A stretch of DNA of 64,000 nucleotides from Diadema setosum (Eukaryota > Echinodermata > Echinoidea > Diadematoida > Diadematidae): contig NC_092706.1 of the NCBI RefSeq assembly GCF_964275005.1, positions 30,184,781-30,248,780 of the forward strand, written 5' to 3'. The position numbers and the translations under genes are program-made. This document shows positions 1 to 64,000 of this stretch, in pieces. Under the pieces are notes generated by a model, which was given only the letters and a program-made list of their open reading frames with translations, had not been told where the DNA came from and made no database searches. Numbering within the stretch: the first letter of the stretch is position 1; each line of letters starts with the position of its first letter.

Positions 1-757
1 TTTAAATAGATACATGTAAACACAAACATTGTAATCCATGATAGTGATATGTTTATTAAATGACTTGCAAAGTCATATGAGCTATACGTGTTCATAATAA
101 CACTAAAATATGCATAGCAAGATTGACAGACATGATTTCACAGAATACTACATGTACACCTGTACTTCCTTCTGGTACAGAGATATCATAATATGAGTTG
201 TGATTGGTATAACAACACATTGTCAACTCTTCAGATTTTTACTAAAATTGACTACAATCAGTTGTGACATGTTACTAAAACATCCTCTTGATTTCTACAT
301 AATAAATACATGCATATCATTCATTTCCCCCCAAACCATTTGACAATTTAGTACAATTTTCATGATGCAGTAAAAAATTTTTTACTTACGAGGGGCACTT
401 ACTTCTAAAGACAATGTTAAGAGAAGTATAACCAAAGAAACAGGTTAGTAGAAATCTGAATAAATCTGACAACTACACTGTACAGAATTTAAAAAAAAAA
501 AATCTACCACAGTTCGAAAGTCAACACACAAGGAGTCAAGATGTTTCCTTGAAATAACATTTTCGATCATGTGACTGTGACAAGGCCAAACATAGAATCT
601 GAAGGTGCTTTGCAGACATTAAGACTCAACTACGCCCTCTACAGCTCAATTTTGTGCTCGTCATTTAAACACATCTAAAAACAGCACCAGCAATGTATCT
701 ATTTTTATGTAGGTTTTACTCTCATAATATCACATCATACTCTATCAGCACTGTATA
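1..757. other. Gene-free left edge
   Basis: This AT-rich stretch has no open frame worth calling, a short A-run near 490 and several ACATGTA-type motifs. It lies downstream of the minus-strand zinc-finger gene, too far to be assigned to its 3' UTR with any confidence. I see nothing else in it. Confidence 0.5.
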
Positions 758-1660
758 CAGTCAAACCTACCTATAGCAGCCACCCAAGGGAAACAACAAA
801 AGTGGCCACTATAGACCGATTCGGGTTCGTTGAGGGCAGCAGACAATTTGCGGTAACTGGGCGCAGCCATTAGCTCTAACTGCGGTGTCCCCGCCTACTC
901 CCCCATCCCCCGGGTAAACATGTTTATCGTGCACTTGTAGCAGGAGTACGCGCACTTCCACTTGTTACAAAGGTTCGCGCATTGAGCAAGCGTTTGCGCA
1001 CTCAGTACGAGACGCCTATTGGCTAAATCAACCATGCATCAGTTTTTCATTCCGTGCGCGTGCATCATTTGCTAATGTAGGGAGGGAGGTATGCGTGAAC
1101 ACCGCAGTAATGGCGTTGCCCATGCTGATAACACACAAAGCGCCTCTCAGAATCGGTCTGTAGACAGGTCAGTTGCCATTTTTAATGTCAACATGTGCAT
1201 TGTACAATAGCAAAAGATACTGCATGTTATTCAAAAAAAAAACAACAAACAAACAAACAAACCAGAAACCAGGAAATAAGTTTGCATGAGCAGCTACAAT
1301 ATAGGAATTTTTTGTACGGTACAATTTACTTCATCTTACATTTTCTTTTAGCCTACTTACTGTTCCTTTGATAGGACTCGGCAGGATTCACGCAATAAAT
1401 GTGAAAGTTAACATATTCATGGCTGATTTAACAGTTCAGATAAATGTTTGTGGCTGCTCTACATGGTTAGATATTCACCACAGGATACAAAATGAGTGGT
1501 TGCTGGCCAAGTTAGGCAGGTGACTGCTGTATAAAGGACACAGCAATTTTGTGTGTGGGATTTTTCAGTTGCCACTATAAGCAGGTGGAGACTATAGACA
1601 GGTGGCTGCTATAGACAGGTGGCTGCTATAGACAGGTGACTGCTAAGACAGGTTTGACTG
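758..1660. mobile_element. Mariner-like miniature element with TA duplication, interrupted
   Basis: The left end starts CAGTCAAACCT and continues into TATAGCAGCCACC. The right end is the reverse complement (AGGTTTGACTG preceded by GGTGGCTGCTATAG). The dinucleotide TA flanks both ends (756-757 and 1661-1662), as expected for a Tc1/mariner-type insertion. The right part, about 1575-1650, is a short tandem repeat of a roughly 17-bp unit, gacaggtggctgctata. There is no coding capacity, so it must be non-autonomous. A second element sits inside it near 809-1163. The TIR and TSD are seen; the superfamily is inferred from the TA duplication. Confidence 0.7.
809..1163. mobile_element. Miniature element nested in the 758-1660 element
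   Basis: The ends CTATAGACCGATTC (809-822) and GAATCGGTCTGTAG (1150-1163) are inverted with one mismatch. The outermost bases resemble the host's own ctatagac unit, so part of this match may be an 8-bp target duplication (ctatagac / ctgtagac). In that case the element proper runs from about 817 to 1156 and would suit the hAT superfamily. The interior is more CpG-rich than its surroundings and has no ORF. The hAT assignment is inference. Confidence 0.55.
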
Positions 1661-2040
1661 TAGTTCAATGTACAGTCTGTATTGGGGCAGGAATATAACT
1701 TCAACCAAGGAGTAAAATAAACTTTTCAAAATGACATCATAAATGTCACCATTACCAATGCTTCAAAGCATTAATATTAGTTGTCACTTCTAAATGTACT
1801 ATAAAAGAGTGATCCAAGAAGTTAGGAGGAAAAAAAGAAAGAAAGAAAACATGGTTTGACATAACAGCTGGGTCAGTGCAAGCAAAATGACGCGAATCAA
1901 TCTCCAGTTAGTTACACAGTATGCAGTACTCATGGTCAGTGAGAACAGACATGATCAGATAAGGCAGATCATGCAATGAAGATGTAAGAAACTTTTATTG
2001 CATTTATGAGAAGAGTTTATCTAAAATTTTATGACATTAA

Positions 2041-2474
2041 AGGGATGGTACAGTTTCAGTTGAGATGGAGTTTGAGTTTCCAACACTTTCAATGATGATT
2101 TTGGGGGATAATGACAAACCTCTTATGAAAAATGAGAGAACATATAATTCTACGAGTAATTCAAAGAATATTTGATGAAAATTGTTTGAAAAATGGCTGA
2201 GATGTCCAAAACAAAGCGATCCTAATAAAAGGTGGGACCCATATTTTATTAGGATCTCTTTGTCTTACTTTGTTTTTCATTTGACATCTCAGCCATTTCA
2301 GAACCAATATTTATCAAGTACACTTTGAATTCCTCTTAGAATTGTATGCTTTTCAACATTCTATAAAGTGGTTTCAAGGTATCTCGCAAAAAGTTTAAAG
2401 CTTAAGTGGTTTCCAGGTATCTCGCAAAAAGTTAAATGCTGAATTCTCAGCTCAACCAATACTATACCATCCCT
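2041..2474. mobile_element. TTAA-type miniature element, family P copy 1
   Basis: The left terminus AGGGATGGTACAGT is inverted at the right as ACTATACCATCCCT. The left flank is TTAA (2037-2040) and the right flank a decayed TTAT. Related copies lie at 25446-25805 and 58053-58434, with shared internal text such as GGTGGGACCCATATTTTATT in copies 1 and 3. A TTAA duplication is the hallmark of piggyBac-type insertion. No transposase is present. Confidence 0.7.
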
Positions 2475-2626
2475 TTATGAGTACTCCATTGATTAATATC
2501 ACATTTGACAAAAACTATTCTTTGAAAATTTGTGAACCTGTCACACGAACTCCATAAAACCTCTTCACATACAATAACTCTTGGAGCACTACAGAGGTTG
2601 TCTATTTGTACCTGCTATGTGTGTTA

Positions 2627-4174
2627 CAGTGCACTCCTGCTACAACAAACATGGTTATAACAAAATTCTGGTTACAACAAATTAAAAATTCAGGCCGCAA
2701 CATTATCCACTCTATGTTTTGTTTTTTTTTAATTGTTCATTTGTTCCGTTATAATAAAATTTCAATCTAATGAACGACAAGAGACCCGCGGGTCTAGCGC
2801 TCACCTGAGTATCGCAAGTTCACCTTTCACACAGTCACTAATCTAAATTATTCACAGCTCTACCAAAATTTGACCAGGCATTCTCAAGTAGAAGATGAAA
2901 ATGTACAATAAGAGCCCAAATTTTTTAAGATTCCTTAATTTGGGGGGATTGGGGGCCCCCTTGGGACCTCTGGGTGGGGCATGGTGCCCATTTTGATAAA
3001 TTGAGATCCTGACCCCCTAGGGATGCTACCTGCCAAGTTTGACGAAAATCCATTGTGAGGTTTTCAGGAAGAAGATGAAAATGTACAATTCAGGCCCCTA
3101 TTTGGACCTTGCCAACCCCCCCCCCCCCCCCCCCGCCCCCAAGAGGGGCACCCCTGGATCTGCTATGAACAAACTTGAAACTACAGTCATTAATGTACTC
3201 ACTCATAGTACAAGCCTTGTATTATCTTAGCTCTATAACTTCTGATTCTAGAGAAGATTTTTAAAGATTCCTTAATATTGGGGGTTTGGGGCCCCCTGGG
3301 GGCCCCCTGGGTGGGGCATGGTGCCCATTTTAACAAATTGAGATCCTAACCCCCTAGGGATGCTACCTGCCAAGTTTGGTGAAAACGGGCCATGGGGTTC
3401 TCAAGAAGAAGATGAAAATATACAATTTAGGCCCCATTACGACCCCTCTCCACCCCCCTCCCCTGGGTCCCACCCCTGATTCTGCCAAGAACAAACTTGA
3501 AACTACAGTCATCAATGTACTAACTCATAATATTAACTTAGCTCTATCACTTCTGGTTGTAGAGAAGATTTTTACAGATTCCTTAACTTTGGGGGTTTGA
3601 GGCCCCCCTGGGGGGCCCCTGGGTTGGGCATGGTGCCCATTTTAACAAACTGAGTTCCTAACTCCCTTGGGATGCTACCTGCCAAGTTTGGTGAAAATGG
3701 GTCATGGGGTTCTCAAGAAGAAGATGAAAATGTACAATATAGGCCCCATTAGGACCCCTCCCCTGGGTCCCAAGGGGGGCACCCCTGATTCTGCCATGAA
3801 CAAACTTGAAACTACAGTCATCAATGTACTAACTCATAGTATTAACTTAGCTCTATCACTTCTGATTCTAGAGAAGAAGATTTTTACAGATTCCTTAATT
3901 TTTGGGAGTTTGGGCCCCCCTGGGGACCCCCTGGGTGGGGCATGGTGCCCATTTTAACAAACTGAGTTCCTAACCCCCTAGGGATGCTACCTGCCAAGTT
4001 TGATGAAAATCGGTCTTGGGGTTTTCAAGAAGAAGATGAAAATGTAAAAAGTTTACGCACGAAGGACGCCAGACGCCGGACGAAGGGCGATCGCAATAGC
4101 TCACTTGAGCCTTTGGCTCAGGTGAGCTAAAAACTGCTGGTTCTAAGGATTTCTTTTATAACGGGAGTCCACTG
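2627..4174. mobile_element. TA-flanked miniature element split by a tandem-array element
   Basis: The left end CAGTGCACTCCTGCTACAAC pairs with GTTATAAAAG-like sequence ending GGGAGTCCACTG on the right. TA flanks both ends (2625-2626 and 4175-4176). About 1.35 kb of unrelated tandem-repeat DNA (2779-4132) lies inside it, so this is a nested pair and the TA element is the older of the two. A related short copy is at 11203-11399 and a more decayed piece near 12690-12840. It has no coding capacity. Confidence 0.6.
2779..4132 (+). mobile_element. Element with ~320-bp internal tandem units and 3' hairpin, copy A
   Basis: It begins with GAGACCCGCGGGTCTAGCGC and an early GCTCACCTGAG motif. It then carries about three units of 310-325 bp; the marker GAACAAACTTGAAACTAC recurs near 3168, 3490 and 3798. 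It ends in a 13-bp stem, GCTCACTTGAGCC (4099-4111) with GGCTCAGGTGAGC (4115-4127), followed by TAAAA. A second copy in the same orientation lies at 59785-61158. Small open frames in the array repeat [12 protein letters not shown] because the DNA repeats, so I do not call them genes. Internal minisatellite plus 3' hairpin recalls Helentron/DINE-type non-autonomous elements, but that class is inference. Confidence 0.65.
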
Positions 4175-4823
4175 TAACTGTGGGCAACCAAGACATGTGA
4201 TTCAGAAGGCTTGGCTTCAAGCACTTTGATGCCATACCAGTCACATGCTTTCTTACTTACATTTGAACACATAACAGCAAGCTATGGTCGACAATGAGAC
4301 ATTACAGCGAAATCTTAGTAGCCAACAATTTTTGGCAATGTGTTTTTGACGAAATTGAGAACGGAACACTGATTAACATTAAAATAATCTTTTTATGTCA
4401 TTGGCAGAGAGAAACGGGACTACAAAACTTGTATCATATCATCAAGTGTAGGCCCATATGAAGAGCTTGAATGCAAAAACAAATAAATTGCATTTTTACA
4501 TATTTTTTAAAGTAAAGTTATCATCATATAAAGAATTGAATCTTTTCAATAATACTACAGTTGTTACAATACAAATATTCTTGAAGATACATGTATCTTT
4601 AAAATTATGACATATATTATAACTATTTTCTTTACTTTTCAGCAGCTCCAAATTAAAATATCTCAAGTTGATAAAAATTGATAAAATAGTGGTTTTGTCT
4701 CTTAACTCTTCAAGTCTCATCTTTTAATTGAACCTAAAGAGAAGAACCTGTGCTTCATCACATGTAGATATTGTACCAATGCGATGAGATGACTGTCCTG
4801 GGTATTACAGCAAACTTACTTCT

Positions 4824-4903
4824 ATTTTAGATCACTATGACACTTTGCAAATAAACTAAAACTTCAATTTTAGATCACTATGACACTTTGCAAATAAACT
4901 AAG
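4824..4903. repeat. Two-copy tandem duplication, 43-bp period
   Basis: ATTTTAGATCACTATGACAC, continuing through caaataaactaa, occurs at 4824 and again at 4867 with almost no divergence. This indicates a recent local slippage or duplication. Confidence 0.85.
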
Positions 4904-6892
4904 CCACATAAAGAATGTACCTCAAATGACAATATCAAGGATGAAATAACTACATGTAAATGCCAGTGACTGTATCAAACAACTGTTCAGATCTACAAAT
5001 CCCGGTACTTGAATACATGGAAGAAACTTAAAGTCAAGAAATTTGAATTGAAACATAAACATTCATTGTTCCGTGGAGAAATGAAAACATTCATTTTTGG
5101 CAAATATAAAGTATCCTGACAGGTAAATGTGAGACATGAACAGCAACAGAAACATTTGCTAGTAAAACTTGATTAATTAGATTTCTTGACACTAGATGCA
5201 GTTTTTATGGCAACATATTTTACAAAGAACATTATATGACAGTAACAACTATTCTCAGACTGTGTGGAAAAGGGAATATTGCTCTGTACTGTAGTGATGT
5301 CACATCTGGTTTCAAAAGAGTATCGCCCACTTCCATTTCTCAGAAATCAGTTTTCTCAGTTTGGATACTTTCATGATAGCTTCACTATGGAAGAAAAGAA
5401 AGATTTACACAGCACACTTTCAAAGCATATATGCACATAAACTTCAGAATACAGTTAGGGAAGTTATTTCTAAATTTAGATACAATCTTAACACTATAAA
5501 GATAAATTTCAACAGTTGGCAAGTTTGCTCCACGTGCCCTCCGTTTGGCCTATTACAAAATAAACACAATACATGCTGTCTTTGCATAAAGAAGAATACA
5601 TCTTCAAAGCCATAGCGCCTAAATCACTCAACATAAACTAATACTGGCAAAGTTAATACAGCTAGCACAATGAAAGAAAACAAATTAGAATTCTTGAGAA
5701 ACAGAAACATGAATCATACAGTAACATGATTTGATGCTATGAACAAAAAATGCACAATTACAAAATTCTTATCGCATACATGTACATTCAAGTGTCGAAG
5801 ACAGCTAGATGTGCTTCAAAACCTACTCAAACATTTTCTGAACAACATAGTAACATTTTTCTTTTCTGTACACATACATTTTGTGTTTAAAGAATTCTAA
5901 TCTTTTTCCATAGCAGTCACTACATATTTCATAGTTATTTATCTCTCCTAGAAAACCACCAGCTACACATATATTATAGCTGTAGGTTGCTAGTAGTATG
6001 TTAATAAAAATAAACTTTGGTAAGAAACAGGTGCACAAGTTCTAGTATCAAAAAGATCTATGATATTGCACAGAAGTAAAGAAGACATAAAAACATTGAC
6101 ATTCACAAGTGCTTTTTGTTTATCTCTAAGTATACAGGTGGACATTTTTTTTTTTCACAATGCCTCATGGCTACACTAATAGTACTGTGGTACTAATAAT
6201 AATCACTACCTTCTGTTGCCATTATAAATGCAAAGAGCATAAATTACTTTAAAAGTTGCAAGCATTGATTAAGCACACGAATACTGATAAAACTCTTTGA
6301 TTTAAATATGACTCAAGTCAAGCTACATGAAAGTACTTTCAATGTTATAAAGTCATCATCAAAGTATTAAATTTCCTATAACTGTGAATTCAATCAATTT
6401 GATATCACAATTTCCATGTACACATACCATTTCCTTGAGTTCATCTCTTCCTAGTAGATATGCACATGACATTATTTCTAGGAGTAATCAATGAGTGTCC
6501 TTCAAGCTTGCTTTATAAGAAATTTTACCATGATGGAAATTGCTTACTGCTTGTATTTCACTATGAATTGACTAAGAAAATGATTATCTTTAGATGGGTA
6601 AAAAGAAGGTAGGAGTTAAAAGACTCTGCACACTGATCACATCCTTGAGGCTATAAAATGAAGCTACCAAAGTATGTTCAAAACTGACTGCTTGGAGGAT
6701 GCTACAATACAGACATGTATTCTTGACACCATTTCCTCAATGTATAGCTTATGTCCCCACCTGAAGAGGTTTTCTTCTCCTTGAGACTGTCAAACTACAT
6801 GTACATGTACGTCATATTCTGCCATAATTACACTATATGATATCACTTTAAAAATATGAAAATATAACTGACATTTGTGGCAGGTCTGGACC

Positions 6893-7060
6893 CCGTTGCA
6901 TAAAGTTATGGTAACTTTACAATTATTGGTAACTCTGCAATCAATGCTAACTACCAGAGTAACATTATTCCACAGCCAATCAAAACCAAGAAATCACTGA
7001 TAGTTACCACTGATTGCAGAGTTACCATTAATTATGAAAGTGCCACAGTTTTATTTAGCA
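6893..7060. repeat. Probable decayed miniature element
   Basis: The left part begins GACCCCGTTGCATAAAGTTA. Internal GGTAACTCTGCAATCA is matched in inverted form by TGATTGCAGAGTTACC further right, giving a hairpin-like middle. The resemblance to GGCACCGTTTCATGAAA-type elements (see 45165-45334) is weak, and the right terminus is not clean. Confidence 0.4.
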
Positions 7061-8223
7061 GGCCATGGCTGTTATAGTCCTAAAAATTTAATTTCCTGCT
7101 CAAAATAAGTATACCTTCCTTGACACACTCTCCAAAAGAAAATACATATCGTCATGAAGTGAAAGCAACTATTGAGATGGCATTGTATGCTGGTTCAGAC
7201 CCATCAATTTGACATGATGACAAAAGGTGGTAGAATAAGTTGTGCCCCAGACTTTGTCATACTTGGTGAGAGTAGGAAGTGTTGCCTAGTGGGGAATTTC
7301 ATTCAAGCTCTGTTTCAAGCATACATGTATACTTACGCAACATGTAAACTATCGGACATTGCTTGCGGCAAAAACAGGTTGTAAAAGTTGACATGAGTTG
7401 TCACAGGTGGCAACACAGATTACAAATATAATGTACAGTAATTGCATAATTGTAGCAAGACAGTTATCACATAAACAGTTGGAATCCATGGCAAGATAAC
7501 TTGTGTCTACTGGTCACAGATTGGGTCAACACCTGTTTTACCACCAATTGTTTCCATGTATGTCGCTGCTTGTACCGATATACAGGCAACCTCTTGAACC
7601 CATCCGGACTGTAAGATTCATGGCAAGGTAGCTGCTTTATGATTCCACTATTGTTTGCCTCCACTTGCCTCCTCTTAATGACTGCTTTGCTTTCATTTAT
7701 CCAAACATACTCAAGCCTAATTTACATACATGTGTGCACAGGTAAGAAGAGATTATTGCATGCTTGCATACTAAATAATTTCTGATACTTGGGCAGATTA
7801 ATGAATTTAAACCTACAAATTCTTCCTTTGTAAATGGGAAGTATGAGTCTGCAAATTAACTTAAAGCATCATACATGTATTCACTTTTGTGGAATGATAC
7901 ACCAGTTTTCTGCAATATATTTATAAAGATTATCACTTTACATGAATAATGTGACATGGCATTTATTGCCTACAGCATGACATACAGTCTGTTTCACCCC
8001 CTTCACTTTCCTTCTCTTCTTAGAGTAATCATGAATCAATACATCTTTTACAATGTTCGTTAAGGAGACAGCCCTCAATACCTTGAAATGACACTGTTCT
8101 TTACTCACAAATCATTTTGATCTTTTAGATATGATCATAAAGAACAGGTGAGATATGACAGTTGAGTTATATTGGCAGTGAAGACAAGAAGAGTTTCTTT
8201 CAGTGACTGTTTGGCAAAATATA

Positions 8224-11200
8224 TCAGTTGTTCCATCTCTGCTCATTGGATGAGCCTGGGTGAGTAGGCAAGGAGAACTGCATGGATGGGTTGACATATC
8301 CCATGTAGGGCAATCTAGGCTGACTTTGGGCCCCCATCTGTGGAGGGTAGTGCATGCTGGCAAGAGCCATGGCAGCTTGCTGGTTGCTGGATTCATGCTG
8401 GGACATACTCCACGGTCTGCTGGGTAGACTAGAATGAGAGTTTGGGTGGTCTTGGGAAGGAGGTGCCGTGAGGGGGGAGCTAAGGAGAGGGGTCAGGGGA
8501 CTGGGAGAGGGGCACGATATGGTGCTATCGGTAGGTGGGGTTAAATCTGGTGTATGACAGAGGTTAAAAGAATTTGGTGAGGGTTGGGGAGACGAGAGGA
8601 GAGTTTGGTGGGGATGGGGGTGAAAGTTTACAAAGGGTGGTTTGGGGAAGCGGTGCAATCCTTGGAGGTGTGTCTTTGGGGCAGAGTGTGGATGAACATG
8701 AGAGGTCTGTGAAAGAGAGGAGTTTAGGAGTGATGAGTGAGGCATAGATGGGGAAGGGTGTAAGATGGGGGCGCTATTTGTGACAGGTGGATTGTACTCC
8801 AGCAAGGCTTGCAGATGTTGATGCGTACTGCTAGAAAACTGGGATTGTCGGAGTGGCATTGAGTTGTCAGGATGGTGGTGAGGAGATGGTGGAGGCAAAT
8901 ATTGAGTAAGATTTGTAAGATTGTTGCTTGCCACAGTTGGGACAATGGGGCTGGGATGGGATGAGGCAGAAGATAATGGCACAGACCAAGAAGTGGATAA
9001 CTTGGATGACATTCTGTAATGTGAGTTAAAGTTGGAAGTTGTAATGTGTTCTTCTGACTTGCCCAAGGGTTCAACTTGTAGAACTCCATTTTTCTGCTGA
9101 TAAAGAGGAGGTCGGTCTTGATACTGTTGCCCCTGGTCATACTGCCTCTGATGCTGCTGGTCCTCATGATGATGCTCCTGGTGAGGTTGCTCCTGCTGAT
9201 ATTGGCCTTGAAGATGTTGCTCTTCATGATGTGGTGCTTGACTTTGCTGTGACTGGGGTTTTTCTTGATCATGTTGCTCCTGGTAATGCTGTTTCTGACA
9301 ACCTTGCTCCTGTTCCTGGTGAGATTGTTCACTGTGATGCTGCTTTTGTTGTTCTGATTGATGCTCCTGAACTCGATTGGAAGGCTCATCTTCAACCTGG
9401 TTGTGATACTGCAATTCAGGTTGTTGCCGCTGTTGAAGAGACTCTTGAAGATTTTGTGGTGGTGTGACAAGTTGCTGTTGTAAGGGCAGCTGTGGTTGTG
9501 GTTGCTGTGACTGTGATGGTAAGTACTTATCCTGTTGCTGCTTGTCACTCCCAACTTGACGGCGATGCTGAGAAGACAATTTCACAGCTTTTTCTAGTGG
9601 TTGTTGAGTTGCAACCTGCTGTAGTGGCATTGGCTGATCTGATGGAGATTGAGTCATATGTAGTTGTGCTGTCTGGTGGCTTTTATCCTGTTGCACCTGA
9701 TGTGTACCACATATCTCTCTTGTTTCTGAAAAGACAGGCTTCTCTGAATCAGCATTCTTCTTCTCAGACTTCTTTGTTTTTGCTCCTGTGCCTGTGCCAA
9801 CAGGGCGTCCAACATTAGGAGGTGGTGGGTTGTCTTTCCACATGTTGATGTCATGCGCCTTGTGCTTGTGTGTCTTCAAACTGACATTCTGCCTGAATTT
9901 TTCACCACAGATGTCACACTGGTATGGCTTCTCACCAGTATGCATGCGCCGGTGGACCATCATGTTTGAGTGCTGGGTGAAACCTCGATTACATTCAGGG
10001 CAGGTGAAAGGTTTGGTATTTCTGTGGACCAGCTCATGTCTGATCAGATGGTGTCTGCAGCGGAAGACCTTCTGGCACACTTTGCACTGGAATGTCTCTG
10101 TCCGCATGTGTCTGTTCAAATGGCCCTGAAGAGTTTTGGGAGTGGTGTAAACATTGCCACATATGTCACATTTGTAAGGCTTTTTCCCCTCTGTTACATT
10201 TTGGTGAAATTCCAGATGGTTGGTTAGCGATGTCTTATTTTTGAAGCTCTTCTCACACAAATTGCAGTCAAAAGATTTTCGAGGTTTGTGGTTTCTTCTT
10301 ACATGGTGCAACATCGCATCACGTCGCTTGAACGAGACTCCACACTCATGGCAAAGATAAGGGCGACCTTCACTGTGACATTCTTTGTGGTCATTGAGCA
10401 TCTGACTGGATGCAAAAGACTTGTCGCAATTCTGGCAAGCAAATGGTTTTTCTCCTGTATGTGTCCTTTCATGTTTGGCCAGCTGATCAGCAAGACCAAA
10501 TTTGCGATTACAGTGTGCACACTTAAACTTTCGGATATGAGTGCGCTGTTTGTGAGCCCAGAGATGTGAACTTGACTTACATGACTTTCCACAGTCCTGA
10601 CACACAAAGCTGTCTCTCATGTGTGTTTTCTCATGTCTCTTTACTGAAGATTCCCTTGTGTAGGTTTTAGGGCACTTTGAACAATGGAAACTTGCTGAAG
10701 ACTCTTTTCTTGCATTGTTTGAAGACTCCTTCTGTAGCTTTTCATCACATGGGTCCCGAGCTCTCAGTCCGCGGTCCTTCTTCTGTAAAATAAGCATGGA
10801 ACATGACAAATTATTCAGAAAGAAGGATCTATGGTCTGAGGCTGCTTTAGAATGAATAAATCCTGTCATCCAGTTTGTACTGTGAGAAGCAACAAGTCAA
10901 GCACAACATGGGCCAAGTTACTACAGGATGATCAATGACTGAGAACACGAACTATGAAACATTTTAATTACAGTGTAGGCCAACACTACATGGCAGCATC
11001 AAATATAAAAGGACAGCAATGCAAATTCTCTTGGTGTCAGTACATACATCTTCAAATTATCACTAGCTGGTACAGAAAATGTGTAACAGGTTCAAGGCAT
11101 TAATTGCTGCTCTTTTAAGCTTCATGCCAACACACATATCTGATTTGCAACAAAAAGAAAGCCGCAAATAATAAAAGACATCTGAGGACCAGAGTTTCAT

Positions 11201-13944
11201 GACAGTGCACTCCCATTAATGAAGTTCTTGGGACCTGCAGTTTTCTTTTGATTATACCGAGATTTCACTATAGCGCAACAGTAAAGGATATAAAGATACA
11301 TGTACAAGTGTACATAGATGATAGTTTTGGGACCTGAATTTTTACTTCGTTGCAACGAGAATTCATTATAACAATGTTAATCATAACGCAAGTGCACTGT
11401 TCTGCATTCAAGTATTTACGAGTGTACAGTATCCATATCTACATAATGTACTGTATATTAGCTTCTCAGCAGTCCTGAACTGAAATCTGTAGTTAATAAC
11501 ATACCAAGTCATCTTTTAATTAAATCTCCAGTTGATACGAATTAGTTGAGGACATAAAATACAGGGTGAGGATGACAGAAAATCCTGCCTTTGATATGAC
11601 AAATAGACAGTTTTTTTTTATTTAAAAAGTTTTATGGGCTTGCCATCACAAAATAAATGAACAAAAATACATCACATTTATATAATGCAGGTATGCAAGT
11701 ACACTTTTGCAAGATTAAAGCCATTTATGAAACTCTTTATGTATTTCTAAGCGATGATGCCTTTGTTGTTGTTTTTTCCAAGTCTTTTGAATATCTTTGT
11801 AATTCAGTACAGGCATTTCATGACAAAGACATAGATGAAATTAGAATGCTATCGAAAAAAAAAAATATGCAATTTGATATGTTCAGACAAAATAACACAA
11901 ACATAATTCACTGTAAAAAGAATTGAGTTGAACCTACCTTACTTGACTCCTCCTGAGGAGCAACAAGCACACGTCCCCTCCTGGCATATCGCTGCCTCCT
12001 TGATTCTTCTGGATTTTTAACTTTCTTTGTCATCAATCGTACTGAACATCTCCTCAGGTTCATCTCCTTCCTGGTCAACAAAGTCTTCTTCTCATGACTT
12101 CCTGATCCTGACTTTGTCTTTACTGTCTTAACATTGTTTCTTGGTGTCACTTGTTTCTTAATGACTTTCCTTGTTTTGCTATCTACAGCATCATTAATAC
12201 CACAGTCTATTTCTGTATTTGCTGTAAGCAGAGAATTTTCATCATCTTTACAAAGAACACTAGTGGATGAGTTTTTACTGTCTCCATTCTTACAAGCAAC
12301 CGATGATCGCAATGTGCTGCGCTTATTTAGCACTGTAAGCTTTGAACTCTTTGTTCGTGGAGATGATCTTCTCTTGATGGTATTCTTTGTAGTATGAGGC
12401 AATTTGCTCGAAGGAGGCAACACAGTTTGCTCATTTTTGTCACCATTCTTCTTCATGTCTTCATTATTTTCAGTCCTCACATTCTTCTTTTCCTCTAATT
12501 CAACTTCTTCTTTTTCAGTTTCAGGGCCAGGCAGACATTTGTCTCTCTCAGATTTCTTTCCCTTCTCTGGTAACTGTAGGGCACATCTTGCTGTGATCCT
12601 GTGTCGGAAGAATTAAACAATCACAAAAACTTGATTTCATAATCACTTTGTAGTCAAAGCTAAAGGAAAGTAGAGTTTATTCCCATTATTTTGTTATAAC
12701 ATTGTTATAATGAAATTCTCACTACAAAAAAGTAAAAATTCAGGTCCCTAAATCATCATCAATGTCTCTATGAACATTGCTGTTTGGCTTTAACAAAATA
12801 TTGACATAACAAAAGAAAACTGCCGGTCCCAAGAAGTCGTCTGCATTTTTCTTCTCCTTCACTCAAGTATCATTTCCAGAATACTGAAACAGAGCAGATT
12901 GATTTTTTACTAACTTAAATATATGTCAGTCCTACAAGAGTCTACATTGTTGCCAATTACAAAAACGATTACACAGTAAACTTAAATAATTTCAGGCTTT
13001 TCATGGTAGTCTACCAAAGACTAAAGCTGACAAAGCATTTCTAAACTCTTGCAGTATAATCCTGTCTTCACTGGGTCAAAAGAATGTAACAGTGCACATC
13101 ATTCTTGCTACAAAGTGCTCTAAAAAAAATTATTGGCTGTGCATGATTATCAATGTTGTGTTGTATGCATTGTCATTGAAGTGCAAATGAAAATTGCAAA
13201 TTTAAACACATCTGATAAAAACAAATTACTAAGATATTTTTTTTCTGACCAGTAAACTTTCCGTTTTTTGATAGTCATACAATGTAGTTCAGAGCTTGCA
13301 GTCATAAATGTATCATGATCTCTCCAACTATTCACTAACATTTACATACTGACTAATCATTATCATCTGATCTTTGACTTTTGACTGTATGCAAGTTTTG
13401 TAGTGATAGCTGGAGTACTGTATACGTCATATATTTAGCGAGTCTAAATTTTTGCAAATCAGGAGTTAACAACGATTGTACGATCGTGGACTACTGTACT
13501 GAATGGAAAATGTATGTGTGCGTCACATTCATATCGGGATCAGATTCATTATCTTCGCGTGTTTTTAATTTTGCGAATATCACCCGACTCACGAAATTCG
13601 TGAAAATAAAAACCTCACCAAATATTCGGCATATACAGTATCCAATTCTGATGCATCACAAAGGGACCCTATGAAAAAGGCATTCAATGCAAAGATTTTA
13701 AGAGCTTTGCTCACCCAAGCTGCTTTTCTGCCAGAGTTAGTAGCCAGCGAAGCAGCTCCATGTTTGTCTTGCAGCCAGCCTTGTCCCTGATTACCAGCCA
13801 TCGTGGTGAGTCCTTCTTACTGAGCGTAAGGCATTCCCTCCGTCTCTCAGGCTTGAGATTAGGTGTGTTACTAACCAATGACACCGAGGGCTTTGGCCCA
13901 GTACTCACAGCAGCCATCTGTGGTTTCCTTCGTAACTTTCGCAT
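8224..13944 (-). CDS. Ten-finger C2H2 zinc-finger protein with Gln/His- and Pro/Ser-rich tail
   Basis: Three coding exons join in frame: 13944-13715, 12598-11938 and 10782-8224, giving about 1149 residues. Donors are GTGAG after 13715 and GTAGGT after 11938. Acceptors are GACACAG before 12598 and TTTTACAG before 10782. Ten classical C2H2 fingers occupy roughly residues 329-607, several joined by TGEKP or similar linkers. Next comes a Gln/His-rich tract (about 660-860), then a Pro/Ser/His-rich tail ending RWNN. Residues 1-297 are basic and Ser/Lys-rich; a short segment around 45-76 (PRWLVIRDK to LLRWLLTLAEKQ) looks folded, but I cannot name it. The ATG at 13944 is the first in-frame ATG after the acceptor at 13968. 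The likely role is a sequence-specific nuclear DNA-binding regulator; the orthologue is not recognised. Fingers and joins are strong; the N-terminus is less sure. Confidence 0.85.
10783..11937. other. Intron of the zinc-finger gene
   Basis: This intron lies between the basic/Ser-rich exon and the finger exon and is read on the minus strand from GTAGGT to TTTTACAG. It is AT-rich and holds one small TIR element at 11203-11399. An open frame extends leftward-encoded residues upstream of the finger exon (to an ATG at 10869), but that extension crosses the TTTTACAG acceptor and is best read as intron. Confidence 0.7.
11203..11399. mobile_element. Small CAGTGCACT-ended miniature element
   Basis: The terminus CAGTGCACTCCCATTA at the left is answered by AAGTGCACTG at the right. 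The interior shares the theme of 'gggacctg' and 'ataacg' phrases with the element at 2627-4174. The flanking TA duplication is not preserved. It lies in an intron of the zinc-finger gene. Confidence 0.5.
12599..13714. other. Intron of the zinc-finger gene
   Basis: This intron lies between the first coding exon and the basic/Ser-rich exon, read on the minus strand from GTGAG to GACACAG. It contains a decayed piece of the CAGTGCACT family near 12690-12840 and a complete TA-flanked CGCG-rich element at 13418-13638. Confidence 0.65.
13418..13638. mobile_element. TTTCGCG-rich TA-flanked miniature element, copy 1
   Basis: The ends CTGTATACG and CATATACAG are inverted, and TA flanks both sides (13416-13417 and 13639-13640). 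The interior carries TTCGCGTGTTTTTAATTTTG and TCACGAAATTCGTGAAA palindromic phrases shared with 23631-24309. It sits in an intron of the zinc-finger gene. Confidence 0.65.
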
Positions 13945-14271
13945 CTTGTTCTCAACTGCACCTTTCACTAAAAATTAGAAAATAAATTGAACTGAATTAC
14001 ATGTAGGCTTTCAACAAAATTACGAGTCTCTACAAAACAATATCATTGACTGTAATCATCACAGTTGCATATCACTGTCAGCATTTGTCTCTCATCACCT
14101 AGACATAAAATTTAATACATCTTTACATAAGATATTAAACACATTCTAAAAGAGACCTAGAATATAATACTGTCGTATTGTTGTTCTTCCAACTTTACCA
14201 TAAGTGAATGGTTTGAATGAATGAATGAGTGAATAAATGGTTTATTGATCACCAAACTTCGCCGCCGAATA

Positions 14272-14480
14272 CTGTAAAAGTGGAAATTTTCGTGGTGTTG
14301 AAATTTTTGCGCATTTCGCGCAACCAGAAACTAGCGCAAAAGTAAAAGCCCGCGAATATTTTTGCTTGCCATATGTTCCTGTGCGTGACGTCTTGATTCC
14401 GCGGAATTAAAAACACGTGAAACTCTTCTGGCCTGGCCAAGCGCGAAAAATTAGTCGCGCGAAAATATCCACTTTTACAG
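14272..14480. mobile_element. TTTCGCG-rich TA-flanked miniature element, copy 2
   Basis: The left end CTGTAAAAGTGGAAATTTTCG is mirrored on the right as CGAAAATATCCACTTTTACAG. TA duplications lie at 14270-14271 and 14481-14482. The interior is dense in GCGCAAA and CGCGAA motifs. There is no ORF. Confidence 0.7.
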
Positions 14481-14775
14481 TAGCTGAATTGCGTCTGATT
14501 TACAGCTAGGTAAAAATACAGGAAGACAAAATAAATTACATATACAAAACACAAACAAAATACAATCATTACGACAACACAAACAACAACAGATCATCAG
14601 TACATCAATAATAGTGACAAAAATATAGACCTGAATCATATTTAATATACAACAAAGGCAAAGTTGAGTGGGAAAAAAAAAATCAAACCCGGTTTACATA
14701 TACATGTACGATGTACACTACATTATGTACCTTATACCCTCCATTATTGACATATCACAAGGAAAGAGTTCCATA

Positions 14776-14795
14776 TGTACCCCCCCCCCCCCCCC
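14776..14795. repeat. Poly-C run
   Basis: An uninterrupted run of about 17 C follows TATGTA. Its complement is a long G-run able to form a G-quadruplex. Many similar G or C runs occur across the window. Confidence 0.8.
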
Positions 14796-14869
14796 CATAA
14801 CGTAGGACTCCAGGGTCTGTGTTACCCTAGGAGTAGGACTGACTTTAGGACACCCAGATCAATCATCAA

Positions 14870-14940
14870 TGTTACCCTAACCCTAACCCTAACCCAACCC
14901 TATACTCCCACTAATATTAGAAATAACCCTAACCCTAAAG
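14870..14940. repeat. Interstitial telomere-like CCCTAA tract
   Basis: TTACCCTAACCCTAACCCTA is followed by a degenerate stretch, then a second TAACCCTAACCCTAAA. CCCTAA/TTAGGG is the usual metazoan telomere unit, including in echinoderms. The tract is short and internal and lies directly upstream of a truncated LINE. Confidence 0.75.
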
Positions 14941-14989
14941 CCACCTAAATTTAATCATTTTACATAAATATTATATGTATTCACCTTTT

Positions 14990-15690
14990 TTTTTAAGTTT
15001 TATGAGGGGTACATATGGAATTCTTGCCTATCAATTGTTGTTCATGCACTTATTTCTTCACGCCTTGATTTCGGTAATGGTTTGTTTTTCAATCTACCAA
15101 ACTCACAAATTGCCCAATTACAAAAGCTACAAAATGCTGCTGCATGTATTGTTTCTTTGTCAAGTAAACGCAGTCATATCACACCTATCCTGAAGAGTCT
15201 TCATTGGTTGCCTGTACAGGAGCGTATTCGGTTTAAGATACTTCTTTTGGTTTATCACGTTATTGAGGGAACAGCTCCTGATTACAATGTTTGTTTGTTT
15301 CGTCAATACCAACCTTCACGAACTCTTCGATCCTCAACTTCAGGTCTTTTACATATTCCGTTTTCTAGGAAATCTTGGGGGGAACGAGCTTTCGCTCATG
15401 CTGGACCAACACTGTGGAATTCACTTCCTCGTGAGCTGAAAGACTCAAGGTCTATAACATCTTTCAGGAGTAATTTAAAATCCTATTTGTTTAGCAGCGC
15501 ATTTTGAAGACCAGTGCCTTTTGAAGACAGACTTTCATGTCTTTTTTTTTTTCTTCTGCTTCTTCATCTTCTTCTATTACGGTGATGTACTTGTATCTTC
15601 AGTCTGTTTGCTCTGATGTACAATTGTAAAGCGCCTTGAGCATTTAATCAAAGTGGAGAACGGCGCTATAGAAATTGTATGTATTATCAT
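14990..15690 (+). mobile_element. 5'-truncated LINE (CR1/L2-like) with 3' tail
   Basis: One open frame ending at the TGA near 15505 encodes the end of a non-LTR reverse transcriptase ORF2. It shows SSRLDFGNGLFFNLP, then LQKLQNAAACIVSL, SLHWLPVQERIRFKILLL and GPTLWNSLPRELKDS. These are characteristic phrases of the C-terminal part of CR1/L2-type LINE proteins (known family patterns). The reverse-transcriptase core and endonuclease are absent, so the copy is 5'-truncated and dead. The 3' tail has GTAAAGCGCCTTGAGCA and GGCGCTATAGAAAT, then an ATT-rich end, as in these LINEs. The open frame suggests a fairly young insertion. The 5' boundary is approximate. Confidence 0.85.
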
Positions 15691-15699
15691 ATTATTAAT

Positions 15700-16500
15700 A
15701 TTATCACAACCCTTTCAGCTAATAAAGAGGATATAGAAGAAGAGAGGAGGCATGAAATGAGGAATGTTGAGAGATAGAGAATGTTATAAATTTTACATAC
15801 TGGCACTAGTAAAAGGGTAGTAGTGTGAGGCTGAGACAGGAACAGAATGGTGGGGGGGGGGAGGAGGGAGAGGAAAAAAAATAAAGGCTGGGGCCGGGGG
15901 GGGGGGGACCATCACTATCTTGTTGTGAATCAATCGGTATAAGGTACCGGTAATAGGGCGGTATCCTTCCTATAAGTATAAGTGCATTACATTAATTGGT
16001 TACTCTACAAAACGTTCCCGAGACTGAAATTTATGAGGCACCATAGCTTACACTAATCGCGCCATGCATGCCAGCGACCCCAACACCAGTTACAGCACGC
16101 ACCGAGTACAAGTCAACTGTGTGATCATAAATATGTGATTTTCTTCTTGTAGCTGGGTACTATCGCCAACTAACAGCTCAAGCCAAATACTTCGGTAATC
16201 GTGCACTTTAGGGTCCAGTTCAGTAGGACTGTTACATCTACAGGAGAAAACGTGCAGCCATCAATCAATGCAATAGACTACCACCGACGGTGTTGTCAAC
16301 AGTTCGCACCAGCCAGAACTCGGGGCGGTGTCTCGACGCGAACATGTTTCGTGACCGCTGCGCTGAAAGCAGCAGAAGGGTTTCCCGTATAATCATAACA
16401 ATTCTGAAGATCCGCGAAATAGGTTACAACTCTCTCACCTCCATATCATACACAGGAGTGTCAAATTTACACTGATATTATTTTGAAGTAGAATTACCTT
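15700..16500. other. CpG-richer intergenic stretch, possible promoter area
   Basis: After the LINE there are G-runs at about 15852 and 15895. Base composition then turns more GC- and CpG-rich from about 16000 to 16400 than in most of the window. It lies immediately upstream (minus strand) of the zinc-finger gene. A promoter here is plausible from composition only; no TATA or initiator motif is convincing. Confidence 0.3.
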
Positions 16501-16750
16501 GAAGGGCGACAAAATTCTGCTACGTTCTCTATCATCCTTGGAACGTCGTGCGTCTCTAATCCCAATGAATAAGTGAGACCCACGTTAACGCAAATTGGCA
16601 GATAGAGGGCGCTAAATGCAAACTTGTAACTGCCCCCGTTGATAGGTGTTTTTGACCCATTCGTGCAACACGAGATACTAGTATTATGCGAGTAAATGCA
16701 AAGGCAAAAACACAAGCTGCACCAGGGTCTATTCACTAACCTGTTTAACA
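16501..16750 (-). other. Candidate non-coding first exon of the zinc-finger gene
   Basis: On the minus strand the segment ends CCCTTCAAG followed by GTAATT, an acceptable donor. Splicing this to the acceptor at 13968 puts a stop in the upstream frame, so translation would start at the ATG at 13944 and this exon would be 5' UTR. The upstream limit and any transcription start are unknown. Confidence 0.25.
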
Positions 16751-17190
16751 TGTTTGATTAGTGAAACAGGCCCAGCTTTCTTCCATAAAGAAGCAAAAAT
16801 GCCTGATTTTCACACTGTACATTACATCAAACAGTGCCCATTGAAAGCTAGTTGACGATAGAAGTAATAGACATCTTTAATAATCTGATTATCATTGTGT
16901 TTAAATCAATTTACTAGAAGGACACTTCAAAATATAGCAAAACAAAAGATAAACAAAACAAAACAAAATCTACTGCTTATGTCATGTTGTTTCTGATTAC
17001 CTAGGTCAAATCATGAGGTTTCATTCGTTAGTAAACATTTTGCAAGAATCGTTACTTCACACAGTTCAATTTCCTGCCGTGGTTGTCATGGTTGTGTTCG
17101 AAATTACGTAACCATACGATTATTGTAGCCGCGCTTCAAAGATGACAAAGTCAGTTGAAAGTGACAGGGGGAAAGTAGGCCTATATTTAA

Positions 17191-17749
17191 AGGGAATGTA
17201 AACCCAAAGAGCAATGTGGATTGAGTAAAAGCATTAACATTAGTAGAACACATCAGTGAAAGTTTGAGGAAAATCGGACGATCGATGCAAAAGTTATGAA
17301 TTTTTAAAGTTTTGGTGTTGGAACCGCTGGATGAGGAGACTACTAGAGGTTATGACGTATGAGTGGACAACGATATAAAGAAAATATAAAAGGAATTCCA
17401 CAAAAATTTACTTTTCTAGCAAAATGAAAGAGTACTTGACAAACAGCTTTCAGAAAGCAGGGGGAATAATTGCTACCCCTAACATATCTCAGTATCAAGT
17501 TGATGGAATGTGTAATTTTTATGAAATATGAATTTTTTATTAAATTCCCTTTATATTTTCTTTATCTTGTAGTCCCCTCATACGTGATAACCTCTAGTAG
17601 TCTCCTCACCCAGCAGTTCCAACACCAAAACTTGAATAATTCGTAACTTTTGCATTGATTGCCCGATTTTCCTCAAACTTTCACTGATGTGTTTTACTAA
17701 TGTCACTGCTTTCACTCAACCCACATTGCTCTTTGGGTTTACGTTCCCT
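17191..17749. mobile_element. Fold-back element with ~210-bp inverted arms and TTAA duplication
   Basis: The left terminus AGGGAATGTAAACCCAAAG and right terminus CTTTGGGTTTACGTTCCCT are inverted. TTAA is present on both sides (17187-17190 and 17750-17753). The inverted similarity continues inward for about 210 bp per arm, for example GAGGAGACTACTAGAGGTTA against TAACCTCTAGTAGTCTCCTC. The whole element could form a long hairpin. A short AT-rich spacer lies between the arms. The TTAA duplication points to piggyBac-type mobilisation; no protein is encoded. Confidence 0.85.
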
Positions 17750-18482
17750 TTAAGTTGTTGGGGTGAGTTTGAAAGTAAACCATTTCTGTCTGAATTACGA
17801 TTATACCTCATAGAATGAATGGTGGATACTCGCAGGAACTACTATTTTTTAGTCTTCGTCGCTGTTCTGGATGACGTACGCTACAGAACATAATCGAGGG
17901 AAACAATACCACTTGTTAAAGTTATTTGTCCGCCACGTTTGCCGCAACACAGTAACAGAATGATCATAATGATTTTATCTAAATGGATGGAGCTATTCGA
18001 AGGAAACTTACGAGCCTGTCTACAATCTAGGAATAAGACAAGAGTTCTTTCTTTTTTAATTCCTCTCTTGATTAAACGTTTTTGTTTTTCTAGCACTGGT
18101 TACAGAATTTATTAGTCTTTTGATCTCCTCTGATACTTATTTTTATCACTTCGCGAAGATTTTAAATGACCTGTGTTATGACGCAGACACGACAGTCTCA
18201 GGGTTCTGTTAGGTGTAATCTTCTGACTAATTTTACGTTACCCCCTGCACACGAATGGACTCTTCCTGCCTTTGTACGTCAATGTGCAATAAACATATAA
18301 CCCACAGAAGAGTACAACTTTCGAGGGAAAGCTTTGGACGATAATTTCACTTCGGATCCATGGCGAAATAGTGGCTAATAACAACAAAAAAGGAATCTTT
18401 CAAGATTACAACATTCCTATAAGGACGGGGGATCCGTCTTATGTGTTGAAATCGTGTTTTGTGGGACAAACTGGATTTGACA

Positions 18483-18573
18483 ATGCGGACTTTATCCATT
18501 TTTATGGTGGTGCTCATCCACCTAGTTGGACTAGTAATGGCCCAGGAAGAGCCAATTTTACCACAGAACCCGT
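18483..18573 (+). CDS. Exon 1: signal peptide of the FCGBP-like protein
   Basis: It encodes [20 protein letters not shown] followed by [11 protein letters not shown] charged start, a 16-residue hydrophobic core and a small residue at the cleavage point make a textbook secretory leader. The donor is GTAAGT at 18574 and the exon ends in phase 1 with T. Joined to CG at 31320 it makes a serine codon. Frame, leader and donor all agree, which supports linkage across the large intron, though another acceptor could also be used. Confidence 0.75.
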
Positions 18574-20838
18574 GTAAGTATCATTGCTGTCGTCTTGTCG
18601 TACTTCGGTATGTTTTAGAAAAAGCTCCTCTGTTCTCAGTAGTGTTCGAGAGTTACCCGATAACAAGTGCCAAAATTATGTGAGTAGTAATCACGAAGTG
18701 TCGAGCCACGCTGACGATTAAAAAAACAATCAGTAGTCGGGTTTTATTATTGTTTCGTCCAGATATTGTGGATAACATATTATGAAGAGCTATAGAGTGC
18801 GTCATGGTGATTACATATCACTGAGCATTATTTTATGTCATAATTCTATAACACATTACATTCATTTGGAACTTTTAACTGAAGTTAACAAAAATAGGTA
18901 TGAACTGAATTGAATTCATTTTTTCATCATGAGGTGAAACACCGTGATCAGCAAAGCTTGTTTCCATATGGGTTCACAAAAAACAAAAAACAAAAAACAA
19001 AAACAAAAACAATAAGATAAACAGAAAATATGTAGAGTTAAGATATGAACAAATGTCATATGTGCAATAATACACAGTACATTGCACAATACATAAAGAA
19101 ATATAAATGGACTGACATTAGAAAATAATATAAGAATGCACATTCCAATGGAAGAAAAAATTAAAACTTTGGTGTATTTTTTTTTTTTTTTTTTTAGATG
19201 CATGGATTTCTGGCCATTTGCCTATATACTCTTAGACAAGCCACAATGATTTTATTATTATTATTTTTTAATCATTAGTGCCAATGATCCCCTTGGAGCA
19301 ATAACACATACATTCTGGTCTGTAACGTATTATGACGTGGCAAAAATCTTTCGAAACATTACTTGTGGAGTACCTTTGCCACTCTCGAAAGTGAAAACGA
19401 AGTAGCTAGAAGAGTTTACTAGATTGGTAGTTTGTATGAGTTCGCTAAAAGTAGCCTCCAGTGGCACTCCACGTAACCGAAATACCTTTTTGGCTGGTTT
19501 TAGTTTTTATTTTGATCGACCTACATGTATCTGATAATACGACTCCGTCGTCTCTCTCTCTCTTCTGAGTTAATGAAATCCGATTACTCATTTCCTATTC
19601 AGTTTTGAAGGAACGATTTTCTCAGTGGGAGCAACCGAACAATGGGAAAACTTGTTGAGGGTATAGAGATTGTGCAATTTGCGCCATGACCATCATTTAG
19701 GATTCTTTTGAAACAAACTATGAAAAACACGCATAAATGCGATGGTCTCGGAAAAGGCCTTGCTTTTGTGCGGCTATTGTAAAACAATCTTAACATGAGC
19801 ATAATGCACAAGGCATTTGTTTAGAGTGCGTCTTAGAGCATATCGGCTGCAGCTGCCGTAAATATCGTTTGCGGTACAACGAATCTTGCCAGTATTTTTT
19901 TTTAACTTGGCAAAATTACAAAGTATTGTCTTTCCTTTCCCTTATGACGCTCATCAAAACTGCATTGAATTCAGTTTCGTAGGTCATTTTAAACACCTAG
20001 CTTAGCTTCTTTTTTTTGAGCGCTTGTACTATTGTACATTCGATGTACCACGACAAGGCGTGGTCACGGAAATTTGACGTCTTACCGTGTCTTCAGCAAA
20101 ACTCCACCGAAACAAACCAAAGCACAAAATTTAACGTCAGATACACCTTTTGCAATTCGGTGTTTGCCTGAATGGTGTCTAAATGCAGCATTTAATTCAA
20201 TAAAAATATTTTAAAAAGGAGTTTCTCCCTGGTGTTAGCCTCATCGCGCCCTATAAAGAGGTTGTTATGGAAGAGCGCAAGTTAAAATGACGGTCAATGT
20301 CACCAGCCCTAGTTCCATTGTGTATGAAAGAGCTGTGAAGGTATAGTAAGACGCGTAGTCGATTGCTTGCCGTGTCTCTGAGTGTGTGGTTGTGTGTGCG
20401 TGCATGGAGGCGATAACCACACTCCCGTGACTCAATGCGATGTTTTAATTGATAAATCCGCTGTCGACATTAACAAGTTTCATGCCTCAGATGACTAACT
20501 ATTCAGTATACATAGGCAGGAAAGGGGGGCTTTCAGTGTTTGAATCCACTCAGGAAATACATTGTCCACAAGATCTTTAGCTTTGTGTAACTGAACGTAA
20601 AGTCAGTTGACACTGCTGCTTGTTTTACTGTATGTAACAGCGCGTGATCATAATAGTTCTCAAAGAAAGTAAACGTTAATCGTTAACTTACACGCTTTCA
20701 TGAAGGTCATTGGAAAGAAGCTTCGTATAAATAAGAGTGTATATTTCATGTACTGCTTCACATTCTGAATCAGTCTATCTATCTTATCTATCTATCTATC
20801 TATCTATCTATCAATATCAATCTATCTATCTAACATAA

Positions 20839-20878
<40 letters not shown>

Positions 20879-23800
20879 ATTTATCTATCTCTAACTCTAT
20901 CTTTATATATCTACCTATACCTACATTATATCTGTTTGTCTGTCTGTTAATGTAATACGTACGTGCTAGTAAATTGCCAGTGACGACATGAGAGAAAGCA
21001 TTTTTTTTTTTTTTTTTTTGTGGGGGATCAATTTCCACTTGTTAAGTCATTGTGTGAGTGGTTTTTTTTTTTTCTTCTGAATTCGAGATTGAGACACTGG
21101 TTTGGTAACTGAAGCAAAGAGATTTTCCAAATGTATTTTATTCATCATGTTCCACGAAAACCAGCTATATCGATTTATTTGTTCGTTCGTTCGTTCGTTC
21201 GTTCGTATTTATTTTGCTTCTCAAAATCAAATCAAATCAAAACGTACTTACAACATGGATGTGACAAATTTAAACAAAAACATAACCAAATGACAAAGGA
21301 GCAATATATCATAAAAAAGTGCAGTTTAGGCCTATATGTCGATGTAGATTTTGAATGCTCGCCAGCCAGACAGAACTGAAGAAGTGACTCGGACGAGTCA
21401 CGAAACTGTTCTCTCCGTGATTTTCATAAGTAGAAAGTCCAGTCGTACAGATTTAATTTGCACGCTTTTAGTTTAGGTCTATACTACATACATAACAGAA
21501 ATCTTTGTAAACCACTAATAGTTGCAAATAATACAGAAAAGGCAGTACATTATTGATTCAACATGGAAGCAGGAGACGGTCAGCATTATTGCAGCACAAC
21601 GTATAAACGACGACTATTTGATATTGATATTCAAGGACACTGGTTAGATAAAAGGACAAAAAGAAAAAGAAGTAGGACCGAAAAGAAAAGAAGGTCAGTT
21701 ATATGTTATCTGTATAGGGCATTTAGCAGCTATGTATTTCGGTCCATGAGCATACAGAAGTGAGGATGTAACTTTTCACAAGAGAGCAATCGAGGTGTAA
21801 ATATTTAACAGTAAATCTCCTTAGTCTGGGCTAACCGTTTGACCTATAATTTGACAAAAGCGGACTGGAGTGGATGGCTTGCATGTTTCAATAAGAGATG
21901 TCCCAATCATTTGAGTTTGTAACCACATTATCATTTAATCTCAATCAAACTTTGGTTTTGATTGTAACTACAAATCCATTGAATATGATAGAGCATAATT
22001 ATTGAACTAAGTTTTGTTTACTTCTCGAGCACAGTTTAACCATTATGATTAATCTTATTGATAGTTTTCGCAGATAACATTGTGCAATATTTTCAAACTT
22101 CGTTGAAGTTTTCGTTGAAGTTGGCAGAACCTCAAACGAAAATGTCAGTGCCCCGCTTCTACTATGACTACGCGTTATGTCATAATAATGACCATTTTTA
22201 GAGAACCTATATCTGATTGGATTCCGTGCCAAGATATGCAAAGTCATTTTTTCCGTACATTATAGTGATGATTATATCATTGTGATTGGAGATTCATGAA
22301 TAAGATATAAAAAGTAATAACATTCAAAATCAAACTCGCTGATGATGATTAAGATACTACTCTAAAGTATAAGCCTGTCACATGCGGGTTTGAAATGTGT
22401 GTAATTGCGAGGGAGGGGGCACTAGCACACCCAAGACGCAACAGGTGAGAGAATTTATAACTTGTTTGAATATATCATATCACCTGTGAAGTGATATAGG
22501 CCTATTAGTATACCGACTTACAGACGTGAACAAGTGAAGATGCGAGTTGAATGATGGTTCATGATTACATGAGAAAAGCAAACTTCAAATAAACAATGAT
22601 CACTGAGAAATGGGGAGACTGTAACAGAGAGTGATGTGTAAGAACGAAGGAGAGAGGATGAGACGTAAAAGAAGCAAATATTAATAATGAGGAGACAAAT
22701 ATTGGATGTAAAGCCAAAGATGATTTTCCGTCTATTTCCCCTGGTCCTCATCCGCTCCTCTTCAGATGTATTTTTTTTTTTTTAAATCACAGATTACTCG
22801 TGCTCTAAATATAATTATAGTCCTTGCGCTACAGTGGCATGACTTTTTTTCCACATAATTATGTCATATACTAAATATAATCACAGTAGATGTTTCTTCC
22901 ATGCTCTCTCTCCCTCCCCCTATCTTTCTTATTTCTCTCTCCCCATCCTCTCTGTTCAGTCGACTTTCATAAATCCAGCTCTTTTCCTTTGCCATTTTAT
23001 CACGGTAATAATCATTATGCTATAGTAGCCATCGGAGAAAGTTGGGGGGGGGGGTGGGCGGTGGTAGCACCATGCATTCGTCTTACGTGAGGTGGCATAC
23101 ATTCATAGTGCAATGTCACCTATGAAATAGGTGATGCTGGGATGGCACGTTCCTGTGAAAAATTACTTATACCAGCGATGAGAAGACAACTGCTCACGCT
23201 AGTCGCAGTTTGATTCTGCATCCGGGGCAAGCTGACTTGAACACCAACAAACTGAAAAAAAAAAAGTGGGTTCTATGTAAGCTGTTGGTGTTTTTATTTT
23301 TGGTTTTGGTTTTTTACTGTATGTGTTATTGATTTTTCCCCTCAGTCTCATTCCTCATCCCTCAATCCTGCTGGTAACCCAATCTTTAGGTTAAAAAACA
23401 AAACAAAACAAAAACCCTTTACCACAATGAATCACGAGATATATAACAATGGTAATCATCGTTAAGAGGTACATTCTAAACTCTAATACGTCATTTCAAG
23501 CAATAGCGTCGAATTGTTAACTTGTTTCCAACAAGACTCTTAAATTCTCATAGATTGCGCATGCACATGGCGTACGAGGTTCACGTTGACTATGGGGGTG
23601 GGACTCAAACAGTCTTAGCAGCTAAGTATACTGTATACGCTATAATTTTCGCGTACATAAATTTTCGCGAATTGCCGCTGTCATTGCACACATTTTCGCG
23701 AGTGGTTAAATTCGCGATTGGGGGACCAGAGAAAATATGAAGTGGCAAAGAAAGTGTGAATTTTCAACTTACTAGCTAATAAGAATGATACTAGTTATAC

Positions 23801-26800
23801 TCTCTAAAAAAATCGAGTGAAAATATTCACTCTTGAAAGAGTGAATACAAAAAAGAGTGAATTTAGAGTGAAATTGGAGTGAATTTTGAGTGAAAATGTT
23901 CATTTTCACTCATTTTGGAGTGACGTCAAGGATCACTCGAAGATTTTGGAGTGATCCCTGACGTTGCGATAAGGATTGGCTCTACAGTATTCGTAAGTAG
24001 ACGTGGACTAGCCCGACCACCCCAGACGCTGTTAATACGCTGTGCTGTGCGAATGCTACTTACAGCGACTGGGCTGTGTATATTAGTTAGTATAGACGTG
24101 GACGTGCTATATGTACGTAAACAAGCTTAGCCAGTATGGTCTGTTCGGTAAGCGGTGACATGGTATACTAGAACTGAAATGTTCGTATCATCAAGGCAAG
24201 GGATTCATTTTGGAAGGTAATATTTTCGCGTGTTGTTAATTTCGCGAATAGCTCCCGACTCGCGAAATTCGCGAAAATAAAACCCACGCGAAATATATAG
24301 CGTATACAGAGTAAATGATTGAATTTCTTTTACACGCAGGAAACTACGACGTCGTGTTGTATTATGACGTCACAAAATTACTTTGAGTGTCGCGTGTCCA
24401 TCTCTTTGTTTTTCTTTGTTTTTCTTTTTTTTTCTTTTTTTACTCGGGGGAGGGGACTGCGGTAGTCACGATGGGTTAATATTGAATCTTTTTAAATCTG
24501 AAAATGCGATATTTGGTCTGAACAAAAAATATTGTAGGAATGCTGTATATAGGCCTAAACATATTTTGTTTTTTCCATTCCTATTAGGTTTGGTGGTTAT
24601 ATCTGTTGTTGTTTTTGTTGTTGCCTTTTAAGATAAGAAAAATACCCGGAATTCAGTCACTGCCTAAGAAAAGTTAAATAATTCTACATAAATCATTTCG
24701 ACGATGCTTTCTCTTTATTTTCAATTGGAGATTACCTTTTGAGAGGTGAATGTCGAGATGATTAAGTAGATAGCAACCTGAGCATTTAGGTAGGGGGTCT
24801 CGGATCGAAATCTGCAATTACTTTTCTGAGAATATCTCTCAAGCAACTTTCACTGATGAGTAATAGATGTTTCTTCTGAATAAAAGAAACTTGGGAATTA
24901 TGGAAGGATATTTTCTCGGCCTGCTGACTGAGATGACGAGTACACTTTTTGCTTGCCATTGCCTGGGCTCTGATGTGCAACGTAATACGACTGTCAAAAG
25001 AATTCCCTCTCGATTGAAGATGATAGACGTCAGTAAAAAAGGATCCTGTGGGGCTCTGCATGGACCGTATAATGAGGGCTAATTTAAGTCTCCGTTCAAA
25101 AACCTTCATTAGAGTCTATTTCTAAAACACGTAGTGAGTTGATTTCCGGGATATGCAGAAACATGTGATCGTATACTGGAAGAGGAGTCTACAGTATACA
25201 CTGCTAAGTGAAATACGTGTATACTTCTAACACAGTGCAAATGACAGCTTTCGTCTCTCTGCTGATAATCGTTCATGCTAACGTAATTACGTCTCCGATT
25301 TCCAGCAGGGCAAAGCTCTAATATCTCTGTAAAGATGTGGGAGTAGCCGATTTATTATAGGAACTAATTTTGCTGTGAGGCAAAGTGAAGTGGACTGGCT
25401 GGGAGAGTAAGTAGAACACATCTAACCTGACCCTGTAACTTCCTAAGGGATCGTTCAGTTTTGGTTGAGACCTAACTTCAGGTTTCTAACATTTTTGTGC
25501 GAGATAATGAGAAACCTCCTGTGCGTAATATGAAAGATCATGTAATTCCAAGAGGAACTCGACGTTTATAATTACTTTGATGAAAATTGATTTTGAAATG
25601 GCTGACATACCCAAAAGAGAGTAAACTAATTGCAATTGCTTTATTTCACTTTGTTTATGGATGTCTCAGCCATTCCAAAACCGATTTTCATCAAATAAAC
25701 GTTGAATTTGTCTTAGAATGGTATGCTTTGTACTATTTCATAAGTGGTTTCTTGGTATCTCGCAAAAAGTTCAATCCTTGCCTCCACCAATACTGTACCA
25801 TCCCTTTAAACATCATAAAAAACGAAAACCGCTTGATGTCATCATCATCATATGAAAATAGAAATACATGTAGTCTTCCTTGCTCTTTCCTAACTGCTTG
25901 ACGGACTCTCAAAAAAACGAGCAGTGATTGGACAGAACTCAAGGAGGTTTCAGCGGGTAGGCATGGAAAAGTGGTGTGACGTTTTGAAGTCAGACAAAGA
26001 CTATCATAGTTCAGGTTCGGGATCGACGCACGGGGAAAAATAAAGGCTATGAGAAGAGGGAACGGCATACTATGATGCGAGGTGTGAAAACAAACAGAAA
26101 CATGGATGAAAGAGCCTTTGTTTTTTCGTTCCATTTTTTTTTTAAGATGGTTTCTCAATTTTTCAAAACGACAAACACTAACTTGACATTACCTTTCGTA
26201 CGCGATAATAAAAACGCAATAAACTATGTCACTGTAAAAGTTTGCATAAAGACATTCCAGGAACGGCCAAAACAAGAAGTGCCATGTACATGAAAGACAA
26301 ATCTACCTAGAGAATATAGTAAAGAATAAAGATTTTTAAAAATGCCCCTTCAACTCTCCCTCAATGCTCAATGAAAAACAAACTATGAAAAACAAACAAA
26401 CAAACATTAGGCGAATGGCTGGACGCATGAGTGGTCTATAGTAATTTCTTCAACATAATATAGCTGCTATGTTGATAGATAATAAGGTTGAAATCCCACT
26501 CAAAACTTATCTCAAAGAAAGTAAAGTCAGACAAACAAAACTGAAAGTTGCTGAAATAGGACAAAAATATGATGTATTGAAAATAATATAATCGAACGCG
26601 TTGTGCTGAAACAGTAGTACTTCAAAAATAAAAGGTCTATAATGTCATCACAACTTCACATGTCTCCTTAAAGCCTTACGGACTCTCAAGCTAATATTCG
26701 CTAAAATTGTGATGTTGGGAATGCACAAATCATAAGAGTTTAATTGACATACATTTTGCAATATGACTTTTAAAAAAAAATTGGATATGTTTGTGATGAT

Positions 26801-29800
26801 CTGCCAGACACTGTTGTCTAAAAATCCTGTGAGGGTTTTGAGACGAGAAAAGTGCCAACCCGCTTAATTTGCATGATTATTGTATGTCCTACATCACTGC
26901 TGCCTAAAAAAAAAGAAAAACATTCACATTTCTTCACTTTCTCAACTAATGTCTGATTGTGACCAAACTTTTACAATCCTCTTTGTTTAACTTGATTTCA
27001 TTGTTACTGTACGTCTGGATACACAGTTGGTGTCCTTTCACAATTATTCAAGAAACCTACCTGTTTCCTGAACCCTTGTATTACATGCTGGGGGCTCTTT
27101 CGATGGTTTCCATGCCAACACGTTGAATGAGTCACACACCCATTGTGACGGTAACGATCATTACTGCCTCATCATTGCCCTGTCAGAGAAGTTGGCAAGC
27201 ACGTGCCCAAGCTATATCGAGCCTTGAGATCGTAGAGATGAGCAGAGCGAATTGCTAGACTGCCCCCCTGCCCCTCCCTTCCTCGTACCTCTTCTGTACC
27301 CCTTGTTGCACCCCTTGCGAACCTCTTAAAGCTATATCTCTCTTCTTTCCTCTGCTTTGAAACAGGAGTGTGAAGATGCCTACGATGCAATCTAAAAGGC
27401 TAAATGTAAGTTTTGCTGATTGTGGTTCATCGCTTTACAAAATAATGATTATGAATGTACTCCTTTTTAATAGGAGGGAATCACATTCAATCTCGCACGA
27501 TAAAAAAAGTATAGTCATCGAATAGTGAAAATATATATATATTTTTATGTCACAGTATTTAAGCTCTTTAACTACACTAAGTTTCATTGATGTCAGCACA
27601 CCAGAATCATATCATCTTTTTCATCATGTCAGAGAAAGAGCGAGAGAAAGAAAAGGAGAGAAAGATAGAGGGGGGGGGGCAGAGCTGGAGTAAGTACAAA
27701 ATCTTAATGCGTGACTCGCATAAACCACACCAGTCAGCTGCAAGTATAATTGCCCTCATAAACATGCTGTAGATACTCAGTTGGTGGAGACAGATTCAAC
27801 TCTTATGGACGTATGTCTGTTTGGAGCCTCATTTTTGCATTATCAATTCACAATATCATGCCGAACAACAATGTCATTAGCAAGCAACTGCTCATCTGTG
27901 ACTATCAAAACAAATATCAGTTTTGATTTACGAACGATCCACAGCAATATGCTCATGCATAACACATTGGTTGTCTGTGTCAGAATGGAACAGTATCAGG
28001 TGAATATAAAAACTCTAAATGTACGAAAGACCATCTCAGTATATTATCGGAAGATATGGCACATGGTTTAATGAGGCATTACATGATGCATCATTTAGAC
28101 AGCAAATTGGCCAACAACTGCCATAGTTCCCATGGTACCAAGGTTTGTAGATTGTTACAAATTATGGTTGGTCAAAACAAACTGTGAGTCATCTATGACT
28201 AGAATGAATCAATAACCATGATAACGGGAGAGAAGGCGAACAGCAAAGTTTCAATCTTGTCTAAATCAGTGACATTCTTGTAATTCATTTAAAATAGAAT
28301 AGAAAACATAACAATGCGTCACCATCCTGAGATAGTAGATCCAGAACTTACATTCCAGTTTACCAATCTCAACCGGTGACACCCGGCACAAAATTGACAT
28401 ATCTGTAGACTTTGTGTTTGTAGTTGTTATGGATTGTGAATAAATTACTCGTTAGGACGAAAAGGTAGATTCTCATCATTTCCAAATCCGCTCATATTTC
28501 GGTCAGAACGCTTCACAGTTGGATGAGCGAATCGTTATTTGTCCATGCATTTAGCTGGCTTAATTTTGAAGTCTGACGGAATTAACCGCCTGTTGTCAGA
28601 TAACGTAAGTCAAGTAGGACCTACCAGTGATACAAAAAACGATATGCTTGATTCAATACTTTGAATTCGGTACTTTTGTGCAAAATTGATATTAAAACGG
28701 CGAGTAAATTATCTGATTTTAAACTCTGGAACACCTTATTAATTCGAGCTGTATGTCGGAATGTAATCATCATTTTGCTTTATAATTTCAACATCATAGT
28801 CTAATCTTTCAATTTATATCTCTCGCGAGTAAGTATTCATTAAGAACCTTTTTCTTTTTTTTTGGAAGTGGTATCCCAATAACTGACAACGACACAAATT
28901 GAAATAGATGAGCCACTAAAACACAAATTAAAGCTTACGATCAGAAAGCTGTTTAGATGCAGATATAACCGCTCCGTTAATTCCAGTTTAGGAAGTGGAA
29001 CTTCAGTGCGGTGAGACTTAATGTTGGTTGTCGATAAGTCTATAGTAGAAAGAAAGCAGCACGTGTTTTAGTCATTTTTATATTGGTTTTTAGCGCCGAT
29101 TTGTTCCACCGCAGACTTTAGTCATGTCTCGCTAGCAGCTGAAGTTCCACTGTGAAACATTCCCCGTACTCCCCACCCCTGGGCCAACATACACGAGGAA
29201 TACATGAGAAATCCCTGTATGTTTCGTTTACTGAATTCTAGGTGGACCTCCCCCTGTCTCCTACCATTTCTGACTCACTTGGCAATCAAGGTCAGCTTTA
29301 GAAATAGATGAGCCACTAAAACACGACGTGTGTTGTTGTTATTGTTGTCGCTAATAAGCTTTCGGGGAATGTTTCTCATCTACCATTATTATTTCTTTCG
29401 TAAAACTCGTTTGCACGAAACTGGCCATTCTAGTTAAAACAATCTTTGCACTCTCTCCAACTTAAAGAAAAATCCACGAGAGGCGTCCGCATTGCAGAAT
29501 GCACGCAGCAAATAAACGAAGATTATAGTTTGATTTTTGAGTTACCATGATAAAGAACGAACTGTGAAGAGTGTTGGCACCATGGTTAATGTATATCCTA
29601 ATGTCCAGCTGTATACTCTTTGGTTTTGATTTGAAAATTTAAAGTTTTAGTTTCCCAGTTTGTCAATGGACACTTTTGGAAGTAGAAATCACTTTTGAAA
29701 CGTTACGTTATTCTGACTGTTTAGTGGCAAGTCCTTCTAAAAATTGATTACAATAATGCACTTAATATAGGTTTTCCCATCCATTTTCGCACTTTTGTCA

Positions 29801-32800
29801 TTCAATTTCAAAGATTTATTATTCAACTTTAATTTCGTCAATTGTCATTGTAATTCGTTTTTCGTCAAACATTTTCGAAGACATATCATTCAAAATCGTC
29901 AATTGTCATTCAAATTCATCCCTCCCGCTGACGGATCGCAGAATGTGAAGATCAAATTCGTTTTTGTTCACACAATTTCATGATTTTTTTCATTCAAATT
30001 AGCCAGATGTTGTTGATTCTTTATTTTGAGGGTGAACCAACTTTAAGCCGACATATTTTTACTTTCTCTCGTAAATTGTATTGGAAAGCAGCAAACATAA
30101 TTATGTTATCCATTCTTTAACATTAAACAGGCTACAATCAACACTTAAAATTTTGTCTTTAATCATGTTTGCCTAGAAATCGTTTGTCAGAGTTTTCGTA
30201 TGCGAGACGGTACGTCTGTTTGTATCAGTGTGTACTCGAATTGCTTGTGTGTGTGTCTGTATGTGTGGTTCTGCGTGTGCGTGTTTGGGGGGGGGGGGGA
30301 CTTGTGTGTATGTTAACTCCTGAATGTAAAATGTGAACGGTAACAGAAAAAAAAAAATGCATGAATGACTGGGAAATCACACCGGATAGAGATATGAGAC
30401 GAATATGAATGAAAATTTAACGAAAATGATTGACAAAAGACGAAATCGATCCTGCTGTTTTGAGTGCTGCGATTGAGACTGACGAATTTGAACTGTAAAT
30501 GACGAAAATGTATGCCAAATGACTAAATTGAACGGACTTTATTTGAAAATGAACGACAAAAGACGAATTTGAAAGTAAGATTGGCCTATTCCCGACATCC
30601 CGCGACGAAATTGAAGTAAAAATTTGTGAAAGTGAATGAAAAAAGTTTGAAAATGAATGGGAAAACCTATAACTTCCAAGAGCGTGTTTGGCCTGAGGTA
30701 ATATGCCAGTTCGTATTTAGCTCGTATGCACACTGATACAAATGGCCTTCTTCTTGTATAAGTTGCTTTATTGTCACAAAGTATAAAAGCTTTCAAGAAA
30801 ATGACAAAATGCAGCATATGATTTGCTTATCACAAGATTTTGTTGTGCATGAAGACCGATACGACAACTAATTTTCTCATTATGGATATCTTAGTGCTGT
30901 ATAGGCATAATATGGGAGACCTAGTCTAGCTGGACATGGGTAAGATGTTACATGACTATTTCTAAAAATCGAAACAAGAGACGCCATTCAAAACCTATTT
31001 ATCACATCCAGAAATACACCAAACTAATTCTCTACGTGCGAAATTTTATCATGCTTCAACACCCAACATTGGGTACCAGATATATTTGAAACGAAAAAAA
31101 AAAAATTGTCACAGCATCGTCTTGACTGAGAAAAAATTGATTTCTCAACCCAATCTATTGGATGTCTTGGTTGTGCATCAAAACATCTTATGACATCCAT
31201 CTAGCGGTCAGCATTTAGATCCAATAACTTCATATTATAGATTATACATACAATTCATCACAAAATGTTACATGCATGAGCTGAATATGTTTTTCCCTCT
31301 TTTGTTTTCTTGTCTTCAGCGTTTAGCAATAAACAGCCGGACACGCGAGGCAGGGAGTTCATATTCGCCATGCCGAGTAACTTCAACGTACCCTCCAAGA
31401 TCCAGCTGATGATCGGTTCGTCTAATCCTGGTTTGGCCAGGGTTATGGTCAATGTCCCGGGATACAAGTTTAGGAGAGAAATTACACTGAACGTACGCCA
31501 GATGAAGACGCTGAGTCTTCCAGGGACAGTGGCCGCCAACGGAGGAGGTCCGCAAAACGGAACCATCGTGATCACTTCCAACCTGGAAGTGACGGTTCAC
31601 GCGGCTAGCGTCATGCCCAAGACAAATGACGGCTTCGTGGCCATTCCAACTGATGCCATCGGGAAGGAATATATCATTGCCTCGTATGACATCGTCACAG
31701 GTCAGTGGTCATCGTTCACCATTACTGGCACCAAGCAAGGAACTCGCATCAGGGTAGTACCCTCCCAGAGGGTGCTCCACAATCGACAGTGGTACAACGC
31801 CGGACAGATCATCAACGTCAATCTGAATGCGGCCCAAACCATGCAGATCAGGTGTCCTAAAGACTTGACCGGAACCTACATCATGGCCGACAAGCCTGTG
31901 TCCGTGGTATCAGGAGCCACCTGTACCAGGGTCCCAAGCAGCATGCAGAGGTGTGATCATTTGGTGGAGATGTTGCCACCAGTCTCTGCCCTTGGCACAC
32001 GTTTCTCACTTCTTCCGCTTCTCAACAGAACTGGGTACGTCTTCAGGATGATCGCGGCACGACCAAATACCAAGGTTCATCTAGCTGGAACCATCTACAC
32101 CCTTGGTCAGAGAGGTTCCTTCAGGGAGTTCAACCAGGACGCCCAGCTTCCAGTTTCCCTCACATCCAACAAACCACTTCTCGTGACGCAATACGGCAAG
32201 GGAATGGACCCTAACTTCTGGGGTGATCCGTTTATGACCATCATCCCACCTGTAGAGCAGTACATGCAAGGAATGACCACCTTTGGAACGTTGGCCCAGT
32301 CAGGGCAGGACATGTTCTTCAGCTTCATGTCGATATCAACGACTTCTGCCGACTTATTCAGCATAAGTCTGAACAACATTTTGGTTATGGGCACTGATCT
32401 AGAGCTACCCAAGGCCGCTGAGACACTCAGGTACGATAATAGAGTTTCTTTATTAAATATGATAACGAAAATATTTACAAGGTGGTGAATTGATATATTT
32501 TTAGACAATGGAATTCCATCTTATGTCATTGAATCCCGCAAGGATGTACACGATACAGCATTGACAAATTAAAAGGTTCCATTGTCTTTCCGTGGAAAAC
32601 AAGTATAGACGAAATACAAAGAAAGTGGCCTCAAGGTCATGAGTTGTAGAAACGGTTCAATCTATGTAGCGGCATAAACCACAGGTGCAGTTTGATAATG
32701 TCTTGTCGCAGGTTTGTTTGTTTGTTTGTTTGTTTGTTTGTTTGTTTGTTTTTTGTGGGGGTTCTTAAATGGATTCCCGAACGAAATCTGTTGGTCAAAT

Positions 32801-35800
32801 ACATGGAGATGTGACGCCAATGCAGCAGAACGATGGTAAATGATAAACAAACAACTTTGTGGCAGTACCCTTTCTTTAGGTAACTGAAAACAGTCATTGC
32901 ACGTCATCCAGTACTCAGCTCTGTTGTTGTCAGTGAAGGACTAGGTTAACTACTTGAGAATGTTGCATCACATAAATACTTTTCCGTAAACCAGGTGACA
33001 ACAGAATGTTGCTTTACCGATGTCTGTGACGTTGATTTTTTGGCTTTTACAAGGACAAGGTAACATTGAATGTATCAAAAGGAACTCTAACATATCAATA
33101 TCCCTCTTGTGAATAATGGAGTGAGAATTGCCTCTGACCTGTTACTTGAAGTTTAAGAATTCTCGTCCTGTTTATATCTGGTCCTGAAATGTTTGTCCGA
33201 AATCATTTCTGTCATATGTGACGCTGTAGGAAGTATTAACCTTTGGAACTTCCTGTGGTTTAGGTTTACAGCGGACCGGACTATGAAGATAGAAAACATC
33301 CCTCACACTCTACACAACCCTTCCTTCATGTCTCGATTTACTGCCATTGTACATGGCGTGTCTCAGGGATCAGGCTATGGATACCCAATTGGATACAACC
33401 TCCGCACACTTCTCTGCTCCAGAACAGATCCGATGACAGGTGCGTTACATTGACAACAAGTTCCAGATTTTTATCAAAAACAAGAGCAGTGACGGATCCA
33501 GGGGGCGCACCGGGCGCGCCCCCTTTATTTTTTGTTTAAAAAAAAATGGGGAGGGGTGAGTGCGCCCCCATAATTTTGTAAAGGCGCCCCCTCTTTACAG
33601 AATTTCTGGATCCGCCCCTGAAGAGTAACCTCGTTCGTTTTGTGGTCAGAGCCACAGCAAAATACTATCATCTATATATGATATCTTAAAGAGAGTTGAA
33701 TATGTCGGTCTCTGTTTCACCTTCCAAAGCTTCCAAGACGTCAATATTTTAGGAAAAAATGTGAATAGGCAGAACATATACAGGAACGATGCTATGCGGA
33801 CATTATGATTCTTATATAGACTGGCTAGAAAGCAATGGGCAAGACTGCGTATTCCATGTGCTTTGTGCAGATTGCAAAAGTATAAAGAATAATTTCTATG
33901 ATCATGTCAGTATAGCATGCAACATGGTTCTTGAATTTCACCAAACTGTTTCATCAGTTTCTAGGTAAATGTCGATATCGAAACCATGATACATGTACAA
34001 CAATCTCTTGAATGTAGAGAAACAAAGTGTACTTAATTGCAATCCATGGAACATAGGTGTGACGTAGGATGTGTGTTGCTAGGGTTAGGGAAATAAAGAC
34101 AATATGAGTAATGAAAGTGAAAAAGATCAAGGCTAAGGAAGTGGTTGCGGGTGGTGAGGATTAGTGACAAAACAGGCGCATTTCTAAAAATTGATGCTAC
34201 TTATAGGCCGGTTACACCAAGGAGATCGGCGAATACCTGATTGGATACACCAGCGCCATGGGCGTCGACAGAATGTCAAACATGGACTCCAGTTCGTTTT
34301 GATTCTGAATAGTCATGAATAACCATTATTTAGGGTTAATAATAACCATAATGATTCATAACCCTCCTCCGGTTGAGATCAAAACAATGCGATGGTCTCT
34401 CCTGTCTGATTCTTTTTTTTTAATTATCAAACTTACACTGTGGATGGTTGTAATCTTATCTGATAATCTTGCTTTATCAAAACTGAAATTTATTGTCATA
34501 GAGGTTTATTAAAAACTATAGATGTGACATCTTAGTGTCCTCACAAATTAACGTAGCAAAGAAAGAAATTTTGGACATAATATCAAGGAAGCATTGTCTT
34601 AAAGTCATTTCAATTTAAGGATTCTTTCGAAGAGACGGTAACTTTCTAGCCGACATTCTCTATTATCTTGCACGACATTTCGACAAGGCAAAACAGAATT
34701 CCGAATTTAATAGTTCATACACGTAGAGCACCATTATTTGTGTGGAATACTGAAAGATATGTCATGAGCAAAGAGCCGTTTCATTTTCAGTGGTTTGTTT
34801 GTTTGTTTGTTTGTTTGTTTGTTTTTCTGTCTGTCTGTTTTTCTGACCTTAAAATCTCAACTCTCACACACCGTTGTAATACAACACCCTTCATTAGCGA
34901 GTATCAAGTATGCTAAGAGTATTATGTGCTGAATAGAGTTTGTACGACTACTGCTGTGCAGAAGTCACCGCTTAGGAAAAATTACAGTAGAAGACAAAGA
35001 CTGATTTTTGAGTAACTTATACATCAAGGAGGCTAACACAATCGCAAGATGTCTTAACATGAAACCCATTTTCGCCTCCCATGTAAGGAGAGGGTTAGCA
35101 GCTGATGTTCTTAGTCATAAACAGGGGGAAATCATCAGTTTCTGTTACCTTAGAAAGTCACCCATAGTCACCTCGGGTTTCTCGACGAGAAGACTATACA
35201 TGTCTACGTAATCCACTCAATATCTTAAAGTGATATAATTCATGAAATAATTCCAACATCACATAACTTAGGTAAATCAGGTGGCATTGGCTATGGCAGG
35301 ATGATGTTTGATTGTTTAAAGGGATGAACTATTCACTTTCAATTATGATGGTAAAGATGTGATTTTTTCACGATGTAAAAGTGTCCTTGAAACTCAGGAA
35401 TAATATGTTAAGTTACATGTTACGTGATAATGTTAGTTTACGGAACCTGAATTGTTTATTACAGTTTGCAAGAACAAAAGAGCCACAAGACGATGTTCTG
35501 CAATACTGTTATGAAGAGGTGGGTTGGGACTTTCATGAGTTCATATTTATCGTACATGTTAAGCATGAATCAAACCTGTTTCATCCCCCACCCCCATGTA
35601 CGATTCGTTCATCCAGGCTTGATCGAGGAGTTCCAGTGCCCCGCACCTATACCTCCTATTCAGCCTGGTCTTATACCCAGCAATGTGCCCGGTATGCCTG
35701 GTAACATCCCCATCCAGCCTGGCGTAGGCCTCAACCCAGGCTTCGGTGGTTTCAATGGGATGTTTCCTGGTATGGCCACGGGTGGTCAACCCGGTGCCTT

Positions 35801-37236
35801 CCTACCTGGGAACTTCTTCACCGGTGGCAAGCCAATAAGTCCAAACATCCCGATCCTCCCTGGGCAACCCATCGACCCTAACGCCGGAGCAGCTCAGACA
35901 CAACCCGGCCAGTTCCCGGCCAACAACCCACTCAATCCCATCAGTCCCAACAACCCGTTTGCGAACCCTGGACAGCCGTTCGTACCCATGGTTCCTTTCA
36001 ACCCCATCGGACCGGGCATGATCCCTCCTCCGGAGAGTGAGTCTACCGAATTGTTGTTGTGGGTTTTTTTTTTTTTCTCATCTCTCATGGTAACCTAAAG
36101 ACCAAGGTATAAGTAGTGTTTTATACAAAGACCACATAATTATTTTTTTCTCATCTCTCATGGTAACCTAAATACCAAGGTATAAGTAGTGTTTTATACA
36201 AAGACCACATAATTATTAGGCAAAATATTCATGAAATATTCATTTTCATGAGCCCAAAGTATTAAAATATAAAAAGTAATGCCGAAGAGGACAGAAATGC
36301 ACTGGGTCTGTCTATCATCTCATCTGGGTCACTTACGTCACCTACATACCGATTGTCCAATACAATGTTATAACTATATGGACAGTAAGATTGATAAGTT
36401 TCAGAACTTTTAACTTTCCTGTTTGTCTGTCTGTTTTCTTCTGCCTGTTTTCATGACGCATTTCATTACAAGTATTATCTTTTAAAATCCAAGGACCACT
36501 CAAGTGACATTGGCAACAAGAAAAACAAAATCTGTACCCATAATCGTCAATGTTTCTAGACAACGGCATATAGTTATGTCCAAGGATAAACAGGATTACC
36601 CTCAATACATCAATATAGGTATGTATAGAACGGGGATTTAACCACTTCTGCATGTATTGATGTATTCCTCCAGATTGCTTCACCCTGGGACTGCTCATCC
36701 TCGCTGCCGTTGCCCCAGTAACCGTCGTCTTCATTGTCATGCTGGTCATCCTACTTGCCATAGTATACAGGTAATGTGGTTACCATGTACTCCCACTTAT
36801 TTAATATTGGTCACAAATGGTGTACATTGCAAGTTTCGTCTCAAATTCGTTGTTCTTTCTCTTTTAAAGTTTTGACATCGGAAGATTTAGTTCACCCCAC
36901 TGATAACCAAGCGCAAATAACGAACGAACGAAGGAAATAACCAAAATGTGTTAGAGGTAGTTAATTGGCATCTTAGTATACAGAAAACAACTGTAATCGT
37001 AGTTTGTTTCAAATTGCTTTTTTACCCTTTTCCCTTGGTAATGATAAAGACCGTGTAAGAGGCAGTTAATTCATTTTGATATGATGAATAGATTATATTA
37101 TTATTATATTGTGAAGCTGTAATGATCGTGATATAATGATGATAATAATAATTGTAATTTAATAATTCTTATAACAATAACAATGATAAGGATGATTATG
37201 ATAAGCAACAAATCTTCGTGATGATGATGGCACTAT

Positions 37237-37332
<96 letters not shown>

Positions 37333-37634
37333 GAGAGAGAGATATATATATATATATATATTTATAAAGAATGTGTGTATGTTAATCTATTACACTTGTT
37401 AGATTAGATCTATTTCAAGGTTTAATGAAGATCTACGTCAGCGTACCGTACGACAGTTTCTCGGTGCAGTGTCACACAATCAAGTATAAGAATGCTGTGC
37501 AATACCAATACACATGTGCCGAAGTTAGTCTGTTGCCAGCAGTAGGGTATTTACACTTCAAATATGCCATCTTTGACAACCGATTATATGTTTTTCTTCC
37601 CCTCTTTGTTACTAGGTTCAAGAAGAAGCACTGA
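18483..37634 (+). CDS. IgGFc-binding-protein-like type I membrane protein
   Basis: Six exons join with matching phases: 18483-18573, 31320-32430, 33264-33439, 35617-36036, 36674-36770 and 37616-37634, totalling 637 codons plus stop. The order is signal peptide (1-20), one IgGFc-binding domain (about 35-455), Pro/Gly/Asn-rich stalk (460-599), membrane helix (604-630), and a cytosolic tail of seven residues, RFKKKH after Tyr. The domain shows [11 protein letters not shown] at its start, a cysteine followed by [11 protein letters not shown] near residue 242, and [10 protein letters not shown] at its end, all typical of the N-terminal domain of FCGBP relatives. Human FCGBP is a secreted mucus protein with many VWD repeats; none are present here. 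The probable role is a cell-surface binding or adhesion protein in mucosal or immune settings (inference). The ATG at 18483 is the first in frame before the hydrophobic leader. Confidence 0.85.
18967..19199. repeat. A/T-rich low-complexity tracts
   Basis: CAAAAAACAAAAAACAAAAA phrases near 18980 and a run of about 20 T near 19178 frame a short AT-rich stretch. It looks like simple-sequence slippage rather than an RNA-derived tail, since no SINE body is recognisable. Confidence 0.5.
20778..20935. repeat. (ATCT)n microsatellite
   Basis: Long runs of TATCTATCTATC are interrupted by a few substitutions, with a TCTGTCTGT tail. It lies in intron 1 of the FCGBP-like gene. Confidence 0.95.
21181..21207. 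repeat. (TTCG)n microsatellite
   Basis: Six consecutive GTTCG-type tetranucleotides, followed by AAATCAAATCAAATC near 21228. This is a simple repeat in intron 1. Confidence 0.9.
23631..24309. mobile_element. TTTCGCG-rich miniature element, copy 3, with internal insertion
   Basis: The left end CTGTATACGCTATAATTTTCG is mirrored by CGCGAAATATATAGCGTATACAG on the right. TA precedes the left end; the right flank has decayed. CGCGAA phrases cluster in the outer 110 bp of each side. The middle holds unrelated DNA, including the GAGTGA-rich block 23813-23965, so the element has probably been split by insertion. Confidence 0.65.
23813..23965. repeat. GAGTGA-rich block with inverted phrases
   Basis: GAGTGA or its complement TCACTC occurs about a dozen times in roughly 150 bp. 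Opposed phrases include GAGTGAAAATATTCACTC and GGAGTGACGTCA / TGGAGTGATCCCTGACG. It looks like the terminal part of a separate small element with internal inverted symmetry. Both ends are unclear. Confidence 0.5.
25446..25805. mobile_element. TTAA-type miniature element, family P copy 2
   Basis: The left terminus AGGGATCGTTCAGTTTTGGT is matched on the right by ACTGTACCATCCCT, followed by TTAA (25806-25809). The left TTAA has mutated to CTAA. Internal phrases such as TTTTCATCAAATAAACGTTG are shared with the copy at 58053-58434. It lies in intron 1 of the FCGBP-like gene. Confidence 0.7.
28901..29324. repeat. Direct repeat pair, 24 bp, 400 bp apart
   Basis: A 24-base string starting GAAATAGATGAGCCACTAAA occurs at 28901-28924 and identically at 29301-29324. 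Between them lie opposed phrases GTGGAACTTCAG (near 28997) and CTGAAGTTCCAC (near 29139). The nature of the interval is unknown; no ORF or recognisable terminal repeat accompanies it. Confidence 0.7.
29770..30667. mobile_element. 900-bp TA-flanked element with GGTTTTCCCAT ends
   Basis: GGTTTTCCCATCCATTTTC at the left is mirrored by GAAAATGAATGGGAAAACC at the right. TA flanks both ends (29768-29769 and 30668-30669). The left third carries repeats of CAATTGTCATT and TTCGTC; the right third carries their complements (GACGAAA, AATGAC), giving extended imperfect inverted symmetry. The middle includes a GT-rich stretch and a G-run near 30287. It encodes no protein. Confidence 0.75.
31320..32430 (+). 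CDS. Exon 2: IgGFc-binding domain, main part
   Basis: One 1.1-kb exon carries residues 31-400. Its codon use (GCC, ACC, AAG, ATC rich) stands out from the AT-rich surroundings. Family-like phrases include [18 protein letters not shown], a [14 protein letters not shown] segment, the [20 protein letters not shown] stretch and [11 protein letters not shown]. The acceptor is TTGTCTTCAG and the donor AG|GTACGA, leaving phase 2. Assignment to the FCGBP N-terminal domain family is by recognised motif order, not by a search. Confidence 0.92.
32431..33263 (+). other. Intron 2 of the FCGBP-like gene
   Basis: It contains a (TTTG)n array at 32713-32752. I see no coding segment beyond the flanking exons. 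Confidence 0.7.
32713..32752. repeat. (TTTG)n microsatellite
   Basis: About nine consecutive GTTT units. It is read as CAAACAAA on the other strand, where it makes spurious KQTN-repeat frames. Confidence 0.95.
33264..33439 (+). CDS. Exon 3: end of the IgGFc-binding domain
   Basis: It encodes [19 protein letters not shown] and then [20 protein letters not shown], closing with [11 protein letters not shown]. The YGYP.G motif marks the end of this domain in family members. The acceptor TGGTTTAG gives a phase-2 join to exon 2 (an Arg codon). The donor G|GTGCGT leaves phase 1, which fits exon 4 exactly. Confidence 0.82.
33487..33620. mobile_element. hAT-like miniature element CAGTGACGGATCC
   Basis: CAGTGACGGATCCAGGGGG is mirrored by TTCTGGATCCGCCCCTG, with GCGCCCCC palindromic sequence inside and an AT-rich centre. 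The terminal pattern CAG(T/G)G-CGGATCCAG is widespread in animal miniature hAT elements (established knowledge). The flanks share a short AAGAG but no clear 8-bp duplication. It lies in intron 3. Confidence 0.75.
34208..34303 (+). pseudogene. Exon-like segment inside intron 3
   Basis: Directly after TACTTATAG, a frame encodes [19 protein letters not shown] and then [12 protein letters not shown] before TGA. Codon use (ACC, AAG, GAG, ATC, GGC, GAC) matches the neighbouring exons rather than intron DNA. The acceptor would give phase 0, while exon 3 ends in phase 1, so it cannot be spliced in this frame after exon 3. It may be a relic of a duplicated exon or an exon of an alternative form. I do not recognise a domain. 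Confidence 0.4.
35617..36036 (+). CDS. Exon 4: Pro/Gly/Asn-rich extracellular stalk
   Basis: It encodes 140 residues beginning [18 protein letters not shown], with irregular short motifs such as [18 protein letters not shown] and [10 protein letters not shown]. The composition is about one third Pro plus Gly, with a single early Cys and hydrophobic residues spaced between prolines. This fits an extended, possibly elastic spacer holding the binding domain off the membrane (inference). The acceptor is CATCCAG and the donor GTGAGT. The composition is not collagen-like: there is no Gly every third residue. Confidence 0.85.
36077..36217. repeat. Two-copy tandem duplication, 73-bp period
   Basis: CTCATCTCTCATGGTAACCT through ACCACATAATTATT occurs at 36077 and again at 36150 with one or two differences. 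It is a recent duplication in intron 4, just after exon 4. Confidence 0.9.
36674..36770 (+). CDS. Exon 5: transmembrane helix
   Basis: After NCFT it encodes [19 protein letters not shown] followed by LVILLAIVY, a continuous hydrophobic run of about 27 residues with no charge. The acceptor is TTCCTCCAG and the donor AG|GTAATG. Phase 1 in and phase 2 out match both neighbours. The adjacent cysteine could be a lipidation or disulphide site; this is not testable here. Confidence 0.85.
37236..37362. repeat. (CT)n/(TA)n compound microsatellite
   Basis: A TCTC run passes into a long TATA run with GTATA interruptions, then AGAGAG and TATA again. It lies in intron 5 and its symmetric parts could form hairpins. 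Confidence 0.95.
37616..37634 (+). CDS. Exon 6: cytosolic tail and stop
   Basis: A 19-bp terminal coding exon after TTGTTACTAG. It completes the Arg codon and encodes FKKKH and TGA. A Lys-rich tail right after the helix agrees with the positive-inside rule for a type I protein. The lysine at the third position from the C-terminus (KKKH) resembles a dilysine-type retrieval signal, a possibility only. Confidence 0.8.
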
Positions 37635-37990
37635 AAAGACGAGAAACTTCGGGCTGTGGACAGTTTTTCAATACAGTAATTGCTAGTCACATTAATCGCA
37701 GTTACCACAGCATACGAACGGTAACAATCAGTCTTGAGTATTTTAAATAATGTTATGGTAACTGTAATCATTGCATCTGGCAATGACTGTCGGTATTTCA
37801 AAGAAAAGGATGACACGATTCAGGTTCAGTCCCTTTGTCTTGAGACAGCTAAGCACCTGTCAGAAAACAAGATTGAGAAATAATGAGACAGACCAGCTGT
37901 ACTACGCCATTTCATTTTGCCCAATGAGTAAGATAACAGCTTCGCAAAGATACCACGTGATCACCAATGGCTTAAGACAAGAAAATACAC

Positions 37991-37996
37991 AATAAA
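37991..37996 (+). promoter_or_regulatory. Polyadenylation signal AATAAA of the FCGBP-like gene
   Basis: This canonical AATAAA lies 357 bp after the stop codon at 37634, in the sense strand, followed by a GT-rich stretch within 30 bp (GTGTGTCATCGTG). It would give a compact 3' UTR of about 370 bp. Confidence 0.6.
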
Positions 37997-38019
37997 AACA
38001 AGAGGTGTGTCATCGTGTT

Positions 38020-40222
38020 TATTCTGATGTGAACATTGTGTGCATAAATTTGCACATTTCATTAATTGGCGTAAATATTGCTAGAATTCCGTGGCTCTAT
38101 CGAAAACGCGATATGTAACGCAAACAAATATAGCAATAACACTGAAAACGGTCGTTTTAGAAGCTACTTTACTTCTGCCTGTACTCAAATTAGAAAGATT
38201 TAGATTGTATAGCTGATATGGTTTTAAAAAGGTATGATAAATTATGTTGTTAGGTATGACAATGAATATCGGAGAAGTCGACAAGAAAGTGAGGTTGAGA
38301 TGTAAATCTTTTGTCATGCTTTGTGAAACAGTTAAATGATGTTCTTTTTTCCTGGATAGATCTTTTATAGAATGTGACAGTTGAATGCCTGTGTATTTGC
38401 TCAACCTGCGATGCTTGCCGGTTGAGTAAAGTTTTATTCTTTGTTCAAGCAAGAAACTTCAAAAAGCTGCTGGCATTGTGATCCAGGAACAAGCTAAATT
38501 TCGAGTGTAAATATTCTTCTGGAACTTGTACACATTTATTCAAACTGTACACATTTATCAACCCTGCTTTCGCTCTTACCTATTCAAGAGATGCTTATTT
38601 TCCTTACTTAACACATTTTGTGTCTGGATCTTCAAAATGATTACTTGAATAATGCAAAAATTTTATATGATTATTGTTTTGTAAATGTATGTCGATTGTG
38701 TGCAATATATTAAATGAACTTTGGAGCTTAAAAGAAAGAAGTGGAGTTATAATGACTTCCTTCATTTTTAGTGCGTTCTCACTTGGGGAGCCATTACATT
38801 GTGATTTGTACATATCACTGACGATTGACAGAACGAACCGACTTGGCAGTGAAATGGCAAAAACTGTATTAATCTATACTCGTATACAAAGCACATCAGA
38901 TCTAACAACACGCGTTTACACGTGAGTTTATGGATAAATATAATATATATAGTTTCTTCTCCCCCTCTCTCCCTTCCCCTCTTTCTTTCTCTCTCTCTCT
39001 CTCTCTGTTAGGTTCAAAATTGTGTAAACAAAGCATGATACACATATAACTTGAATGAGTCTTCACTTTTTATTTTTCCTTTTCTCTCTCTTCTCTCGAG
39101 ATTTACACAACCATGCATGACATACACATTCACAAACAAAGAAACATATAAATGTATTTATATGAATACACCCACTCACACACTGTACATTAAGTTATTG
39201 TGATGCATGTCAAAATATATCGAGAAAAAAAAATCATAGAAAATGATTTTTGGCAATGAAGAGAACACACGTAACACTGACTTCAAGATTGTTTATAACT
39301 TTTATATCACTACAAGTATTACAGCTTTTTCCCCTTCCACCATGCCGTGCCTTTCCGAGCTTGGCCGGCTGCGCTGCGGTTAATCCCTCAGCCTGCGCAC
39401 GAGAGAGCGAGGATATCGCGATAAGACGTCATGACAATGAGTCGCACGTCTGGGGGAGGGCTGACAACATTACTTCTTGGTAAAGATACAGTCACTTATA
39501 GGGACCCCAAATTTTCCATCGAAAACCTTTTGAATAGATCATCAAGGTATTTACCACGATTGAGTAAAGAGCTTATAATGGGTGCTACAATGATAAACCC
39601 TTTCGTTTCAATATATTTCATAACTTTAATATGAAAAACAAAGTTGAAGGGAAACGCTTAATACTTTAGCATCATAAAAGTATTGATATTGAAATTTGAC
39701 AGATAACTTTGGTGCCTTGATAAGATTTGCGGATATGCTTCACAAATCACAGCCAATTACCATGAGTCCATGTGTATAGCCCAATCCGTCACATCCATTG
39801 GAATTTCCTCAAGACGGGAATTTCATTTGGGATACTAACAAACTCCCAAGATCTCATAGCAATTTGATCAAGCTCCGTGGATTGGGAAATTGTTTTTCTG
39901 TTGTCATTGGCAATGTGACGGCATGAGGTATAAAGGTATAAAATTACGATCATAACAAATTTCCTGTTAGATTTCCGCGAAAATGCCGTTATAAACTTAG
40001 GTCATACAGAAAGTTTTCTGATGGAATAGCGCAATCTGTACACAGAATAAACTCACTCAAAACAATTAGTATCACTGAGTATAGAATCAAGAAAAGTATT
40101 TCTTGTGCATAAGATGAACGAGTGATACTTACATAGTGTTAAACAATTATTGAATATGAATTACACTAAATGGAATCCCTATTATACCCCGGGCTGAATA
40201 ATGCATAACACAACAAGCTTAA
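38020..40222. other. Intergenic, no convincing gene
   Basis: AT-rich, with a CT microsatellite near 38960-39010. Around 39340-39470 the composition turns CpG-rich and carries a short frame with a hydrophobic N-terminus (39256-39480, see findings). No splice-linked partner exon is apparent. Confidence 0.4.
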
Positions 40223-40997
40223 CCCTAAAAAGACCGGGGGGGGGGGGTTGGCCCCCCCCCCCCCCTCGACATTTTTCGTGATAAATCTGGAACGTAAAAA
40301 TCTCGCGCCGCGACGTTTTATGACTTTTTTCTTTTAAGTCTTGCGCAACTTTTGAGACCAAATTCGTGACGCCCGGGTACGCGGTTCTGAAGTTACGCAA
40401 TATTTTTCAAGAACATGTCAGACCCAAAATTGCTCAAAAACGTGATTTCATGTACAAATCCAATGCAAATTCTGTTTCTGACCAAAATTCATTAATGTAT
40501 CATTATTTTTATTCTAACTGATCAAAATCAATTAATTTCATGTTCTTTATGATCGAAATAGTGTCGCAAATGATTTCCATCGAAAAAAACAATAAAAAAC
40601 AAAAAGTTGAAAACAATGAAATACATAAGAAATTTTAAAAACAATAAAATACATAAGAAAAACATTTAGATACCGCTGTTTTTTTTTATGTACATTCAAT
40701 AAGAATCCTACACAGAGTACCTAAACCAATAATTAGCAGTTTTGGACCTTTAATTACAGATTTACAGCCATTTTTTTTAATTCATGCATAAATTAGCATA
40801 ATTAATTTATTAAAAATAAATCTGAATATTTATGAAATAATTACCTACTCAGTATTGTAGATTACCTTGTGGGTGACGCGCGTACCAATTTTCCTTGCGA
40901 TCACACGGTCAACGGCCAAGATCTTGGGGGGGGGGGCCAATGAGCCCCCCTTCCCCCCAGTCCTACGAGGCATCAAAATAGCCCAGTCTTTTTAGGG
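40223..40997. mobile_element. TTAA-flanked element with CCCTAAAAAGAC ends
   Basis: CCCTAAAAAGACCGGG at the left is mirrored by CCAGTCTTTTTAGGG at the right. TTAA lies on both sides (40219-40222 and 40998-41001). G and C homopolymers of 10 or more sit just inside both ends, and the left pair (13 G then 14 C) can fold on itself. The interior is AT-rich without an ORF. This is a piggyBac-type non-autonomous element by its target duplication. Confidence 0.85.
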
Positions 40998-43900
40998 TTA
41001 AACCAAAAATAATGATATGAAATACATTTTGTCATAATGAATTGAATGCATGTCGCCATTTTTCCACGCGCCAGCTTCACTGCGAAAACAGTGTCTGTAG
41101 TGTTCGAAATGCTTGGACGAGGCTCCTACACATGTTCTTTTATGACATATAAATTTTAAATAATATTTACATCTAACTGGAAATCTTGACAGTTCGAGAG
41201 ATTTCTGACAGATATTTTTGGTTAATAAATTTCGCGAATGACATAATCATAGATGAGCAGCATCAGGTCACAAGATTTGGAAGCATGCTGTGAAACCCGT
41301 AGTTTGTTAAACTGCTAAACGTGTTTAACCTCTGCCAGCTTGTCTAATATTTGTTAGAAAAGTATTTCATTTTATGCCATGTATTTGATTTGGATGACTG
41401 ATCTACCCATTGCCCGTATGCTATTCAATTCAACTTCCATGACTTCTGTGCGCGAGCACATACGCATCTATTTTAAGAATTGAAACAAGATGACTTAAGT
41501 TGTTGCATTTTGATTTCTGAATCACTTATAGCATGACTAAGGGATATAATCCAGCAAAGTAGCAGGAGAACCTACGAAAAGTTGGGGACAGACGATATCA
41601 ATTTGAATTGATTTTGGTATGAAGATGGTTTGGAACGACTTAGCAGAGAGAGACTAAACACATGGATGAAGTACAGAATGGTTGCTGATGTATGCGCAAA
41701 TACTTGCTAACAACAATGACTTCGTTTCAGTAGATTATATCTTGGAGAAGTTTATGATGAGATATTTTGTCCGTCGTTAGCTACTCAACCTAAAAAATTT
41801 CAGCAAAAACGAAATGGTGAGAGGATGAACGTCAAGGATGGGATGAGCAGTATTTAAGCCATTTTACGCTACGTTTAAAGCAAAAGAGAAATAAAACATA
41901 ATTGATTACATATGATGCTAGACTAAGAAGGGCTAAGTAGACGACGCCGGCATTCTTTAACTGTAAGCAGGGAAGTTCGGCAAATATTCGGTGTGTTAAA
42001 ATGTTATACTTGTCAGTGACATTATCAGCAGTCTGATCAAAGGCATGAAAACTGTTTCAGCATCACTGGTAAACAACTAGGAATCTTGCGTGTTTTGTTT
42101 TGATTAATGGACATGCAGTTATTATTAGTCTACACGGTTGTCTTGTCTATACCACAAGGTGAGATTAACCGTAATTATCGACCGTGTGACAGATAATCAT
42201 AATATTAAACACGTATCTGTGTGTATGACATGGTAAGAATGTGTGTAAGAATACAAGTGCACAAGAACACACCCAGATAAATTGCCCACTTATGCTCAGA
42301 GCCAGAATGAAAGTATGAGTTTTGATATGCGATAAAGGAGACATTCCGAATATAAATAACGCCAATGTACAGTGACATCACTGTAGATGATTTACTGCTA
42401 TTGAAAGTATAATCATTTACCTATTGCTAAGTCCAATATTTAAAGTTGTTCGATACGTTGGTTAAGTTAAAGTGATGTTCTTTTGGGAGTTAGTCCCCCT
42501 TTGAGAATGAGAGTCTCTATGCAGCTACTATATGAGGTAACAGAAGTGAGGCTATGTGGCACGTATCAATTCAAACTCTGTGTTCAAAGAACAGCAAAGT
42601 TAGCATCTCTTGCAACCCCATACACCCTGATCGCGACGGATAAAAGCGACTTAAGTCCCTCCATTTACCCCCCCCCCCCCCCGTTCTTTCCCCTTCCCCT
42701 TCCTCGACCCGGAGAACCCACTGCGCTTCGTTACCATGACAACAGGCACTGAGTAATAAAACGATTTCCCTCGCTGGATACGTTTGTTATATTACTCACT
42801 TCCTTTGAGGGGTCTACTCCGTTCTCTTAGCTGCCTTCACGGACTGGCTACAGGCAGAGAGGAGGCATATTTTTATAGCGAGAAACGGAGACAGAAAAGG
42901 GGGAGGGGAGATATAGAAAAAAGATAGATGGAGAGAAAAGGTAGTGCCAAAAGAAAGAAAGTGTGGAAATAGTACGAGAGATAGAAAGAAAGGACAAGAA
43001 AGAGATAAATAGAAACGTGAACAGACAGATGGAATGACAAGGAGAAATTTAGACAAAAAATAATTACACAAAACGGAGGCCAAGGAACAACTGAATGACG
43101 TCAGAAAGATGGGCGAGGTTAGCATTAGGACTAGTAAGACTAACAACATTACAGAGAAGTGGTACAGCTTTGTAGCCTTCGCGAAACTGGACAATATGCT
43201 TCTAACAAGTCAATGAAAAGACAAATCGACGATTAGAATAATATCCACGACATGAATATTGGTTCAAGTCGAGAAAAAAATTACGACAAAATGATGAGAA
43301 AGTTAATCTAAAACTAGAAAAACCTACTTTATTCTTATCATCGCCTATATGAGGAAGAAAGCGGAGGAACAATATGTGTGACAAACTTCTTTCAGTCGCG
43401 TGTGTTGACAAATTAATATAATATCGGAAAACGTGGACGTATCGCATAACAACATTACAAAATGGCATAATTTATCACGAAAGATAATAATAAAGCAGTG
43501 ACACTACACTGTCTTGACTTCACTCGCCTTACTAGCCAGACGAGCAAGTTGAGAGGAAATCAATCTTTCGGCTCCTTCGTAGTTCCCTAAAGTCCCCACT
43601 TCATTCCCTAAAGTCCCCACTTCATTCCCGAGAATGATTTGATATCACAGAACTTCTCCTTGTTGTCAACTTTGTAGCACTCCCTTACACTAACTCTTCC
43701 TAAATTTCCGGTTGAGTATCGTTCTTAAATTCCATGCCTATCGCTCGAACATCCCTTACTAGTTCTACCGTGATTCAAACCAAGTCATCACGTGACTGTG
43801 GAACATCACATCTAACCACATCACATGGAAGCATCCAATCTTTTAATGGTCTCTACAGGAAATGATTTTAATGAAAACTTAGAAAATTTAAGATCTTGCA

Positions 43901-44055
43901 CACAAATCCGTCAAAAACACACAGCTCACTATCAGATTTTTTTGTTTGTTGATTGCTTGTGATGCTCACCAAAAAACATAATTTGCTTTCCATCATGTCC
44001 ATGGGTCCTAACTTAAGTGGAAAAATGCTCTTGCAGTAATTTTAACTCAATTCTG

Positions 44056-44056
<1 letters not shown>

Positions 44057-44096
<40 letters not shown>
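44057..44096. repeat. (AT)n microsatellite
   Basis: About 19 uninterrupted AT units. Confidence 0.95.
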
Positions 44097-44098
<2 letters not shown>

Positions 44099-44992
44099 GT
44101 AACACTAACATGTTTCGGTGGCGCTTTACAGAACTACTAGATATCAGTTTAATCATACTATGCAGACTCCTATGAGTGATCTGAAAATTTGAAAGTCATC
44201 TCATCGCATACTATCAAAGCTAGATTTCTTTCGTTCTATGTCTCTCGCAGTGTTCATCGCACCAACATGTATCAAATACGGCACTATACGTCACTAATTG
44301 ACAACATATTTACGGCACACCCCTTCACAGTGGCTGTAACACAGTCTCTGCATACATGATAGTGCTTGGCAAACGACACATTTCATACGGTCATATGACT
44401 GCCCGGAGTAGAGCGTTTTACTTGGCATTGCGTCACTGTCGTGACAAATATAGCTCACGATATATTCCTGACCCCGCCGCACGCTTCCCCTTCCCTTAAT
44501 CTATTTTGGATTTGGTTTCACGGCAGCAAAGGGCAGCGGGCGTTCAGAGTCTAGCTCTTGGTTAACTCTATGGGCCCCACTTCTTTAAAGTTTCATTGAA
44601 TCTCGTGAAGAGTAGCTACCAGTGGCAAAGTCAGACTTAAGGGTGAAGAATTTTACGTTCACTCCGCTGGACAGGAATCATATTTCGCATGTTGTTTAGA
44701 AGTAGGCCTACTCTGACAACCCGTTGGTACGCAACATTTGATAGAATTTGTTGATGACAATCCACGCACATGAGTCAATGTATAACATGGCTTCAATAAC
44801 ATCAGCATTGTTGATTCCTAGGCATGGTAAGGGGAAACGCAAATGACACACATGTATGTCAAATATCGAGCAATAATATGACATAGAAACGAAAAAGTTT
44901 TGGCACATCAACAAGAGTAGGCCCAAGCAAGGATTCGAATCACTTAGGCTATAAATTCTCTGCATATCCACATTGCTCTCCATCATTATCCA

Positions 44993-45037
<45 letters not shown>
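44993..45037. repeat. (AC)n microsatellite
   Basis: About 22 AC units, followed by a shorter CACACAC after CCCT. Confidence 0.95.
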
Positions 45038-45041
<4 letters not shown>

Positions 45042-45164
45042 CACACACACGGACACATAAAGTGGCACACGTCTGCATTTGACACGATCACGCACATATT
45101 TCAAGAGTACTTATTGAGATTGAAACCTGCTCGACATATTCGTTGCTACACAAAGATTTCTTTG

Positions 45165-45334
45165 GGGCACCGTTTCATGAAAGTTTTCAGCCCTGACAAG
45201 TTGTAAGTCTCTGACAATTTCAGTAAAATCCTTGATTTTGATTGGCTGAAAAGCTCTGGTCACTGACTGTTACAATGGTAACTGCCAGAAGCTGACAACT
45301 TGCCAGGGCTTCCAAGTTTCATGAAACGGTGCCC
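45165..45334. mobile_element. GGGCACCGTTTCATGAAA-ended miniature element
   Basis: The left end GGGCACCGTTTCATGAAAG is mirrored by TTTCATGAAACGGTGCCC at the right. Just inside are CCCTGACAAGTTGT and GACAACTTGCCAGGG, extending the inverted repeat to about 40 bp. It is 170 bp long with no ORF. The TTTGATTGGCTGAAAA middle is typical of such elements. The superfamily is not assigned because the target duplication is unclear. Confidence 0.8.
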
Positions 45335-45615
45335 TGGTCATTTCACTGTCACTTTGATAAACGATTCGACTGGATAAATGGTTCCTGCACACTCTCCGAT
45401 TTTGATGTAACCAAAAGGAAGTTTATGTAGCTGATCAAACGTTTTGGTGTGTCAATCCATTAATTCACTTACAAACATCATGGTCCTATTCGTCATTCTG
45501 TGAATTCCAAATGTGTCCGTCATAGAGTAAAGGGAAAGAAGTTCAAAGATTTTACAGTTCAAAACAACTATTACCCTACAATTGAATATTTGTTCATCAT
45601 TATTAACTAATATAT

Positions 45616-45705
45616 ACTTACATAGAAACAGCAGTAACTACACTTCAGTCACCTTTCTGCAGGCGACTGAAGTTACATGTACTGCTATTTCCATGTAAGT
45701 AAGCC
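45616..45705. repeat. Long-stem hairpin (inverted repeat)
   Basis: The arm CTTACATAGAAACAGCAGTA, continuing ACTACACTTCAGTC, is mirrored after a 14-base loop by GACTGAAGTTACATGTACTG and CTATTTCCATGTAAG. The stem is about 35 bp with few mismatches. It could be a tiny fold-back element or a structured transcript. No flanking duplication was identified. Confidence 0.75.
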
Positions 45706-47852
45706 TACATGTGCTACGTGTAAGCTGACAATTTGCCAAATTACACACAAGTTTACAGCTTTTCTCCCGTCCTGGGTATGCAGGCTTACGCGAGATTTAC
45801 TGCATATACACCTCACAGAACACAGCCACATATTTACAATTTGGGTATACTGTATATACATCTCAAGACACACACATCGATCAGTCTAGTAATCTACCGA
45901 GTCAACCTCTCAGCCCATCTATCACACGCTCCAGCTCATTTCCTATCACATCACTAATTCTTATTTTCGCCTACATATACAATGTACATTTAAAATGAAT
46001 GCTGTAATAATCAATGATTAATTGACCTTCGTGACCTCTTCTTGTATACCTGATGATGTTCTCTTTCCATATTCATACTGTAATAGATACATATAATGCG
46101 GTCATGTGAGGTTATAGTCCAGGCTAGAAGGCACCTAACCTTGTTTTTCGATATATACAATGTTTTTTGATGATTTCTTGTCAATTCCAGGGTGCTGATT
46201 CCAAATCCGATTGATGCCACTCGCGTAACCTTGAGCATTTTCGGCAAAATGCAAAAATCCAAAATGGCCGCCAAATATCCTAATTTGGCCGTGATAATCA
46301 ATATAAGGCGCATTCTATTACCAATTATTCCGCCAAACTTTGTACATTTCCTTTCCTAGAGTTAGTCCATCTGTATTTGCAAGAGAATTTTCATTTCATA
46401 TAGGTTTATTTGGTATTTAAAGCTCATTTTCAATTCAAAATGGCCGCCATTCCTATGCGCATGTACAATATGAATGGTAAAAAAAATGCATGGAAATATA
46501 GAACAAATTTACTGTATTTCCAGTCCCGTACCTACGCTGTTATAAAGTGTTGCGTGTGCAACGCAAATATATTGGGTGCGCCCTACAATATATAGGGCCT
46601 ACATGTATTTTTGTTCTTCAAAATGGTCGTCATTCTTATTCTGTACAATATCATATGAATGGCAAAAATATATGTGGAAATAGAAAGCCAATTTGCTGGG
46701 TGTTTCTTTTTTTCTGACATCCAGCTACATTGTTTATTAAGATCTAGTGCTGATCATATATCTGAAGGATTTTCTTAACAAAAAGTTATTCTTTAGTGAT
46801 GCAAAAGTCCTTATTTACCAAATAAATTAGGATTATTACCATAGGAATTGTGAATGATAACCCTTACGATGTTTAACACAATTTCTTATCTTTTATTTTG
46901 TTTCATCAAAGAATATAAGTGCACTACACATCACGCAAAAAAAAAATCAATATACCATCCTCTTCTGCATGCAGGTTGCATATAAAAATGTAATACTCAC
47001 ACTATATCAACAACCTAGATACATGGTATTTATCAAGTGATGTTGAAAATGGAGGGGAAGCTAGAAAGCAAGCAAGGCTTCTAACATGTATTTCACTGAA
47101 ACCATTATTAATAGGGTACAGAAAAGGTGCAAGGAATGGGGGGGGGGGTCCTGTGGTGAGTATGAAATGGATCATAACTTCCATCACTTTTATATGATAT
47201 AATTTAAGAGTACCGCCTTGATGTTATCGAGCAAACTTGATTTTCTTCTTGAATTAAAACAGCAACAAACACTGGTGAAGGTATAAACAAAACTGTCCAA
47301 ACGCAATACCTTTCAAACTATTCAAAACCAAGGAACAATGTGAAGTACCTCTTTCAGTTCTGTCACACTTCCCATGTGTTTATTATATATACTTTGACAT
47401 CATGAGGTCATTCATTCTCGTCTTAAAACCAAAGCTGTTCTTTTTTGTTGTCTTCAAAGATTTCTTTAATTTGATGTTTGGCAGCAGTCGACATCAGCCC
47501 AAATTTGCAGGATTCTAAGGCTAAAGATGCATATCAGTCCAGCAATTGCCTTAGTTGCAACTACATCTGATGGTGTTCAGCACTTCCATGACTTCCTCAA
47601 GGGTCAGAGGGTGATTATTTGCCATAGGACCAGGATGAAAGTCCATTGAAGCCGTCTGGCTTTGTTGCTAGGCCAGAGACAGTATTGTAGGTAACTTGGA
47701 TGGTCCATGGCCTCAGACCAGCATCTGCACCATCCGGTTTTGGGGTCAAAGCTGTCAGTGATGGGGAGGGGGGGGGGGGGATCTAGATTGGCTTGTGGGA
47801 TTTATGGCAGGTTCGGGTGGGGGGAGGCACTTCATGAACCGTTTTGTCATAT

Positions 47853-47854
47853 AT

Positions 47855-47911
<57 letters not shown>
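47853..47911. repeat. (AT)n microsatellite
   Basis: TATATA run with one TACATGTA interruption. It produces spurious IYIYIY frames on both strands. Confidence 0.95.
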
Positions 47912-47914
<3 letters not shown>

Positions 47915-47949
47915 CAAACTGTTATAAGCCTAAAAACCATTGCATCTGA

Positions 47950-48560
47950 TTGGCTGAGAACAAATCTGTCAGACAAAACGCTTCGTGAAATGCCTCCAGG
48001 TCAGGTTATCAGGTTATCATGATTGGAAGCCAAGATCAGGGTATGCGTAGACGGCGCTGGGGACACTTGCCATCCTTTCCTTCCAGCGTAAGGAGGGAGA
48101 GTGATTGAGCACCAGTTAAGGAGGGCAGACTTCCTTAGCCTATGCCTGCCTCAGAAGGCTACCTTGAACGTATAGCGTTGGCAAGATGGTTGCTAAGATG
48201 GAAGGCATGGGCCTAATGGTGATCTTGTAAAGGTTGAGGCAAAGTCTCCAGAAGGAAAATTACTCCTCTATTGTCTTGAAATGGGTATGTACTCGGCTAA
48301 TGTCATCCAAGGACCTTCTATAAGACGTAAGGGTAAGATCATCTGCACGAGCAAACTTCCGTCATGAAGTGATTATCATGTCACCATGTTAAAAGGAGTG
48401 GAGTTAGTTTATAGCCACCCTGGGAGGAGGCCATCATTCAGAGTTCTAAGTCAGTTGGTCTGCGACATCCTGAAGCTGCAAGTGCTGGAATTTAAGGACA
48501 AGCAGTGTGAAGTTGTTATAGCACTGCTTTCAGAATGAGGCAGCACTTTAGAAATCTTAG
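47950..48560 (-). mobile_element. Decayed LINE reverse-transcriptase fragment
   Basis: On the minus strand, broken frames give RADDLTLTSYRRSLDDISRV, a match to the catalytic (Y/F)xDD box of non-LTR reverse transcriptases. This is preceded by a QGGYKLTPLL-like segment corresponding to the usual PQGSVLxPLLF motif. Stops and frame changes separate the two, so the copy is old and dead. Sequence on both sides may belong to the same element, but I cannot follow it. The clade is not assigned. Confidence 0.6.
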
Positions 48561-49059
48561 AGCCTCCCTAGACATCATACGCAAAGACATTCACTCCGAG
48601 AAAACTGGTGGTAAAATCCATTTATCGCGTGAACAGTGAAGCCTTTCACCTATCATGGCTACATTTAGGCAACAATGTCAGCATGTCTATTGTCAGATAG
48701 CTCAGTGGTTGGTTGCTGGTAAGGTTGGGCTTTGGATCTTCTGTAAAGGAGTGCTCACGCAAGTCCCCACGTCTTTACCTTCTTTTTATGGCAAGATCAT
48801 CGAGTGACCCCTAAGTACCTTGTAAGGCAATTGCAGGATTGCAGGGGTCGCGGTCGGGCAGGGCTGGGCAGCAGCAGAGATGGGGACAAACGGGTGTAAA
48901 ACAAGCCCCTTGACTATGGACTCATCCCATTATATTCATCATGAATTACCGGCATTGTACTAACATTGGTAAATATTCAATAATTCCACAATTCATCACT
49001 GAAAGAAAGGTAAGAGCAGTGTACTCATCTCCAGACACAGAAATGTGTCAATTTTACGG

Positions 49060-49335
49060 GTGCTGTTCGTTATTCCGAAGGTTCGCTATTTCGAGGATTC
49101 GTTATTCCGAAGGGTCGTCAATCCAAAACACACAAATTCCCTATGCCTAGAGGTTCGTTAATCCGAAAATGAAAAAGGGTTTGTTAATCCGAACATTTGT
49201 GGCGTTATCCCGAAGGTTCGTCATTCCGAATATTCATTAATCCGAAAATGAAATTCGGAAAAATTAACCTTCGGACTAACGAATCTTCGGATTAAAGAGC
49301 CTTCGGAATAACGAACCTTCGGAATAACGAGCTGT
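49060..49335. repeat. TTCGTTATTCCGAA-rich inverted repeat block
   Basis: GTTCGTTATTCCGAAGGTTCG and relatives (TTCGTTAATCCGAAAATG) repeat about seven times on the plus strand to 49245. They then recur in the complementary sense (CGAACCTTCGGAATAACGA) to 49335. The whole is a palindromic array of a roughly 16-base theme, NTTCGTTAWTCCGAAN. It is probably a miniature element with internal repeats, lying near the right arm of the 46112-50670 structure. Confidence 0.7.
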
Positions 49336-50693
49336 AACCAATTTTACAGTGGCAAGTACACAAGTTCATGCTGTTACAATTTAACCAACCTTGAGCAAAT
49401 AGGTGAAAAATCACGCCATCACAGAACCAGTGGTAAATCTGATCTACTTTATACAGATCAGACAGAAGGTCATTTGTCATTTGTATTTTCAAGCAAATCA
49501 TATACTCTGGGTGAACATGAAAAACTTTTTTTTTTTTTAAATATCAGAGATTTGAGGAAAGGAAGTGGGGTGGTCCCTTTTTTCAACTTTCCCCTACCTC
49601 ATGTTCTTTCTCGGAAGAGGGGATTGAACAGTTGTTATAGTATCATTTTTAGATTACATAGAGTTATTTTAGGTAGTTCGATATTTTAGACAGTTATTTG
49701 GAAATTCATTTCTGTTATCATCTGAGATTTAGCTTCAGTAAATCAGAGTAAATTTTATGATGTTGAACATCTCAAGGCAAGTAAGTATCAAATGTTCATG
49801 TCTAATAATTCCTGATAAACGATCGTGATGTTGGCATCAATTCAAGTTTTGTTGGGCTTTTCCCAAATTCCTTGTGAAAAATCCAGATTGAGGAACCAGA
49901 TTTGGATGATTGCATCACAAATAAAACAGCCCTTAACAACCTTCTGATTTCTTCTGATTTCTAATCAGCGCCCAAATTGATAAACAGTGTTGCTGCATGA
50001 CAGAAAAAAAGAGAAAATTCGTTTATTTCCGTGCACATTTTATCGTTCATATTGAACAGGGGTATATGAGTGGCATTCATTTTGAATTTTTGTATCAAGA
50101 ACAACATATAAGATTACAAAGAATATATTTTCTGTTTGTTTGTTTGTTTGCTTGTGTTGCAAGTGGCACTCATCAGATTTGCATTGCACATGCAAAACTT
50201 GATAACAGCGTAGGCATGTGACTGGAATAACAGCGTAGGCATGTGACCTGGAATAACAGCAAATTGGTCTTCTATTTCTATGCATATTTTTTGCCATTCA
50301 TAAAGTACATGAGTATAGAAATGGCGGCCATTTTGAATTGAAAATAAGCTTAAAATACTGAATGTACCTACATTAAATGAATTTTTTCTTGAATGTGCAA
50401 ATAGAATTACTCAAGGAACAAAAATTTTAAAAAGTTTGATGGAACAATCGGTCATAAAATTGACATAAATGGGATTATCATGGCCAAATCAGCATATCTG
50501 GTGGCCATTTTGGATTTTTGCATTTTGCCGAAAATGCTCAAGGTTACGCGAGTGGCATCAATCGGATTTGGAATCAGCACACTCGAATTGACAAGAAACC
50601 ATCAAAAAACATTGTATATATCGAAAAACAAGGTTAAGTGCACTTTCTATGGAGCCTAGCCTGGACTATTACCATTGTACATGTAGCTGTGTA

Positions 50694-50900
50694 CTGTAAA
50701 ACGTGATATACTCGCGGTATGAAATTTTCACGAATTTGAGACGACAGCCTTTTTCATGGCATGACATTTTCGCGAATTGCCACTGGCGTTCAATGCACAT
50801 AATGTAGACAAGAACTTTCGCGTGAATTTTAATTTCGCGAATCTTGGCGCTCACGAAACTCGCGAAATTAGAATGCATGCGAACATTCCTCGTTTTACAG
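50694..50900. mobile_element. TTTCGCG-rich TA-flanked miniature element, copy 4
   Basis: CTGTAAAACG and CGTTTTACAG are inverted ends, with TA at 50692-50693 and 50901-50902. The interior has TTTCGCGAATTGCCACTG, the phrase shared with copy 3, and CGAAACTCGCGAAATTAG. It begins about 20 bp outside the right inverted arm ending near 50670. Confidence 0.75.
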
Positions 50901-51069
50901 TATGTCATTTCTTTTTCCCCCTCTATCTATTGTTTGTCTCTTGCAATCTTCTATACGTGAAGGGCCCCTGAAAACAAACAAACAAACAAACAAAACATTG
51001 ACATAGCTACCCTACTGACACAAAAGCAATGAAAAAAAAAAGAAACAAGGAAAAGTAGAAATTACACGG

Positions 51070-52150
51070 TGCGTAATATATGTCCCCGCCGGAAGTAGCA
51101 TTTTGTAGCAAAATGTACAATATAGGTAAAAAATCAATGTCAAAGGTCAAAGAAGTCAAAGGTCAAAATTCTGTGTAGAAGTTTTGAAGCCCTCACCTAG
51201 TGCCATCACATAAAGCAAACGGAATCAAAATCGGGTTAGAAATGGCGAAGGAGTAGCATTTTGTAGCAAATGTACAATAAAATGTAGGTCAAAAATCAAG
51301 GTCAAAGGTCAAAGAAGTCAAAGGTCAAAATTATGAGTAGAAGTTTTGAAGCCCTCACCTAGTGCCATCACATAAAGCGAACGGAATCGAAATCGGGTTA
51401 GAAATGACGAAGGAGTAGCATTTTGTAGCAAAATGTACAATACAAGTCAAAAATCAAGGTCAAAGGTCAAAGAAGTCAAAGGTCAAAATTCTGTGTAGAA
51501 GTTTTGAAGCCCTCATCTAGTACCATCACATAAAGCAAACGGAATCGAAAGCGGGTTAGAAATGGCGAAGGAGTAGCATTTTGTAGCCAATGTACAATAT
51601 AGGTCAAAAATCAATGTCAAAGGTCAAAGAAGTCAAAGGTCAAAATTCTGTGTAGAAGTCTTGAAGTCCTCAACTAGTGCCATTACATAAAGCAAACGGA
51701 ATCGAAATCGGGTTGGAAATGGCGAAGGAGTAGCATTTTGTAGCAAAATGTACAATACAGGTTAAAAAAATCAAGGTCAAAGGTCAAAGAAGTCAAAGGT
51801 CAAAATTCTGTGTAGAAGTTTTGAAGCCCTCAACTAGTGCCATCACATAAAGCAAACAGAATCGAAATCGGGTTATAAAATGGCGAAGGAGTAGCATTTT
51901 GTTGCAAAATGTACCATATAGGTCAAAGGTCAAGGTCAAAGGTCACAACTGAAATTCTGTGCAGAAGTTTCAAAATTCCCATGTAGTCCTATCATTTAAA
52001 GCAAACAGAATCAAAATTGGCTCATAAATGATAGAGAAGTAGCAAATTGAAGATTTTTATCACACACGGACGCACACACGGACAGACGGACAGACGGACA
52101 CACACACGTACGGAGCCTGTTTCATAGTCCCCTGCTCGAACTCGTTTGGC
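51070..52150 (+). repeat. Tandem array of ~160-bp units carrying AGGTCA direct repeats
   Basis: Six units recur every 157-163 bp; the marker GTAGCATTTTGTAGC starts at about 51095, 51252, 51415, 51573, 51730 and 51891. Each unit has GGTCAAAGAAGTCAAAGGTC. Perfect AGGTCAAAGGTCA occurs at 51299, 51457, 51774, 51920 and 51933. The array is bounded by GTCCCCGCC (51082) and GGCGGGGAC (52150), an inverted pair, so it is probably the inside of one mobile element. Just before the right end are CACACGGACAGACGGACAGA repeats. It has no coding capacity. Confidence 0.85.
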
Positions 52151-52159
52151 GGGGACAAC

Positions 52160-53010
52160 AAACCCAAAAATAAATAAATAAATATATTTTCTTAATTTTG
52201 TACACTGATAAACAGCAAAGGTTTCCTTAATACTAAACCCTCACTCAAGCATTCCACTCTCCATTTCAATCTCCTCTTTCATTCTTTCTTTGTCCTTCCA
52301 TCAAATTTTACTTGAAAAAAAGATATTCACTGTGACACACCTCTTTTGATATGTACACTTTATAGCATTATTACAGCAACTTGAAATTATACATTGATGC
52401 TCTCTGAGCAATGAATATACCTCTTGAGTTGAATGTGTAAAAATATACAGCTTAGATAGCAGTGCTGAAGCCTTAAATACATACCATTCCACACATAAGT
52501 TTCAATAACATTAAAGCAAGGCCAGTTTTGGTAGGTAAATATTCTATGACAAGGAGGATATTAAAAACAAATATTACGACCCAACATCTAGGTGTAAGTG
52601 AGCTTCAAGACAGAATATATACATGCCACATATCACAGCACTAGCTTCAATTCAAATTTGGCTCAATTTCATTTTTGTTTGATTATCTTTCTGCACCAGT
52701 ATTTCCATATATCTTCATGACACTGTATACACACTCCTCTGAGGAAAGTACAGTGGCTTGAAATTATCACCCATAGCTGCAAGGATTTCTCCATGTCGCA
52801 TAATGCAGTTTTCTGCAGTTGCGTCTTATGTCTGTTTTGTTTTTGTTTTTTTTATGACAATCTTTGTTGAACCTTCACGACTTTAAAGACCCAGTTGCAC
52901 AGGAATTCATGGGTAGCCTGATTCATTCGCTGCCCACCACGATACATTCAAACACCATGAATAGCATTGGTCAGTAAATACATGTATCAAAGCGTAAGCT
53001 CAACAGTATA
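52160..53010. other. Intergenic, no gene seen
   Basis: AT-rich unique DNA downstream of both flanking genes. I see no ORF, structured repeat or RNA gene. Confidence 0.5.
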
Positions 53011-53015
53011 CAAAT

Positions 53016-53172
53016 AATGAATGTTTATGAGTGCAATGGACAGAATATTTCATGAGGTGAAAGATGAAATGATCCATTCAACAAGGCACAGCCGAGTTGA
53101 ATGGATCTACATTTCATCTTTTACCGAATGAAATGTTCTGTCCATAGCACGAATGAAAAACATTTATTATTT
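53016..53172. repeat. Fold-back hairpin
   Basis: The left arm AATGGACAGAATATTTCATG, then GATGAAATGATCCATTCAAC, is mirrored after a short loop by GTTGAATGGATCTACATTTC and GAAATGTTCTGTCCATAGC. The arms are about 70 bp. It lies immediately next to the 53176-53485 element, and the two may have moved together. Confidence 0.75.
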
Positions 53173-53175
53173 GTT

Positions 53176-53485
53176 TTATATAACGCCTAAAATAGATCCT
53201 TCTCATTTGATGTTTTATCAATTGAGAAACAAGAGAGAATCTGCGATCGTCACTGAGCGCTTTATGCTTAGCCTAGCGCTTAGCGCGCTGTCGCATACAC
53301 ACACTGCAAATGCGTAGTGTGTCGGGCTTTCAGCGAGCATGCAATGGAGCAAATCGTATGGATCCAAAATTGCACGGTAAATGGAGCCGCAATTGCACGG
53401 GTGATGACGTCATAGTGAAATGGGCCGAATGACCAATGTCAAACAACCAATCAAATGACAAGGATCTCTTCGGGCGTTATATAAT
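53176..53485. mobile_element. TTATATAACGCC-ended miniature element
   Basis: TTATATAACGCCTAAAATAG with GATCCTTCTCATTTGA at the left is mirrored by TCAAATGACAAGGATCTCTT and GGGCGTTATATAA at the right. The middle is rich in GCGCTTAGC phrases. It is 310 bp with no ORF; the superfamily is not assigned. Confidence 0.7.
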
Positions 53486-53489
53486 AACA

Positions 53490-56039
53490 ATTGACACTAG
53501 TCCAAATTTTTTGGCTGTGTGAGTACTGGTGTGTACTTACATAGAGATTAGTAATTAAGCTGTACACTCTGTGGTATCCCATTCTATGGTATCCCACACT
53601 ATGGTATCCCCCCGCTACCGGGTCTTTAAGATGTCATCAGTGAACTCGCAACCTTCTCTTTATATTACCCATATTCTCATCTTCACTGAATCTTTAATTT
53701 GATTCAGGCATTGACATCTAATCAAGCAGTCACCCCAGGACATTTTTCACCAGTATCATCTGTGACCTAATGTGTTTTCCTTTTCATCCTCTTCTTGCTG
53801 TGTCAAAAAAAAAGCATGTTTCACATTGATACTGCAGTTCTACCCATTGAACAGAATATTTGGAAAGCAATGCTTATACTGTAGCAAACATCAATACTGC
53901 TTAAGTGTGCAGACAAGTCAGAAATACAATGTTTTTATGTCAAATCAAGAAACATACAAAAAGTGCTAATAGTGGGAACTATCCAGATTGAGTAAAAGCC
54001 ACATATGACACCAACTGTAGTCACCACAGGTACACTCATCTCATATGTAGGAAGAAAAAAAAAAGAAGAAGATAACTGCTAAGAGACATCTTGTATAATG
54101 CCAGAATGTCAAAACAACCAAACCTTGATGAAATTTGAGGGAGACTCATACTGAAAACAAAGATCTCATACTCATAGAATACTGTGAATAATATCTCTAC
54201 ACATTTGTCATCATACATTGTATGTACAATGTACATGTATTTAGATTTAGTAGTCATAGTGTGGGTATCAAAGCTGTAGCATAGTACACATGATATGCTA
54301 TGTGAGCTCCATGATCACAGTATCTGGTGAAGGATTTGATTTCATCAGTAGTATCAGTTCACCTCATCATGCTAAAAGGTCACGTTTCTTGGATTAGTTG
54401 GTAAGTGGCCCATGTGATGTGTTTGAGGCCAACTGGTACATAGAAGTGACTTTACTGCTTTGATTTCTGTGTCAATTCCCGTATTACTCTGCTGGATTTG
54501 CATAAAATAAATGGGAGAGCTACAGGAAATTTTCACATATGAAATCTGATTTGTCACTAGTGAGCAGTTTGTAAAGAGGATTAAAAGTCCCTCCCTTCCT
54601 GTGATGCAGGTCATTTCCAAAAGCAATGACCTTATCACTTATATTTCAGAGAGAGGAATTTTAATAGCCTTGTTCTATTCAACATGGAGTCCTGTTATTT
54701 ATCCAAACATAATTGGAGAAAAGCTTCACAGGATCTCCAATAATTTCTTCTCACAAGCTACTCATAAAAGAATGAATGACATTCCTTCACTATTGTACAA
54801 TGGCCATATCTGCTGCATGATCTATAATAACTTCATTACCAAAAAAAAAAAAAAAAAAATCATATATTCAGAGCTACTAGATATGTCTGCAGGCAACTTT
54901 CATAAATATTCATTTTGCTTTTGGGGCAAAGAAACATACTTTTCAAGCAATGTCTTTGTAAATTGGCAAAAACATGGTGCAATAGCTTATTACATAGTTT
55001 CTAGTTCACCAAAGAGTGGTTTCATCAATAATGGAACCACCTATGATGTGATGCCAATCTTTGCCTCACGTAATGCTTTGAAGTATTTGCACAGGTTTTA
55101 ATCACATTCAACAGATGTACAATATAAAACATTTCAGCTTTGAGAACAGAACATTAGATTCTTTACAACCATCTCCAGCAATGTGGAGATTGATTCTTTA
55201 AAGTCACCTCAAGCACACACTGCGTAAAGTATCAGTTAGGTTATGATGTGTACAGCGATACCATTTGCTTGCAAACAGACCAGAATTAAATCCATTTGAA
55301 TAGTCAAAATTAGAAGGATTTTGCTTCTACAGTGATATCACCATACACTGCTCATGTCACAAAGGTTTTGATGAATTTCAATATAGAAATGCCCTTTTTA
55401 CTACGTTCAAGCAAAAACAATACTGAGCATGGAGAGACTCCAACCACAAGCATCTCTCACACACATCACAAGCTTGAAAAGCAATGTCCCATTGCCTGTT
55501 TCAGGGCCCTGGAAGCTCTAGGGTTATAGATGCTCTCTGGTTCTATCCTAACCTTACTTTTGAACAGGTACGACAAAACTAAAGTAGGGTGAGAAAGCTA
55601 AATTTTAAGCAGGAGAAAATACATAAGAGGGAGACCTACAGCTACAGCAGGAGAAATCCAAACTCAAGCCGAAGAGTGGGAGATTTTGAGGAAATGGCCT
55701 CAAAGCAGGAGAGTTGGAATCTCTGAGCATTAACAATTTCCTTTGAGACAAGTTGGTAGAGAGTTCCTAGACCCTTCATGATGACTGTTGGTTTGTAAGA
55801 AGGGATCCTAAATCACTTGACTTCTTTGATCTTTCTAAACCCTTTTTGTAGACACAATTCCAGACAACAATGTGTGTGTGTCTCACTCTGCATAGGTGAA
55901 TGAGAAGTAGATGGTAAGATCATGTATAGCATGGCTAGGCCAGAGATGTGAGAGGAATGTGGAATGAAGGAAGTCACCAATAGTTGAGGCCTCCTCCTCC
56001 AAGTGGAGACTCCTCTCTCAGCTGGCCGTACAGTCGTTG
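53490..56039. other. 3' flank of ARMC8
   Basis: AT-rich DNA on the 3' side of the minus-strand ARMC8 gene; some is presumably its 3' UTR. No minus-strand AATAAA lies close to the stop; a TTTAAT (ATTAAA in the minus sense) is near 55097. An open plus-strand frame of 166 codons at 54601-55101 has no domain and AT-driven codons, so I do not call it. Confidence 0.4.
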
Positions 56040-59000
56040 CTATGAGGAGAACTGCTGCATCGCTGTCTTCACTCTGGACAGGAAGAGAGGGAAAGCAGCT
56101 GGTAGACCGAGAGCAGACATCGTATGGGACTCGGAAAGGACATAGCAACATAGACTGAGGGTATATTCATGCATACAAACTATACACATTGCACATCGTT
56201 ATTCATTCTAAAGGCATATAGACTTGCAGGTGTTGAATGATACTTGAGTAAATGTTTCATGGACTGTAATTGTGTCTCCATAAGTGGCTTGCTTCTCAGC
56301 TGCTTTCTTGGGCAAAACATTTCATAGAAAAGGAAAAGGCAAGATTGAAAGGAAAAAGAGTCAAAACTGACACCTCAACCTGAACCTGTCCATGAATGTG
56401 TGCAAAATATATCTGTGAAGAAATGTATTCATATCATTATGGTTCCATGTAATTAGGGATAAACAGATTTAGGTCAGCTGCCATAGTCCAAAGCTATTGT
56501 ATGTTCTAAGACCCATGTATGCTGAATGACATACCAGCTCTCTTCTACGTCTCCCTGAACACAGAGGAGTGATATGGCTCGCATACAGCATCTAGCTGTT
56601 GTTATGACTACTCACTTGTCAAAGAGATCAGTATCAGTGGTACTGATAAGAGACTGAAGCTGTTTAAGAACACCATACTCCTTCAGCTTGGCTTGCCTCT
56701 CTGATGCACCATCCTCCTGATTCCACACCAAGTTATTGATACAGTACACTGATGCAATCTGTAGCCTCACGTTGTCATGACGCTGGGGTGACAAAAAAAA
56801 AAATTGCATGATTAGTTTTTATTTCCCGCATATATACATAACTTTCTGTTCCTTGAAGAAAAACAGAATTATCTACATGACTCCTACATGAAACAGATAT
56901 GTGGCTACCATTCAGTAAGTGGCCAGAAAGGCACTGTGAAGATAAAGCATTATATAATCAACTAAAGAATCTTAGATTTATTAATATTTGAAACAAGAAA
57001 AAAAAAGTGCAAATAGTCAGCCAAAAGAAACATGAAGAGTCTTGCATGGCAAATGTACAAATGTTTGTAATCAGCACAGTCAGGCCCCTTAACCTGTTGA
57101 AGACTAGTCCCCAGTATACTCAGGCAGGTGTCTATGGGAAATGTGTGATAATGGTAAAATCTGCCTTCCTCAGTGGGTTAATATATAAATGTACACAGCT
57201 AAACATGATACCTGAGGATTCAAATTCAGATTCATTCCAATCACCTACTTTGATGTGAAAATTGCACTAATTGGCTTGCTGTTCTATTGATTTCTCGGGC
57301 AAGGCTTTCAATTTCTGTCTTTGATGCAGGCCATGGCATCAAGCAATGGACAGCAAGAACAACTCTCTTACTCACCATGTAACATGTTAGCTTCTTGAGG
57401 ATGTCTTCATTTGACATGATGACTGCCTTGGCTGTTATGCCATCAGCAATGTTGGCTAGTATACACAATGTCTGCAAATGACACATATACAGATGTAAAG
57501 ATTAATATTACAGCCAGGCTGATTAAGCAATGGAGCAGTATCTTTAGTGTCATGGAACAAATAATACAATAACAATCCTCACAAAATAATAGTCCACACA
57601 AATGTACTATCATCAATCTATTTAGGAATGACAATGTAATTGAGGATAAATGACACTAAGAATCAAACATAGAAAAGAAGGATGTGGGAACTCAGTGTTC
57701 TGATTTGCCAATCTGTCTAGAGTTTCGTGTCACAGACTATTTCTGACCATGCATCACAAAACCGATGTCCCATTCTATGCCATTCATGGCATAGATAGAC
57801 CCTATTCTTCAGAGCCTCTTTTCTCAGTACACACCTTTCTAGTGTGTGTGCTTTCTTCCCAATATTTAGATAGGTTAGGAGAGTCCATTTTAATTGAGTT
57901 ATACATCATTTAAAAGCATATGATCTGCTTTTTCAGAATCTGAACTTAATTAAATATCCATGTTTGGTGACTTATTGTTGGTTTTGTGATGCAGAGTCAC
58001 TTTCGCTTTTGAAAGGACATGTTTACATTAAAGAAATATAATGGCATATTAAAGGGATGGTACAGAATTGGTGGAGATGAGAATTGGGCTTTTAACTTTT
58101 TGTGAGATACCAAGAAAACACTTATGAAACAGTACAGAGCATACCATTTGAAGAGGAATTCAAAGTTTATTTGATGAAAATCAGATTTGGAATGACTGAA
58201 ACATAAAAAAACAAAGCAAAACAAAGCGATCGTAATAAAAGGTGGGTCCCACACTTTATTAGAATCTCTAGGTTTTGGATATCTCAGCCATTTCAAAACC
58301 AATTTTCATCAAATAAACATTGAGTTCCTCAGGGAATTACATGCTCTTTCATATTTCATAAGATGTCTCTCATCATCTCACTAAAAAATGTTAGAAACCT
58401 GAAATTAGATCTCAACAAAAACTGTACGATCCCTTTAAATATAAGTTAATTTGATCCATCGTCATAAGTGATGGACATGAGCTCTTGTGAGTTGGCAGAT
58501 AATATGATACAAGTCTAATGTGATTCCTCACCTGTTCTTTGACCTGAGGGGGATAGTTGCCTTCAAGAATCATGATGACTGCTGTCATGATTTGTGCGCT
58601 GTGGGACAGCATGATGTTATCTATGTGCTGCAGAGAAGAGGCAGAGAGAAATCAATTCATTCAAAGAAACATACTCGGGCTCAACAGCTTCTCAATAAAC
58701 TACAATACCTCATGCTGACATAACAGAAGTTTTCAACTCATTCCTTGTATCAACCTCTGCATCATCTTCATTGACTGAGTGCATGTGGATATTCTACTGT
58801 CCACAGTCCATCCATGTTTTTTTGGCCCTCACAATCACAATACCTAAATGAGTCAGGAATAGTAAGTAAAAAACAGCAGCTGGAGGCAATGATGGACTGA
58901 TTACTGCTATGACTATTTTAGGTTATTTGGGGTAAAAGCATACTATTACTTGCTTGTGAAAGAGACTTAATCATATTCAAAGCACACTTTGACTATACTT

Positions 59001-62000
59001 TGCTCTTAACATAAAAGGGCATCACAAAATATAGAAAACTCAAATAACAGGGATGATATTGAGATTTGTTGAAAAAATCAGAAATCAAAATTTTCAGGTG
59101 ATTTTGATATACATGGAAAAAAGCAAAATGTGCATAGACTTGAGAAAAAAAAAAATGCAATTAGATCTAAATCTACAGAATATCATGCCTGCAATAAGCA
59201 CACAGTGTTCATTGAAAGTATTGCATTTGAAATGGTAGAGAAGAAATATGAAGTATGGAAGGCCAAAGGAGTATCCCTTACCCCCCTGGTAGAGAGGAGG
59301 TTTCTAAGGAGACCAAGAGTCTTCATGAGGATGTCAACGTTGGTGTCTGTTAGCAGTCTGAAGAGCTGGTCTGTTCCCATCTTTTCTAGAATACTTGTCT
59401 TGATTTTCTCATCAGCCTGAAATGCCATGTTCATTAGTCCCCAGATACCATTGAGTCGTAGCGATGCACTAGGATTGGTCGTCAGTTTGCACAGAATGTC
59501 AATGGCTCCTGCTTGGACAATTTTCTGAGGGACAAAAAGATCAAACACAATGCAAATTCAGAAAGTGGAATGAAGTAACAGTACCTTGCAGCAATACCAA
59601 ACAAACATAGTGCAAAACAATCAATCTTGATTTTCTTTTCTTTTTTTATTGCTGTTTGTCATATGTGTTAATAACCACAAAAATTTAACAAAGTTGTCTT
59701 TCATAAATTTTCTCATTTCAGAATTTTCATATTTTTTGTAAGTCAAACTTTGAAGTGATATATAATTTGTCTCACTTTATCAAACAAGAGACCCAGCAGT
59801 CTCGTGCTCACCTGAGTATCACAAGTTCACCTTCCATGCATTCTTGCAGACTCTTACCTGAGAACATTGGAAACTTGGGGTGGTGGCAGCTTTGACAGCT
59901 GGGGGCATGGTGTCCATTTGCATATTCTATCACATAGGTAAAAATACCTGGCAAATACATTGTACTTCATAGAAGGTTGGACTATGCATTTTGGAAGAAA
60001 AAAAAAGATTTAAAGCTCCTATCACTTCTGATTCTAGAGAAGAATGTCATTGAATATTCTTTAATTAATTAGACAATTTAGGTCTGTATATGAATCCCTC
60101 CCTCCCAAACCCCCCCCCCCCCCAGGGGGGGGGGGTGGGGCTGAGTGTGCAGTGAAAAACTTGGAACTAAAGTCATCAATGTACAATCTCATGGTATTAA
60201 CTTTGCTTTATCACTTCTGGTTCTAGAGAAGAAGATTAGTAAATATTCCTTAATGTTGGGGGGGGGGGGGGGATTGGGCCCCCTAGGGGCCCCCAAGGGG
60301 AGCATGGTGTCCAGTTAAACAAATTGAGGCGCTAACCCCCTGGCATGCTACCTACCAAGTTTGGTGAACATTCATCAAGGGGTTTTCAGAAGAATATGAA
60401 CATGTACAATTTACGTCCCTATTTGGACCCATCCCACCCCATTCTCCTTGGTCCCAAGGGGGGCACCCCTGAGTCTGCCATGAACAAATTTGAAACAACA
60501 GTCATCAATATACTGACTCAATGTATTAACTTAGCTCATCACTTCTGGTTCTAGAGAAGATCTTTAAAGATCCCTAACCGGGGGGGGGGGGGGGGGGGCT
60601 GGGCCCCCCTGGGGGCCCCCGAGGTGGGGCATGGTGCCCATTAGAACATATTGAGATCCTATCCCCCTTGGGATGCTACCTGTCAAGTTTGGTGAAAATC
60701 GGTCACGGGGTTCTCAAGAAGAAGATAGAAATGTACAATTTAAGCCCCATTAGGACCCCTCCCCACCCTCTCCCCTGGGTCCCAGTAGGGGGGGGGGGGG
60801 CACCCCTGATTCCGCCATGAACAAACTTGAAACTACAGTCATCAATGTACTAAATCATAGCATTAACTGAGCTCTATCACTTTTGGTCCTAGAGAAGAAG
60901 ATTTTTAAAGATTCCTTAATTTGGGGGGATTTGGGGGCCCCCTGGGGGCCCCCCAGGTGGGGCATGGTGCCCATTTGAACAAATTGAGATCCTATCTTCC
61001 TAGGGATGCTACCTGCCAAGTTTGGTGAAAATCGGTCACGAGGTTCTCAAGAAGAAGATGGAAATGTAAAAAGTTTACGGCGACGCACGATGCACGCCGG
61101 ATGCTGGACGAAGAACGATCGCAATAGCTCACTTGAGCCTTTGGCTCAGGTGAGCTAAAAAAAAAAATGAAAATAAATAAACAAAATAAAAAACTGCCAA
61201 AGAAATGGCAGGAAGAAGGAGATGACATATATGTAGTATTGAAAACTTGGCCTTGTTGAAGTTGGGATGGGTGCAAGATAAGGCACTTAAACACCTTGGG
61301 CTCATTCAAAATGGTATACAGTTGTAGTAACATGCTTTATCTAAACAAACTTTTGTTGTTGTTGTTAAGAAACATTCTTAGACTTCGACATTTGGACAGG
61401 CAGTAGCAAGTTATCATACATTACATCTTCCTAAATTATTGCCAAATGATCATACTTTACTGTTGTTTCATACTGAATATAACTTAACTGTTGTCTCATA
61501 TTAAATATAATCAGAGTATTGTGGTGACTGGTTAACTTCACACATCATGAAAGATTTGGAGCCAGTTCTTCAGGTGCATAAAATCTTCACATTTATCATT
61601 TTGTCACCTGAGCATCAATGTTAGTACATGTAGTACATCTATCTGAAGTGTAGCTGCTGAAGAAAAAAAGGAAAAATTATCTGCTGAATCTTCCTTGCAT
61701 TCTAATCTTCTTAGGACTTGATATGACTTACATCTTTGCTGGGTGAGAATTCCAGAAGAAGATTGCACAATGTTGATGAAGCTACTATCATCAGTTCCTC
61801 TGCACTCTTGTGTTGTAATAACTGCAGAAAGGAATATGAACACACAAATTATGCACACTGTAGCAGCACTGGAACTAGTAGGCAGCAGAAAGAATGCAAT
61901 GACATTGACAAACCTTTGCAAAACACGTTACTGCCATAAAAGCAATACATAGAATAATCACACTAATACTTAATGAGGCAACCACTGAAAACTACTAACT

Positions 62001-63453
62001 TTACAATACATCAAATGCTGAATACTCTGCAGTGTGGAAATTGTCATGAATTCTATGCTTCACTGAACTTGCATGAAAATAATAACATTCACAAGTACAT
62101 ATTTTTGATCAATAAAGAGGTATGGAATGAAAAGTATTTCTATGTGTGAAATTCTGAACAAGTTCAATTAAATTAACCAAGCACGGAAACTAAACTGTTT
62201 AAAAGCATCCACTTTTAGAGACTTACTTGATGAATTATTATTGTTTTCGTTCAAAAGGGACAAAAATATCAGAGTACACTGTATTCCATTAATTTGGATT
62301 AAATGTTATTAGAAAAGTATGAGTTTACTTCCAACATCAAAGGGATCATGGTATTTGTATGGCTGCCTTTAAATATCTTACAGTTACTTTAAATATCACA
62401 AGGTTTGAAAGGACAAAAATTCCATGAAGTGATCATTATGTACTCCACCTACCTCAACCAATGGTTTCCATACTATGTGATCTTGAAAACTTGTTCTGAG
62501 TTGCTGCACTGACCTCGACAAACTGTGAAGACATCTGGGATTTAAGAATTTTGATTGGTGGAGAGAGTGGGGGGGGGGGGGAGGAGAGAACATGGTTATC
62601 ATGTATCTTATGAGACAAAGAAATCACTCAAAAAGAATAAAACTTATATCAAATGATAAAGAAAGAAAAAAAATGGAGTGTGACCAGGAACAAAATAGGC
62701 TGAGGCCGATTGCTTTCATAGATTACATTGAATTCCCAGCTAAACTTAACAAAATTATTTCTTTCATATGAAGTAAATGGAGAGTTCATATTGAAGACAA
62801 GATGTCATCTATTAAAGGAGAGCTCAAGGTGATTTTCAGACTTTCACATTTGAACTATAAATTGGTTATACTGGGTACAGAGTTTCAGAATATAGTGATT
62901 GGAATGAAGAATAAAAATATTTTCAAAATTCATAACAAATCACAATGAACAAGGATGATGTCATGGTAGTTTCACCACAAGAATACATGAGTGGGGGCTC
63001 AAGGAAGCAGGACAAAAGAAGAAAGCATGCATGAATTCTGCACAGGTGAACTTGTTAGTGAGTGGTATTGTAATGGAATTACACTGCTACACTTTTAAAA
63101 TATGTGTGCCTCCTTTGTCATCATCTTTGTTCAGTGTAATTTGTTTTGCGTTTCTAGAGTATTGGTTTCTCTGCTCAAGGACCACAATAAATTCCACAAA
63201 TCTATATATCAAGCTGTCAATTTATGTCTTACATGATGTGAAATTATGAAAATCGTCTGGACGTCCCCTTTAATTGGTTACTCTACCAAGGACTGTTATA
63301 ATCTGTAGATTTGTCTGGTGAGAGAGATTCTATCTAAAACTTTGTGGAATATGAGAATGTCATACTGTACCTTGCAGCAGCTAATTGGACTTTGAAGTTC
63401 TCTTCCTCTATACATTTTTCAATGATGTCCATCAGGTTCTCTGTCTCAATTAT
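56040..63453 (-). CDS. ARMC8: Armadillo repeat-containing protein 8, C-terminal eight exons
   Basis: Exons in minus-strand order are 63453-63371, 62534-62453, 61821-61732, 59524-59282, 58627-58532, 57471-57376, 56782-56616 and 56073-56040, all with GT-AG borders and compatible phases. They encode 296 residues, against about 673 for the human protein, so the first half lies beyond the right edge. Diagnostic strings are [76 protein letters not shown] and the closing [12 protein letters not shown]8 is the Gid5 counterpart in the CTLH/GID ubiquitin ligase, an armadillo scaffold. In humans the long isoform, which has this C-terminal part, recruits the receptor GID4. The copy looks intact and constrained. 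Confidence 0.95.
56783..59281 (-). other. Introns of ARMC8 (between 59282 and 56782)
   Basis: Apart from the two 96-bp exons at 57376-57471 and 58532-58627, this stretch is intron. It carries the family P element at 58053-58434 and no other recognisable feature. Confidence 0.7.
58053..58434. mobile_element. TTAA-type miniature element, family P copy 3
   Basis: AGGGATGGTACAGAATTGG is mirrored by ACTGTACGATCCCT. Perfect TTAA duplications flank it (58049-58052 and 58435-58438). This best-preserved copy defines the ends of the family. It lies in an ARMC8 intron. Confidence 0.85.
59785..61158 (+). mobile_element. Element with ~320-bp internal tandem units and 3' hairpin, copy B
   Basis: It starts GAGACCCAGCAGTCTCGTGC with GCTCACCTGAGTATCACAAG. 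It holds about four units marked by GAACAAACTTGAAACTACAG or variants (near 60150, 60483 and 60820) and ends with the stem GCTCACTTGAGCC / GGCTCAGGTGAGC and TAAAA, then poly-A. G-runs of 13-18 break several units (60252, 60575). It lies in the ARMC8 intron between 59525 and 61731, antisense to the gene. Confidence 0.65.
61822..63370 (-). other. Introns of ARMC8 (right part)
   Basis: Intron DNA around the exon at 62453-62534. It contains a G-run near 62570 and no recognisable mobile element. Confidence 0.6.
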
Positions 63454-64000
63454 CTGTAGAGGTAAGAACATGTGTTAACCCATTATACAGGTCATACTTT
63501 CATCCTTACAGGTCACACTTTAACCTTTAAAGGTCACACTTTCCACAAAATGTTCACTGACTTCTCATGGTTCATCTCAAACAATGTTACCTGTGTCTCA
63601 TCTGTATCATTCCTATTTTTGCAAAGAGTGACATTGATTTTCAATTGCATTCATACCATGCAGTAAAGCAGAGTATCTGAAAACACAGTCAAATACATAC
63701 AATAAAATACATATTTTTCATTCAAATATTCCAATTGGACACAATTCTATTTTTAGCACTTATCAGTGATATTTTAACATTCGACTGGGGAACTTTGAAG
63801 GCATTTATGTCTATGTACACATAATGGCGACTTGCAATGAAACTTAAGATGAAATTGAATTTACTCAAAAGTTTGCATCTTCTAAATGTCACTGTACCAG
63901 AATAACATGAATTTGAAAGAATGCAATTTACATGGAAGTTTAATCACTTTAAGGTACACACTTGATCTATTCATATGCTCATTTAAAAATCTTCATGAAA
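63454..64000. other. ARMC8 intron at the right edge
   Basis: No further ARMC8 exon is visible before the window ends. A small tandem theme, CAGGTCACACTTT / AAGGTCACACTTT, occurs near 63488-63542. The next upstream exon must lie outside the window. Confidence 0.6.

Follow-up and report, generated by a model that had tools for sequence, protein, structure and literature searches.

The window analyzed here, that is, the whole stretch of 64,000 nucleotides between positions 30184781 and 30248780 of C24 (NC_092706.1) in the 912.7-Mb genome of the sea urchin Diadema setosum, carries on its forward strand a gene of six exons (18483–37634) for a protein of 637 amino acids, the reading frame of which stays open up to a TGA stop codon at 37634. 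All five introns have GT-AG borders and the phases after exons 1 to 6 are 1, 2, 1, 1, 2 and 0. The sequence-only reading of this DNA had proposed a phase-consistent gene of just this kind, encoding a leader, a single IgGFc-binding domain, a stalk rich in proline, glycine and asparagine, one helix and a basic tail. Each of its exons and each part of this layout was found, the 3′ portion is kept in a paralogue, and the observation of a six-exon, membrane-anchored gene is confirmed at the level of the predicted product. An Rfam search of the window at gathering scores gave no matches. The genome contains a strong match to bindin (E 2.9e-54, read through one stop codon, with a second piece in addition), as would be expected of an echinoderm and most likely a sea urchin. 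The features of the gene are as follows:

18483..18573, + strand: exon 1, with the start codon, a 20-residue leader and 10 further residues; donor GTAAGT, phase 1
31320..32430, + strand: exon 2, residues 31–400, the bulk of the IgGFc-binding region; 46% identical to the paralogue across the exon (genome search)
31628..32377, + strand: match to Pfam PF17517 (IgGFc_binding), residues 134–383, E 5.3e-58
33264..33439, + strand: exon 3, residues 401–459, the C-terminal section of the domain region, phase 1 out; a 39%-identical exon is present in paralogue L009
35617..36036, + strand: exon 4, 420 nt, Pro/Gly/Asn-rich stalk by composition; its start can be aligned with paralogue exon 4
36674..36770, + strand: exon 5, 97 nt, transmembrane helix by hydropathy, 32 residues, phase 1 in and 2 out; the paralogue exon is 44% identical
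37616..37634, + strand: exon 6, 19 nt, encoding the basic tail (R)FKKKH and the stop codon; the paralogue has a 19-nt exon (RLRRKF-stop)

The affiliation of the domain that had been read from the sequence was borne out by profile comparison: the 637-residue model scored 197.1 bits against PF17517, for which the gathering cut-off is 25.6, and a genome-wide domain search gave 198.7 bits for the same domain with an identical start position. The limits originally assigned to it, residues 35–455, hold in part, as the Pfam match is narrower (134–383) and the wider extent emerges from the alignment with paralogues, which runs from about residue 36 to about residue 458. The region preceding residue 134 can be aligned with bacterial relatives as well. 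IgGFc_binding was the sole family above its cut-off in the Pfam scan of the model; SKG6 (E 0.52) and Syndecan (E 0.87), both overlying the helix, stayed below theirs. NCBIfam gave no match for the domain, sequence searches of the PDB with E values up to 1 retrieved no relative, and none of 28 pattern matches in viral contigs was confirmed as one.

Residues 461–601, which make up the stalk, comprise 35 prolines, 22 glycines and 15 asparagines. With three serines and three threonines among these 141 residues and no SEA domain in the Pfam scan (E up to 1), the predicted protein does not have the make-up of a membrane mucin. Hydropathy reaches its maximum of 3.17 at residues 612–630, with a second peak in the leader, and the helix is followed by YRFKKKH and the stop codon. 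A leader peak, one helix and a positively charged end (RFKKKH) characterize, as far as can be judged by sequence alone, a single-pass protein of type I. Not one exon resembling exon 5 in length and phase appeared in 200 dinucleotide shuffles of the region 33440–40000. When the genome was searched with a 34-residue peptide covering the helix (E up to 10), two places were retrieved, the window itself (E 4e-11) and an exon of the nearest paralogue (E 0.17), and these were the sole first-pass candidates. An E value of 0.17 is weak alone, yet the match is located exactly where the gene predicts it.

This paralogue (L009 and L029) is encoded on the minus strand of the same chromosome (C24:27.94–27.95 Mb), 2.26 Mb away from the window gene. 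The domains of the two proteins are 46–47% identical, and the order and the phases of exons 3 to 6 are the same in both genes. The paralogue's transmembrane exon, CSSKGVVVLAAILPALIVFIIMVIILVFVLYR, located 6.5 kb past its exon 3, likewise measures 97 nt and has phases equal to those of window exon 5. Its tail exon is again 19 nt long and encodes RLRRKF-stop versus RFKKKH in the window gene; it was chosen among three basic candidates in 6.8 kb as the sole one of equal length, and a basic six-residue tail exon arose in one of 300 shuffles of the DNA downstream of the paralogue. The two genes differ in an additional intron within the domain of the paralogue, in exon 3 (158 nt in the paralogue versus 176 nt), in the stalk exon (111 versus 420 nt), the initial GVQEEYECP of which aligns with GLIEEFQCP, and in the leader exon, which was not found for the paralogue. 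The conserved transmembrane and tail exons argue, independently of the window itself, for the predicted 3′ half of the gene.

The very end of the protein also allows a different interpretation. A dilysine motif of the KKXX type serves as an ER-Golgi retrieval signal, and the tail RFKKKH has lysines at positions −3 and −4; KKKH could thus mark a protein that cycles between the two compartments as an intracellular cargo receptor or quality-control protein. However, type I helices commonly end in a short basic cluster that acts as the stop-transfer signal, and the two lysines are not kept in the relatives, as RLRRKF in the paralogue offers arginines and a third gene, L027, ends in MDSV. We therefore regard an ER-Golgi cycling protein as unlikely.

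At its 5′ end, the gene model is weaker. Exon 1 is situated 12.7 kb upstream of exon 2, and the junction between them is based on phase and leader features alone. An in-frame stop codon is present just upstream of exon 1 (in the frame starting at 18450). A search for leader-like phase-1 exons in the region 12700–31300 returned exon 1 and nothing else at our first settings, with zero hits on the reverse strand, and looser settings added one poorer candidate at 13760–13862. The genome contains the leader peptide only once. A search of the 13.9 kb preceding the paralogue detected no leader exon at the first settings and only a low-complexity candidate at the looser ones. Exon 1 is the best candidate for the predicted leader.

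A transmembrane exon is also part of L027 (C4:32.53 Mb), the third gene of this type, in which the domain is followed by a short stalk containing serine and threonine, a transmembrane exon of 103 nt that is entered in phase 1 and left in phase 2, and a final exon. The tail of this gene, GRCGRTKDGSRVTWSRLQNTGDIHYDVSIDGDDEVPMDSV, is longer, at about 40 residues. A phylogenetic tree was calculated for the 27 domains of the family together with 10 of 18 bacterial domains, and it joins the window gene and the paralogue (99/97). L027 sits on a long branch that the tree leaves unplaced, and the tree consequently does not show that the single-pass genes go back to one origin; a figure of one change given for the transmembrane group contrasts it with bacteria only and was left aside. 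L027 was the only one of 20 other paralogue segments with a transmembrane exon when 2.7–5.8 kb downstream of each were scanned. In a wider scan, window exon 5 and L027 were again the only hits with a donor, hydrophobic open reading frames lacking a donor occurred in the window at 34791 and, as a Cys-Val repeat, in L028, with three more of this kind in the antisense control. When another 10 kb downstream of L010, L013, L014 and L017 were inspected at looser settings, sense matches appeared in L017 and L013 and none in L010 and L014. Since the antisense control produced two matches here, a single match at these settings proves little. The match in L013 is repeat-like and was rejected, while that in L017 is a GPCR-like first helix that later gained backing from Pfam. 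L011 may contain a weak helix (hydropathy 1.55), which was left out of the count.

It is conceivable in principle that the window gene yields a mainly secreted product, with exons 4–6 confined to a minor isoform or unused, and the flanks read for most other family members do indeed contain no transmembrane exon. On the other hand, such an exon lies 6.5 kb past exon 3 in the paralogue, and short flanks therefore cannot exclude transmembrane exons elsewhere. Moreover, the transmembrane and tail exons have been conserved with equal lengths and phases in a paralogue that has diverged, which makes a mainly secreted product quite improbable. A related proposal would have the ectodomain displayed first and then released by cleavage in the stalk or the helix, the soluble domain being the active form. 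Helix residues of the type LAA(V/I)xP have been linked to intramembrane proteases; this motif is found near the outer side in the helices of both the window gene and the paralogue, and the long stalk is free of mucin-like serine and threonine, as would suit cleavage. Against such shedding speaks that neither the length nor the sequence of the stalk is conserved between the two genes, and we consider it rather unlikely as the principal mode of action.

The sequence-only reading had also described the gene as a minimal tethered version of a mucus protein, a claim that calls for comparison with vertebrate FCGBP. According to PMC9354016, the latter is a secreted protein with an N-terminal IgGFc-binding domain of about 450 residues followed by VWD-C8-TIL repeats (13 VWD). 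The window gene shares the domain, likewise near the N-terminus, but unlike FCGBP it continues with stalk, helix and tail; no VWD-C8-TIL repeats follow the domain in the 637-residue model, and instead of secretion without an anchor, the conserved transmembrane exon and basic tail predict attachment to a membrane. Throughout the genome, our domain search located 27 IgGFc_binding places, none of which has a VWD domain within 128 kb among the 143 VWD places found (150 of 173 candidates scored; a subset of 45 gave identical minimum distances). Among the same 143 places, the one nearest to the window domain is 2.68 Mb away, and no vertebrate-type FCGBP gene was seen among the VWD places found in the genome.

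The bacterial relatives point in the same direction. Eighteen bacterial loci from Bacteroidota, Verrucomicrobiota, Pseudomonadota and others encode proteins that are 28–38% identical to the window domain. Nine of these proteins, three of which are truncated where the sequence stretch ends, were scanned with Pfam, and no VWD was present in any of the nine. They share the domain with the window gene and differ from it in that six of the nine combine it with others such as HYR (4/9), C-type lectin (2/9), Ig-like domains or the T9SS tail Por_Secre_tail (2/9), with the domain standing alone in three. Such architectures are in line with a binding module that is exposed at surfaces and predates animal mucus. 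Because VWD is missing both near the 27 places in this genome and from the bacterial relatives scanned, the VWD-less domain is the usual state here. The notion of a minimal mucus protein thus finds no support, and the window gene is more aptly called a stand-alone IgGFc_binding gene than a reduced FCGBP. Descent from an FCGBP-type mucus gene with domain and VWD repeats could be argued from the PF17517 domain common to the window gene and vertebrate FCGBP (PMC9354016), and from oyster proteins named IgGFc-binding protein that are said to contain VWD (PMC6337334). The pairing of the domain with VWD may predate vertebrates, though a protein can receive this name for its similarity to VWD alone. 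As none of the VWD places found lies within 128 kb of any of the 27 places and VWD is absent from the nine bacterial proteins scanned, we deem this descent very unlikely.

An unexpected connection emerged from the genomic surroundings of the domain. Within 30 kb downstream and on the same strand, GPS and/or 7tm_2, the hallmark parts of adhesion GPCRs, were encountered for eight of the 27 IgGFc_binding domains (seven loci), whereas both control directions, upstream on the same strand and the opposite strand, gave 0/27. The counts draw on 69 GPS matches and 150 of 152 7tm_2 matches (150 of 250 7tm_2 candidates scored). Random placement would lead one to expect about 0.1 (0.097) instead of eight, provided that places are random and independent; several of these loci are close duplicates, and the number of independent cases behind the eight domains is therefore about three or four. 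Both GPS and 7tm_2 are present at five of the seven loci, while C14:38571987 and C13:2732088 have 7tm_2 only. P22 (C24:8305168), which falls into a clade with three GPCR-linked domains, has neither GPS nor 7tm_2 within 30 kb among the matches found.

One of the loci, C16:10146898 (L017 and L051), was read through, and the six others are linked by position. Eight pieces from L017 and L051 were scanned with Pfam: a GPS (E 3e-18) and two 7tm_2 pieces (E 3.8e-14 and 4.2e-11), all on the same strand, exceeded their cut-offs, and the piece with the first helix stayed just below (19.5 versus 20.6 bits). Pfam matched none of the four pieces that separate domain and GPS; that they form a GAIN domain is a guess by eye. 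Two junctions are in phase, one from the domain exon to its C-terminal exon and one from the first helix to helices 2–3. None of the listed acceptors fits for the step from there to helices 5–7, where the model may lack an exon. By position, the seven loci look like adhesion GPCRs with an IgGFc_binding domain, which suggests, since the domain adjoins such parts on the same strand, that other genes of the genome probably use it as an ectodomain at the cell surface. The candidate receptors, exemplified by C16:10146898, would have in common with the window gene an IgGFc_binding domain as the putative ectodomain of a membrane protein, and they differ by a GPS site and 7tm_2 helices where the window gene has a single helix. 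The latter gene ends after this one helix, and neither GPS nor 7tm_2 was found within 30 kb of its domain. Its score makes it a member of PF17517, and its predicted architecture is neither that of an FCGBP-type gene nor that of a membrane mucin or a GPCR.

Taken together, we favor, with a probability of roughly three in four, the reading of the gene product as a single-pass membrane protein of type I that holds its domain on a stalk outside the cell and acts as a tether for adhesion or capture. The leader would direct the protein into the secretory pathway and on to the cell surface, the IgGFc-binding domain would be held outside the cell on a flexible, presumably disordered Pro/Gly/Asn stalk of roughly 130–140 residues, and the helix with its basic cytoplasmic end would be the anchor. 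With six to seven residues, the tail is too short to accommodate any known signalling motif. This speaks against autonomous signalling and would leave the protein as a tether for adhesion or capture, or a shed form, and not as a signalling molecule on its own. Even for mammals there is, to our knowledge, no agreed ligand or function of the FCGBP head domain. Echinoderms have, as far as we know, no IgG, and IgG is therefore not expected as a ligand; candidates would be a glycan, a glycoprotein or matrix (host mucus, egg or larval matrix) or microbes. Tethering is predicted for the window gene and, judging by two other single-pass genes and seven GPCR-like loci, is not unique to it. The role as receptor or adhesion molecule envisaged in the original reading is plausible and gains some support from the GPCR-like loci, with the short tail arguing against signalling by the protein itself.

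The presence of the IgGFc-binding domain in echinoderms has already been published (PMC11237159), and the same is true of bacterial homologues of the FCGBP N-terminal domain (PMC9354016 and PMC9505182). In the literature searched, no paper was found that combines the IgGFc-binding domain with the term transmembrane or IgGFc with adhesion GPCRs. One paper found couples an IgGFc binding domain with membrane and concerns secreted frog proteins; the word transmembrane is absent from it (PMC11237159). The PRIT frog glue proteins contain several IgGFc domains next to disordered linkers, which carry PG motifs in the glue forms; they have lost VWD and are secreted (PMC11237159). They resemble the window gene in the placement of an IgGFc-binding domain beside a disordered linker, and differ from it by their several domains and their secretion, where the window gene combines one domain with a helix. 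It may well be that sea urchin genome annotations already list the window gene under a name such as ‘IgGFc-binding protein-like’.

We think it somewhat more probable than not that the IgGFc-binding domain serves this echinoderm lineage as a general head for ligand binding, used in single-pass tethers (three genes) and in adhesion GPCRs, and that the secreted, VWD-linked mucus protein of vertebrates is one later use of an old surface-recognition module. If this is true, the domain would no longer be seen as a building block of mucus but as a module for recognition at surfaces. Adhesion GPCRs are receptors with a signalling read-out, which would be useful in the search for a ligand if the relatives are indeed built in this way. 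Together, the tethered version and its GPCR-like relatives would permit this search to be conducted by cell-binding and receptor assays in an animal that lacks IgG.

Besides the six-exon gene for a predicted single-pass IgGFc_binding (PF17517) protein, the window contains two further coding features with Pfam matches:

8224-10896, minus strand: C2H2 zinc-finger gene (zf-C2H2, E 4.5e-36), seen here as one long exon whose C-terminal half is Gln-rich
59183-59557, minus strand: exon that encodes Armadillo-repeat sequence (Arm, E 5.6e-06), by appearance presumably from an ARMC8-type gene

An ORF on the plus strand (14968-15507) resembles the C-terminal end of LINE-type reverse transcriptases, with the motif LHWLPVQERIRFKI; a Pfam scan of this ORF gave no match. 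Two tandem copies of a 73-bp unit, 98% alike, were noted at 36070-36217, in the intron directly 3' of exon 4 of the six-exon gene.

Elsewhere in the genome, a third single-pass IgGFc_binding gene is located on the minus strand of C4 (32530500-32540400); its tail comprises 40 residues and terminates in MDSV, similar to a class III PDZ-binding end. IgGFc_binding domains also occur as same-strand tandems, about 2-3 kb from each other, which are probably multi-domain genes or tandem duplicates:

C3:9567535-9573238
C13:26642304-26655332
C14:32267457-32271218
C12:5394953-5398214

Two long VWD arrays (C4:13805431-14009051 and C16:29793870-30099283), with a spacing of 3296 bp between some equal-scoring units and no IgGFc_binding domain nearby, are candidates for mucin-like or repeat-VWD genes.

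At C16:10146898 (L017 4018-5223 and L051 987-6745, the two segments read there), GPS and 7tm_2 exons, which encode domains typical of adhesion GPCRs, lie downstream of an IgGFc_binding exon in the same orientation, and the same pattern emerged from coordinates at six further loci:

C14:38571987
C13:2874156
C13:2732088
C5:14467708
C12:5394953/5397477
C5:18701919

All seven loci are candidate genes for adhesion GPCRs that would carry an IgGFc_binding domain.
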